This document shows, one piece after another, positions 1-64,000 of a stretch of DNA of 64,000 nt (position 1 is the first letter of the stretch; each line of letters begins with the position of its first letter). The notes under the pieces were generated by a model. That model saw only the letters and a program-made list of their open reading frames with translations. It was not told the DNA's origin and did no database searches. The stretch covers positions 10,663,701-10,727,700 of the forward strand of contig NC_092631.1 of assembly GCF_039555335.1 (NCBI RefSeq), written 5' to 3'. This stretch comes from Amphiura filiformis. Taxonomy: Eukaryota > Echinodermata > Ophiuroidea > Amphilepidida > Amphiuridae. The position numbers were made by a program, and so were the translations under genes.

Positions 1-509
1 TACATGACATTGCGCCACATATGTAAGTTCCAACCGCGGTGTTGACGGCACCAGCGAACACGGACAAGATGATGAAGTGTAGTCATTTTCGGCTTCCTGG
101 CAGGCTTGCGAGCTCGGAGAGCAGATTCATGAAGCCTATTGCAAATAGTCTGGTCAGATACTCTATTGCCATAAAGTCTTGCGTGCCTTGCTTGCAAAGT
201 CTTGGCACTAAGTATACGGTTTCGAAGTGCTGCCAGCCTGATGTACCGGTCTTCTGCAGCCGTTGTTTTTCTTGGGCGGCCACTTCTGGGTCTGTCTTTG
301 ACATCTCCGGTCTGACGAAACTTGGCTTTTAGCTTGGAGATCATACTGCAGGAAACTCCAAAAGTTGCCGCAACTTGATTCTGAGGTATGCCAACCTCAA
401 GCTGACCAATAGCTCGAGCCTTATCCAGATCTGATAATCGAACCACGAAGAAGTGACCAGCAAGAGAGATTGACTTGCGTTGATAAATTTTGATGCTCCT
501 GTAGAACTG
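1..509 (-). mobile_element. Tc1-like transposase, N-terminal part, cut by window edge
   Basis: Read on the minus strand, one frame is open from 509 to 1 and runs off the window. It encodes the DNA-binding half of a Tc1/mariner-superfamily transposase. Reading inwards there is LSDLDKARAIGQLEVG (start of the first helix-turn-helix), then VAATFGVSCSMISKLKAKF, then the AT-hook-like linker RPRSGRPRKT, then a second helix-turn-helix around RYIRLAALRNR and a basic stretch ARKPARKPKM. The DDE catalytic domain would lie before base 1 and is not visible. A stop codon sits just upstream at about 510 and no good initiator Met is seen, so the 5' end is probably degraded. Order and motifs are typical of Tc1 transposases (family knowledge); whether the element is still intact cannot be judged here. 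Confidence 0.85.
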
Positions 510-1693
510 TTAAATCCCATCCTAGTACTTTTCATTCATATGATATACTGCAAACAACTTTTCATTCATTCTTTTATTCATGCATTAACCCATACATTCA
601 TTCATTCATTCAAATCAATGAGATGAGCACAGACAATGGTCAGTTTGGCACATTTTCTTTGAGACCTCTCTGTCTTTCAAAGAAAGTTACTCAGCCATGG
701 AATGGGTTATCGTCACAAATCAGGTGTCATTGTTGACAGGAAACAACAACGTTTTCACTGATATGAAACAATATGGAGATTTCAAAACATTTCTGATAAA
801 CAGCCGTTTTGAAAGTTTCCAAACTTTTTTGAGGAGTTTATTTTGGAATTCCAATGTGTACTTTTGGAGTTATATTGGGTCACATTGTAGTGTACCTGGA
901 ACAAGTCATCACTGAACCAGACAAGCAGGTTTCTCGTCAAAGTTCAAAAATGCGTACACATAAACTGACCCTTTCAGAAGAAGGGATAGGTATGTTTCTT
1001 TACTCTTCCATAGCGCAAGACAAATCGTAAGCAGAATGCAGGAATGTCGTAAGTGACTTGTATTTCATGGCCCATTACAATTTCTCGCATTCTTTCTACG
1101 AAATGTTGTTTTTTTTGGGGGGGGCAGTAATACATACCAACTTTCAACATAGCTGTTGGCTCTGGCTTAGGAGCTCTATTTCGCCATTTTAGGAATCCTC
1201 CTCCTTTTGGAACCCACATGTCAATCCATGAGAGAGTTATAGGGTGAAAGTCCGTAGAGAACAGTGTGAAGCCAATAATTTGGTGTCGATGTTATACCTT
1301 ATGACGTTGTATTTTGTGTTTGGGATATTACTAGAAATAGAAAAAAATATAGACGAGTAATTTGTTATTTTTTAAATAAGATTGTTTCGATTTTGATGGT
1401 ATTATTTTCTTGTGCACTATAAATTGATTATGCTCCTACAAACACGATTTTCACCGCAGGTAGAAATGATAGACCGTTTAAAAACTATGTTTTATATAGT
1501 AAATCTAAAAGTAGGCCAAAATGTGTATAATATGTGAATATGAGCATAAAGTTAGTAGTTTCGAGACGCCCCCTGGCTACTGCGATGGTGTTCTTTGTTT
1601 CTTACGCACCTGTTCAAGCTAGAAGTATGCCTGTATGTCCATTGTGAATGGGGGCACAATGGGGCCATTTACGAAGGACATACTACTGGCTTG
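510..1693. other. Non-coding stretch, no gene seen
   Basis: AT-rich sequence with a short degenerate ATTCATTC run near 550-615. The open frames here are short and have no recognisable motif. I see no exon or RNA gene. Confidence 0.5.
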
Positions 1694-1695
1694 TA

Positions 1696-2803
1696 CAGGG
1701 TGTATCAAAATGATTGGTACCGAAGACTTCTCATTTTTTGCCTAATTGTTTTACTAGTTTTTGTGTCCGTTTAGGATTAATTGTTTAAATATTTGTAATT
1801 ATAGTTGTTTTATCTTCTCTAAGAATTTTATATCATAACGATAGCACATTCTGTTCAGAAGTTACATGATTCAAAAGGAAAGTAGGTGTTTTTACACTTT
1901 TCATCGTAACGCTGGATCAGTAGCGCACTATTTCAAAGCTCTATTTTACTGCAAATACCTTGTGAGAATCATATGTTAAAAATCATGGAAATGTTTAATA
2001 TTTTCCTTGCCTATTTCTTCATTCATAATATATATAAATGTTATAATCAATATTTATTGGTTGAGAGTAATATTATTGACTTGAATAATTTAGGTAGGGT
2101 GAAAGAAGTTTGTGTATCAACACCTTCCAGGGCGGTAATTTAAATTGTAGTATTGAGATTACTAAGTAGATGGTGTGGCAGAATGACTATAGACTGTATT
2201 TTAGTTAAGTTATTGGAATGGCCCCACCCACCCTTCAGTGTGCATTCATAGTTGAGAATGACTGGTTGACACGAAGCTATGGAGAAGTGCAGAGAAGATT
2301 TAGAAGACAATACCCAAGCGCAAGGAGTATCCCATGCAAACATGCTATAACTTGCAATGTTTTAAAATTTGATATGGGCTTGCAGTTACAGAATGGATCC
2401 ATCCCAGGTGTTAAGTTCTTTCAAGATAGGGCTTCACCTCACACTGCCAGAGTCGTAAGAAAGGGATTTCAGGAACTATCGTTCTAAAAGCATGTGTAAA
2501 GCAATTCTATGCTATGTAGACTGAGGTGAGATATTGAAGAGCATGTATGCAATAAATGGTTCAAGCAGTGAACCTATTCATCTTGTGTTGTGAAAGTAAA
2601 ACCATGATTACGTCGATCTTCGTTTAAATGACAATAGGTCCCAGTTGCATCAACCTATCAACTTCAGATTATTAGATCAATAAGTTAACATATGCCCCCT
2701 TCCTATTTATAGTACAAAAACCATATTAATTAGCAATTTTATATTTTTGACTAATTTTTGAAAATGTCACATAGCCCGGTACCAATCATTTTGATACACC
2801 CTG
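1696..2803. mobile_element. Mariner-type element with 27-bp terminal inverted repeats
   Basis: Bases 1696-1722 and 2777-2803 are perfect 27-bp inverted repeats starting CAGGGTGTATCAAAATGATT. Each end is flanked by TA (1694-1695 and 2804-2805), the target duplication expected for Tc1/mariner insertions. The 1.1-kb body is AT-rich and holds only a shortened transposase remnant (2218-2487), so the copy cannot move by itself. The perfect terminal repeats suggest a fairly recent insertion, or mobilisation by a full-length relative. Confidence 0.85.
2218..2487 (+). pseudogene. Deleted transposase remnant inside the mariner-type element
   Basis: An 89-codon open frame lies in the middle of the element. 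Its first half has the helix-turn-helix signature SYGEVQRRFRRQYPSARSIP, which resembles the DUF4817-type N-terminal domain of insect and marine DDE transposases. Its second half jumps straight to FFQDRASPHTARVVRKGF, which matches the region around the second catalytic aspartate (usual form FxQDGAxPH). The intervening 150 or more residues, including the first catalytic aspartate, are missing, as is the C-terminal third. It is therefore an internally deleted transposase gene that happens to remain in frame across the deletion. Assignment to a precise mariner subfamily is not possible from this remnant. The product, if made, would lack catalytic activity. Confidence 0.7.
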
Positions 2804-2805
2804 TA

Positions 2806-3393
2806 CAGGTGCAGAGCAAACCAAGAACATCAACTCAGTCGGTCAGGATGTCTCTAAAATACCAACTTGCGACTTTACACTCATTTCATGGAAGCAGGTC
2901 ACATAATGTGACCGGACACTACGAATCAGCCGTAAAGTCGGCCCGGTCAATTTTGTTTTATTTCGTGTTAAGAAAATATAGCTTTAAAATGGTATATCAT
3001 TTGAAGAAAACTAGTAAATTGACTGCATGAAGCGCAACTTCAACCATGGTTGTAGGTACAGGTGGCAATTCCATCAGCCCCTCTGTCCCTAATCGCCTAT
3101 CTGCAGTTACCCAACCCCCACGTCCTCGAAGACTGACATGCATTAAAATTAGTGCATGTCAATCGCGTACTACCTGGATGTACTTAGCTTTGCGGCAGAG
3201 TAAAACAGAGATGGGGCAATGGGGGCAACACTATATGGCCACAGGGGTTATTGGAGTAGCCCCAAATGGCCATATATGGTTGCTTAATCTTCATCATCAA
3301 CATCAGACTAAGGGTGAGGTAACCCTGACATAAACCTCTACTGACAATACGTCCAGCCAGCGCGTCGGTATATGGCTAAAATCCCTCAAGTAA
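2806..3393. other. Non-coding; probable 5' part of the LINE that follows
   Basis: No gene-like motif. A small hairpin is present at 3133-3160 (arms TGACATGCA/TGCATGTCA). The higher GC content and position just before the endonuclease ORF suggest a LINE 5' untranslated or ORF1 remnant, but nothing proves it. Confidence 0.3.
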
Positions 3394-4830
3394 ATGGAAG
3401 AGAATGCTAAAAGAGGCCGTAAAGCCCAAGGCCACAATGGGCGCAATCATCAAAGACCTGGTGACTGCAGATTGCCTATGAATCGTGACCCAAGAGTGAC
3501 ATCTGCGGATGACGTCACACAGCCAAAGCCAAAAGGAAACTGTGTGACCGATAAGGGTCACAAGGATGGACAAACAACACTCAACGTTTGTACGTATAAT
3601 ACTAGGACCTTGAAAACAGATGAATCTCTAGAGTCCTTATTGGATGAACTACAAAACTTCAAGTGGAACTTAATTTGATTATGTGAAACCAAGAGGGAAG
3701 GAGAGGGTGTAGTGGAACTTCAAGGAGGAGCATGGTTATACAACCAAGGAAACACAGAGGACAACAAGGATGCAAAAGGAATTGGGTTTCTTATACACCC
3801 AAAATTCAAAGACTTTGTGAAAGGAATGAAATGTCACTCAAACCGAGTCATTTCTATCACAGCGCAACTCACAGGAAACAAACAACTACGCATAGTTCAG
3901 GTGTATGCACACACCAGCGAGTATGATGATGAGGCAGTGGCAGAGGTTTATGAGGAAATTGCGAAGGCGATAGAAGAAAGTGAAGCCGAGTACATTATAG
4001 TAATGGGAGACTTCAATGCCAAAATAGGACGTTACCAACCCGGAGATGAGTCCATCATGGGAAAGTTTGGGATAGGAGAGAGAAACGATAGAGGGGACAT
4101 GCTGCTGGAGTTTGCTGCACAACAAGGACTAGTCATCGCAAACGCCTACTTCAAAAAGAACAAAAAAAATAGATACTGGACATGGGAAAGCCCAGGAGGG
4201 AAGTTAAAAAACCAAATTGACTTCATACTTAGCAGCCAGAGAGGAATTGTAGAAGACTGTGGAGTCATCACAAGTGTAGACATTGGAAGTGATCATAGGA
4301 TGGTCAGAGCAAAGATAGGAAACTAGCAAGGCTATCATAAGAAACAGAAAGAAAAATAAATTGAACATCCACAGACTACGGGAGAGGAGACACGAGTACC
4401 AACTTGAATTGAAAAATCGTGTTGCTTGTATAGAGAGTGCAGATATGGATACCATGTATGACCTCATATCCAGCACAGTTATAGAGGTAGCCGATGAAAT
4501 AGCACCAAGAGAAAGAAAGACTAAACAAACATCTGAGGAGGACAAAGTGATAGAGGATATGGATACGAAAAGAAAGAAACTTCGTGAAGTGGAAGACAAA
4601 ACACCCCAACAAAAAACTGAATACGCTGAGCTTGTCAAAACAGTGAGAAAGAAGAGACGAGAGAGAAGCAGAAAGAGAAGAAATAAAGAAATTGAAACCA
4701 TCCTGATGAGCGGAAAAGGACTAAAACAGATTTCAAAACTGAACAGCAAGAAAACCAGAATAAGCAAAATGAGACAAAAGGATGGCAACATCACAACTGA
4801 TAGAGAAGAAATTCTAGATGTATTGGGTTT
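3394..4830 (+). mobile_element. Non-LTR retrotransposon fragment: APE endonuclease and linker
   Basis: This is the 5' part of a LINE ORF2. The frame starts near 3394, reaches LNVCTYNTRTLK (start of the AP-endonuclease-like domain, usual form NVRTL), is broken by an in-frame TGA at 3676, and resumes in the same frame as LCETKREGEG. Further catalytic blocks are visible: IVMGDFNAKIG, RGDMLLEFAAQQGLVIANAYF, WTWESPGGKLKNQIDFIL and GSDHRMVRAKI. A frameshift near 4320 leads into a lysine/arginine-rich linker (4361-4830). The reverse transcriptase is absent because an unrelated CR1 tail begins at about 4950. The endonuclease style resembles the RTE-like elements often annotated as craniofacial development protein 2-like; clade assignment is tentative. 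It cannot be active. Confidence 0.85.
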
Positions 4831-4949
4831 TATTATTCAGTTCTGCTACCAAGCAAATGCATGGAGGAGTGGGTCTGGTCATGTCCAAGCACATTCACAA
4901 GATTCACACAATGTCTCAAGAGTGTTGAAGCTGTCTCCGAGGGGATACT

Positions 4950-5729
4950 ATTTGTAACATAAAGACATTGCATGGTAACCTCAGCTTAGCATCACCCACC
5001 CTCCATCAATGGTCAGCTAACTGGCAAATGCAGTTTAATACAGATAAATGCCACCTGATAAGGTTTACACGCAGACAGAAGGTTATTGATGCCCACTACC
5101 ATCTTGGAGGCAGCCAACTCTCCTCTGTCAACGAATATCCCTATCTTGGTCTATCATTTTCCACCGATATGTCCTGGCAGAAACACATTGGTAAAATCAC
5201 CACCAAAGCCAACAGGATGTTAGGCCTCTTGCGGCGAAACCTAAGGAGCTGTCCTGTGAGGATCCGTGAGCAGGCATACATCAGTCTTGTCAGACCCCAT
5301 TTGGAATACTGCAGCACAATCTGGAGCCCTCACAGTAAAAAAGATATCACCAAAGTGGAAAGCATCCAACGCCAAGCTGCCAGGTTCGTCCTGCAAAGAT
5401 ACCAGCGTAGAGACAGCGTGACCTCCATGTTACAAGAACTTCAGTGGAAATCCCTGGAATGGAGGAGACATGCTGCCAGCTTGGCCATGCTGTACAAAAT
5501 TCAACACAACATGGTTGCCATCAATGCATCCGACTACCTCGCACCAATGATCACCAGCAGCACCAGAAACTACCACCCAAGCAAGCTAAAGAAAATCACC
5601 AGCCGCACTCAGCTCTATGGGAACTCATTCTTCCCGAGGACAGTTTGCCTATGGAACTCCCTCCCAGTTGTGGTACTAACTGCACCAACCCTGGAAGTCT
5701 TCAGGGGAGGAGTTTCATCCAGCCTGTAA
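4950..5729 (+). mobile_element. CR1-type LINE, 3' coding end (5'-truncated copy)
   Basis: This open frame encodes the thumb and C-terminal part of a CR1-clade reverse transcriptase: LHQWSANWQMQFNTDKCHLI, then EYPYLGLSFSTDMSWQKHI, RMLGLLRRNLRSCP, SLVRPHLEYCSTIWSPH and VESIQRQAARFV, ending near VCLWNSLP. The palm with the catalytic aspartates is missing, the usual result of incomplete reverse transcription at insertion. It abuts the broken endonuclease fragment at 3394-4830 but comes from a different family, so this is an insertion and not the other half of the same element. The following 500 bases, up to about 6240, are probably its 3' untranslated region. Confidence 0.85.
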
Positions 5730-5915
5730 TCATGCTGCTTGGTTTTTACTCGCACTTCATCCAGTTCATCGCACCATTTGAGTTCCAGTTGTCTTCAACT
5801 CCAGCACCCTCAATTTTCAAGTTTTTTGTTGGCTGCACCTGTATGTCTAGTCTGCACGTGATCAACATTTCTGCACCCTTGGCATGACGTCCGGAAAGGA
5901 TCCTGCTGAGTATCG

Positions 5916-5940
5916 ACGTAAACGTAAACGTAAACGTAAA
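5916..5940 (+). repeat. Short ACGTAA hexamer array
   Basis: Four tandem copies of ACGTAA lie in the presumed 3' untranslated region of the CR1 fragment. Confidence 0.8.
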
Positions 5941-6489
5941 CCCAACCCTGTGGCGCCCTTGTTTGGCTGCGTACCGGATTCAGATCGTGTCTCTTGATTT
6001 TCAGAGATTTTATCCTATTTTGTGATTGATTCATCTAATTAAGCTTGTACTACGCTTTTGTAACTGTATCAGGACTTGTCTGCGTCTGGAAAATTGCAAA
6101 ACTGCACACTCAGATCAGATATATGGACTTGAACTGTGTTTTTCGTTTTCGATGAACCATCGCTATTGTAAGCTACTGTACTGATTTCTATGTATTTGCT
6201 ATTTTATAACTGTTTCAATACACAAAACTTGTGTTTTCGTCCCTTCGATCATAAATCCACTTATGTACGCAAGACCTACCTTATCTACGATACGTCAAGG
6301 TGTGATAAACAATCAATATCAACTTGATCGATCAACATGGAAGAACTTTATAATTATGCGCATTGAACATTGCGAGCAAAACATAACGGGGTTGTCGCGC
6401 GGGGCGAAATAAACAGCGATAAATCCCTGGTCGCGTCACTGCCCGATCAAGTGAAAGTGATTTTCAACCATATAAGCCACTTTCTGCCT

Positions 6490-8756
6490 CAATGAAAAGT
6501 TTAAAATTTTAAATCCAAAAAGAACAAAGCTACTGCTTCGACATTCTTCTCAGAATTCTTCACCCTTCTTGAGATGAATTCTACTGGAAGAACGCATGTT
6601 ACCTTCATGGATGATTTTAACTTCCACCTGGTTGACTTGACTGGTCGCGAAGCTGAAGGATTTCGAGATTTGCTAGCCTCTGCTGATCTTGTCCAACACG
6701 TCAAGGAAGTCACACATATCGGAGGTCACATATTAGATCTTGTGATCTCGTGTGGATCTGATAACGTTGTATCTAATATGTGGTTGTTCACAAGGGCCTG
6801 CCATCTGACCATTATGCTGTTTCTTGCCATTTGGACATCACTCGACCGTTAACTTCAAAGCATGTCTTTAAAGTGTGTAACTACCGTGAAGTTGACTTTG
6901 ATCGGTTTAGAGCTGAGCTGCGTGAATCTTCTCTGTTCTCTGACATATGAGATGATCCTGACTATCTTGCTGAACAATATGACACCACACTCCGTGATCT
7001 TGTTGACAAACATGCTCCTGAAGTAAGGCGTGAAATCACTCTTCGCCCAAACGCACCTATCATCACGAAGTTAGTCAACAGATCGTTCTCCTATGGACGA
7101 TTCCCTACATCGTTCAAACGTACTCGTGTTGTACCATCCTTAAAGAAGCCAAAATGGGTCGCGAAGTATTAAAAACTATCGGCCCATATCCAACCTCAGC
7201 TTCTTGTCCAAACTCGAAGAAAGAATCGCCGCTTCTCAGATCTAAGACTATCTTTCTGGAAACAATCTTTATGCGCATGTCCAGTCTGCTTACCGCAGCT
7301 GCCATAGCACGGAATCAGCACTATTCCGGATTCAAAATTTCCGCTGTGCTTTCCGCTGTGGATAGTCAGAAGGTGGCAGTTCTCGTGTTGTTAGACCTCT
7401 CTAGCGCCTTCGATACGATTGACCATCGCATTTTCTTGAATCGCCTTAACTCTCGCTATGGAATTGAAGATAAAGCACTTCACTGGTTTACTTCGTACAT
7501 GGACAATCGCAGCCAGCAATCATTGGTGACAGTGTTTCCGTATCACAACCGTTGGACTTTGGCGTCCCCCAAGGCTCAGTGGTGGGACCGCTATCTTTCA
7601 TTATGTACACGGCACCCCTTGAGGACATCATCTCTGCTCACGGAATACACTCAATGATCTACGCCGACGACCGACACTCAACTATTCTTGTCTCTCAAGC
7701 CATCTGATAGATCACATGCCCTGCCGCTTCTAGAGGAGTGTATCTGTGATGCTATTAAAGCAATGGGCTGTCGCTAATAAACTGATGATGAACGATAGCA
7801 AAACCGAAGTCATTCATATCAGGTCGCGTTTTGCTAAGATTCCTGCAATGCCTCCTCTAGCTGTTGGTGCTACGTCGGTCGAGATTACTGACATTGCCCG
7901 CAACCTCGGTGTTGCTATGGACGGTCACCTGTCTATGTGCACCCACGTGAACAACATCTGTAAATCTGCTACCATCGCCATCAGGAAGATTGGTCAGATC
8001 CGTCCATGCCTTGACCAACATACGACCGAGCGTCTCGTTCACGCGTTTATTACGTCTCGTTTGGACAGTTGCAATTCGTTGCTCTACGGCCTTCCTGATT
8101 CGCAAATAATGAAATTGTAGCGGGTGCAAAACACAGCTGCCAGACTCGTTGCCAAGGTCAGAAGATATGATAGTATATCACTTGTTCTTGACGAGTTGCA
8201 CTGGCTGACAGTTAAGAAACGCGTCATCTTCAAGATACTGCTGTTGACATTTAAAGCGCTGAACGGTCTGGCACCTGCTTATCTCACCGAGCTTCTGTCA
8301 ACATACTCTCCTGGTCACCGTGGACTCAGATCAAGTACGCAGAATCTTCTGCAACCACCAACTAAGAACTGATCTACGATATCATATGGCTCAAGAGCAT
8401 TCTGCCATGCTGCTCCTTCACTGTGGAACAATCTTCCCGACCATATCAAGAAATGTAGCTCTGTTGACCTATTCAAACGTGTCCTCAAAACTCATCTCTT
8501 CAAACTCAATATTCACGGCTGGAAAATCTAATCATCTTTTGTTCGTGTGTTTCTGACTTTCTCGTCTTGGACTTATGATGTTTTGCTAGAATGTTGTTTT
8601 ATAATATGCTGTAATTTAAGATTGGTTTTGGGCTCTCGTTTGTGTGTTCTTTGGAGGTTTGTAGACTTTTTAGTACCTATTTTGTGCAATTTTGTTATTG
8701 ATTGTGATGCGTATGCTTAATTAAGTTGGTGCTTTATATTTTGTTGTAGTTTAAGA
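6490..8756 (+). mobile_element. Degenerate L2/CR1-like LINE with internal deletion
   Basis: Pieces of one ORF2 can be followed across several frameshifts. First is an endonuclease remnant at 6574-6790 (FMDDFNFHL, LLASADLVQHVKEVTHIGGH, LDLVISCGSD). After a deletion near 7065 comes the reverse transcriptase: NRSFSYGRFPTSFKRTRVV, VLLDLSSAFDTIDH at about 7390-7430, and the catalytic YADD at about 7663. The thumb and tail follow (LMMNDSKTEVI, ARNLGVAMDG, TSRLDSCNSLLYGLP, VQNTAARLVAKV, LHWLTVKKRVIFKIL, LNGLAPAYLTELL, up to HLFKLN near 8520). At least five frame changes or stops make it a fossil. The motif set is typical of the L2/CR1 group. The element ends at the TTA repeat that follows. Confidence 0.85.

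Positions 8757-8823
<67 letters not shown>
8757..8823 (+). repeat. TTA trinucleotide array, probable LINE 3' tail
   Basis: About 22 uninterrupted TTA/ATT units. Their position exactly at the end of the preceding LINE and the start of an unrelated LINE piece suggests they are the 3' terminal microsatellite used by that LINE family for target-primed insertion. Confidence 0.85.
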
Positions 8824-8824
<1 letters not shown>

Positions 8825-11800
8825 GCTCCCACTGAGTGCTCAACATCTTCTGACGTTGACAAGGAGGAATTATATTCATCTCTATCTGACCACCTGGATG
8901 GTATGAAAAGGCACAACATACATCTTATCCTCGGCGATTTTAATGCCAGAATAGGAACAGATAGTCATCTTTCCCATCCTTGGGTCATTGGTCCATACTG
9001 CTACCATGATTCAACCAATGACAATGGTGAGCGTCTGGTTAACAGTTGCCAGGAGTACAGACCGGCCCAGATGAGATTCACCCAACCCAGGAACCGTCTC
9101 TGGACTTGGACCCATCCAGCTGGATCAACCCATGCACAGTTAGATCACATTCTAATAAACAGTAAGTGGGTAAATTCTCTCCGCGACTGTCGAGCATACA
9201 ACTCAGTAGAAGTGGACTCCGATCATCGTATTGTGAGCGTCCGTCTAGCTGCCAGTCTGCGAACAAGCAAAGGAAAACCTTGCAAGAGACCAACATTCAA
9301 CTGGAAGAAGTTGATACAAAGGAGATTCCAGGTCTTGAGCATGAATGACGCCATAGCCATCTCTGATAGGTATGAGACCTTTGAAACAGCAGCTGAATCT
9401 GAAGAATATTCTCAACGCTTCTCATTCGAAGCCAACCGAGAAGATATGGTGTGTGCAAGGAAATAATTAGTCCACGTCTTTTCGCTGGCTGATGTAGCTA
9501 GCCAGGGTTTCCTTGAATATATTTGTGTCCTCTATGTTTACTATGTGCTCTGGTAGACTGTTCCAATTGTTTATGGTGTTTGGGAAGAATGAAAAGTTGT
9601 AGTAGTTGGTTCTGCCACTTAGTTTCTTGAATGATTTATTATGGTTGAGCCGGGATGAGCTGCGCGTCTGGACCGGCTGCAAGAATGTTCGCGCTGGAAT
9701 GGCCACCTGACTGCTGTTGATTTTATGCAGCATGGTGAGCCTAGATGTTTCCCGTCTCTCATTGAGTGGTACCCATTCCAGTTTGGTCAGCATTTCTGTC
9801 ATGCTGCTTGTCCACCTGTAATCTTTGAAAACAAAGCGTGCCCCTCTTCGTTGGATGGATTCAATTTGGTCTACCAGATCCTTAGTGTAGGGATCCCACA
9901 CCGTGGAGCAATACTCCACGTGTGGGCGTACCAAAGTCTTGAAAGCTGTGGCTCTAAGGTCACGTGGGCAAGAATGGAGATTTCTCCTCACAAATCCAGT
10001 TCGTGAAGTTGCTGAGAAAGTTATTGAAAAGCAAGAGCCATGCGGACTGCCAAGTTGGGTATCAGATTCAACCAGACTTAAACTGGAAAGGGATGAATCC
10101 AAAAAGCGGTACTCCATTTCAAAGTCTTGTCAAGCTAGAGAAAGATGGAGGAACTTGAACACCAGCTTTAACAACTCCTATAAATCTGACGAGCTTGCTA
10201 CCCTCAATATTAAGCAGATGGATGACCTGAAGCTTGCCGACGAGATGGGGAATTACACCACCACCTGAAAAATCATACACTCGCTTTCTGGGAAGAACTC
10301 AAGCAAAGGAGTAAAAGTCAAAAAGAGGGATGGCACAGCCCCAACCAGTGATCACGAACTCTTGAGGAATGGAAGGAATATTTTAGCTCACTCCTTAACA
10401 ACGACAGTGGCACAGCAGCTTCAGGCACCAGCTGTAGAAGATCTTCCTATCATCACTGAGCCCCCCAACTCGTGAAGAAGTAGTTGAAGCAATAGCAGCC
10501 ATGAAGACCAACAAGACAGCAGCATTGGACTGTGCTATAACTGCTGAAGCACTTTAGGGAGGAGGGGATAGCATAATTGATAATGATTCTTGAATTCTGC
10601 ATGGAAGTATTCTCAACGCTGACACCGCCACGTCAATGGGTCACAAATGTAATCATTCCTCTACCAAAGAAAGGCGACCTCTCTCTCTCATGACAAACTA
10701 CCGTGGTATTTCGCTTATCCATTGCCGCAAAAGTGTACAACAGGATATGATTGAACAGGATCCGACCTCACATTGATCCTTTACTGAGAAGCAGCCAGGC
10801 TGGCTTTAGATCAGGTAGCAGCTGTGCTCAGCAAATACACATTTTGAGGAGGATCATGTAAGGCTTCAAGGAGTACCAAATTCCCTTGACAGTCACCTTC
10901 GACTCCATCAACAGATCCGTCATGTTTTCAGTGCTGCGGCATTATGGAATACCAAAGGTTGTGGCAAATGCCATCCAGGTGCTCTACAAGGACTCTAATA
11001 GTGCCGTTATGGTAGATGGAAGTATCTCAGAGCATTTCTAAGTAACAACTGGAGTGCTTCAGGGTGATGTGTTAGCACCATTCCTGTTCATTATCCTAGT
11101 AGATTACCTTCTGAAGAAATCAACTTCTGGAATTGACGCTGGTATTGTTACCTACCCACGTCGGTCAAGCAGGTATCCTGCTAGGATGCTGAGTGACCTG
11201 GATTTTGCGGATGATATTGCCCTGTTGGAATCTTCCACAGCCCGGGCCTAGTCGCAGCTTACTAGGACTGCAACTGCAGCAGCAGATCTAGGCCTTGTCA
11301 TCAGCGCACCCACGACAGAATATATGACTGCAAACTGTAATGCCCAACCAGCACTTGAAGTCTATGGTAGAACCATCAACCATGTCACAGACTTCAAGTA
11401 CTTGGGTTCCAAAATGGGTTCTAGTGCTGGAGACCTGAAAAGAAGAACACTAGCCTGGGCAGCTTTCTGGAAACTGGAACGCCTTTGGAGAAGCCCATCC
11501 CTGCTAATCGAAACAAAATTCAGGTTGTTTGAGACAACTTGTGTTACTGTCTTTATGTATGAGTGTGAGTCATGGGTAATCACCAAGGACATGGAAAACA
11601 AGATCAATGCCTTTGCAACATCTTGCTACAGAGTCATGTTAAACATCAAGCGTGTGGATCGGATTCCAAATAAAACCATCTACAATCTGACCAACACCAC
11701 TCCACTGGTAGCCAGCGTCAAGATTCATCAACTCAAATTTCTCGGCCATATACTGCGTCTTGAAGACTACGAGCCTGTGAAAGAATACTCCCTTTATATT

Positions 11801-11983
11801 CCACCGCATGGAAAGAGGAAACCAGGACGGCCACGCACACTGTACTTACAGTATGTCCAGCACCTCCTGGGGGATACTGAAGGGATGCTGTAGCCAAACA
11901 AAATTGTTTCGCTTGCCCAAGATCGCAATAGTTGGAGAAAGCTTGCAGTCGCCTGCTCCGCAGCCGACTGATGATGATGATGA
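8824..11983 (+). mobile_element. RTE-like LINE, degenerate, interrupted by a CR1 insertion
   Basis: The endonuclease half (8824-9466) shows LILGDFNARIGTDS, NDNGERLVNSCQEY, RLWTWTHPAGSTHAQLDHIL and SDHRIVSVRL. It is broken at 9467 by a minus-strand CR1 fragment and resumes at about 10004 with REVAEKVIEKQE, a linker (ERDESKKRYSISKS), then frame-broken reverse transcriptase. The catalytic block LSDLDFADDIALLE lies at about 11195-11235. The C-terminus (11324-11968) has TDFKYLGSKMGSSAGDLKRR, SVKIHQLKFLGHILRL, GKRKPGRPRTLYLQY and DRNSWRKLAVACSAAD. One in-frame TAG at 11891 interrupts the tail. The ORF stop at 11969 opens a short TGA repeat (11969-11983), a typical 3' tail. The element is inactive. 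Confidence 0.85.
9467..10003 (-). mobile_element. CR1-type LINE 3' end inserted in the RTE-like LINE
   Basis: On the minus strand this encodes FVRRNLHSCPRDLRATAF, LVRPHVEYCSTVWDPY, VDQIESIQRRGARFVFKDY, TKLEWVPLNERRETSRLTML and NNWNSLPEHIVN, ending at a stop at 9467-9469. This is the CR1 ORF2 C-terminus. The plus-strand RTE-like reading breaks on both sides of it, so it is a nested insertion and younger than its host. The frame is fully open, which supports a younger age. Almost no 3' untranslated sequence is left after the stop. Confidence 0.85.
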
Positions 11984-12937
11984 GTATCCAAGGGGTAAAC
12001 ATAATCGGAACACTTGCATATCGAGTTAATCTCGTAGGAGGGATACACACATAATTCCATGTAAATGTTTTATGATCTTTTACCGTTTCCGGTGTATCAA
12101 ATGTCATTTTGGTTTTGAGGACACCTACAAAAATCTGGAAATGGTATCAAAATACATTTGCCCACATTGTAGGTGATTATTCATGATGGGTTTGAAGAAG
12201 TTACCATTCAAAGAACTGAAGTTATAAGAGAGGAGGTAGAACTTATTGAATGACCCTCGTGGCAGCTCCTTTAGTCATTTCTTATAACATGTTAGTCCGC
12301 CTACGTTTATATATCGCTTCATGAACAACGAAGATCCGGAGCGAAGATCGTGGGTTCGAGGCCCTCTAGCAGCAATGATAAGTAGAATTAGAATTAGAAA
12401 ATAAGAATTCGGAATAATCAAAACGAAAAACTTGTTCAGAGCTTTCAGGTACTACCCTGATTATATTAAAATAGCTGACGTGTTTGTTTTGGCTATCGGA
12501 GAGATCAGAATAGTATCAAATCCGTCGTTATCAGAGTGATATCAGAATGAAAGGTCAGTTACGTGAAGAAACAATCTGATGCCTTTAAGTACATATTGTC
12601 ATGAGATCATGCATACTCATAGAATAAATATTAAAGTAAATGACTGCTGTCGTCAAAGCGAAGAACATTCATTTGACACACCTGGTAATAGTGAAAACGC
12701 AGCAAAATCCTGTATGCTGTGACCATCGTCGCTATATATTGCATATCTGTGTGAATCTGAGTCTACATAAACAGCTACTGCTAGGTATGAACTATTACTA
12801 AAGTATCTATATAGTACTTGTTTATAGTAGGCCTTTGTAATAAGTGTCTTTTTTCGCGTTTTTTTTACATGCATGTGCTATTATTTTAGTGTGTGTGGGA
12901 GGGGGAGCCAATTTTTTTTGTCCCGTTTGTCAAAGGC
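11984..12937. other. Non-coding stretch with one tRNA-like B-box motif
   Basis: No gene found. The motif GATCGTGGGTTCGAGGCCC near 12346-12365 resembles a Pol III B box, as in tRNA-derived SINEs. The rest of a tRNA cannot be folded convincingly, so this is at most a SINE relic. Confidence 0.4.
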
Positions 12938-13278
12938 CCCATGTCACAGGGTATATTGCCCAAAGTGGTCAGAAATTGTCAAAATAGTATAAAGTTACTC
13001 AAAGTTTCACAAACTTGCTTAAAACTTCCTCGAAATCGCGATAAGTTTCACAAACTTGCTTTAAAGTTTCTCAAAATCGCGTAAAGTTATTCAAAGCTTC
13101 ACAAAATTGCTTAACATTTTTCAAAAGGTTTTCAAAATTACTCAAAATTGCTGCAGCACAATGCCGTCATGACAATGTTGTGCAGCTTGGGGAACTTTAC
13201 GTAACATTATAAAATGTTGCAAAATTTCAGGCGTTTTTGGAGAATTTTGCCAACTTTGGGCAACTTCCACTGTGATAG
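12938..13278. mobile_element. Small inverted-repeat element with internal 41-51 bp repeats
   Basis: Imperfect inverted repeats (core TTGCCCAAAGT and reverse complement, with GTCACAG-type outer parts) lie near 12942-12968 and 13248-13275. Between them the phrase TCACAAACTTGCTT recurs at 13007, 13048 and about 13099, giving irregular 41-51 bp tandem units. It resembles a MITE with a small internal minisatellite. Confidence 0.45.
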
Positions 13279-13454
13279 TTTGTCCCATTTTTAGTCATTT
13301 GAATGACCTTTTATTCTTTGCCGTCCCCATTTTCCACTGTTTAAGGTATCTCATCTTAGGTATCTGATTTAGGTAAGTTGATTGAAAATCCAGTGTAGAA
13401 ATGTCTTTATAATCATGGCGTCCTTGGAAAAATATACTAAAGAAGCAGCTGAAG

Positions 13455-14060
13455 AGAGTATTTATTGTGGGACATTAGAGCACATCAGACATATCGAATT
13501 GCATTCTGAATACGAAGAATGTCCTTCTGATATCAAATAATTTTGATTTTTTGAAATTCGCAATGAAATACACATTTTATGGCAAATCATTAAAAATTGA
13601 TATTTTTGATATTTAACAGTACTTGAAGTAAACTTTATAAATCTGATGATTTATACTTAAAGTGTATGTAGGTGGGGTGAAAAGCCGACGATCAATTGAA
13701 AATTTTGACCTTTCGTATTGAAGATATGGATTTTTTTTCCCAAAACACCAAAATAAAATAGGTCTTTTGGGAAAAAATCCATATCTTCAATATAAAAGGT
13801 CAAAATTTTCAATTGATCGTCGGCTTTTTCCTCCCACATACACTTTAAGAATATATCATTAGATTTATAAAATTTATTTCGAGGACTGTTATATTTCAAA
13901 AATTTGAAAAATATCAAATTTTAATAATTTGTCATAAAATTTGTATTATATCGTGAATTTCAAAAAATGAAAATTATTTGATATCAGAAAGACATGCTTC
14001 GTATTCAAAATGCAATTCGATACGTCTGATGTGCTCTCATGTCCCACAAAAAATACTGTC
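13455..14060. mobile_element. 606-bp foldback element upstream of the sulfotransferase gene
   Basis: Two arms of nearly 300 bp (13455-13749 and 13761-14060) are reverse complements of each other at high identity, with only about 11 bases of loop. Matching blocks include GTGGGACATTAGAGCACATC against its partner near 14030, and GCCGACGATCAATTGAAAAT on the left against its partner near 13815. This is the architecture of a foldback or long-TIR MITE. It ends about 70 bp before the splice acceptor of the next gene. Confidence 0.85.
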
Positions 14061-14134
14061 GAAACGCCATAAACGCTCATTCTAGATCCCTTAATATTTC
14101 ACTGTAATTATGTGCTTTATTTCCACAGGAAACG

Positions 14135-15051
14135 ATGGCTACCAATGGTAAGGAATCCAGTCCTTTGAAGGTTATGTTATGGTCCAATCCTCGTACATTA
14201 TCAACGGTCTTCCTCAAATGTATGAGTTTTGTGGAAGGAACACAATGCATTAATGAGCCTTACGCAGTTGCCCGCGTAGCTGGTCCAGAGAAACCGATTC
14301 CATCCGATCCCGAGGAGCTGGCTGCTATGGAGGGGTTCTACGCGCAATATCAGGCACAACTTGCTACTGTTAAAATGGATCTACCAAAAGCTTTCAGTAA
14401 TGATGATTGTACCTTTCAATGGGTAAAAGATACACTGGAAGCCCCTTACCCCGAGAAGAAGTTAGTGTTCTGCAAGGACCAGGCATTCGGAATTCACGGC
14501 AGATTCAACATGCTTCCTGAAGGATATCGCCATACATTCCTTATAAGATCTCCATATAAGATTTACCCTTCCTGGAGGAACGTGACCCTCAACATGATGC
14601 CACCTGATGTCATACCACTTATCCAGATGGATCAGCTTCCAGAAGGGGTGATGCCTCCAAAGTTGGGTTTGGGAGAGCTTTACGATCTTCTGCAGTATGT
14701 TACAGAAAACATAGATCCCAAGCCTATTGTCATTGATGCTGATGATCTACAAAGCAATCCATCGTCCATTATGCGCCAATATTGTGAAGCTATAGGGATA
14801 TCATTTCAAGAAAGCATGCTCACTTGGGAAAAAGGAGACGAGATTACGCGAGATTGGATCGCCGCATCGGAATTTTACGCGGCAATAAGCTCGATACCGG
14901 CGGATATTATGACGAAGCTTTGAACAGTACATGCTTCCATCCTATCAAGCCTCCACGTGCTGGACATCAATTACCTGAAGATGTGATGCGATGTATTGAT
15001 AGGGTTATGCCTGTTTACCAAAAGATGTATGAGATGCGTCTACGTCCATGA
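14135..15051 (+). CDS. P-loop sulfotransferase-like protein, frameshifted
   Basis: The product resembles the cytosolic sulfotransferase-like proteins of marine invertebrates and bacteria that databases often mislabel as branched-chain aminotransferase-like. Such enzymes would transfer sulfate from PAPS; the substrate is unknown. Near the N-terminus VMLWSNPRTLSTVFLKCM fits the PAPS 5'-phosphosulfate loop. HTFLIRSPYKIYPSWRNV (about residues 130-147) fits the 3'-phosphate site. The first frame stops at 14923. The conserved C-terminus (YYDEALNSTCFHPIKPP, then LPEDVMRCIDRVMPVYQKMY) continues in another frame to 15051. One missing T in the run at 14873-14876 explains the shift, so this is either a base-call error or a young pseudogene of about 305 residues. 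A pyrimidine tract and CAG at 14126-14128 mark a splice acceptor just before the ATG, implying an untranslated upstream exon not seen here. Confidence 0.8.
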
Positions 15052-15214
15052 AATGTTACTTACGTATTCATGAAGTAATCATTAAATTGACTATAGTTTG
15101 CCCTGTCATATCGCTCTGCATCATAATTTAAACATGCTAAAGTTACTTTTCACTTTTCATGATTTACAGATAAATGTACGGGCTCCAAACAATCGATGCA
15201 ATGTTTCAAACTCT

Positions 15215-15220
15215 AATAAA
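15215..15220 (+). terminator. Polyadenylation signal AATAAA
   Basis: A canonical AATAAA lies about 165 bp after the stop of the sulfotransferase-like frame, with a second overlapping AATAAA. It is the first such signal downstream and would give a short 3' untranslated region. Confidence 0.5.
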
Positions 15221-15402
15221 TAAATTCTAGCCTGTATGACGTATCCAATGAGACACTAGGGTCGCATTTGAAATTGTAATTAAAATTGTAATGAACACCG
15301 GGGTGCGCAAGATTAGATTTCCAGCGGGCATGAGTACTAAATGAGCAACAAAAGATATTATACGCAATGATCTTGCACAGTTGATGCAACCGAAGCAAAT
15401 TA

Positions 15403-15580
15403 TCCAAGGCCATGTCACATGGGGGAAAATGGTAAATCACACATATTTAGCATTATTTCTCCTCATTTATCACAATTTTGCAGAATTCAGCAGCCTGTTT
15501 TAACAGATTTTGTCGTTATTTTAGGAAATCTGGCTGTTTTTGTGTATCTCCCATTTCCCCCCATGTGACATGGGGCCTTA
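15403..15580. mobile_element. MITE of about 175 bp with near 28-bp terminal repeats
   Basis: The left end AAGGCCATGTCACATGGGGG (from 15405) pairs with CCCCCCATGTGACATGGGGC near 15556-15575. The interior is AT-rich and non-coding. A related phrase (AAGGCCCCATGTCAC) occurs at about 12924. Confidence 0.65.
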
Positions 15581-17110
15581 TCCAAACACTGAACTGGAAA
15601 TTAATAAACCTCCAAGTTGATTGAATATCGCATTGTCGAAACACCTGTTGGCACATGATGTCCTACTAAAATCTAAAACTTGGCCACTTGAGTGCACCTT
15701 CCTCACAGTGGGGCCTCCAAATTTTGGCCTGTCCCAGGGCCCCAATAAGGTAACTCCGGCCCTGAATGTGTTGCTATGTAAACTAATATTAATAAGCCTA
15801 ATACGTTCATATTTTAGATGACCTTGAACAATTAGTTATCTTTGAAGAGCATGATATTCTACTTAAAATGTTCAACCAGGTTCTAAAATAAAAAATGGAT
15901 TATTTTCTCTATTGCACTTTTTTAACTCACCCTGTATCATGGTTGGCAGTTATTCCCACGAATAAGTAGATTAGATTCGCATTTCGTTCAAGTCACTCTT
16001 CCAGTGTATTGTGGTTGATACCAAAGTTTACATTCAATAAAAATCAATGTGTAACAGAATTTCCGTACGCTACAATTTGTCACTTGTTGGATGACAAACA
16101 TTAGGTTGTGAGCTCTTACGTATAGCCTACGTGTACCAGATATAAAAGTTAACATAAAGACTTCACCGGGGGAGGGGCGGTTGAGCGCCCATAAAAACCG
16201 ATTTCCCGAGTCCAGACACCTCAATGCGCACCATACTGTGAAAATAGGCCTCGATGGTGACAGTCGGTCGTTTCAAATAATGTTTTGGTATTGGCTGTGG
16301 TTTTGATCACGTGGTTTCCTATTATCTCTTGACTGACATCATTACCAATATATATTTGTCTGTACCCTTTGTTAGAAACTTAAAACTGGCAGAAAACCGT
16401 TCGGTTTTCATTTCAGTTTGTTACATAATCGTGTGAATGCAGGCAATCAGGTTTGAAGTAGATCAAAGTAGGCCTATACAAAGAAGTCGAATAAGTCAAT
16501 TTACATTAAGCGTGATTTAGTTTTCGAAATAATCCTAGGCTTATTTCCCTGTGAAAAAATATAGACCATCGAAATATTTCCACCAAGATTACAAAAGAAT
16601 AGACACTCGAGTGATATATACACTATTACACACTACTTCTTGTGCATATGGCATGCAGGAGGAGAGATAGAAAGTTATATGAGAGCGAAGAGAGCGGGGG
16701 AAAGAGTGTGTTTGTTATTTCACGCATTTATCTGGACACATTAATAAAATTCATGAAATTAATAGGATCAGACACAGATCTATGTTTTTGAAGAGTGGCG
16801 CTCAAAAAATTTGGCATCGCTCGCAAAATTGGTGGACACAATCTTTTCAAGGTTTTTATATTAAACAAAACAATTCCATGCATACTCATCCCTTCCACTC
16901 ACAGGATGCCGGTACCGGCTTTTCTTTATTTTTTTTTATCTCTTTCGCCCCTTTCCTTTAGAGGAGCATGCTGGATAAACACTTCAACAAAAATTAAGTT
17001 CTCCTTACATTTGACCTTATTTTAACCAAAAATACTTCTGCGATTGAAATGGGTCTTTGCACACTTTATCAGGCCTATCATACCAACACTGACCAAGAAA
17101 TTGAACCCAT
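15581..17110. other. Non-coding stretch, no gene seen
   Basis: AT-rich intergenic DNA. A GC-rich block near 15708-15766 (GGGCCTCCAAATTTTGGCC and following) looks like a transposon end but has no partner I could find. No exon or RNA gene is supported. Confidence 0.45.
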
Positions 17111-17349
17111 CAAGTCAGGGCCGTAGCCAGCTTTCTGGGGGGGGCAAATAAAATTTCAAGGGCACAGTTGAAAACTAGAAGGCTATATATTTGTACACAA
17201 ATACGGCTATACCCGCATGTTATCGGTTTACACAAACTTACAGTCCTTATTTGCTGAGGACTTAGGTTGCTGTTGTCAGTCTCTCAAATTCACAGTGAAG
17301 CTATGCAATTTGATGGATTGAAATTCACAATACGCAATTTGATTAGGGA

Positions 17350-17800
17350 AAGCTATTCCAGAGGGAGTGTGTAAATTAAATGGAACAGCCATTTCAGAGG
17401 GAGTATGTAAATCAAATGGAACAGCTATTTTGGGACCATTTCAGAGAGAGTATGTAAATTAAATGGAACAGCTATTTTGGGACCATTTCAGAGAGAGTAT
17501 GTAAATTAAATGGAACAGCCAAAGGTATGTAATTTAAAGGGAACAGTCTTAACGCTTCACACATAGTATTTCCAATCACCATCTATAATTATTATTTACA
17601 CTATTGAAATTCACAATATGCAATTTGATTAGGGGAAAGCTATTCCAGAGGGAGTATGTAAATTAAATGGAACCGCCATTTCAGAGGGAGTATGAAAATT
17701 AAACGGAACAGCCTATTTTGTGGCCGTTCCAGAGGGAGTATGTAAATTAAATAGAACAGCCAATGGGTATGTAATTTAACTGGAACAGCCGTAACGTTTA
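17350..17800 (+). repeat. Degenerate minisatellite, unit about 50-60 bp
   Basis: The phrase GGGAGTATGTAAATTAAATG, with small variants, recurs about eight times, usually followed by GAACAGC and a TTTCAGAG spacer. Units vary in length through indels. No coding potential. Confidence 0.8.
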
Positions 17801-17885
17801 TGTTATCTATATTATAATTACGCTATTGTCTGTGAATCTGTTTAGTCCTACGTGTATGGGGTGGGATGGGATGGGTGTTATTAAC

Positions 17886-19220
17886 AATATAATTCTCAGG
17901 TGCAATCTGTGTACAAACTCTGCTTTATTTGATGATAAACGGACGGCCCTTTTTTAAGATTTGGGGCCCTGGGTCCCATAATATTTGACTTATGAGGCTC
18001 ATGTACATATGTTGAAGTATAATTCTCAAGTGCTATCAGTAGACTCAAGCTGGGCACTGTAGCTGCTTTATTTACTGAGTAACGGCTGGCCCTATGTTCT
18101 AGCGTTTTGGGCCCTGGGGGCCAATGGTGTGACATATGGGGCTCATATGTACATATAACAATATAATTCTCAGGTGTAATCTGTGTACAAACTCTGAGTT
18201 CTAAAGTTGCTTTATTTGATGAAAAACGGCGGGCCTTTACTTTAACATTTGGGGCCGGGGCCCATAATATTTGACTTATGGGGCTCATGTGCGTATGTTG
18301 AAATATAATTCTCAAGTGCTATCAGCAGACTCAAGATGGACATTGTAGCTGCTTTCTTTATTGAATAACGACCGGCCCTATGTTTTAGCTTTTGGGGCCC
18401 TGGGGCCCATATTATGTGATACATGGGGTCTCATATATACATATAACAATATAATGCTAAAGACCTATTAGTGTACCAAATCTGAACCCTGTAGCTCCTT
18501 TATTTGCTGAGAAACGACCGGCCAAAATGGGCAAAAGGCAATTTTCAACTTAGGGCCCATACATGTGCCACATATGAGCTCTAGTGCCCTTGTAGTTTTA
18601 TAGCTAGCCTTGTCAATCTGTTGCCCCTTATTTTAACATTTGGGGCCCTGGGGCCCATAATATATAACATGTGGGGCTTATGTATAGGCCTACTTGTATA
18701 TATAGAGTACCACTGGATCTATCAGTGAACCAACTCAGGGCCCTGGGGCTGCTTCATTTAATGAGAAACAGCATGCTTTTTATTTTTACATTTGGGCCCC
18801 TGGGGCCCGTGACCTTTGACCTCTGGGGCCAAGATGTGCAAATGATAAATCTACGGGTAGGGCCCATAAGTGTACCACATATGGGCCTTGGTGCCCTTGT
18901 AGTTTTAGCGCTATCCCTGTCAATCTGTTGCCACTTATTTTAACATTTGGGGCCCTGGGGCCCATAATATATGACATGTGGGGCGCATGTATACTTGTAT
19001 AGAGTACCCCTGGGGCTATTATTGTACCAACTCAGGGCCATGAGGCTGCTTCATTTGATGAGAGACGGCATGCTTTGTATTTTTACATTTGGTCCCCTGT
19101 GGCCCGTGACCTTTGACCTCTGGGGCCAAGATGAGCAAAGGATAAATCTACGGGGTAGGGCCCATAAGTGTGCCACATATGGGCCCTGTGGCCCTTGTAG
19201 TTTTAGCGCTAGCCTTGACA
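17886..19220 (+). repeat. Satellite-like array, about 145-150 bp units with GGGGCCCTGGGGCCC core
   Basis: A GC-rich core close to GGGGCCCTGGGGCCCATAAT occurs near 17963, 18110, 18250, 18393, 18640, 18793, 18946 and 19090, mostly 140-153 bases apart. Flanking phrases alternate between two types (for example TATAATTCTCAGGTG and TATAATTCTCAAGTG), giving a roughly 290-bp higher-order dimer in the first part. Open frames crossing it on both strands have repetitive translations and are not genes. Confidence 0.8.
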
Positions 19221-19600
19221 GAATGATGTGTTTGATGGAGGAGGAAAAGGAGAAGAAGGAGAAGAAACCATAGAATGGCAATATACCCGTTCATGCTTCG
19301 CATGCGGGTATAATAATTGCATTTGTATCCTGCAATTTTTGTTTTTTAGATAGACTACATGTTTTCGAGTTTCCAAAAAAGGCTTTATTGGGATGATGTG
19401 CGCGTGCGCGCAAAAATTCTGTATTTCACACTATTTTGGCCCATGATCAGGGTGCATTTTGATAAATAAAAAAAAGGTGCTCATTGTCCTTTTTCTTTTC
19501 CTTTGCCCTCCAGAGTTCCTCTTTCATTTTTGGTCAGAGGGGCACTTTATTCTGTCATTATATGTCCCCCCCCCCTCCCGCTGGCTACGCTACTGCAACA

Positions 19601-20809
19601 AGTGCTTTCATGCATGACTGGGCTCATATCGAATGACGAATCACACATTCTAAAAGCTGCCAAATAGTTAAAATAGCTGCTTTTAAAACTAAGAGACCAT
19701 TACTCAATGCATTGTTTCTTGTTACACATGTAAAAGATTAAGGGAAAAAGTTGAAAATATGAGGGGAAAATAGCACTAGCAATTGTCTGTCTCTTTCCAT
19801 TATAAGGTATTATAACAAAGACATTTCTCTTACACAAACTTTTTTTAATTTCAATTGATTTTAATCGTGTATAATTCAATTAATTTCATGATTATAAATA
19901 TACATCTACATGTAGTCACTCAATTGACAAACATTATGATGATAAAGTTGGTGTTGCTCTGCAGCGTGATTCCATGATAACATTAAGAACATGATCAACC
20001 AGTTTGTTATAAAAAAAATTGTCATACATTTAACAGTACTGTAAACCGATGTCCAACATGCTGCTAGTCATAGATGCCCCTATACTCCATATACCTTCCT
20101 CGAGTCAGTAATTTAGATTTTTTATTGTACCTCTAAATGTAATAATGATAAGTATATAAAAGTATACATTTTCAGAAAGGTAATGATGCAAGAAATTCAA
20201 TTAGCATAATAGATACCTGCAAAAATGTGTAGCTTTTGAGAAAATCACAAAATTTGACTTTTCTTTACTGCCTCGATGAAGCATATGGACTAGGTATAGA
20301 TTCAAGGTAGGGTAGAGGTGCTTTATTCATATAATATGTCCATCTTTTTCTCTGACAAGTGCTCCAAACAAAAGCAAAATGCAGACCGATATCCCCCTTA
20401 TTAAATTGGTAAAGGACATGTGTATGTTCTGACAAGCAGCATGTCAGACTTATGCATTGCCCATCTAACAGGTTGTACCCCTATAAGCTATCCATGTTGG
20501 ACATATTTTGATGGAATTTGATGTAAATTATGGACCACAGGTGGACCAATGGCGCTCTGGCAGAACCAATGTTCAACATTTCCAAGTTATTAGACACATT
20601 TCCAGTTTTGTTTCAATTTCCAAATTTCTCTACATATCTTAAAATGTTTTATATTAGTTATTAAAATTCACAAATTTCAAGTATCATCAAAAATAAAATA
20701 CAGACTATGACTTACAATATTAAGATAATTACAGCGTAGATCTGTGATTATTCTGAATCATACAGGTAGATAGACAAATTAAAACCGTTCATCTGGACAT
20801 ACGATTTAC
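19601..20809. other. Non-coding stretch, no gene seen
   Basis: AT-rich DNA without recognisable exons, RNA genes or inverted repeats. Confidence 0.4.
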
Positions 20810-21111
20810 GATGGCTACATCTGAGACGCATTATCGGGCCAAATGATCTGGCGCTGAACTGTTGACCTATGACACAGTTCGAGTGACATTACAGGAGAGT
20901 CACTGGGGAAATTTTTGATGGCTTCGTCGTAGGCCATGGACAGGTTTTGGCAAGTCCCCTCCTCGCTTGAGAGAAGTTTCCTCTTGCCTGATGTTCTTAG
21001 TTGAGCACTTAAAACATCCTTGTCCTCCAACTGTGTCAAGGGTCAACAGTTCAGCACCAGACCATCCGGCCTGATGATGCATCTCAGGTGAAATGTGATA
21101 CTGTAGCCATC
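20810..21111. mobile_element. 302-bp foldback element with about 70-80 bp arms
   Basis: Bases 20810-20878 (GATGGCTACATCTGAGACGC ... CTGAACTGTTGACC) are the reverse complement, with small gaps, of 21032-21111. The open minus-strand frame across it (20815-21039) is a by-product of the arm sequence and has no known domain. Confidence 0.75.
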
Positions 21112-22181
21112 ATAAATAGTAATTCCACATCAACAGTTTAATACTAACTTTAATTTACAGAGTAGGTTTTATAAAATTTACCATTCACATGAGTTGGTTT
21201 TGTTATAATCTACTATGACTTGTTCTTAACATTTGCTTCAATTGCAATCTAAGTACTCTTGTATATATGGGCAATAAACACACTACTAAGCAAGAGAGTA
21301 AATGAGAGGTTCAATAATAGAATGAAGGACATGATGGCTGAGGGCATACCTAAGGGTAATGCTCATCAACTTTGTTCTCCCAAACCATGTGATATCTATT
21401 AAAACAAGATTTCCATTTTCGCCAACTCGGTGAACTAGCAGTGAATTATATGGTTTTTGACGTTTTTGATTTGTAATGTAACTACCCTTGATAAATCATG
21501 CATGCCATTATCATCAGGTATATGGTATATTTGAATTAAACTGAGACTTTCAGACCTTCCAGCTGCGGAATCATAAAATAATTTGTAAAAATTATCCACA
21601 CTATTACTTAGTATGAAATTAATTGCACTAGATTTTTATGTTCTCAAAACTATTTATGAAATTGATCAAATTGGAAACACAAACAAAAATTGAATAATAA
21701 AGAAATACTTCTACTTTAACCCTTTCACATAAGGGAAATTATATGAAAATAATATTTACAGAACATATTGAAAAAAATAACAAATATTTCAACATTTTAC
21801 TTTGGAAACATTTGGAATTACAAATTATAAACAAAGTTATTCCTAAAACATGTTGATGAAAGCTACCTGTCCAGAGAATTAATTACAGTAGTATCTAATT
21901 GAGTAAATTCTGGATAAAGTACTAACTATCCCAACAAATGAGGCCAAAAATAGAAGAAAAAAATCTTGCAGACAAAAGAATAACATTTTGATTCCCAGTA
22001 TCATGCTGCAACACTGCTTGTTGTAACAGGAATGCCACCTTTTGTATGATTTTATTTAAGAATTCAACTTTTTTTCCTGGTAACTTCTGAGTATAAAATA
22101 TTGTGACATATGAAACAAGGGCTCAAATTCAGTGTGTGCTATGCCGTAAATAGATTCTTGCAAAGATTCTCATCAGGCAAC
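21112..22181. other. Non-coding stretch, no gene seen
   Basis: AT-rich, many short A and T runs, no supported feature. Confidence 0.4.
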
Positions 22182-22555
22182 TTTAGGGCTCATATTGCAA
22201 TTCCTTACACAGGAAGGTGTGCGCCATCCTGCAGCTTTCCTGTGCTAGCCTTCTTTTGTTAAAATCCTGTGTGATTATAACACTGCAATTAGCCACTTAA
22301 AATAGGAGGGCGCTTTCCTGGGTTGTGCGATGAGCCGATTAGTTCAATTAGTTCAACAATCAATAAAATTGCCAGTCTTTGATTAAACTTTTATTATAAT
22401 CCTTGTCACCAGACCACTTCAAAAGGCAGGGCGTATCACTGATGCATATCCATCCGTTTTATGACCGAGCTTTCCTGAGGCACGCGCTTAGCGAGGGGAA
22501 TCCTGCCTTCTTTCTGTGTGAAAGCATGGTAGGGTATTTCAATATGAGCCCTTAC
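22182..22555. mobile_element. Possible MITE with short terminal repeats
   Basis: TTAGGGCTCATATTGCAA at 22183 is mirrored by CAATATGAGCCCTTA near 22540-22554. The matched part is only about 14 bases, so this is a weak call. Confidence 0.4.
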
Positions 22556-23185
22556 TGTAAGGTAGACAATGTGGCAAACAGACCAGATGTATAAATAGTA
22601 CTGCAGCTGGAGAGGGTGGGTCCCCCCTGGGCCAAAGCTCTTAGCCAACAATCGCCATCACTTATCTCAGCAAAAGTGCAGCTGCAGGAAATTATTATCC
22701 TGGGATTGCAACTTTTAAACTGTGTTGAATATCCATTACAGGCATTGATGCAGTACAAGGCATGAAGCTCCTACATCTGCCACTGTGTTTTAGTAAACAG
22801 TACTCTTCATTTAATTGTTTTTCATATGCATGTTTACTCTTTTTTTTTTTTTGAAATCTTTTTGCCAGTTATCATTTTGTTTAAATTTAGGAAATTTAGC
22901 TGTATAATTTGAGTTACATGTAGGCCCACTCTAAGGCAATAACTTTGTTCACGCGTGTTTAATTTTTTTTTGCTGCCTATCTTGTGCACTGTTGATACAT
23001 CCTGTGTGCATAAGTTATGTCATAGAGTGTTTCACTCATTTTTTTTTTTTTTTTTTTTTTTTTTTCTACAAATGTGTCTGGTTTAATTAATGCGTATCTT
23101 GTATCTATATTATTATTATTATATGTTTGTACTTTAATATAATCAGGAAAGAAGAACACACTGTGCTTGGACTGTTTAGTCTATT
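22556..23185. other. Non-coding stretch with a poly-T tract
   Basis: No gene. A T run of about 27 bases sits at 23039-23066, with another near 22840. Short TTA repeats occur at about 23107-23122. Confidence 0.4.
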
Positions 23186-23189
23186 TCTT

Positions 23190-23277
23190 CTTTCCTGGAT
23201 TGTCATTTAAATTGCTTTTAATGTTTTTTCATGTTTGTAATTTATGGCAATTGAAATAAATATTATTATTATTATAA
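23190..23277 (+). mobile_element. LINE 3' end with ATT tail
   Basis: TTTATGGCAATTGAAATAAA followed by ATTATTATTATTATAA is the usual look of an L2/CR1-type LINE 3' terminus ending in ATT repeats. No coding part of that LINE is recognisable upstream. Confidence 0.45.
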
Positions 23278-24764
23278 CCTAACAAATTTATGACCGTGAA
23301 ACTTCAGGTTTTTTGGTATATGGGACATGTTGCAAATAACAAGACATTTTAACTTTATATTCACCCAGATCTGGTTCTGCAAACCACAATGAAATTGAAC
23401 CCCTGTTTTGACACAATATTACAAAACTATCATCTCTAATGCACCTAAACCAATACCCCTATACCATAGATTCTATGAAATGAAGTTTTAATTGGTTTAA
23501 TGTGAAGCAGTACAAAAAGAATTGCAAATGAGTTTGCTACCAATATGATGCCACAGCATGCTGCCCAGCCATCCATCCCCTGAATGCATATATGGTCAAG
23601 TCAGGTGGTTAATGGCACCTACAGGCACATGACACACTTGATGAACTGAAATTAAAAAGCAAACACAATATCATCAGTAAGTAAGTGAAGTATTCAAATA
23701 CATTTTATTTGTCTAAAGCAGAAGTTTCCAGAGATATGTGGTGGGTGGAGATAAGAACAACAAAAGATGTAACATGAAAATTTTTATATTTTGAGATGTG
23801 CAATTTGAAGATATATATGATCAATAAGAGGCTGCCGCTTGGTAATGAAGAAATCGTGCTTCTGAAAAGAGTTGGATAATTTGACAATCTACATAATAAA
23901 TTACCCCTATATGGTGTCACTGTAAAGAGCATTGTGAAAAGATCTGGTGATCAGTAGATTGCTCCTGAAATACAAAAGCCAACTGTTTATATTCTCAGAT
24001 TCATCAGAGAAAGGACAGAAGTTACCCCTGATTAAAATGTTCTCCTCTCCTTAAGCTTTCCCTGTGGATCTTTCATAGTGGTATCTATGCAGCAGGTATA
24101 ATACAAGTGATAAGTTTGTATAATGTACTTATGCATACTTTTTTTCTTAGTTTTTGCCGCAGGAATATATTACATGGCAATCTTTGAAGATTTACAATTC
24201 ACTCTGTATTTGGTCAACTTTAAGGGACTTGTGGCATGACACACAGCGCATGCCATCATAATTCATAAACCTTCAAGATCAAGTTTGCTGCCTAAACTAA
24301 TGTCTCTGAAGTTGAACCCCCAACAGTTAGTTTTACTATGGACTTAGTCTTGGCACTGCTGAACAAATTCCAAGTTACCCCACTGTTATCTGTTATATCA
24401 GTGCTCATGTAAATTATTGATGGTTTAAGTGGTTTTGTAGAATACAATGTAATGGTACTGCAAGCAATGAAATGCAACAATGACACTGCAAATATGTATC
24501 AGCATACATGTAAATTAGACACGGCAACAATACTGCTGCAAACATGTGTCAGCATACATTAGACCAAGCATATTAGCAATGTTATAACTTGATCAGTATA
24601 AAATATATAAAATTATAACATTGCAGATTATCATCTATATTTTTTTTTATTTGGAGATATTCTTGTAACTTCTCACCAAAAGTAACAAGAATAATTAATT
24701 CATATCCCATGTGCCATCTGATTTATGTTACACACAAAATTATATATAGAATACATTGATCAAC
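23278..24764. other. Non-coding stretch, no gene seen
   Basis: AT-rich intergenic DNA. A short sequence pair mentioning CAAATATGTATCAGCATACA is duplicated near 24489 and 24540. No exon supported. Confidence 0.4.
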
Positions 24765-25021
24765 TACTGTAAAAACTTGATAGTTAGCATATGTGCTTAC
24801 TATCGAGCGCAATAGAAAACATGAAATTGTACCAAAGCCTGGTGCTTTTCCAACTGAGCTAATGGGGTTGAGACACAAATTTGCAGGTTTACTTGTTCGT
24901 ATATAACTATGTGTATCGATGATTTGCTCAAAACCCTTTACACTTTTGTGAATGGGGCTCTTCATGTTTGCATGTTTTAAAAACGCTCAATACATATGCT
25001 AACTATCGAGTTTTTACAGTA
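24765..25021. mobile_element. 257-bp MITE with about 38-bp terminal repeats and a tRNA-like A box
   Basis: TACTGTAAAAACTTGATAGT from 24765 is the near-exact complement of the right end at 24984-25021 (ending GAGTTTTTACAGTA). On the minus strand, bases 24862-24841 read TTAGCTCAGTTGGAAAAGCA, a good Pol III A box as in tRNA genes. No B box follows. Confidence 0.75.
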
Positions 25022-25105
25022 TATCACTTTTCAAGTGGGTTACCTTTCAGCGTAGGACTAAAAACCTAACAATTCCCACCTACATGGTACTGATCAAAGC
25101 ATACT

Positions 25106-25322
25106 TGTGATGCGATCAAGCAAAATGAGTCTGATGTCGATCAAAATTTAAATTCAGTTTTCAATCTCATTAGATGAGCCATTTTCAGAGCTATATTTTG
25201 CTGAAAACTGCATCATAATATGCTCAGAATAATAAGATATAAAGAAAATTTAATACTATTATTGGTTATATCTCAAAATCAATATTCCCGACGTCCGACT
25301 CATTTTGCTTGATCGCATCACA
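25106..25322. mobile_element. 217-bp MITE, TGTGATGCGATC family, copy 1
   Basis: Perfect 26-bp inverted repeats at 25106-25131 and 25297-25322 begin TGTGATGCGATCAAGCAAAA. The interior is AT-rich. A second copy with the same ends lies at 33023-33268. Confidence 0.85.
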
Positions 25323-25577
25323 TTTGTGACCATCCAGCACAACTGAGCCCTGAAGTCGCCAATCATCATTTTTGAGATATTCAACTAAAATATTCTGCTT
25401 GAAATTAGCTTTAAAATGATGTATATCATGTCTATAGTACTTGACATTTAAGTAGTGAAAAATCAATAAAACAGTCAATAAATTCTTTGTTTCCTATTGT
25501 TTATTGTTAAGTTCAATGGAGCATATCTCAATAGTGGCACTGGCGACATGCAGGCTCAGTTGTGGAGGATGGTCACA
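25323..25577. mobile_element. Inverted-repeat element of about 255 bp abutting the MITE
   Basis: TTTGTGACCATCCAGCACAA (25323) and the following CTGAGCCCTGAAGTCGCCA pair imperfectly with 25541-25577. It directly abuts the preceding MITE, so the MITE may have inserted into its end. Confidence 0.6.
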
Positions 25578-25796
25578 TTTATCAAGTTCAGCCTGTATCT
25601 CAGGATTACTGCTGTCTAATGTTCTATAGATTGATCAACAACAAATAGGCAGGAATTATGAGGCTTTTGTTACTATGCTTCAAATATAGACCTTTTTGGT
25701 GCAACAATTGTCCTCTTTGTTTGTGAGTGTAGAATGAAGCAAAAATATGCATGAATCCACAATTGCCTACTTTATAGCTGATATATCACCAAGCAA

Positions 25797-26136
25797 GCCC
25801 ATTCAGTGATCCCAGTGAAATTGTAAAAAAAATAAAATTTTATATAAATTGGAAGTGAAGGATTAGTCATTGTAATTGTCATTAGGTATTTTTGAAATGA
25901 GACATTTATCCAGAAAGAAGAGAAAAACAGCATAAGCCTGTTCAAATACACAAAGCTAATTTATCTGCTTACAGTTTTACAGTTTCATGTCAAATGTCCT
26001 ATGTTGTCTTCAATACACAGCTTTCAGCTTAATAACTAGCAGGCTATGTTAGCACATCTATGGTACTAACAAAGGTGCAACAACCTGAATTTTAATTTTT
26101 ACAATTTTCTGAAGGAGCAAATCACTGAATAGGCCT
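25797..26136. mobile_element. 340-bp MITE related to the ends of the 53-58 kb composite
   Basis: The left end CCCATTCAGTGATCCCAG and right end GCAAATCACTGAATAGGCCT are inverted repeats. The right third (CTAGCAGGCTATGTTAGCAC onward) is clearly homologous to 57685-57790, and weaker homology extends back to about 57630. Confidence 0.7.
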
Positions 26137-26662
26137 GAACATTGATATCAATCTGTAATGTAACAAGGCCTACTAGATTGGTGCTGATCATAGCATCAGG
26201 TTATGGTGTGTGTTAGGTTAGTATTAGTGTTTGATAAGGGTTAGTGAGTAGGCAACAGCAGGTATTCTCAGTAACATTCTGTAACTTAAAAATATATGTG
26301 ACACAAACGGAAAAGGGAGACAAGTGCCTCCAGGAGCATTTAAATAGCCTTTGGTGTGGTTAATGTAGTCGGCCAATGTCCAGATTGATTACTGGGAAAC
26401 TTATGTGTTAAAAGAGTGTCAGAATTTTCCGAGACTCTGTGGAATGGCGACTGCCCAGTCTTTTCCAAACTTTTGACCACATGTATTGTTGATCACAAAT
26501 TTTTAGAACATCAAAGCGTGACCCTGCATAACAGCATGCCTTAAACATGCACACCAATAGGAAGTCGACCAAAGTCACTCGCGAATATTTTCATGAGTAC
26601 GACACAATATGAACAGTAAGTTTTTCAGTCATCACTTCAAGCATAATTCAAATACATGAACA
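26137..26662. other. Non-coding stretch, no gene seen
   Basis: No supported feature. Confidence 0.4.
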
Positions 26663-27487
26663 GATGTACTACCTATTCCAGAAAAATACAGAACTAATTT
26701 TTTGGGATTAAAAAATATTATCCTGTTTTGCTAAATGAAACATAGCTAAATCCTAATCCTTTAGTTGGTTCTAACTAGCAATAAAAGTCAAATTTTAATA
26801 TTTGGCCAATTTTTGAAGATAAGGGCCAAAAACATGCATTTTAGGGAGTTTTTCGTATGCTGTAACAATCAAGCCAAAAGACTTATTTCAGTTTATGCAT
26901 TCTAATTTTTGGAAAAGACATGTTTCTTTCTTATAAGCAACCATTTAATTAAAGTAACACAAAAAAGTGAAAATGTGACACAATCTGTTCCATGGGGGCC
27001 AAAGGAGGCATTTTTGAAAATTGATTTACTATAATTATTACCTTATACAAACATTACACTAGAATATAATGAAAACACCTTCAGGTCTAACATACTTGGT
27101 TATTAAGTTCTGAACAATGAAATACATGAAAAATTGTTTTTTACTCCATATTTTTGCCTTTATCTCAGTTTGCCGCCTTTGGCCCCCATGGACCAGATTG
27201 TGTCACAAATTAGAGCAAAATTTTGGCATATACTCAAGATGTTGAATGCTCAGACTTGTTCCAAGTCTTTGATTTTTGTGACTCGATTGTCAGAAAACAT
27301 GTTGAAACTGCATGTTTTTGGCTCTTTTTTCAAGAAATTAGTAAAATATTGAACTTTTTCTTTTATCTCCAGTTAGGACTAAATGAATTATTAGGATTGA
27401 GCTATGTTTCATTTGACAGAACTTGATAATATTTTTTTAATCCCCAAAAAATAGTGCTGTATTTTTCTGGAATGGGGGAGTAGATGC
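26663..27487. mobile_element. 825-bp foldback element with arms over 300 bp
   Basis: The left arm (26663-27011) and right arm (27173-27487) are diverged reverse complements. Matching landmarks are TTCCAGAAAAATACAG, AAATGAAACATAGCT, and at the inner ends CCATGGGGGCCAAAGG against CCTTTGGCCCCCATGG. The spacer is about 160 bp and non-coding. Confidence 0.8.
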
Positions 27488-27499
27488 TAAAGGATTTAG

Positions 27500-27732
27500 T
27501 ATAGATGAGTTGACAACAAAGGCAAGGGACTGGTATATCTGTATGCTTGAGTGAACCCCATGCAACCACTATACTGTTCAATAGTCTTATTGTGATGTGG
27601 TGAGAGTTTTAAAAACATGAGCCCTGTACAAAATATGATGCACGCACATACTGTCAGGCAAAAAACAATGGAAATTGTGATGATTCGTGCGCATACTGCC
27701 AGGCATTGACGTCAGAAGTCAACTCATCTATA
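27500..27732. mobile_element. Possible 233-bp MITE
   Basis: TATAGATGAGTTGAC at 27500-27514 is perfectly mirrored by GTCAACTCATCTATA at 27718-27732. No coding content. Confidence 0.5.
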
Positions 27733-29202
27733 GGTTAATGGGTATGCGCAGTGCTCAAGCAGGTGGACAGGGCTCCAGTGCTTTACGCTGGTGGTAAAAA
27801 TTTGCAAACAAAGTGCAAACACAATAAAAGTAGATAGATTTCGAGCCAGGTATACCAACTTGGTGTGGGGCATAAGACAAAGACAAAATAAAAACTAATG
27901 CAGTGTGTAAACCATGATGGTGTACACTGTTGCTGCACTAGTAAAAATCCAAAACCACAGGGATAGTAGATAAAATTAAACAACAAAAAAACAACCAACA
28001 TTTTGAGCAGATAAACTGCCCTTCCTCAGGGACAAACAACAAAAATATATATACAAAGTTAAACAAAAAACAACCCAACACTTTGAGCAGATATCATATA
28101 TTTATGTTGTTTGTCCCAGAGGTTGTTTTAAGTGCCCATCTGCCTGTCTAAATGACCCTGAAAACATAAACCAGGAGACCTCTGCACCTTTTGGGGCTCA
28201 GTCAGTTCAAAGAGCTATTGACTTATTAGTCTTGTTTTGAATTTTACAGAATTTATTCAAACATTATTTTTAGAATTTAGCTTATGTCACAGGTATTACG
28301 TCTGCCTGTCCAAAGGAGCAAACTGCTCTTCCAAAATGACAAGTGGTCGGGTGGCTAGTTAAGAGCCTGACTGTGATGCATGTTGTAAAGGCCACATCAA
28401 GATTATGACAATGGTTTGAATGTTCTCATCTACTGTGTTAATCAAAGCACATTATACAAATTTCCCTTATCAAAGATTGCTTGTCTGAATGTGATACAAT
28501 TAAAGCAGCATGTTTCAACACTGGATGACTAGGTGACGAAAAGAGAAGATAAAAATAAAAATAATGAATATCAAAAACAAAAAAAAAGAAAGACGTTTTG
28601 GACAGGCAATAGACATCTTGCACATCCCTTTGTGTATTCTTCTTTGTCAAAATAACATGATAAAACTAGTGTTGCACTGTGCCACTAGGGGTGTGGGGGG
28701 GTGTGTAGGGGTGTGTGTGCATGTAAAGGGGGGATATTACACACTCATGACACTATACAGTATTTGTTGTTTAGACTTGTTGCTAATATCAGTAAAGGCA
28801 CAAGTACGAAGGGTTTTTTATCCTAGGGAAAAGTGAATTTGATTTCAAAAATATATATTTTGTGTACGTATTTCCTTTTTACTACATGATCAGGGGATAC
28901 TGATGGGAAATGCCTGTGGGAGGGAGAAAGGCTTAATGCCCAGATTTCTCTTAAAATTGGACAATTAAGTTTCTAGAATACCTGTGCCACCTGTAAGGTT
29001 AGGTTTACGAGGTTAGGTTTAATTTAACAGGTTATGGTTGGGTTTATAATCACTATTCTTAAGTTACTCCCAAACTAATACTACAGATTTGATGTTCCTT
29101 TACAGCCGCAGAGAAATGTGCAAGTTGTGTATAAAAATGTCTCTTCAAAAATTTATAACTGACAGACATACATGTTGTATAATATGGGTCGGCAGGTGGG
29201 TG
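27733..29202. other. Region downstream of sorcin; probable 3' UTR plus repeats
   Basis: On the minus strand this follows the sorcin stop codon. A minus-strand AATAAA occurs near 28252, which would give a 3' UTR of about 950 bases (inference). A phrase ending TTTGAGCAGATA is repeated near 28000 and 28080 with GGGACAAACAAC and its complement nearby, suggesting a small foldback. A GGGGTGTGT-rich low-complexity block lies at 28688-28720. Confidence 0.4.
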
Positions 29203-29229
29203 CTATATGGACATCACACAACGGATAAA
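29203..29229 (-). CDS. SRI: Sorcin exon 8 (last)
   Basis: Acceptor CATCTTACAG precedes it. It encodes FIRCVMSI and a TAG stop. The last eight residues match the sorcin C-terminus closely, which fixes the gene identity and its end. Confidence 0.88.
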   Translation of the reverse strand, partial: FIRCVMSI

Positions 29230-32200
29230 CTGTAAGATGAGAGGAATAAAACAAATAGAAAATATCAAGTATGAGATTGTGTCACTTGAGATTATCTGCC
29301 TTGCACAAACAAAAAGATGAAAGAACTACAACTTAAAATATATCTATATATAAGTTCACTCTGAAAAACAAAATCACTTATCATCAAAATTGTGGCGGTA
29401 CGGCTCAAATTGCAAGTTTGAGCCCCGGTGGCGCCATTGTGTTGTGCACTTCAATTAGGCATTTTACCGCACTTGCCTCTTTCCCCAGGGGTGAAATGGG
29501 GAACTGTAATGAATATTGTCCATTCAGCACTGCCCAAAGGTATGAGCATGCCTTGGGCATTGTATGGCAGCTGACATATTAACAACAGCAGAATCAATTT
29601 AAAGCGCTTTGATACATGTGAAAAGCATTGTAAATGTCAACATTTTATTAAAATCACAAATAATGATGTTGCTAGAGTGACCACTCTTTCCGAAGCCCAT
29701 GGATTTTTTTTATAATAGTTATAGCAGTTTAGTTCAGCACCATTTTGATCCCTTGCTGCAATGCTCCATTTTGCATTAAGTTCAAATAAGCATTATTCAG
29801 ATGAAAAGTTTTATGAATTGCTTTTAAGGCAAAGAAAGTTTTCGTGAAATTTGTTCGTTAAAAAAAAAAGAAGTTTTTGATCTCCTGGTAGAGAAGCTGT
29901 TCTCTGCTCCTATCTTTCTGATATAACCATGAATATTTTGACCATATGGTGACATGATCTAAACCAATCAGATTTAAGTCAGCAACAATTGAGACATAAG
30001 CAATAATAAAGGCAAAAATACAATAAAAACATACAAAATTAACATATTATACCATTTTCACCCCGATTTGCCAGTGACGTCAACTCATTGATGCAGCTGT
30101 TTCGCCTGCACATCTATGCGGCATCTTCAAGCACATGTATGTGTATGCCAGTGCTTAGAGCGAACTCTAGCGATTTGAAGCTGCGCCCAATGATATGCTC
30201 ACTGACGACACAGCCACATCAGGGTTAATAATGGTATAGAAGTTCTTAACTTTGCATTCAAGTATACCAAGGATGTGGGATTTCAACAGCAGCGGCATAA
30301 TTACTGAGAAAGTTAAAATTGGTAATAACTAAATTTTCCCATTCCCAATTTTGGTGATCCTGACTTTTAGACCACCCTCGCTAATTAAGGACTAAATTTT
30401 TACTTTTGCATCAAGGTTTAGTTTTGCATCATGTAATGATCTCCTTCACTTGTGTACTTGCGTAATATTTGTTTGTGTGTATTGTATACCACGACTGCTA
30501 GAACATTAGACCCAGCTTTAACCACCATTTATCAGTGGGAGCTGGTAGCCTAATGGATAAGGCGTCCGTCTAGAGATCAGAAGGTCGTGGGTTTGATTCC
30601 CATGCCGGCACATTCCCTTGCTTTTGTTGGGTTGTGTGCCGGTCGGGATTTGTGTTTATTTGTTGTCATGTTTAATTGGGTTGGTAAACTGTTCATTCTT
30701 TCTTATTAAATATATTCAGTTTCCTCTTGTAGCGAGCAATCGTTCCCCATTGTGTTTATTTGTTCTTGTGCAGGATGCGTTTCCCCTTCACCTACTTTAC
30801 TTTGCATCATGGTTAAAAAGTTGCCAAACACTTTGGACTGGAGGTTTAATGTATTGGAAGGAGAGCAGGGCTTCGATAATGAGGAAAATTATGGGGTAAA
30901 AAACAAGGTCAAAACAAGATTTTGAAAACAAGTGAAAATGGCCATTTTTCTAGGGAGTTTTTGTCTTGAAAAATAGTTTTAAAATAATCAAAATAGCATG
31001 GAACGTACTTATCAAATTAGCATCACTTCCAACACATTAAAAGATGATCAAATGAGTGAAAAGTTGCAGAAAGTTTGAGAAATATAAGCATTTTCTAAGA
31101 AAAATACATCACATTTTTTGAGAAATGCGCCATCTTGAATAAATGCAGAACTGTGTCACGCAGTAAAAAGATGTCAAACGCGCTTGAAAATGCATGATTC
31201 GCTGGCGTATATTACCGGCAAAACGTGTGTACATCATGCGCTCGTGCTACGCGAAAGCTTCGGAGATGGTATCACCGGTTTTGCATCAAACTCTTTCACG
31301 TCAAAAATAGACACAAAAACATGAATTTTGGAACAAAATAAAGCTTGTCCAATGGAATAAAAGGTATGCTTGTACAGTTTAAGAAACTTGCAAAAGTTTA
31401 ATTTGATAAATTAGTCATTTTAACCTTTTAGAGCTCGGGTGGTCTAAAAGTCAGGATCGCCCCAATTTTGGTCTGAGTGGGTCACATAATGTCACATATA
31501 TAATGCCTACTTACATCATCATATTGGAAATTTGCAAACCCATTCCTCTGTGTATCTCTACCTTGAAAAACAGCTGAAAGAAGAAAGCACAAAAATAAAA
31601 GAAACATTAATTTGAATAACAGTGAACAGGCCACTGATGTTGTCAACTTCATGAGTAATATTATATTCTATAAAAGAAGTCACTGCTAACTGTCCCAGTT
31701 TACTTGTGCAAACCACTGAGTCTGAAAGCCAATACTGGGTGAGAAAATTATTCTAAATGTTAGCTGATTGGAGGGCTGATGAAGAAACATCTGCACTTTT
31801 GTATTGTTTATTTAATACTTAGAATATTATTTTTTGCTGATCTGAACAGGAACCGAAAGAACCCCGGCCCGTTAAAACTTGGCTATAACTCATCCCAACA
31901 CAACCCGACCCGTCGATACATATTCCTTGATCCGTCCCGACCACAGATTTTGAACATTTATCAAACTGGATCTGCTGTCGGTCTGTGTTATTTCAAATTT
32001 GTTGGTTGTTAGTCCATATGAAGTCACACTGACTTGACTACTTCCTTAATGATACTCTAGCTCAGATGCAGCAGTCAATGCCAGTAAGATTGATCCACAT
32101 GAAGTCACATTGATATGTTTATGACTTGACTACCTTGATTTACTTGTTACTGATCTCAGACACAAAGGTCATTGTCATTACACTACAAGATTCTTATTCT

Positions 32201-35200
32201 TGGTGCACAAGAAGTACCTACATAGTACCAATGCTGTTACTGCACAGGACCCACCAGCAGTGGTACTGCACTGGTACTACACTGGTACTGCACAGTACCA
32301 GCAAATACCTTGGCGATGGTGTACATGTGCAGACAGGCCCAATAGGAATCTTGTAGTGTTAGATTAATCCATAAGAATTCACACTGATATGTTGGTGACT
32401 TGACAACTTACATGTTAATGCTCTCAGGCGCACCACACAAGCAACAAAATCATCAAAGGCAATCCTGCCTCCTTTCTCATATCGCTTGACAAGAACAGTC
32501 AGGGCACCAGGTGAAAGGTTGTACCCTAAACAGAAAATCACAAAATGGTTGAACCAGACGTTAATTGGACAAAACAGTTTGACAAACTGCATAAGCTTAC
32601 TGACCTAATCTACATGTATGTTTGGAGCTAGAAAAAAAGACAATTCTAATTAGTTTCAAAAATACATTTCTACAACAATAACTTCCAATATTTTCACTGC
32701 TTGAAGCTACCATATTCTGAGATGGTAAATTAAACTTTTCTTCTTGCTATAATACATAGTATCAGTATAAATGCACATCTGGACCCAATATGTCAAGTCA
32801 TGTTTGAACAGTATTATTAGTCATGCATGTCAGTGCTGATATGTATGCTGTCTAGCAAAACTTCTTAGATCCTGCCATATTTTATGTGTACTAGTAGATC
32901 AAGCCATATTTTGTGTTTTCTATACTAACTTTATAATAATTGTAAAACATTTTAACTCGTAGGCCTACATGTATGAATCACCAGGACTCTATAAATAATA
33001 ATTTGTCCTGTCTTAACCAATGTGTGATGCGATCAAGCAAAATCAGTCGAAACTCGGAAATATTGAATTTTCAATTTCTTATAGGATAGTAAAATACATT
33101 TACGAAGCTACATTTTGTAGAAAACTCAACTGAAATTGAACAACCCATCCAAAGATATGAGCAATTAAAGAGTTTCCAAAACAAGAGGAAACAAAAGGAA
33201 ATATTTCCTTTGTTTGGCTCAAAATCAATATTTCCGAGTTCCGACTGATTTTGCTTGATCGCATCACATCGAAGCAGCATCGACGGTCGATCCAAAGATC
33301 GAACATATTTGTTTCTGGTGCCTAATTTTCAATTTTTCAATTTATTTCACCGAAAATACATAACATGATAAATATACAAAACAGTTCATTGGTAGGAAAA
33401 CCAAAAGAGAGCAAAGCTCGTTATAAGTGATATATAGGCACGGTTTCGCTGGCCAGCGAAGCCCAAGACCTGTGGCAAGGTGTCGCCGACCCAGTGCTTG
33501 GCATGCGAGGGGTCTCGGGTTCGAATCCCACCCAGAGCAAACAAGTTCTTTCTTTCTTTTCTCTCTTTATTCCTTCCTTCTTTCCCTTCCCATCGCGAAA
33601 AAGCCCTGAGGGGGTTAGGGTTAGGTTACCACTATCGAAACTCAGTATAGGCTCAATTAACCCTAACAGGGGGTTAGGGTTAATGCATGAATTTTGATGC
33701 ATGTTTCATATAAACAACAGAACAAGTCAAATTATGTCTAGTCAAAATAAGGTATCTACCAGGGTTTTCTTTAAGCATTTTGTTGAAGGAGTATTTTCAA
33801 ATTTTTTGGACCCTTTCAATTGTGAATTTTTCTTCTGAAGGGGTCCAAAACATTGCCCAAAAGGTATTTTTATAATATTATTTTGAAGACATTTTTAACA
33901 ATGTGTTTGTTTTGGAGCAGTGGCGGATCTAGACCAGTCAGAAGGGGGGTCCAATTTTAGAAGAAAATAATATAATGTAAAAAATTTCCACTGAGAAGTA
34001 AGAAACTTTTGCAAAATGAAGACCTAATTTAAGCGATTTGGTGGACCATTTTGGCACTATTAATGTGTACAATTTTTTAGTCTAAAAAATCCAAAAAATT
34101 GTCAAATGAGCAGTCCACAAAGCCTCTCGTGGACAGTCGGCAAGTTTTCTCCATTATGGTAGGCCTATAAATTGTGTTAAACATAAATTGGCAAATGTCA
34201 AAAGCAGAAGTGAAAGTGGCCATTTGTTTATCCACTACGCAGGGGGATGTCCCCCCTCAGAACTTGGAAAATTGTGCAAAATGAAGACCTAATTGAAGTG
34301 ATTGGTGGACTATTTTGGCACTATTACTGTGTAAAATGTAAGATTGAACAGTTGAAAAAGCCGAAAATTTGTGAAATGACGGTCCATGAAGCCTTTCGTT
34401 AGGCATGTTTTCCCTATTATTGTAGGCCTATAAATTGTGTTAAACATCATGAACATAGGGCCTAAATTGGTAAATGTCGAAAACAGAAGCGAAAATGACC
34501 ACTTGTTTATCCACTATGCAGGAGGGTGTCTGAGGAGGATGTTCCCCCCTGAGAGAGAATGAAGGTCCAATTGAAGCCATTTGGTGTATCATTTTTTGCA
34601 CTATTGAAATCATTGCTTTAAACAGAAAAAAGGACCTGAACTCAATTTGCAAAATTTCAAATGCTACACAGGTCCACTGACACTATATAAGTCTTGAAAC
34701 TCGCAATTACTAAAACATGCATGGATCGATGCTGACAAAATGTGATGGGCCCTGCACATTGGGAGTAGGTCCTAAATAAATGCCAAAAGCCATATATAAA
34801 TGCACAATATCGGGTATTTCCCTATTCAAATCTTGCAATATTTGAACACATACATTTTCAAGATTTTGTACGCGTTTGACTTTGGATTTGAAGGGGTCCG
34901 CAAAGTGTCTGAACACGTAAATACACATGTTTTGTGCGTTAAAGTAAACCCTGGTATCTACTAAAGAGATTAGACCCAAGGAGTATTGACTCTGTCATGT
35001 TTGTGTGTTGCTCATGAAGGTGAAATAGTGTACCTCCAGATTCTTTGATTTAAAGTTAATGCTTGTTTGCATCGTGCAAGGAATTCTAAGTACTACACGT
35101 GCAAGAGCCTCGGGGGCCCATGGACAAGGAGCAGTGCAGGGCCCTTTTAAAATCTCCTTTAGCAGCTCTCATTTCATTTTTGCTCTTGCTCGGGGGCCCC

Positions 35201-38200
35201 TGAACCCTCAGGGCCCGTGGACGTCATCAACGTTAACCTTGCTACGCCCCTCTACACATGCACAGTCACACACCAAGCTTGAAGACACAAATTATCATTT
35301 GATATCGTTTTTTCACCCATCAATGCTGGAGATATACTATTTTGGTCTCTGTGCCTGACACACCATCATGGTAAATTTACCACAGCATTACGAGTGTAGT
35401 GCAATTCTGAGTTAGTACTCTTCAGGTTCAATCTCTTTGGTATAAAACAAAGACTTACCAAAGCTTGCAACGGCTTGATGCAATTCATGTGGTTCTACTG
35501 TCCCCGAGTGATCTGCATCGAATCTCATGAAAGTCTGCTTCCATGAATTCAACGCAGCCCATAATTCTTTAAACTCGGGGAAACCCATCGAGCCTGAACG
35601 ATCCCTCTGTTATTGCATCATGTTAAGGAAATTCTGCTATGTGCAACGATAATGCAGGCATTCTCTACAATACTCATTACAAACTAACCTGTGGTATTGA
35701 TTCTCAAGAATAGAGGATTTCTTTTAACATACTCAGTGAACTCGTCCAGTGTATCTTGAAGCTTGCTTGGTTGGGAATACGGATGATTTTCAACAAGTGT
35801 CAGGTCATCCACGTACTTCCAACAGTTGATGCTTGCATTTTTGGTCTGTACTGCATCATTAATGATAACCTGGAAGCCAATTGGGCCGTGTTTAGTCCCT
35901 TGTGGGAGGGCACCATTGAGAACTTTGAACTCAGAGAGTGATTGATTGAGAGTGGTGTATTGGCTGTCATAGTGCACGTTAATAACCACTGGTTACTGCT
36001 CCAAGCCTGGGCTCATACACCTGTTCCAAATGTTGATATGCCATAGGCTTTGTGTTGTGATCATTTTCATCTGTGGTTCGTAACAAAAAGCGTGATCCAG
36101 TTGACCTAGCAACGGTCATATTCTAATATGCACTACGACAGTGAATTCTGTAAAGTGGCTAGTATGAAAGGTCGCAATAAAATGAAAGAGATGGTTATCA
36201 ATTAAGGCAACATATCAGTGAGTGAGTACAGCCAGCCCACCTGCTAGTGCAGGCTTGCTTGCAGTCTTGATAGGACAACATTTGGTAAGTTCACTAGATA
36301 AGTAAATGGTGCTTTAACACACAAATCAAGGATACATCCAGCATAGCTATCATAATACGACATGTCTCCAAACTGAAAGCTGAAATCATAAAAACAAAAG
36401 GGATGTCATTAATGGGTACTGTTAGATTTTAAGATAACAAATTACAATTAAAATTAGAAGAATTTTTTGACTTCAACACTACTTAAAATTTGATCGCTTA
36501 CCGGGAGCGCTTTCACAGTACCAACTGCGTCCTCAGCCGGATGTTATGGCTCTGATGATTTATGGCTTGTTGACAACCTTCGATGACGTCACACTAGAAC
36601 AAGATGACGTCAAAGGTGTTGTCCTCGTCCCCCTGGTGGTCTTGGGTATGAGTAGGTTGTCCCAAACTGGATCTAAATCCAGTCCAGTCAATTCTTCTAA
36701 TTTAATTTATACCACTACGTATGAATATACAATTTTATACAATGTTTTACCAAATTCTTGCTAACTGTCCAGCATGTATCATTTTGCACAATGTACTACA
36801 TGTATACGCACATGCTAGATGTTGCGCATGTATATGTGAGGACTAATGCTTATAAAGGGCTTGGCAAAACATTTTATTTTGTCCTGAAATGAGTTGTTGC
36901 ACATACTTGTGAAAACGGATGCATCCAGAATTACATTGTCAGCTGGGTTTTTACAAACCCATGATTTTTCTGTTTTTTAAGGGAAACATGATTGAATAAT
37001 TTGATAATTTGTAAAGAAATACTGATTCATAAGGCCAAGAAAAAAAAAATGGTTTGTTTGCCCTTTCCCGACCGACCGACGGAAAAATCACTAAAATCTT
37101 GGGTCACGTTTTTATTTTTTTTTTTCCTTTTATAACCTTAAAAATCATTAAAAAGATAATTTATACTTTTCTAAGATATTTTTGAGCGTTTTGAAACCCA
37201 AACTTTGGCAAATGATACCTCATGACTATGTTTCCATGACTGTTCTCATTTTTCTTTGTTTGTGTTTTGTTTTTGAAACAAATGTGGGACTTAAACATCT
37301 GTTGTTTACATCATATCAAAAAATTTTTTGTTTTTTTAAATCGACCTACCAACCTTTCTGATTTTTTTCATGAAAGGGCAAACAAACAATTTAATTTTCG
37401 TGGCCTATATAATATTGAATGCATGAATACAAAAATGACCCTAAGTCTATGACAGGTGATATTGAGAATTTAACTCAAAAAACTTCATTCTTTGGGTTTT
37501 TTCAGTTACATAACTTTGGTCACAAGGGTAAGACTTGCATGCGAATAAGAGTACATTCACATTATTGTGTGGGGGTCATTTTATTTGATGGACTTGTGTC
37601 GCTGTTAATTGAATTACATGAACTTGGTAATTTCTTGAATCACATTCTATTTCCCCAGTACAGGCCTAATCTCACACACATACCCAGCACCTATGCACAC
37701 CCTCACTCACCACCAAACCAAGTGCCGACACCCATATATACATGCACATGAACTTGGGTTATCGGTTCAATCACATGGTTCACCCCATACAAACACATGG
37801 ACTTGAGCTTTCCCACTCTGAAGTACATCCAGATTGAAAGCAACATTTTTCCATGACAAACTCAATTTGCCATAATATGGACTTGGGTCATTGTTGTATT
37901 CAGGTATTCAATACTTGTACCAGGCCAGGGCACTGGCAGTTACTCACGTTGATAATTTCCATTGATGCCAGACTGTGTAAGAGCCGTTTGTAGTTCAGAT
38001 GCTTCAATCTGCTGGTCCTGTAAAAGAAAGTGATAATATGGTACATAAAGCATTTGTTTGTCTGTGTGCTATTTTTTGTACATGTTTTATCTCACTCCCA
38101 GCACATACCCTCAGGAGGGAAAAAAGAGTTCCTCAGAACTAGTCTTTGTTTACTTTTGTTGATGGTTGCTTACAAAGACTGAGTCCTTTGTTGATGGTTG

Positions 38201-41200
38201 CTTACAAAGACATGCTACTTAGATCTACATGTATATAGGTATGTATCATCAGTCAACCAGCATTAACAATGAGAGAACATTCCTAACCACATGGCTTGGG
38301 GGATGATTTAAAGTAACCACAACTTGAGATGCGTCTGGTGTTTATTCCTAGCAACTATGTAAACAGAGACAAATGTGGCAAGTGCATCTTTTTGATGTAC
38401 ATAAATACAACAAGGATTTGCTGCTGATCATGTTCTCATGCAGATCACACCTACGTGTTTACTACCGGTACGTGAACAGAGAGAGAGAGAGTTTGCTAAA
38501 TGGGAGCATTTCAATAGATTCTGTAAATTAGTAAGTCAGGGCTCAAACTAGGAGAAGGATACTAGTTAACAGGATGAATAGGAAAAAATGTTCTAAAGAT
38601 CTCATAAAACGTAACTCAGCCATTGTAAATTTGAAGTTACAGAACTATTAACCCAAAGATCTTAAAAGAAGGAAAGAAAAATGCAAAACTGGTTTGTTGA
38701 TGCCAGTTTTTATATCCCATTTGCCCAATTTCATTCAATATTAACAAGACAGCAGTCTTTAAAGGAAAAAATCCCAAATTCAGAAGATGCAAAATACAGT
38801 AATCAGTGGTTATTAAACACAAGCATTAATTGTTATGTACAAACTTTTCATTATCTCAAATCAATACAAGTAACTGCAAAAATAAAACTGGGCACTTATT
38901 ACCTTCAAACTTACACTGAGACCACACTAAACTCTGTCAGACAGTCAGTTGTAACAAATGAGGTGTCAAAATTACTGTAATTTTATTGTCTTTCTCATCA
39001 TGTTTTCAAAGACCAAATAAAATCAATACAATATAGTTATGTGCCTATATAACAGTGCTACTTTTTTGTGAGGTCTTAAGTTGTTTAGTATCACCATTCA
39101 ATTTACTGTACAACATGATACAACAAATATACTGGCACACTTACCTGACCTGCAACAGCAGAAAACCATGGCCAGAGAGGGTCCTGTACGTGTCAAAATA
39201 AAATGATGCAATCATTTAATCAATTAAGTCAACTCTAATGGAGGAGATAAGAAGAAGGCTGTACGGATGTGTAGCTTGGGGAGGGTACATGCCCCCGAGT
39301 GTGGAATTGGTCAATTCAGTATCGATTCTGTGCCCCCTCCAAGCAGTAAAAGTGAAAATTGTTGTGTGCTTCACATGCATTTCAGCACAAGTATCGATTG
39401 GGATGCCAGGGCAATTCAAATTCCAAAAGATATTAACACTAATAACAGCTATTAAATATCAAACTGAATGAATGGTAAACAAACGGTTTTCCTGTTTTGA
39501 AAATGGATTTTCATTTTCCCTGATTTCCTTGAGTTGCTGGGAACAGCTAGGTCAGGACTATACCATACTATATCATAAATCAATATGGTAGTCTTAACTT
39601 CAAATTGTATAAAATTGAATCTTGTCAACCAGAAAAAAAATCACTTTGGTTAGGTGGAATCACATCATCGACGTTGCAGCCAAAACCTTTGGCCTTCAGA
39701 GTGGGTGGATGATCTCTGGCCATCCGAGGTCAATCAATGAGGAAGTTGCTTGATGAACCGATCCCAACCATGAGACAGATTCACTCGTACCCACACTGCT
39801 TGGTTCACAATCCAAGATAACGGCATCACAACACACTTTAAGCCAGCCAATACCATGCGGCAAGATTTGCTAGTGCACCCAGAGGACAAGCAGCCAAAGG
39901 GCCGCATTAAATATTAGTGGTATAGTTTACATTGTCAGGTGCGCTGAAGATCAGGAGTGTCAAGAACTTTACATTGGAGAAACCGGCCAACTCCTGCAGA
40001 GTTGCATGTCCCAACATAGAGTAGACAGTGACACGCCAGTTCAACTGGCAACGATTCAACGGTCTACAAATATCTTGAGAGCAGCGGTCACAGTTTTGAC
40101 ATTGAAGACATTGTTATCTTGGATCATAAACCCCGTTGGTTTAAACAGGGGGTCAAAGAAGCAGTGTGGGTATGAGCCAAACAACCGTCTCTCAATAGGA
40201 GCAGGGGCATGAATCTGTCAGATGGTTGAGATTAGGTCATCAAGCAACTTCCTCATCGATTGACCTCGGATCATGACCCTAGATCATCCACCCAGCTGAA
40301 GGCCAAAGGTTTTGGCCACAACATTGGTGATTCCATCACATCTAAGCTATCCTGGAAGACTCACATCTCAAACATCACCCTCAAAGCCAACCGGATGCTA
40401 GGACTCATCAAGAGGAATCTGAAACACTGCCACCCAAAATTAAAAGAAAAGGCATACATCTCCCTTGTCAGGCCCCATCTGAAATATTGCTCCACTGTGT
40501 GGAATCCCCATCATCAAACTACCATCAGCCATCCAGAGGAGAGCTGCCAGTATAGATTTGTACAGAATGTGTACCAGCGTACTGAGAGTGTAACAGCATT
40601 ACTCCAGAACCTACAATGGGCCTCACTTCAATCCAGAAGGGAAGAACGGCGGTATACATCATATGTATACCTAAAACTAAGCTACATAGTAGGTATGCCA
40701 GGCAAACCTTAGTTAACACATTTGCTAGTCAGCCAAATTCAGCCGACAATGTCAATGCATATTTACATAGAAATTTAAAACAACTGGTCAAGAAGGAAAC
40801 CTACATAAATATGTTTTCTATACTTGACCCAAATATATGATTTTTTATGGTGATAAGACAATCGCACATGGAATTTTAGAGGATTTTGATAGCAGTTCCA
40901 TTAAAAAAGCTGCTATCATAATGAGACTAAGATCTAGAAACACCCCGAAATGCCGTTTTGGGGAATTTTGCTAGCTGAATCTTTTTGATGAAAGTCAATC
41001 TTTGACAAGATGTAACTTTGCTACGGAAAGTGCTATGAAAAAAGGTTTTCAGTTTTGGCTTTGTTTACTCAAGGGCTTTAATTTGATATATAAATGATGC
41101 AGTTTGATGGCAAATTTGAATTCACCTATATCTCTTGGTCGGGCTGACGTCACAAAGGGGAAATAGCCTTGTAAAACCAGTGTGCGCATGTGCAGCGCAT

Positions 41201-44200
41201 GTGCAGTTCCCCTTTCTCGAGCTGGTTGCTATGCGAGCGCTTGTGCAAAGGGGACGAAGGGGACAATGTTCCCGGATGACCGACCGAGTGAATACATGAT
41301 AGTATACAAATATTAACTGTCTATGAGTGTGATGGTCGAAATATAATCACAAGGTGAAAGATGGATTGTTCCATTCCACGAGCCGGAACGGCGAGTGGAA
41401 TGGTGGAATTGGTGGTTTGCTCTCATGCAGTGCAGACGTGTCTCTCTTGGAGCTCTGCATTTTCTGTCCATTTTCTTGGCTTTTTACTAAATTGTTGCTC
41501 TCTTTTTATCTGGATCACGCCTTCCTCACTATTGTTACCCTCTATGGAAGCCCGTTTCACCTTTCTGCAAGAATTTCGCTTCATTTTGGGACTTGGTTTC
41601 TACCTCCACATTGGCCATTGCATATCAGCACTGACTGGAGTTGAATTCAGCAGCCTTCATGCACAACAACACTTGGTGAATGGTCGAAATCACGCAAGTA
41701 GTATCAAACTTTCCTGTAGCCATCCATGTTCAATCTCAATCCTGAATTGTTCCTTGTTACATATATTGACTGATTATACATCTTTTTCTGTTATATTGGC
41801 ATTATTATGGGTAATACTCACCTTTGCCATGTATGTGTATTGTAACTATGGAAATTGTTTACTGCGGCGGCCATCTTGTTTTTCCACCAAACATTTTACT
41901 AGCATCCGCCCTTTGTCATTTTATGAGCTTCATCAATAAACAGTCTGATCCAGTATGCCATATAAGCCCAAATATCCATGTGGTATTTGTAATCGCAAGA
42001 GTCAAATGGAAAAACACCTGCTGTGGCATGCGATGACTGTGACGTATGGTTTCATAAAAACTGTGTACACATCACTACTCCTGTATTTAACACCTTGTAC
42101 AACCCAAATGTGTCATGGCATTGTCCTGCCTGTGGTATACCACATTTCACATCAAGCTTCTTTGAATCAACTTACATCGACGCGATTCCTCTTGTAATGA
42201 ATCGAGCAAGCACTCTGACAGTTCTGGCTTAACAAGCCCTATTGGTCAACCCCTAGCTTGCTCTTCACCAAATGAGCCAAACCCCCGGCCCCATGTGCTC
42301 AGAAGTGCACATCCTGTGAACTTGGGAGTTCTTATCATCAATTGCCAAAGTATCAAAGGCAAGGTAGTTGAATTTTGGAACATTTTAGATACTGCCAAAC
42401 CCGGCATTGTCATCCTTACCGAAACATGGTTAAATTCTAATGTATCAAACCATGAGATATTCCCTACTGGCTTGGGTTATGAAGTCTTCCGGAAGGACAG
42501 ACCTGATAGCTGTGGCCGTGGTGGTATCATTATTGCTGTGGCCTCAAGCTTGGACGCAAAACTTCTCCTCTCAGCCACGGATTGTGAGGCCTTGTTTGTC
42601 AAAATCATCTTGAACAACGAACGGCAAAAGACATGTATTGGAGAGTCTCTCATAGTCGGTGCCGCTTATCGCCCGCCAAAGACAAATGACATCCACGAAT
42701 ACATGGACTGCCTATGTAACACCATACGTAACATTGCCAATCAACACAAGAAATCAGTCATGTGGCTGGGTGGTGACTTTAACTTACCAGATATTGATTG
42801 GAACAGCTTCACTGTTGTAGGCCATCAATACCCACAGAGCATCAGCAACAACTTCATCACCACCATGACTGAAACTGGGCTTGATCAAGTTGTCACCTTC
42901 CCTACTAGACTAGACAATACACTTGATTTGTTCCTCACAAACCGTCCATCGTGCGTCAATAAATGCCAACCAATTCCAGGCATAAGCGATCATGAAATTG
43001 TGTTTGTTAATACTGACATCAAACCTAAACTTCGCAAGCTATTGAACCTGAGTATATTTCTCTGTGACAAAGCCGACATGGACGTCATTCACAGTGCAGG
43101 TAACGACATGATGGAAGAATTTGTCGACAAGTATGACTCAACTTCCCCTGTCAGCGAGATGTGGTCTACCATCGAGTCTCGCCTTCTGCAAATACTTGAC
43201 TTAGTTCCATCTAAAATGACTTCCTCCCGCTTCAACCAGCCCTGGGCTAATCGTAAAATCAAGCAACTGAGTAGGCAGAAACAACGAGCCTACAATAAAG
43301 CCCGTTCCTGTCGACGCCAGAAGAAAAAGCGCATGTGGGCCAAGTACAGCAAACTCAAGAAACGCATGCAGAAAGCATGTAAGGAGGCATATGACTCATA
43401 TGTCAATAACATCATATGTCCTGACCTCAAGTCCAACCCTAAGCGGTTCTGGAGTCATATCTCTAGCAAACGCTGTGACACCACCGGCGTTGCTCCTCTT
43501 CGAGGTCCACTAGGTGCCACCTACACTGGTAGCATTGACAAAGCTAATATCCTGAACAACCAGTTCTGCTCAGTGTTCAACAAGGATGAAGATCCCGACA
43601 GCTTACCTGATCTCGGTCCCAGTCCGTTCCCCAAATACCGCACATTCAGGTTTCAGTCAACGGGTGATTAAGCTCCTTAAGAAGCTCAACCCATACAAAG
43701 CTTCTGGGCGGACAACATCCCTGCTCGCCTTCTCAAAGAACTCGCAGACAGTCTTGGACCTATACTCACCATCCTCTACCAAGCCTCTGTTGACTCGGGC
43801 ACCGTACCAGACATTTGGAAGTCAGCCACAGTCGCACCTATCTTTAAGAAGGGGGATAGGAACAAACCTTCAAACTACCGCCCCATATCACTCACTGTCA
43901 TCTGCTGCAAATTACTTGAACACATCATCCACAGCTCAGTGATGCGTCATCTTGAGTCATGTAATATCTTGACTGATTTCCAGCATGGATTTCGCATAAA
44001 AGCACGCTCCTGTGAATCCCAGTTAATCATCACTGTGGGCGACATTGCACACAATTTGGACAGTGGATTGCAAACAGACCTCATACTTCTCGACTTTTCA
44101 AAAGCATTTGACAAAGTTCCTCACCTTAAATCTGCTCCACAAGCTCAAATATTACGGCATTCATGGTAGCCTTCTCACCTGGATCGGAAACTTTCTTCAT

Positions 44201-45799
44201 GGTAGAATTCAGCGTGTAGTCCTGGATGGGGAATCCTCAGATCAAGCTCCTGTATCATCCGGAGTTCCCCAGGGATCAGTGCTTGGGCCATTACTATTCC
44301 TGGCCTACATTAATGACCTGCCGGACTGCATTTCTGAAGACTCCCAGGTCAGATTGTTTGCCGACGACAGTGTAGTATACAGGGTCATCAATAACATCGA
44401 TGATTCCTCCCAACTCCAACGGGACCTGAACGCACTGCAGGACTGGGAACGGAAATGGTTGATGGAATTTCACCCAGGTAAATGCCAGGTACTCCACATC
44501 ACTAAACGCCGCAATCCCATCATCTCAACATACTCCATTCATGGCCATCCACTAGAGGCAGTCCCATCAGCCAAGTATCTAGGTGTCGAGCTCACCAACA
44601 AGTTGTCTTGGAACAAACATGTCGACAACATCACCAAGAAGGAATGAGATCCCTTGGCTTCCTCCGTCGCAACCTGAGCAAGTGCCCTCGAGACATCAAG
44701 ACCACCTGCTACAACACTATTGTTCGTCCCACAGCAGAGTATGCCAGTTGCGTTTGGGACCCCCACACACAGAGGAATTCAGCCAAGGTCGAATCCATCC
44801 AGCGCAGTGCTGCCCGGTATGTCATGGGCGACTACTCCAGAGAAAGTAGTGTCACCACCATGCTTGGGAAGTTAAAGTGGGACTCCCTACAACATCGCAG
44901 AGCCACTGCCAAGGTCACCATGATGTATCGCATCACAAACCAGCTCATTGACATTCCAGACACTCAGCTCATACCTGTCAAAACACCAACCAGAGGGAAC
45001 AACAAGAGATTCACCATACCAAACACTCGTACAACTTTACTGAAGGGGACGTTCTTCCCAGACACCATCCGCCTTTGGAACGCCTTATCTCAACAAGTTG
45101 TTGATTCACCATCTGTCGACGTCTTCAAGACCAGGGTCAAGGACGTCGTCTTCAGCTAAGCCAGTACCTTCCAGCCTGTTTTTTAACCTGTATATAGTAT
45201 CTTTTTATGCCTTTGAGTCTCATGCCTGTTATGTGTGAGAGCGTGCCACCATTTGTGCGAGTATACTCCTAGGAGGTTTATGCACAGTAACGGAAAGAAG
45301 AAGAAGAGGAATGGAACAATACATCTTTCACCGAGTGATTATATTTCGACCATTACACGAATTTAAGACAGTTAATATTTGTTTTATATCACTCATGCAT
45401 AAATTCTATTACTAAAATACTATTTAAGGTAAGAAATACATTTTTTCATCAACATAACACCATGTTTTGCCGTGATATACTTCACATTTTGGGGTCCACC
45501 CCATAACTATAAATCGGCGAGTCAAGAGTCAGCGCATGCGGGCGGCTTGGCGCAGGCGCACTCACGGCAGAGCACATGATGGTAAAGACTATCACACGGA
45601 GAGGGTGATAGTAAAAATGATAAATGGTAATCAACCAATGAACTGTCTAGAATTTATGCATGAGTGATATAAATAATGTATGCTATAATATATATTATCT
45701 TATGCATACAAACAATGTCAATGCACATGATGCATACATGTATGACATGTATGATATCCCCAGAGTTTTACTCACCACTGCGCCTTGAGGATAAGCCAT
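29203..45799 (-). CDS. SRI: Sorcin-like penta-EF-hand calcium-binding protein, eight exons
   Basis: Sorcin is a cytosolic calcium sensor that moves to membranes on binding calcium and modulates ryanodine receptors and other channels (family knowledge). Coding exons on the minus strand are 45799-45776, 39183-39145, 38017-37948, 36379-36336, 35606-35459, 32525-32412, 31573-31515 and 29229-29203. They total 525 nt, and every junction has AG/GT borders with matching phase. The start MAYPQG and the end FIRCVMSI match sorcin better than grancalcin or ALG-2. EF2 ([12 protein letters not shown]) and EF3 ([12 protein letters not shown]) have canonical loops; EF1 is variant, and EF4 and EF5 are degenerate, as usual for the family. 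At 174 residues it is shorter than vertebrate sorcin (about 198) because almost no Gly/Pro-rich N-terminal segment is present; an extra exon may be hidden in intron 1. Introns carry many transposons. Confidence 0.9.
29390..29660 (+). mobile_element. SINE-like element with degenerate B box (sorcin intron 7)
   Basis: GCTCAAATTGCAAGTTTGAGC forms an 8-bp hairpin and includes a B-box-like AGTTTGAGCCCCG. A conserved-looking body and an end AAAGCGCTTTGATACATGTG ... TGTAAATGTCAAC follow, in the style of tRNA-derived SINEs. No A box is left, so the head is truncated. Confidence 0.45.
29661..30343. other. Intron 7 sequence, no feature seen
   Basis: Intronic DNA of the sorcin gene without recognisable genes. 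Confidence 0.4.
30344..31471. mobile_element. 1.1-kb inverted-repeat element carrying a tRNA-like sequence
   Basis: The left end (30344-30382, core GATCCTGACTTTTAGACCAC) and right end (31432-31471, core GTGGTCTAAAAGTCAGGATC) are inverted repeats of about 38 bp. The interior encodes no transposase and includes a tRNA-Arg-like segment. It ends about 40 bp before sorcin exon 7 in genomic order, wholly inside intron 7. Confidence 0.65.
30540..30612 (+). pseudogene. tRNA-Arg-like sequence (SINE head or tRNA pseudogene)
   Basis: GCCTAATGGATAAGGCG is a textbook tRNA-Arg D arm and A box, and GTGGGTTTGATTCCCA is a T arm and B box. The acceptor AGCTGGT pairs 6 of 7 with GCCGGCA. One base is missing between acceptor and D stem, and the anticodon stem (TCCGT against TCAGA) does not pair. 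It is therefore unlikely to be a working tRNA. Confidence 0.6.
31515..31573 (-). CDS. SRI: Sorcin exon 7
   Basis: Acceptor TTTCAG, donor GTAAGTAG. It encodes [19 protein letters not shown], the degenerate fifth EF-hand used for dimerisation in the family (vertebrate form FRRRDTAQQGVVNFPYDD). Confidence 0.85.
31574..32411. other. Intron 6; short GGTAC repeats
   Basis: Non-coding. A small cluster of TGCACTGGTACTACACTGG-type repeats lies at about 32260-32305. A diverged direct repeat (CATGAAGTCACATTGATATG against ATAAGAATTCACACTGATAT) lies near 32098 and 32371. Confidence 0.45.
32412..32525 (-). CDS. SRI: Sorcin exon 6
   Basis: Acceptor TCTGTTTAG, donor GTAAGTT. It encodes [19 protein letters not shown] followed by [18 protein letters not shown]: the EF3 exiting helix, degenerate EF4 and the long helix leading to EF5. 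It matches sorcin strongly (vertebrate RLSPQAV ... FDDYIACCVKLRALT). Confidence 0.92.
33023..33268. mobile_element. 246-bp MITE, TGTGATGCGATC family, copy 2 (intron 5)
   Basis: The 26-bp ends at 33023-33048 and 33243-33268 are inverted and begin TGTGATGCGATCAAGCAAAA, identical over their first 20 bases to the copy at 25106-25322. Complementarity extends further inward (CTCGGAAATATTGA against TCAATATTTCCGAG). Confidence 0.85.
33420..33700 (+). mobile_element. SINE-like segment with B box next to TTAGGG motifs
   Basis: TCTCGGGTTCGAATCCCACC at about 33515-33534 is a strong Pol III B box, followed by a pyrimidine tract. GGTTAGGGTTAGGTT at about 33613-33627 and GGTTAGGGTTAA near 33672 are short telomere-like motifs. 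The acceptor stem of a tRNA cannot be formed. Lies in sorcin intron 5. Confidence 0.5.
33985..34615 (+). repeat. Tandem repeat, unit about 265-280 bp, 2.3 copies
   Basis: GCAAAATGAAGACCTAATT at 34011 recurs at 34276 and, diverged, at 34555. Intervening landmarks (TAGGCCTATAAATTGTGTT, TTGTTTATCCACTAYGCAGG) repeat in the same order. A transposon-end-like CAGTGGCGGATCTAGACC precedes it at about 33919. Lies in intron 5. Confidence 0.8.
34616..35458. other. Rest of intron 5, no gene seen
   Basis: Two GC-rich blocks near 35110-35150 and 35190-35250 (GGGGGCCCATGGAC, GGGGCCCCTGAACC, CTTGCTACGCCCCTC) resemble transposon termini. No exon. Confidence 0.4.
35459..35606 (-). CDS. SRI: Sorcin exon 5
   Basis: Acceptor GCAATAACAG, donor GTAAGTC. 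It encodes [40 protein letters not shown] and [10 protein letters not shown], covering the canonical calcium-binding EF2 and EF3 loops and the linking helix. It is the largest and most conserved exon. Confidence 0.93.
35684..35989 (-). mobile_element. LINE reverse-transcriptase fragment in intron 4
   Basis: The minus-strand frame reads [20 protein letters not shown] and [20 protein letters not shown], the RT block with PQGT and the catalytic YVDD of a non-LTR element. Only about 100 codons remain, about 80 bp from sorcin exon 5 and in the same orientation as the gene. Confidence 0.8.
36336..36379 (-). CDS. SRI: Sorcin exon 4
   Basis: A small 44-nt exon with acceptor ATGATTTCAG and donor GTATCC. 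It encodes [14 protein letters not shown], matching the conserved FNLETCRLMVSMLD of vertebrate sorcin. Phase fits both neighbours, which supports it despite the weak donor. Confidence 0.9.
36446..36709. mobile_element. Possible MITE in intron 3
   Basis: AATTAAAATTAGAAGAATTT near 36446 is mirrored by AATTCTTCTAATTTAATTTA near 36690. The interior contains two TGACGTCA-like motifs but no coding domain. Confidence 0.5.
37031..37410. mobile_element. 380-bp inverted-repeat element in intron 3
   Basis: AAGGCCAAG plus an A run and GGTTTGTTTGCCCTTTC (37031-37078) pair with 37370-37408 (GAAAGGGCAAACAAACAA ... GGCCTA). The interior is T-rich and non-coding. Confidence 0.6.
37948..38017 (-). CDS. SRI: Sorcin exon 3
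   Basis: Acceptor CTTTTACAG, donor GTGAGTAAC. It encodes [20 protein letters not shown] and NYQ plus one base: the EF1 loop and exiting helix (vertebrate DGQIDADELQRCLTQSGI). Confidence 0.92.
38018..39144. other. Intron 2, no feature seen
   Basis: AT-rich intronic DNA. The phrase GGTTGCTTACAAAGAC is directly repeated near 38163 and 38197. No transposon recognised. Confidence 0.5.
39145..39183 (-). CDS. SRI: Sorcin exon 2
   Basis: 39 nt with acceptor CACGTACAG and donor GTAAGTG. It encodes [13 protein letters not shown], matching vertebrate sorcin DPLYGYFAAVAGQ at the entry helix of EF1. Confidence 0.92.
39656..40337 (+). mobile_element. Penelope-like fragment with GIY-YIG domain between inverted arms
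   Basis: A GIY-YIG endonuclease domain is visible from about 39920: [20 protein letters not shown], then after one frameshift [20 protein letters not shown] and [10 protein letters not shown] ending in a stop at about 40178. This arrangement (YIG ... ILD.. WFKRGVKEA) is typical of the C-terminal GIY-YIG of Penelope-like retroelements. The domain is flanked by inverted arms of about 130 bp (39656-39785 and 40211-40337; landmark CCAAAACCTTTGGCCTTCAG). Inverted pseudo-LTR-like arms are known in Penelope elements. No reverse transcriptase remains. Lies in sorcin intron 1 and is inactive through deletion and frameshift. Confidence 0.65.
40338..40670 (+). mobile_element. CR1-type LINE fragment in intron 1
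   Basis: Starting exactly at the Penelope arm border, the frame reads [40 protein letters not shown] and [17 protein letters not shown]: a piece of CR1 ORF2 C-terminus, truncated at both ends. Confidence 0.8.
41307..45381. mobile_element. Hairpin element split at its apex by a CR1 insertion
   Basis: Bases 41307-41377 and 45308-45381 are inverted repeats with few differences (ends CAAATATTAACTGTC; inner ends GGATTGTTCCATTCC and GGAATGGAACAAT). Without the CR1 they would form a compact hairpin of about 150 bp. A relative of the same hairpin type is at 60834-60996. Confidence 0.75.
41378..45307 (+). mobile_element. Nearly complete CR1-type LINE, antisense in sorcin intron 1
   Basis: A 3.9-kb element. 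A PHD-type zinc finger is at 41960-42180: YPCGICNR, then after a one-base slip [13 protein letters not shown] and [11 protein letters not shown]. The APE endonuclease (42295-43660) shows [33 protein letters not shown] and ISDHEIVFV. The reverse transcriptase (43661-45159) shows [55 protein letters not shown] and [10 protein letters not shown], then the CR1 tail EYASCVWDP ... [13 protein letters not shown]. Only about five single-base frameshifts interrupt it (near 42012, 43655, 43715, 44125 and 44645), so it is young but not intact. The 3' end is a short GAAGAAGAAGAAG tract at 45295-45307. Confidence 0.9.
45383..45673. mobile_element. 291-bp MITE just downstream of sorcin exon 1
   Basis: TTTATATCACTCATGCATAA at 45383 is mirrored by TTATGCATGAGTGATATAAA at 45654-45673, with 26 bp of near-perfect inverted repeat. 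The interior holds GC-rich GCGCATGCGGGCGG. It ends about 100 bp from the exon 1 splice donor. Confidence 0.75.
45776..45799 (-). CDS. SRI: Sorcin exon 1 (initiator)
   Basis: ATG at 45799 begins MAYPQGAV and ends at donor GTGAGTAA. Vertebrate sorcin also starts MAYP, and the phase fits exon 2 directly. The 6.6-kb intron that follows makes this the least certain exon; an intervening Gly/Pro-rich exon could exist. Confidence 0.65.
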
Positions 45800-46972
45800 T
45801 CTTCTTTTCTTTGATAACGAATTAAAGTTTAAAACAAGTCTTTTAAAATTAATATGAACCTAGTACTTCCTTCTTGAAACCCAATTCCTGTTTCGATTTC
45901 TATGCCTTGCAGAATTTGTATGTATCGATGATAAAAAAAATCTCCAAAGCCCAACCCTGATTGTTTTGAACTTATAACTATCACTTGACGCTCTAAAATT
46001 TAAGATATTACTGATTGTGATATTTATTTTCTTTAGTAAATCAATTTAATATTTAATTTAATTTCCTATTAATATATAGTAAAATATTATTTTAGTTTGT
46101 ATTGAAGAAATAATTTACAAAATGTGGTATTATATAACATTAAAACGTTTATTTGTGGCTATTTTATTTAAAACTAATGAACACCAAATGCATGATCTAT
46201 TTTGTATACAAAAACCTGACATTGCTACATCCCAATTCGCACAGGGTTGACATTTTTAAAAAAACTGTCTTTAAAAGGAGATACATGGGAATGGGGAACG
46301 TAGCTGATTAATTATTTTCATAGCTGTATAAAATGCTATAAATATTAAATAAATATATGATAATATCAAAATATTAAAAATCACAGACGGAACCAATATA
46401 TGGTAAAACAAGCTGTAAAAGGATTTTGTTACCTGTACATATTTTGAAAACCCAATTTGTCAAGGGAAATTCTCATCCACTGTTGAAAAGAGCATAGATC
46501 CCGGGGGGATGGGGGATTTATCCCCCCCCCCCCAATATTTTACCAGGGGGGTGCTCCATACAATCATCCCCCCAATCCCCCCACATATCAAAACGTTAGG
46601 GTACCCTAAGCATCATTACTCATTTTCTTCAATTTCATTCCAACAACCGCGCGTACTGTCCACTGACATCAACAAAAATCAAACATTTTCTCAAAACATT
46701 TGTATTACTAAAATCACAACTTTGAAATTATTAGTCATATATCACAGTCGATATACCAAAACAAACATGAGAATGTCCTGCAATTTATGATCGCATCGAA
46801 AATAATGTAGATGATATTGTTTACTCGCAAATAATTTTTATTCACCTCCACCTTTGTATTAAAAATGTTTCGTTTTCTGCCTGAAATCCACGTTTTTCAA
46901 CTTTTCTATGATTTTCTACGTATTTTGACCATTGATCTCAAAGCGGTATAATGACATGGAACCATTGTATAC
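45800..46972. other. Upstream of sorcin: probable 5' UTR/promoter, no element resolved
   Basis: AT-rich. No TATA box or CpG-dense promoter can be assigned. A C/G-run block lies at 46500-46580. The minus-strand segment just before 46435 reads on from the candidate exon at 46973-47082, but the splice acceptor there is weak. Confidence 0.35.
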
Positions 46973-47082
46973 CTGGTCGAGGTATCCAATTGAAGCTTGG
47001 GATGTTTCCAAGCTTATCATCTAAGAAAGAATCTGATTCATTGTCAAGTATCTCACTCGCCGGATCGCGTACAGCGAAAAAT
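46973..47082 (-). CDS. Possible coding exon of an unrecognised gene
   Basis: On the minus strand, a good acceptor (a T run and CAG) is followed by 110 nt with one frame open throughout, reading FFAVRDPASEILDNESD, SFLDDKLGNIPSFNW and IPRP, and then a donor CCAG/GTATAC. The peptide is acidic and looks gene-like, but I do not recognise the family. A plausible following exon would start near 46435 (GNKILLQLVLPYIGSVCDF then stop), but its acceptor lacks a clear pyrimidine tract. The plus strand is also open here, so chance is not excluded. If real, it would be the end of a gene lying upstream of sorcin on the same strand. Confidence 0.3.
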
Positions 47083-48635
47083 CTGAAAAAAATTGGTACG
47101 AGCAAAAACCCAAATCACCTCTGCTTGAACTAGGTATATTGGTCTTTGCCGCATTCTGTACACAGTCCGTGCAGTGAGCCGGTTCGTATGTTGAGGTTTC
47201 ACAAAGGTTAAAGATGGTAATCTGAGACTGCATTGAACTACACACAGAGATTGCGTTTGACCTTGTGATCCCTATAAGCAGTGTTGGAAAGAAGTTATAA
47301 GTCGCAGTTTGTAATGGGTCTCTCACAGCTAAAACGTTTTGATATGATGTTGACGCCTGAATAGGCCTATGGGTTTCTGATCAAATTAACCTCAAATTTG
47401 CCCATTTTAGCCCCAAAAGTGCAAATTTTAGCGCGCTTCGCGAGCATTAAACTAAGTTCCGCTTTTGCACCATATTTCATCAGTTTAGCTTCAAAATAGC
47501 AAAATAGAAAAATTCTCCAATTTTGCTTAAAATAGTTCAAATGATTCTTTCTGTGACAATGACTAGTTTGAACAACGTCGAAACTTGTTGGGTCATTAGC
47601 AATTCAGTCCTATAGGCCTACATATTGACATGATGTTGACCTTTATGTTGACCTAGGCCTACTGATACTTCCCTGAACTTTACAGGTAAGGACAGGGAAA
47701 ATGTGTGATGCACAAAAAACGCCGAAAATTGCACATTTGGGTACAATCGCTCATTTTAGGTCAGACTGCGAATTTATTTGCCAAAAATAACCATTTTTCA
47801 AGTAGGCCTACTCATTTTCCAAAAACCTGAAGTTTTCACTAAAATCAAAGAATCCATAATGATGATTGATCTGCAACACAATTCATGTTTAAAAACAAGT
47901 ATAGAAAATAGCTGTTGCAAAATTTGCAAGATAACATAGAACAAAAACAGTACAGTTTTTATAATAGGCTAGGCCTATTGAACTTTTTGGGGAGAAAAAT
48001 CACACATTTTGGTAAAAAATGCACAAATTGCACATTTTTGCGCATTTTCAATAAACTGGCGCACGCATTTTACTCTCAAAATAGCGCATTTTCCCTATTG
48101 GTTACAGGTGAGTTAAACCCAATTATAGCTACTCTTTAGTACCGTAGATTTATGATAACTTCAGTACAACAACTTGAGACCATTTTCGTCAACTTATTGG
48201 AGCATAAGTTTATCTGTTTTAGCCGCTGTGGCAAATTTGGAGCAATTCGGTTTTGAATTTTGATCCATGGGCCGCATTACGTTTGGGAATTGGAAAGAAC
48301 CTTCTGTTGAATCATGCATGACTCAATTACAAATCTCTACATCCCTTTCTTCTTATCTATTGATATTTTGAATAGTGTTTATCTTTCCCTAATAGATAGC
48401 GCCCTGATCGATTCTTCCTGCATATCAATATGCTTCATTTACATTACATTACAGAGATCGGACACTAATCCCTACCATAACAAACCATGTATAGACTCTA
48501 CATGCAAATACAGGTGATATAACAGGTCTATATTACAGGATTAGATTAGTAAACTATGATCTATTTGCAAGTATTATATTGATTGAGCAGGAAAGATTTG
48601 ATTTTTTTGTATAGTAGTCTAGTTGCCGGCGTGCG
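47083..48635. other. Non-coding stretch, no gene seen
   Basis: Contains several TAGGCCTA motifs and a region rich in TTTTGCGCATTTT phrases (48020-48095), but no exon, RNA gene or inverted repeat I can support. Confidence 0.4.
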
Positions 48636-48798
48636 TTATTTCTTTCTGCAACCATAATGGGCCACAATGCGATAACACATAGTACATACATGTAATTAAT
48701 AGGCCTATGAGGCTAGATATAACACGAGTTTGTTACCATTATTATTTCCTCTTACTTAATAAAATAAAAAGAAATCGATAGAATTAAAATTCTATAAC

Positions 48799-48868
48799 GG
48801 TTTACCTGGGGTTCGAACCCACAACCTTTGTATCCATAGTCTAATGCCTACACGACTGTGCTATGATT
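48799..48868 (-). pseudogene. tRNA-like sequence (SINE head type)
   Basis: On the minus strand TAGCACAGTCGTGTAGGCA resembles an A-box region and GTTGTGGGTTCGAACCCCAG is a strong B box. The acceptor stem does not pair, so a working tRNA is unlikely. Confidence 0.5.
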
Positions 48869-48968
48869 CGTTGTGCAAGAAAGGTGTTTGTTTATGATAC
48901 TTATTGATTACGGAATAAACTGCATACACACAATATACTATTACTAGTATAATAAATACGAATATAAT

Positions 48969-49141
48969 CCTAACCCTAACCCCTAACCCTAACCCTTACC
49001 CTAACCCTAACCCTAACCACTAACCCTAACCCAACCCTAACCCTAACCCTAACCCTAACCCTAACCCTATAACCCTAACCCTAACCCTAACCCCTAACCC
49101 CTAACCCTAACCATAAGACCCTAACCCTAAGACCCTAACCC
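48969..49141. repeat. Interstitial telomeric repeat, CCCTAA array
   Basis: About two dozen CCCTAA (TTAGGG on the minus strand) units with occasional single-base slips run over roughly 170 bp. TTAGGG is the usual deuterostome telomere repeat. The block is internal and bounded by transposon-like ends, so this is not a chromosome end. Confidence 0.95.
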
Positions 49142-49218
49142 TGACAATAATGAACCTTGCCTCGGACTATGCGGTTAGTGATATATTGCGGCCCATTATG
49201 GTTGCAGAAAGAAATTAT

Positions 49219-50304
49219 TTATGTCCTCTTTTGCACAATTACTGTATTTTTGTGGGACCTGAATTTTAAATTTTTATGATGATGACCAGAGAGTTGATAT
49301 TCTTGAGAGGGCACTCTATTCACGTGGTTTCTTTTCCAACGCTAAAAGATCACGAATTTTGGTGGTTTGCAAATGAAAAGTGTCCGCACTATCGATTGAT
49401 TACGTAACTGTTATGAATAATGTATTAGGTTTTCAATGCAATCGCCTCGACCCATCAATACATATTATCTGTATTTATCAAAGTACTTGGAATAGCAATC
49501 TGGTGAGTTCACTGAACTACGCCCTAATACTGATGGAGTTTTAATGGCGTTTAATGGCGCTAATCCTCTCCATACACAGATGAACAAATACAATAGGAGA
49601 AGGTCAACACATAATGACCTCCTATATGACATGTTATATGAGATGTACAACAACCTGAATATCATAAAGATCAGTGTTCGTTTGTGCATATGAACTGCAT
49701 ATTTACAATACTAAATATTAGTCGTTATATATTATGCCAAATATTGGTATTATGACAACACGGTATATGCATTGTATATAAAACAACTAATAGATCCTGC
49801 TATCATGGCGTCAGGTCATTGGTTCATCATATCCCGTATGTTTCTTAAAATTCATTCATATTTGAGACAAATTTCTGTGCCCATTTTATAGGCGTACAGG
49901 TGGATCCGGTTTTTTTGTTTTTTTCATTTCTTTTTGATGAAAGAATTAAGGTTTTCCACTGCACGGAGGCCACTATGTGATACTAATTTAATGCTATATT
50001 TATAAATTGAATACGTGTTCCTGATTGGCTCTATAGCGATTTCACAGAAAAGGTATTTCTAGTACAATGCAGCGTCGGACTCTAGCTGAGAGCGTAGTAG
50101 CCTAAGTCATGGACTCCAAGAAAGGCTCTCCATACACAAATGAACAAACACAAAGGAAGGTAGTCTCCTCCGTGACCAGCTTGATTTCGATGGAGCGAAA
50201 ACAAATTGGCTGCAGAGGAGACGGGTAATTTTGCCATGCAAATGAGGTGAGTGTCATCCCCCTGATGATGACATAGACTCGCTTGCCATACGCCGTACCT
50301 ATGT
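49219..50304. other. Non-coding stretch with one short dispersed repeat
   Basis: CTCTCCATACACAGATGAAC at about 49566 recurs with one change near 50127 (CTCTCCATACACAAATGAAC). No exon or RNA gene. Confidence 0.45.
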
Positions 50305-50810
50305 ACACCAGGCACAAAAAGAAACTCGTCAGTTATATTCATCCTTGCGGTTCAATAACTTGATAATTTTTATTATTCTGAAATATACATTTTGTTAATT
50401 GGACTTTTTTTTCTCATTTGACACCCTGTTCGTGAACATTGAGCAAGAATTGACCAAGATATGCGCCTCCAAACTCTCAAACCCCAAAATGGAAAGTTGC
50501 AATTTTAACGATTCAATTGTGCATGTTACACTGTGTGCTTTATTGATTGGCCCGTGGTGCTTGTGTGCAATACAACGATTACGATGCGTTCCCATTGAAA
50601 ATCGTTGAAAATGCAACTTTTGATTTTGGGGTTTGAGGCATTGGAGGCGCATATCTTGGTCAATTCTTGTTCGTTTTTCACGAACTGGGTGTCAAATGAG
50701 AAAGCAAAGTCCAATTAACAAAATGTATATTTCAGAATAATCCAAAATTATCAAGTTATTGAACAGTAAGGATGAATATAACTGACGAGTTTCTTTTTGT
50801 GCCTGGTGTA
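50305..50810. mobile_element. 506-bp foldback element with about 205-bp arms
   Basis: ACACCAGGCACAAAAAGAAA at 50305 begins an arm that is the reverse complement of the right arm ending at 50810. Inner landmarks AATTGACCAAGATATGCGCC and its complement near 50645-50670 also match. The loop is about 60 bp. Confidence 0.85.
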
Positions 50811-51385
50811 TATTGAGGACTGGCTTACGCCATTTTGGATGTCAATGGGAAATACACACTTAACGATTTGCGCCGGTTAGAAACTTGAAAAAAAATCTTT
50901 TAAATTTCATCAATGTATATAAATGTGGTACCAACTGTATTGTGCTTGATAATTTAAGACTCGGTTGAAACAAAATTAAGGATCGAAAGCATTTAAGTGT
51001 CCAAAAGGCAAAATTATCGTCAAAGTTCTGTTGAAATCGGCACCCTTGCGAAGGGTTCAGAATTCGAATCGGGAACGAAAATATCCGATCTTTGCGATCA
51101 AAAACACAAAATTACAACTTTAAGCATACTATTGGCAAAAGACATTATTACCAAACAATATAGAATAGAAAATTTGACATCATTTTCTCAAAATAATGAA
51201 AAAATTTGCTCACTAGACATCGAAAAAGTACGCAATCCAATTCCCGTTCAAACGCGTGGGAAACTGAAAGTGCATAATCGTGACTAATGTGTTGTGCGTT
51301 TGGCAAGTTGGGAGGGGTGGGGGTTCAAAATGACCCCATAGGATTATAAAATTGCTCAAATACCTCTTTCAAATATATCAAATTA
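50811..51385. other. Non-coding stretch, no gene seen
   Basis: The open plus frame at 50997-51287 has no recognisable domain or start context, so no gene is called. Confidence 0.4.
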
Positions 51386-51405
51386 TTTACATAAATAAAC
51401 AAAAA

Positions 51406-51436
<31 letters not shown>

Positions 51437-51473
51437 ATGAATGAATGAATGAATGAATGAATGAATGAATGAA

Positions 51474-51532
<59 letters not shown>

Positions 51533-51682
51533 AAAAAAATAAATAAATAAACGAAAAAAATTGAACACATTTTAGCGTAGCATTAAAATCATAAATATAA
51601 CCATTGCTGGCAGGAGGACTCGAACCAACGATATTGATATCAGCAGTCTGATGCTCTACCATTGAGCTAAATGACAGCATCT
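51386..51682 (-). mobile_element. SINE-like unit: tRNA-like head with long TTTA tail
   Basis: Read on the minus strand, a tRNA-like head (51682-51605: TTTAGCTCAATGGTAGAGCA as D arm/A box, GTTGGTTCGAGTCCTCC as B box) is followed by a short AT-rich body and then a 150-bp TTTA/TTCA tetranucleotide array (51556-51395). Head-body-tail order is that of a short SINE. The acceptor pairs only partly (TGCTG with CAGCA), so it is not a functional tRNA. Confidence 0.6.
51395..51556. repeat. Compound AAAT/GAAT tetranucleotide microsatellite
   Basis: AAAT units switch to GAAT for about ten units and back to AAAT. Minus-strand frames reading FIYLFIYLF are artefacts of this array. Confidence 0.95.
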
Positions 51683-51911
51683 AGTGATGAGAGTCGAGTT
51701 TTTAGCTTATACAGTGTTTGTCTGTGATAATGTCGCCTCGTGAAAGAAAAAAATATAAAATCTCAATTTGTAATTTAAATTTATTTGATAATTTTCTAAC
51801 CTATATTTTCTTTCGAGCAGGGACAAATATTTCCCCTTTTATCTAATTTGACCGCTATATAAGAATCTATTTCTTTTATTACTGATTTAATTCCGCGATT
51901 TGTTCCATTAA

Positions 51912-52247
51912 AGGAGTATTTCGTGATCCTAGCATCCTCTTTTTATGGCATTTTTCAGTACATATCCACGAAAAAATCCTATTCCCAAAATTTCAGTTGA
52001 TTCCGATTTTGCGTTTGCGAGTTATGCATGATTATGTGTATTACACTGCTCCATAGACAATGTGTTGTAATTTCGTTCTGGTGCACCAGAACGAAATTCA
52101 AATTTCACGATATCTTTGCAAAACGAATTAATCTGCAAGAAATATTTTGTACATAAACATTATGTAGCCAGAGGTTTCCAGTGATATAAAAATCTCAACT
52201 TTTTTTGAGAAAAGTGGGGGATGAGGCTGTGGATCACGAAATGCCCT
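51912..52247. mobile_element. 336-bp TTAA-flanked MITE with central perfect palindrome
   Basis: TTAA at 51908-51911 and 52248-52251 flank inverted ends AGGAGTATTTCGTGATCC and AGGGCATTTCGTGATCC (right end read inwards). TTAA duplication is typical of piggyBac-type insertion. Bases 52068-52097 form a perfect 30-bp palindrome centred on TGGTGCACCA. Confidence 0.8.
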
Positions 52248-52290
52248 TTAAGCAATATCAAAGATTAATGTCACACATCTCACAACAGAT

Positions 52291-52368
52291 ATTTAGTTGG
52301 TCTAGTGGTCTTGCACAGTGCTGTTTAACCGGGAGGTACCGAGATCGATTCCCACCTCTGCCTGCAAT
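52291..52368 (+). pseudogene. tRNA-like sequence with T-run
   Basis: TTGGTCTAGTGGTCTTGCAC is an A-box/D-arm-like stretch (as in tRNA-Glu/Asp), and GAGATCGATTCCC is B-box-like. A T run follows within about 8 bases, as in Pol III terminators. The acceptor stem is not formed, so a SINE head or tRNA relic is more likely than a tRNA gene. Confidence 0.45.
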
Positions 52369-53228
52369 TTTTTTAAAGACTGGGAAATAATAACCTGACA
52401 TTCGCCGCTGACATTCGTACTTCAGAAGCGGAGTTATAACTTGTTAAACTTTGCTCCTTCCGTAAAAGGGTACATTATTTTGGCACTACATTATTTATTT
52501 TTTATTTTTCACATTGCTGGTATTAAATATCAAATGGTCATAATTGGCGGTCACTTCAAATCATCCCCAACTGAACTAGGTTCAGGAATTTCCTCTCATT
52601 GTTAACTGTTGGTTAACCCACCACTTGAGAATAAAGGACTATGATAGGTGCAACAGGATTACCTACGGGATTATCTCAAGGATATAATTCTGTTCTCCAT
52701 CCTTTTCTTACATCTTCTCTGATATGTGCTAGTGTCAATGGTTATTGTTAAAAGGCAATAAGGTGTGTAATTGCAATATTTCCTCTGAATAGGAAAGACT
52801 CTCTACATCGAGTTATGTATGCTGGTGGTTCGCAATACTGTTATTTAAGAGAAGGTATCTTCCAAATCCAAATTCAAATGGGCCCTGTTTAACTTTCAAC
52901 CTTGGAAATCCTGAATTTCCCAGGCGGTGATAGAGCCGACAACTTGTGAAACCGCCCGGCCGTATGGCATTTTCCATACACTCAGTTAGTTTTGTGGGGT
53001 TCGTTATCGTTTTAGCTTGTATTTATATTATTTATCATAGCCCGGTAACATAGGCCTATTTGTTTGTGATATTTGTTTGTGCCTTATGTTGGGAACCTCA
53101 TGGGACCCCGGGCATGGGACCGTTAGAATGTACAAGTCAACAAATTATTGTGTTGATATGTTTTGTAAAAGTTACTTAAAACGTGCATGGTCCTTGAGAT
53201 CCTCTGTCTTGAAAGATATTTAATGTCC
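52369..53228. other. Non-coding stretch, no gene seen
   Basis: Includes a GC-rich patch near 52935-52970 and TAGGCCTAT at about 53050. No feature supported. Confidence 0.4.
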
Positions 53229-53529
53229 ATTAAAGGCCCTTTCAGTGATTTCACAGGAACATTAAAAAAATGGAAATTTGTCAGAGTTGCTTAGAAATAA
53301 AGAATAAGTCTACAGAATTTCATTAAACCACTTTTCCCTGAATACATCGACAAATTAGTCAAAAACAGAAGTTTTAGAAAGGTTTTCTACTTCAACTCAG
53401 ATCGACTCGAGAAAATCGAGATTTTCGTACAGTGCGCCACCAATCGACTGGAAAACTTCCTAGTCCAGTGTTTCTAACACGGGGAAGTGAGTTATGTACG
53501 TCATCCACCAGTGGAGCTCCTGCGCCCCT

Positions 53530-55140
53530 CCGCAGAACTTCCGGTAGTGGATGTTCTGCGCTCGGGGCGCAGAGAATCCACTGTCGGAGTTGCTGCGCTC
53601 GGAAGCAAAATAATAGATTTTCGTATTATAATAACGGTGGATCATTTCTGCGCTCGGGCGCAGAACATCCACTATCGGAGTTCATGCGCTCGGAAGTAAA
53701 ATAATAGATTTTCGTATTATAATAACGGTGGATCATTTCTGCGCTCGGGCGCAGAACATCCACTGTCGGAGTTTGTGCGCTCGGAAGCAAAATAATAGAT
53801 TTTCGTATTATAATAACGGTGGATCATTTCTGCGCTCGGGCGCAGAACATCCACTATCGGAGTATGATGCGCCCGGGCGCAGTCCCTTATATGTAACGGT
53901 GGATCATTGCTGCGCTCGGGCGCAGAACATCCACTGTCGGAGTTGATGCGCTCGGTATCGGAAGTAAAATAATAGATTTTCGTATTATAATAACGGTGGA
54001 TCATTTCTGCGCTCGGGCGCAGAACATCCACTGTCGGAGTTCGTGCGCCCGGGCGCAGTCCCTTATATGTAACGGTGGATCATTGCTGCGCTCGGGCGCA
54101 GAATATCCACTGTTGGAGTTGCTGCGCTCGGAAATAAAATAATAGATTTTCGTATTATAATAACGGTGGATCATTTCTGCGCTCGGGCGCAGAACATCCA
54201 CTGTTGGAGTTGCTGCGCCCGGGCGCAGTCCCTTATATGTAACGCGGGTGGATCATTGCTGCGCTCGGGCGCAGAACATCCACTGTTGGAGTAACTGCGC
54301 TCGGAAGCAATATAATACATTTTCTTATTATAATACTGGTGGATCATTTCTGCGCTCAGGGGGCGCAGAACATCCACTGTCGGAGTTGATGCGCTCGGAA
54401 GCAAAATAATACATTTTCTTATTAGGCCTATATTAATAAATATACATGCGTATAATAACTAGTATTAGGCCTATTATAACTCCAAATTGAAAGCAAAATA
54501 ATACATTTTCTTATTGAAATTACGGCGGATCATTGCTGCGCTCGGGCGCAGAAAATCCACTGTCGGAGCTTCTACGCTCGGAAGTCAAATAAATTATTTT
54601 CTTATTTTATTAATAAAATATAATTATGCATGCGTATAATAACTAAACTCCGAGAAGTTTATTGCTATTAGTATAACCGAATTGACAGCAAAATAATAGA
54701 TTTTCTTATTATAATAACGGTGGGTCATTGCTGCGCTCGGGGCGCAGAGAATCCACTGTCGGAGTTGATGCGCTCGGAAGCAAAATAATACATTTTCTTA
54801 TCAGGCCTATATTAATAAATATGCATGCGTATTTTTCATTGCTGCGCTCGGGCGCAGAAAATCCACTGTCGGAGCTTCTGCGCTCGGAAGTCAAATAAAT
54901 TATTTTCTTATTTTATTAATAAAATACAACATGCATGCGTATAATAACTAATATTTTCTTATTATATTAATAAAAAATAATATGCATGCGTATAATAACT
55001 AAACTCCGAGAAGTTTATTGCTATTAGTATAACCGAATTGACAGCAAAATAATAGATTTTCTTATTATAATAACGGTGGATCATTGCTGCGCTCGGGCGC
55101 AGAACATCCACTGTCGGAGTTGATGCGCTCGGATTATAAT
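53530..55140 (+). repeat. Left-arm module array, 91-bp and 80-bp units
   Basis: GGATCATT followed by CTGCGCTCGGGCGCAGAACA recurs with starts near 53639, 53730, 53821, 53901, 53999, 54077, 54168, 54250 and 54341, so spacing alternates around 91 and 80 bp. Type A units carry AATAATAGATTTTCGTATTA; type B units carry GGGCGCAGTCCCTTATATGT. Each unit contains the hairpin CTGCGC-TCGG-GCGCAG. Towards the centre units become longer, with added TATGCATGCGTATAATAACT. The open frames giving repeated MDVLRPSAEMIHRYYN peptides are by-products. Confidence 0.9.
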
Positions 55141-55228
55141 AAAACTTATTATATTAGCGCTACGGAGAAGTTTATTACAAGTTTCATTTCTTTACTGTTT
55201 TCTTTCTTCTTCATTCTTTTTTCTTCAT

Positions 55229-56000
55229 CTTTTTTTTTCGTTCACGTTTCCTTGTCGGTACTTCTCATGTAACCGCAAATAATTCCTATTCAAATATAAT
55301 TCTGATTGACACATGACCACTTGCAATTCGGCCTTTGTTAGTCACCAGATAAGTAGGTGTCATTTTGTGGTTAATAGATAAAAGGAACCGATAAGGCCGC
55401 GACGAAAAAAGAAACCCTGTTCTACGGGCGGACGTACCTTTCAAGTAGGGTCACCCATTTAAAAAAAAATTTTTTTTTGGAAATAACCAAAATAACTGCG
55501 CTCGGAAACAAAATTACATATTTTCTTAATATTATAATATCAGTGGATCATTTTTGCGCTCGAGCGCAGAGAATCAACTGCCGGAGTTGCTGCGCCTAGT
55601 TATTATACGCATGCATATTATATTTTATTAACATAATAAGAAAATAGCGTTTATGATTTCCTTATTCGTCTATATATCGTAGGCCTTGGTGTAGCCTAGA
55701 TGCCGGCGACATGAAACCACGTTTATCGGTTCCTTTAATCTCTAACCACAAAAGGACGGCGCATAATTATCCTCTGCCGTGGATTTAAAATTGACATTGA
55801 TCTTCGCTTATGCTAATTTTTGGACCCCCTCCGCTTGTTTGGGAATCCAATGGATTACACCTACTTATCTGTTGACTAACAAAGGCCGAATTGCAAGTGG
55901 TCATGTGTCAATCAGAATTATATCTGAATAGGAATTATCTGAGAGAGCAATTGCGGTTACATGAAAAGTACCGACAAGGAAACGTGAACGGGAAAAAAAA
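55229..56000. repeat. Central unique stem and loop of the palindrome
   Basis: GTTCACGTTTCCTTGTCGGT (55242) and the run TAATTCTGATTGACACATGA to CTAACAAAGGCCGAA reappear inverted at about 55860-55990. A partial module (GCGCTCGAGCGCAGAG) lies in the loop near 55556. The right copy has about 100 extra bases near 55740-55850 not seen on the left. Confidence 0.8.
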
Positions 56001-56094
56001 GGAAAGAAAAAAAAGACAAAAGAAGAAAAGAAGGTGAGGAGATAAGTTTAAGTGACCGCTTATGGGTTCGAATTTCAACCGGCCTAATCATGAA

Positions 56095-56168
56095 GCTCCC
56101 GTGGCCAAGTGGTTAAGGCATAGGTCTCGTAAACCTGAGGTCCTGGGTTCGATTCCCAGGCGGGATCA
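56095..56168 (+). tRNA. tRNA-Thr(CGT)-like gene in the right arm of the palindrome
   Basis: The sequence has a D arm GCC-AAGTGGTTAA-GGC, an anticodon arm TAGGT-CTCGTAA-ACCTG with anticodon CGT at 56128-56130, and a T arm CTGGG-TTCGATT-CCCAG. The acceptor GCTCCCG pairs with CGGGATC at six of seven positions if one base is allowed to bulge after the T stem. TTTTT at 56170-56174 would stop Pol III. The left arm has no counterpart, so it came in, or was lost, on one side only. It could be a real tRNA gene, a pseudogene or a SINE head. Confidence 0.55.
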
Positions 56169-56374
56169 CTTTTTCTCCTTGTCTCCTTTATTATTTGCGA
56201 CGGCGAACCTGATGAAAATTAATGTTTATTTATATAATTCCCGTCGATCATGCCACTGTTTTTCCGAGAAGAAAAGAATGTAGATGAAAGAAAACAGAAA
56301 ATAAATGTAAAATGAGAAAAAACATATTATATTATATTAGACTCTAGACTCTTTTTTTTTTACTTCTGAGCGCA

Positions 56375-57340
56375 ATTACTCCAACAGTGGATGTTCTGCG
56401 CCCGAGCGCAGCAATGATCCACCGTTATTATAATAAGAAAATCTATTATTTTGATTATTTTTTATTAATAATATAATAAGAAAATATTAGTTATTATACG
56501 CATGCATATTGTATTTTATTAATAAAATAAGAAAATAATTTATTTGACTTCCGAGCGCAGAAGCTCCGACAGTGGATTTTCTGCGCCCGACCGCAGCAAT
56601 GATCCGCCGTAATTTCAATAAGAAAATGCATTATTTTGCTGTCAATTTGGAGTTATAGTTATTATAATAGGCCTAATACTAGGCCTAGTTATTATACGCA
56701 TGTTTATTTATTAATATAGGCCTAATAAGAAAATGTATTATATTGCTTCCGAGCGGAATTACTCCAACAGTGGATTCTCTGCGCCCGAGCGCAGCAATGA
56801 TCCACCGTTACATAGGCCCTATAAGGGACTGCGCCCGGGCGCATGAACTCCGACAGTGGATGTTCTGCGCCCGAGCGCAGCAATGATCCACCGTTATTAT
56901 AATACGAAAATCTATTATTTTACTTCCTAGCGCAGCAACTCCCACAGTGGATTCTCTGCGCCCGAGCGCACCAATGATCCACCGTTACATATAAGGGACT
57001 GCGCCCGGGCGCATGAACTCCGACAGTGGATGTTCTGCGCCCGAGCGCAGCAATGATCCACCGTTATTATAATACGAAAATCTATTATTTTACTTCCTAG
57101 CGCAGCAACTCCGACAGTGGATTCCTGCGCCCGAGCGCAGCAATGATCCACCGTTACATATAAGGGACTGCGCCCGGGCGCATGAACTCCGACAGTGCAT
57201 GTTCTGCGCCCGAGCGCAGCAATGATCCACCGTTATTATAATACGAAAATCTATTATTTTACTTCTGAGCGCAGTTACTCCAACAGTGGATTCTCTGCGC
57301 TCCCGAGCGCAGAACATCCACTACCGGAAGTTCTGCGGAG
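56375..57340 (-). repeat. Right-arm module array (inverted copies)
   Basis: The same two module types as the left arm appear in reverse complement: GCAATGATCCACCGTTATTA with AATACGAAAATCTATTATTT (type A), and CCGTTACATATAAGGGACTG with GCGCCCGGGCGCATGAACTC (type B). Three consecutive A-B pairs near 56830-57230 are almost identical to each other, suggesting recent unequal exchange or conversion. Confidence 0.9.
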
Positions 57341-57799
57341 GGGCGCAGGAGCTCCACTGGTGGATGACGTACATACATGCTAAATTGATTTAAAACAGAC
57401 GCTTAATTTTTGTAGTAGAAAACAAAATAAGCAATTAAAGGTCACCGAGGCAAACTAACGGTCAATTCAAATATGAAAAACAGTTAAAATTGTGTATTTT
57501 GTTTAAAATAGTAGCTACTGGTAATAGGCCTAAGTAGTAGAAACAATACGCAACGCGTGTTGGTACGTGGAGAGTGAGCTTCTTTCGATCTCGAGTCGGA
57601 CTTTTGTACTGTCAGTATCAAAAGTCCAGAATCATGCAAATGCTTTATTTTGTCTAAAATACACGGCTTTCGACCGAACCACTAGCAGGCTATGTTAGCA
57701 CATCTATGCCAATTACAAAGGTACCAAAATCTGAATTTTGATGATTTTTACGATCGTCCGGATGAGCAAATCACTGAATGGGCCTTTAATTGTCATGTC

Positions 57800-58080
57800 A
57801 TACCAGTATATAATATAATTGTATTTTTTTTTTCATTATTCTATATTATGTTTTATTTTTCCTGCTAAGGACCCATTTCAAGCCAACTTGGGTTTCTTTT
57901 CCTTTAATTTTTGTACTAAGGCCATAATTTTGCATGTAGGCCTATATTCCATTGTATTATAATTCTGTTTCTTATTTATATATAATGTATATTTGTTGTT
58001 TTTGAACGCACCGCTGGTTAGGCGTGTGCCTCCACTGATACAAAAGTGTATGTTCCAATAAATAAATAAAAAATAAATAT
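57800..58080 (+). mobile_element. Possible retroelement 3' end
   Basis: GAACGCACCGCTGGTTAGGC, then ATGTTCCAATAAATAAATAA and an A-rich end, looks like a retroposon 3' terminus with a polyadenylation signal. No coding part is visible. Confidence 0.3.
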
Positions 58081-60833
58081 TTCAAGCATTTTAAAATTTC
58101 AAAATAATCCCATTCAATTACACGGTTGACGATGAAAATTTACTGATAGCTGAATTGAGAGGATGCACGGCGACCACCACCTGGAATTTCTCAGGGCTGC
58201 TTTTTTGCTCCTTCCTCCTCCCACCTATAGAATAATGGTGATCTTATAATATGAAATTGGTTACATTTTTTCGGCATAGAGCCTATTTGTCACCAGCAGT
58301 GGCATATAGTGACACACGCGCACGCCCACCCCCACCCCCACCCAATCGATTGCAAAACTCACATAGGAAAATCAGTCTATGCCGGTGGTCTATACACATG
58401 TCACTTAGGCCTACACGCCCCGCTTAATAGGCCTAATAGTATACCTAAATGGAATCAGCCAAGTGTGGCATTTGTATAGGTCAACACAGCAAATTGGACT
58501 TTTATCCCATAGAACTCCATGATAAACAAATAGCCAGTGCAATTGGCTTATCTTTCACTTTACCTTGTGATTTCAGTTTAAAATGGACCGTCAGACCTTA
58601 ATAAGCCTCACTACTAGTAGAGCTTAGGCCTACAAATACCGGCCCGCTCTTTCAGCATTTTGGGTAAAGCCATAAAATTAAAATATGACAGAAATCGTAC
58701 AATTATGCCTTTGGTTTTATCATACTGCAGTTATTGTCCGTTTTCCTATACACAATACACAGTGCTCTTACCATTGACGCGTGACCTCTAGAAATAGCGT
58801 ACGTTAGAAGTATGGGGATTTGCCTATTAACGTCGCTGTGTGAAAAATAACCGGCCAATATTAAAAGTACTCTTCTAAAATTCTAGAAAATATAGTTTTG
58901 TAACATGTCCTAAATTTTTAGCTAATTTAGATGTTTGGAAATATGCGTGCTTTGGTGTTTTAGGAGGGATATGTAAACGAGGGATAGCACCAAAAAATAT
59001 GAAGAAATTATTTCCAAACCGTGTTAAGTCACAATCATTATGTTGCTCATTTTCAAGAATGCTGGTTAACAAAAAGCAGACCATTGTCTCATTTCGTGAA
59101 CAAACCATTGTTTCCTTGCGTTTCCTTTATAATCGGTTACCCAACTGAAGCTATAATAAGGCCTACCAGCTCATTGCGATACCGCACATATAAAACAGAC
59201 ACATGTGCACAACCAGAGAAGATCTAATCAGTTGAGCTGTTTTCAATGAGTGTTATGGGTTTAAGTCCTGCAAAGTCGTGGTGAATTCTACTGTAGACAT
59301 GACTGCATCATGTCTGGCAAACTACATCGTATCTAACTTGATAAAACAAAGCTAAACAAGTAGGATGTCACATTCAAAAATATGTTTCATGGTTCAGAGC
59401 TGTTCAGTCCCTTCAGTTCATAAAACCGGGCATAAAACTCATAAAATAGGCTAGGTTTTATAAAATTAGGCATAGGCCTATGCCTATCCCCCGGGATGCC
59501 TACATGTGTCATTGTGTCACAATTTGTTACCCTCCAATAAGCGATCGTCGCCCCCCCCCCCCGGGTGCCGGGAAAATAACCCGGGAAAATAAGAATCTTG
59601 CCTTTGGGGCTGGTTTGGGCCCGGGCTTTGGGCCGGGTACCATGTAAGCTCATGTACCATGGGTACTAGGGATTTTGACAAGTGAGTTGAAGCTTCACTA
59701 TCTGTGTGTTGGTTTGTCAATCACGCCGTGAATGATAACGATCTGGCAACACGTGAGGTGACGATGTCATCAAAAGCAGCTGTCGATCTGTCGTAAACAC
59801 GGACACTGGGCAAGAAGAAAAAGGTAATCAAATTCACTCATCACTCATAATATTACATAGTTTTTGATGCATTTCATAGTAAATAATACATGCAATTAGC
59901 AGATGTAAGATCTGACGATATAAATAGGTTCTCCGATATACTGCAAATTGAGCTTGGGTTTCGATCAAGTTTGGCAGTGAATTCGGAAAAGTGGGCAGGT
60001 TTGCGGAAGTAAAGAAGCTCACTCGGAAACGCAAGGTGAGATAATAATGTGTACAATGCAATGTCAAATGTGGTGTTGCAAAGTCTACATGATTCTAAGC
60101 ACTATTCATGTTTTGTAACTTTGTGTGGGACATTGAAGTTCTTCTAGATGAAGACTACACTGTACTTGGTCGCATTTTGGGGTATGAATTTTTTATGATG
60201 ATAATTATTTTCCAGTCAGCAGTGTTCTGTGACTGTAGGCCTAGTGTCAGTGACAGTACAGTGCATGATGAGTGTTACCTTAGTACAAGGAACTTATACG
60301 ATGTCCTCATTCACAAACTGATACTATCTGTCCATCGTATAAGACTGTTACCGCACGGTAGCTGGTTGAAGGAATATTACACAGTCAAGAATAGGCTCCA
60401 TCATTTTTTTTTTTTTTTTTTGATCCCTCCCAGTCTCCCAAAATATCAACACATCAAAAGCGTTGCACTTATACTTACTTAAGACTGTCCTTTTTCATAT
60501 AACGCAGACAAAGTAGGGCCAAGCTACCTAGAAATGGTCAAATTTTGGCAAGAAATATCTCTGTGTAATCCTATGTAAGTCCCATATCACATCGTTATCG
60601 GCGATCGTGATTTTTTTTCTTCTGAAGTTTGGCTGGTACCCACTAGCGTCATGCACGTGACATGGCACAGCTAAAATAATCGACCGGAAATCGAGGATCA
60701 TTAAAACGTCAACAAATTTCAAAACACAGAAAGTAGTAAACTTAATGGCGAGCGGTCCGAATTTTGAGCCATACAAGTTTACGTGGTGAACTAGTTAGTC
60801 CTGCCAGCAAGACTTCAGTCTTTATCATAATAT
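58081..60833. other. Non-coding stretch, no supported gene
   Basis: Several TAGGCCTA motifs, an 18-bp palindrome AGGCATAGGCCTATGCCT at 59468-59485, a CCCACCCCCACCCC tract near 58325 and a C run near 59550. Two splice-donor-like sites (AAG/GTAATC near 59823 and CAAG/GTGAGA near 60035) follow short open segments, but no family is recognisable and no exon is called. Confidence 0.4.
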
Positions 60834-60996
60834 ACAAATATTGACTGCTATGAGGGGCACAGTTAAAATTATAGGCCCGAGGTGATGTCAAAACCATGAC
60901 TATGCCCGAAGCGAAGCTGAGGCATAGTCATGGTTTTGACATCACCGAGGCATATAATTTTAAACTGTGTCCCGAATATTAAGCAGTCAATATTTG
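60834..60996. mobile_element. 163-bp near-perfect hairpin element
   Basis: CAAATATTGACTGCTATGAG at 60835 pairs through to 60996, with arms of about 72 bp and a loop near 60906-60920. The outer ends match those of the hairpin element split by CR1 at 41307-45381 (CAAATATTAACTGTC). Confidence 0.75.
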
Positions 60997-61000
60997 TTTT

Positions 61001-61279
61001 ATATACCGAATCTTAAGATTCTTGTCATCTGTTTGGTTAAAAGTATCGGTTTTGGGAAGAGACATTAAAAGTTTCAATGCGAACGGCACAGATTACAATC
61101 TGCGATTTCCGCGTAATTATAGCGCGCGAAAACATTAACGCGTGCGTAATAGCATTTTACGCTAGGAACAAAGCACACGCAGAACTATGCCCGGGGAATA
61201 GTTACTTTAGCGGGCATAGTCAAAACTATGCCCGCTCTTTTAACCAATCAGATGACGGGAATCTTTAGATGAGGTATAT
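61001..61279. mobile_element. 279-bp MITE with 43-bp terminal repeats
   Basis: ATATACCGAATCTTAAGATT at 61001 and AATCTTTAGATGAGGTATAT ending at 61279 are ends of about 43-bp imperfect inverted repeats (GTCATCTG...GGTTAAAAG inside). A second small palindrome with ACTATGCCCG lies within. It directly abuts the preceding hairpin. Confidence 0.7.
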
Positions 61280-61855
61280 AATGACATCTATGGACCTGAA
61301 GTCATGCAGCGGTACATAGGGATGCACTGTACATTTAAGAAATCCAAACTTCAAGCATCAAGAAATATACCTTGTATTTGTCAGTTTTACCTCAGAGATG
61401 CTGTAGACCCTCTCTACACAGTGTAGAAACATCACAAGTAGAATGCTGCTCAATATGATAAATCCTAATCATGAAAATTAAGACAATTTGCAGAGCAATA
61501 TATATTTTGACCACTTTTGCACTAAGTAAATTACTCCCATGCAGATTGCAGGTTTTGCCAACTCAGGGAATTTTGAACCCACCCAAAAGATGAGATCAAT
61601 GTAGATCAATTACCTCAACTTTGTGAGTATAGACTAGTACAGTGAGATTAAAATCATCAGTGCACGCCCAAACCCTGGTACAATGGGATTAAAATCATCA
61701 GTGCATGCCCAAAATGTCCTTGAGCAGTACGGGCGCATCACAGAGTTTTTACGAGACATACTTACTTGTCCCGCAATAACGGGAATTCCTTTACCAACCG
61801 GACTTTGCTGTCCTGCAATATCGGGTAATCCTGTCATAATGAGACATTATGTTTT
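61280..61855. other. Non-coding; short direct duplication
   Basis: ATTAAAATCATCAGTGCACG near 61648 is repeated 41 bp later with one change (ATTAAAATCATCAGTGCATG near 61689). No gene. Confidence 0.5.
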
Positions 61856-62325
61856 TAACATGCTCTTCGGGCTAAACGATTGAGTATCGCATGTCGTGAA
61901 TAGCGCCATCGTGTTCAGCGTGAAAAGAACCCCTAAGTCAACCATGGCGGGGGTTACGGCAAAATGGGATGTTACTGATATCTTGCTATTTCTTGTTTTC
62001 CATTGAAATATCTATAGACAATTCGAACAATGCAATACGTATAGCAACGTAATATAAACAATTTTTTCAGGGCTGTCAACTCTCACGCATTAACATGCTC
62101 TTCGGGCTAAACGATTGAGTATCGCATGTCGTGAATAGCGCCATCGTGTTCAGCGTGAAAAGAACCCCTAAGTCAACCATGGCGGGGGTTGCGGCAAAAT
62201 GGGATGTTACTGATATCTTGCTATTTCTTGTTTTCCATTGAAATATCTATAGACAATTCGAACAATGCAATACGTATAGCAACGTAATATAAACAATTTT
62301 TTCAGGGCTGTCAACTCTCACGCAT
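61856..62325 (+). repeat. Tandem duplication, two 235-bp copies
   Basis: TAACATGCTCTTCGGGCTAA at 61856 recurs at 62091, exactly 235 bp later, and the copies agree to the end with one substitution noticed (GTTACGG near 61954 against GTTGCGG). The near-identity indicates a recent event or an assembly duplication. Each copy ends in TTTTTTCAGGGCTGTCAACT, an acceptor-like sequence, but no exon family is recognised. Confidence 0.9.
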
Positions 62326-63044
62326 TGGCCGTGAGTCTCACGCATTGGGTCACTTTCTCACGCCAAGTTACTGAAATTTGAGTTACTGAAATTTCAGTGT
62401 AGTAATTGGATCCCTTGCCCCAATAATATACATAAATTTTGTTACCAGTGTGTTATTATTTTTTGAGAAAAATGCAAAAATAGTCACAAATTTACCACAG
62501 GGGTGTAGTACCCCCTTAATGAGTTTGTGTTTGCTTCAAGAGCGCCAAACTACGCCGACCAACGTTTTGACTCGTAATCGGCCAATCAAATTATCGGTCT
62601 GTTGTTATGATTGTCAGACCATGGCATTGAATCTGCCAATCAGAACCCCACTTCCGGGTTGCCGTTCTTCTCTGAGAAAAACAATAATTCACAAGATGCA
62701 TGGACTAAACATAGTTGTAGTAACTACAAATTTCGAACATTTGAGGACTTGTTTTCAGGTTGTAGGTACTCACATAGTCATAGGGTGCCTCCAGGGTTTT
62801 ATTTTGGAAAGTTTGCATTAGTATATCTAGTAAAATACTCACTTTAGAAACTGTGTCACTGATGTATGTCATCTGTGATTGCTCAACTTATTCTACGCAT
62901 CAGCTTTTGTCCAAAGAAATATTTAAAAAGATGATTTTTGAGTGATTTTTATGAGCAGCGAAAAGTCCACTCCACGATGTACATGTGAATATGGTGATGG
63001 TGATGAATGCATGCTAAATCGAGGCGACACATACACATAGCTCC
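62326..63044. other. Non-coding stretch, no gene seen
   Basis: A short CTCACGCATTGG repeat lies at 62318-62350. No exon supported. Confidence 0.4.
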
Positions 63045-63292
63045 TTGGAACTCACGGTCGGAGCCGTGAGTTCCAATAGAGGCCGTCAGCGTGACGTCAT
63101 ATGCCGCCATCTTGTGGGTACACGCTGTGATGGTCGTTCGATCTTCATGCATGAACAGCAAAATCACCGCGTTGATGCGAGATGACAGCTGCGTGGCAAG
63201 CTGCGCCCTGCGCGTAGTGTCCGACGCATGAACACACAGATCATTTGTACCCACAAAATGGTGAAAGACTGTCGGCCTCTATTATTGGAACT
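63045..63292. mobile_element. MITE with terminal repeats and a 32-bp end hairpin
   Basis: 63045-63076 is a hairpin with perfect 13-bp arms (TTGGAACTCACGG and complement). From TTCCAATAGAGGCCGTCAGC (63071) the sequence pairs imperfectly with 63235-63292 (ACCCACAAAATGG ... GTCGGCCTCTATTATTGGAA). Confidence 0.6.
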
Positions 63293-64000
63293 AGGACTAT
63301 AAACATGCACTTGATAAATGTGATGATGCAGGTCTACATGTGTTTGAAGTTCTTCTGATCATGCATAGCCATAGATCTGGTTCTGTATGATCTGATTCTT
63401 TCTGACCGTCTGACTCCAGGAGTGTTGGCCAGTATTCGAACAAATACAAAAGACATTATATATATACATTATATATGATCAGGGTCTTATTTAGGTACAA
63501 TGTAGGAGTACTTGAGAACTCTAGCTTTGAATTTGCACATTAGTATTACATTTGTACTTGTTATGCTTTCGATGCTTGTACTACATTGTACTATGTAGCC
63601 TTAGCTTTTCGGTAGATCAGACTAGATTTTTATAGCAGTGCACTCTACCCTCGAATGTAAAGCTATCGGTGAGCAAATTGGAAGCTAGACCTCTCGAGCA
63701 AAGGTAGAATTTGACAAGTGTCCATCATTTTCACCAAAACTCCCACCAAAATGTGACCCTGATACTGAGGAATGCATCCTCCCTCAGACACCCTCTGGCT
63801 CCCTCCGCTTCTGTTTTGGACCAGACGTAGATCAAAGGGGCTACAGCCGGGAAGAAAAAAGGGAGAAGAAGATGGAAAAAGTTAAATTGCACAAAAAAAA
63901 AAAAGGTTTTTTTTGTTTGTTTTTTTTTAAAGTTATTTATTTTTTCGGTTTTGTTGTGTCCCTTGACCTAGACCTAAATGCTAGGATCATTCATGGTTGA
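63293..64000. other. Non-coding stretch, no gene seen
   Basis: AT-rich DNA ending in A and T runs near 63892-63945. No supported feature. Confidence 0.4.

What the first reader, a model, noticed from the sequence alone, without database searches (positions are those of the whole stretch)
53496..57372. Giant 3.9-kb palindrome with arms built from two alternating hairpin minisatellite modules
The outer tips are perfect complements and both arms carry the same two module types (about 91 bp and 80 bp), each containing CTGCGC-TCGG-GCGCAG. No protein is encoded. Such modular foldbacks are rare; sea urchin TU and Drosophila FB elements are the known analogues. The alternation A-B-A-B, the different copy number in the arms and the added CATGCATGCG spacers near the centre suggest stepwise growth by unequal exchange. 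It may be an undescribed foldback family.
Basis: partly seen in the sequence, partly recalled or inferred. Interest (0 to 1): 0.82.

Follow-up and report, generated by a model that had tools for sequence, protein, structure and literature searches.

The report
Foldback element inside a Kolobok-like transposon
This is a real 3.9-kb mirror-image DNA element, most likely a transposon without its own genes whose two arms are stacks of small hairpin units, and it sits inside a second, TTAA-flanked transposon; it looks like a new example of a known but uncommon kind.

Summary
The palindrome is real: 53493-57375, with 74-bp perfectly complementary tips and arms of 1902 and 1653 bp around a 328-bp loop. 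I delimit 14 and 9 dyad-bearing modules in the arms plus one in the loop. Two outer types (A ~91 bp, B ~80 bp) give way inward to longer C modules, in largely the same order in both arms. Non-modular arm sequence differs by 7-9%, so one arm is not an assembly copy of the other. Nine of 27 reading frames were tested; none reached a Pfam cut-off.

The palindrome lies within 53234-57785, bounded by TTAA and by AGGCCC[T/A]TTCAGTGATTT inverted ends, which match published Kolobok marks. A shorter relative near 25795-26136 has both ends but neither palindrome, CpG nor flanking TTAA.

Best reading: a nonautonomous foldback transposon of the Tetris plan, nested in (less likely, integral to) a Kolobok-like element, its modules amplified from a dyad shared with the tip, probably transposase-binding sites. 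Its own target duplication is ambiguous. The host genome is not held, so family status and transposase class stay open. New member of a known kind; moderate interest.

The parts
53230..53233 (.). TTAA, left target duplication of the outer Kolobok-like element
53234..53251 (+). left terminal inverted repeat of the outer element, AGGCCCTTTCAGTGATTT
53252..53492 (+). left body of the outer element; matches the short relative weakly and only over its first ~28 bp
53493..53566 (+). left tip of the palindrome, 74 bp identical to the right tip; contains a 52-bp near-palindrome (53502-53553) alignable with the modules
53552..54339 (+). left outer domain: modules A0 A1 A2 B1 A3 B2 A4 B3 A5 (A0 overlaps the tip)
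54340..55142 (+). left inner domain: long modules C1 C2 C3 C4 and truncated A6
55143..55394 (+). left arm, non-modular pyrimidine-rich and unique part, pairs with the right arm's 56354-55723
55395..55722 (.). central loop with one lone module (~55496-55596) facing an inverted C-type tail (~55597-55661)
55723..56354 (-). right arm, non-modular part, with two stretches absent from the left arm (55758-55853 and about 56029-56271)
56095..56169 (+). tRNA-Thr(CGT)-like sequence inside the right-arm extra stretch
56355..56804 (-). right inner domain: modules C1 C2 and truncated A3
56805..57316 (-). right outer domain: modules A0 B1 A1 B2 A2 B3 (A0 overlaps the tip)
57302..57375 (-). right tip of the palindrome
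57376..57767 (+). right body of the outer element; 57627-57785 is 78% identical to 25980-26136
57768..57785 (-). right terminal inverted repeat of the outer element, AGGCCCATTCAGTGATTT
57786..57789 (.). TTAA, right target duplication of the outer element
25795..26136 (+). short relative of the outer element: both ends present, no palindrome, no CpG, not flanked by TTAA

Best explanation
53493-57375 is a nonautonomous foldback DNA transposon with the plan described for Tetris: flanking tip, outer tandem-repeat domain, inner domain, middle. A transposase made elsewhere in the genome would act on the shared tips (inferred). The arm modules carry a dyad, GTGGAT-n5-CTGCGC-TCGG-GCGCAG-n3-ATCCAC, that aligns with a near-palindrome in the tip. 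They are best explained as secondary transposase-binding units that share an origin with the tip unit and were amplified in each arm by slippage or unequal exchange. The amplification is supported by module order and identities; the binding role, and the direction tip to module, are inferred. This foldback element lies inside a 4552-bp TTAA-bounded element with Kolobok-type ends, which I read as a nonautonomous Kolobok-like element that received the foldback insertion (inferred).
For: Perfect 74-bp tips. Arms colinear in module order: 18 of 5000 within-type shuffles as good, 0 of 5000 full shuffles. Same-type neighbours often closest. Tip 53502-53553 aligns with the left modules in both orientations, scores 20 and 18; 0 of 1000 mononucleotide shuffles reach either, maximum 16. 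Stem columns vary in 3 of 288 cells against 95 of 1029 elsewhere in the module core. None of the 9 reading frames scanned (of 27 listed) reaches a Pfam cut-off. Outer boundaries TTAA + AG...CT with a 21 of 22 inverted match; the best of 60 random placements in the window is 18. The outer parts show no clear similarity to the palindrome (best E 0.037), as expected if the two have separate origins.
Against: No second copy of the palindrome was found in the window, so mobility is not shown directly. No unambiguous target duplication: candidates at the edges are GTAC, ACGT, TA, AT, CG, or 8 bp with 6 of 8 matching. The perfect tips are only mildly surprising: at 94.7-96.8% arm identity, 74 matches have a chance of about 0.02-0.09 (my arithmetic). 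No compensatory changes in the stems (0 of 12 pairs; 21 of the 24 modules aligned, 15 distinct), so selection on the fold is not shown, and stem constancy could partly reflect homogenisation. By columns the stem/other contrast is borderline (2 of 12 against 22 of 44, p 0.051). The lone loop module does not fold better than its shuffles (64 of 200 as good), and the B module tested folds by pairing its two GC palindromes with each other. B modules do not match by position across arms (L_B3/R_B3 83%, less than L_B3/L_B2 93%). The short Kolobok-like relative does not cover the insertion point, so the nested state is not proven, and it is not flanked by TTAA.
Confidence: 0.68

Rival explanations
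1. The palindrome is the native interior of one large nonautonomous Kolobok-like element (53234-57785). It has no ends or target duplication of its own and moves only by the outer TTAA ends.
For: TTAA on both sides and Kolobok-type ends. No unambiguous target duplication at the palindrome's own edges. Outer parts are CpG-richer than the window average (o/e 0.91 and 1.16 against a mean of 0.58), though not clearly so (17% and 5% of same-sized windows as high). Xenopus Xmix, a T2-MITE presumed to belong to Kolobok, has an amplified internal repeat (PMC6004289, passages).
Against: The outer parts share no clear sequence with the modules. The palindrome edges are sharp, with perfect tips. The only relative of the outer element found in the window has no palindrome.
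Confidence: 0.22
2. A locally grown inverted repeat: a minisatellite that was duplicated head-to-head at this locus (for example by template switching at a fork) and then diverged; never mobile.
For: Only one copy in 64 kb. Hairpin-forming repeats are known substrates for slippage (general knowledge).
Against: A tip with its own distinct unit, sharp ends lying inside another transposon and a lone module in the loop are not expected from a single local duplication. CpG o/e of 1.2-1.7 in arm domains and centre (tips 0.8) against 0.59 in the rest of the window suggests a different history from the host sequence, but weakly.
Confidence: 0.08
3. Assembly-made inverted duplication.
Against: Arms differ by substitutions (3-9% by segment outside the tips), module number (14 against 9) and two right-arm-only stretches.
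Confidence: 0.02

Closest known systems
Tetris (Drosophila virilis foldback transposon; PMC4079207: abstract, introduction, results section 10 and part 1 of the discussion read)
   Same: Long inverted arms (up to 1,735 bp) with flanking, tandem-repeat outer and inner domains; middle without apparent coding capacity; repeat number varies between alleles; repeats share a 37-bp stretch (~80%) with the flanking domain.
   Different: Tetris has one ~220-bp repeat type and 8-10 bp target duplications; here two short outer module types (91/80 bp) with GC dyads, a tip unit alignable with the modules in both orientations, and no clear target duplication.
Sea urchin TU elements (named as foldbacks in PMC4079207; details recalled, not read)
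   Same: Foldback plan with an outer tandem-repeat domain and an inner domain (recalled).
   Different: Recalled outer-domain repeats are about 15 bp; no TU sequence was available to compare.
Galileo (P superfamily foldback-like element; as described in the discussion of PMC4079207)
   Same: Internal tandem repeats in the arms with additional transposase-binding sites: the mechanism I propose here.
   Different: No transposase or Galileo sequence was compared; target duplication not resolved here.
Kolobok superfamily and Xenopus T2-MITEs (PMC9587614 abstract and passages; PMC6004289 passages)
   Same: The outer element has TTAA on both sides and 5'-AG...CT-3' ends, as reported for these; the T2-MITE Xmix has an amplified internal repeat.
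   Different: T2 motif is AGGRR, here AGGCC; no transposase; the interior holds a giant palindrome.

Membership tests
Foldback (FB/TU/Tetris-like) elements | Long terminal inverted repeats making up most of the element | tested here: met
   Arms 1902 and 1653 bp of 3883 bp
Foldback (FB/TU/Tetris-like) elements | Arms built of internal tandem repeats in variable number | tested here: met
   14 against 9 modules; TRF arrays
Foldback (FB/TU/Tetris-like) elements | Nonautonomous copy without transposase | tested here: met
   No Pfam match above cut-off in the 9 reading frames scanned, of 27 listed
Foldback (FB/TU/Tetris-like) elements | Target duplication of fixed length | tested here: inconclusive
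   Only self-complementary 2-4 bp candidates or 6 of 8 bp
Foldback (FB/TU/Tetris-like) elements | Dispersed copies in the genome | not testable with these tools
   Genome not held; one copy in 64 kb
Mutator or P superfamily (homes of foldbacks named in PMC4079207) | 8-10 bp target duplication and superfamily transposase | tested here: inconclusive
   No perfect 8-10 bp duplication; best 6 of 8 at the tip edge; no transposase to test
Kolobok (outer element) | TTAA target duplication | tested here: met
   53230-53233 and 57786-57789; the short relative at 25795-26136 lacks it
Kolobok (outer element) | Termini 5'-RR ... YY-3' | tested here: met
   AG...CT; criterion from PMC9587614
Kolobok (outer element) | Kolobok DDD/E transposase or a known autonomous partner | not testable with these tools
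   Genome not held; no Kolobok transposase was searched for in the window beyond the Pfam scans
Sea urchin TU elements | Sequence identity to TU arms | not testable with these tools
   No TU sequence in the collections; paper searches found only a citing paper

The most novel reading that the evidence does not exclude
An undescribed animal foldback family whose arms are arrays of two hairpin modules that share a dyad unit with the tip, carried inside Kolobok-like elements and spread by the TTAA ends as well as its own: a two-layer element in which a hairpin-minisatellite foldback travels inside a Kolobok-like shell.
Probability: 0.15. Interest if true: 0.6.

Novelty: new member of a known kind. 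Interest (0 to 1): 0.38.

Why it matters
Well-described foldback elements come from rather few species, and the transposase that moves them is often not found, as for Tetris (PMC4079207). A copy with countable, largely colinear modules and a tip unit alignable with them gives a concrete series for testing whether arms grow by duplicating transposase-binding dyads. The Kolobok-like shell raises a testable question: are such palindromes passengers or native interiors of TTAA elements?

Tried and rejected
Assembly artefact was rejected because the arms differ in substitutions, module number and unshared stretches. A protein-coding reading was not supported: 9 of the 27 reading frames of 60 aa or more were scanned and none reached a Pfam cut-off; the lowest E-value was 0.00071 for DUF5776 at 20.1 bits against a cut-off of 27. 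Covariation support for the hairpin was sought and not found (21 of the 24 modules were aligned, L_A0, R_A0 and L_C4 left out). CpG content was tried as a contrast between palindrome and outer element and does not decide nesting. Sub-threshold Rfam matches in the arms, such as Scr6925 at 25 bits against a gathering score of 50, were dismissed as chance.

Searches for copies elsewhere found nothing: viral contigs with a module pattern, an outer-element pattern and a tip pattern and prokaryote genomes with a module pattern. These collections are not meant to hold animal genomes, so the misses say little. Paper searches by sequence string, on TU and foldback elements and on Kolobok showed me no description of this element; only listings were seen, except for PMC4079207, PMC9587614 and PMC6004289. 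Transposon libraries were not available.
Full report
What was checked. The segment is a true giant palindrome at 53493-57375, three bases longer at each end than reported. The two tips are identical over 74 bp. The best self alignment on the opposite strand scores 750 bits, while 100 mononucleotide shuffles of the same sequence reach at most 53.6.

Anatomy of the arms. I cut both arms at the repeated TGGATCATT and named 24 modules: 14 left, 9 right, 1 in the loop. Left, from the tip inwards: A0 A1 A2 B1 A3 B2 A4 B3 A5, then long C1 C2 C3 C4, then a truncated A6. Right: A0 B1 A1 B2 A2 B3, C1 C2, truncated A3. A and B share the first half, TGGATCATT-n-CTGCGC-TCGG-GCGCAG-AACATCCACTGTCGGAGTT. They differ in the second: A ends in an AT-rich stretch, B in a second palindrome TGCGCCCGGGCGCA (6 occurrences, equal to the number of B modules). 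Past the modules the arms go on pairing through a pyrimidine-rich and unique stretch down to 55394 and 55723. Outside the tips the arms are 94.7% (outer domain), 96.6-96.8% (inner domain) and 91.4-92.5% (non-modular part) identical at aligned bases, gaps apart. The loop holds one lone module, about 55496-55596, next to an inverted C-type tail.

How the arms grew. Order-preserving comparison of the module strings scores better than all but 18 of 5000 shuffles within module type, and better than all of 5000 full shuffles. The arms therefore most likely descend from one ordered array. The tip-most A0 modules match each other best (93%), L_C1 matches R_C1 best (85%) and L_C2 matches R_C2 best (84%). 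Same-type neighbours inside an arm are also very close: L_A1/L_A2 96%, R_A1/R_A2 97%, R_B1/R_B2 99%. Not every pair fits position: L_A4 is nearer R_A1 (95%) than R_A2 (93%), and L_B3/R_B3 are only 83% identical while L_B3/L_B2 are 93%. The left arm has five more modules than the right: by the alignment, two A modules near the tip, one A before the C block and one pair of C modules.

The tip and the dyad. The 52 bp at 53502-53553 fold into a hairpin as single-stranded DNA (z -3.1, 1 of 200 shuffles as good) and align with the left-arm modules in both orientations, with scores 20 and 18; none of 1000 mononucleotide shuffles reaches either, their maximum being 16. So the tip and the modules share a dyad unit; which came first is not shown. 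Of four other stretches folded, an A, a B and a C module fold better than nearly all shuffles, but the B module does so by pairing its two GC palindromes with each other, and the lone loop module does not stand out (64 of 200 shuffles as good). In the module core the stem positions vary in 3 of 288 cells against 95 of 1029 elsewhere (Fisher p 8e-8), but by columns the contrast is only 2 of 12 against 22 of 44 (p 0.051). Modules are related by duplication, so the cell count overstates significance. There are no compensatory changes in the 21 modules aligned. The three CpG of the stem-loop are kept in 24 of 24 modules each, while the CpG of GTCGGAG is lost in 7 of 24; several losses sit in neighbouring modules and may be few events.

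Outside the palindrome, 53230-53251 and 57768-57789 form TTAAAGGCCC[T/A]TTCAGTGATTT inverted ends, 21 of 22 identical; 60 random placements in the window give at most 18 of 22. This makes an element 53234-57785 of 4552 bp with TTAA on both sides. TTAA duplications with 5'-RR and YY-3' ends are the published marks of Kolobok (PMC9587614, passages); T2-MITEs of Xenopus are presumed Kolobok members with TTAA and AGGRR (PMC6004289, passages). A shorter relative at about 25795-26136 has both ends. Its right part is 78% identical to 57627-57785 over 160 columns, its left part 73% to 53236-53279 over 44. It has no palindrome, no CpG and, against the Kolobok reading, no TTAA at its edges, which may be decay. 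It lacks the parts next to the palindrome, so it does not show the empty site.

Nested or integral. The outer parts share no clear sequence with the palindrome (best E 0.037), and the palindrome's edges are sharp. I favour a foldback element inserted into a Kolobok-like element. Against this, the palindrome's own target duplication is unresolved. At a junction where the symmetry runs on, a duplication must itself be self-complementary, and the candidates are GTAC, ACGT and dinucleotides such as TA or AT; an 8-bp pair ATGTACGT/ACGTACAT matches at 6 of 8. CpG content does not decide: o/e is 1.25-1.67 in arm domains and centre, about 0.8 in the tips and 0.59 in the rest of the window (0.90 in 50000-53229), and 0.91 and 1.16 in the outer parts, values met by 17% and 5% of same-sized windows elsewhere.

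The right arm's extra stretches. About 243 bp at 56029-56271 and 96 bp at 55758-55853 are present only in the right arm. The first holds a tRNA-Thr(CGT)-like sequence, 55.4 bits against a gathering score of 29. A second tRNA-like sequence at 30539-30612 (38.1 bits) looks like a SINE head (recalled pattern). Whether the right-arm copy is a SINE insertion, a captured tRNA gene or a left-arm deletion is open.

Mechanism. Shown: the palindrome, the shared tip-module dyad, largely colinear arms, close neighbouring modules, and the TTAA shell. Inferred: that a transposase made elsewhere moves it by the tips, and that the modules are secondary binding sites. For Galileo and Tetris the same idea is discussed in PMC4079207 (discussion part 1). 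The alternatives are an integral Kolobok interior (0.22), a local, never mobile inverted minisatellite (0.08) and an assembly artefact (0.02).

Known or new. By plan it is a foldback element as described for Tetris (PMC4079207, results section 10), a paper that also names fly, sea urchin and other examples. The sequence-string paper searches showed no description of this element, but transposon libraries were not available. I file it as a new member of a known kind. The host is a eukaryote by inference: non-LTR endonuclease and reverse transcriptase frames and a TAACCC array. TAGGCCTA is 24 against 0.8 expected, a flavour I recall from echinoderm and related genomes; the species was not identified.

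Noticed in passing
window 25795-26136: Short CpG-free relative of the outer Kolobok-like element; a 28-bp block, ACTAGCAGGCTATGTTAGCACATCTATG, is identical in both copies although overall identity of the shared right part is 78%.
   Followed up: partly
window 30539-30612: tRNA-like sequence (Rfam 38.1 bits), perhaps the head of a tRNA-derived SINE.
   Followed up: no
window 48965-49142: Interstitial telomere-type array of TAACCC, about 28 copies, 86% matches.
   Followed up: no
window 61855-62326: Two tandem copies of a 235-bp unit at 99% matches, apparently a recent duplication.
   Followed up: no
window 17920-19214: Two nearby tandem arrays with ~286-bp and ~297-bp units that both contain GGGGCCCTGGGGCCC.
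   Followed up: no
window 42166-45159: Non-LTR retrotransposon in several overlapping frames: endonuclease and reverse transcriptase domains.
   Followed up: partly
window 14108-14923: Open frame with a Sulfotransfer_5 match (45.8 bits, cut-off 23.2).
   Followed up: partly
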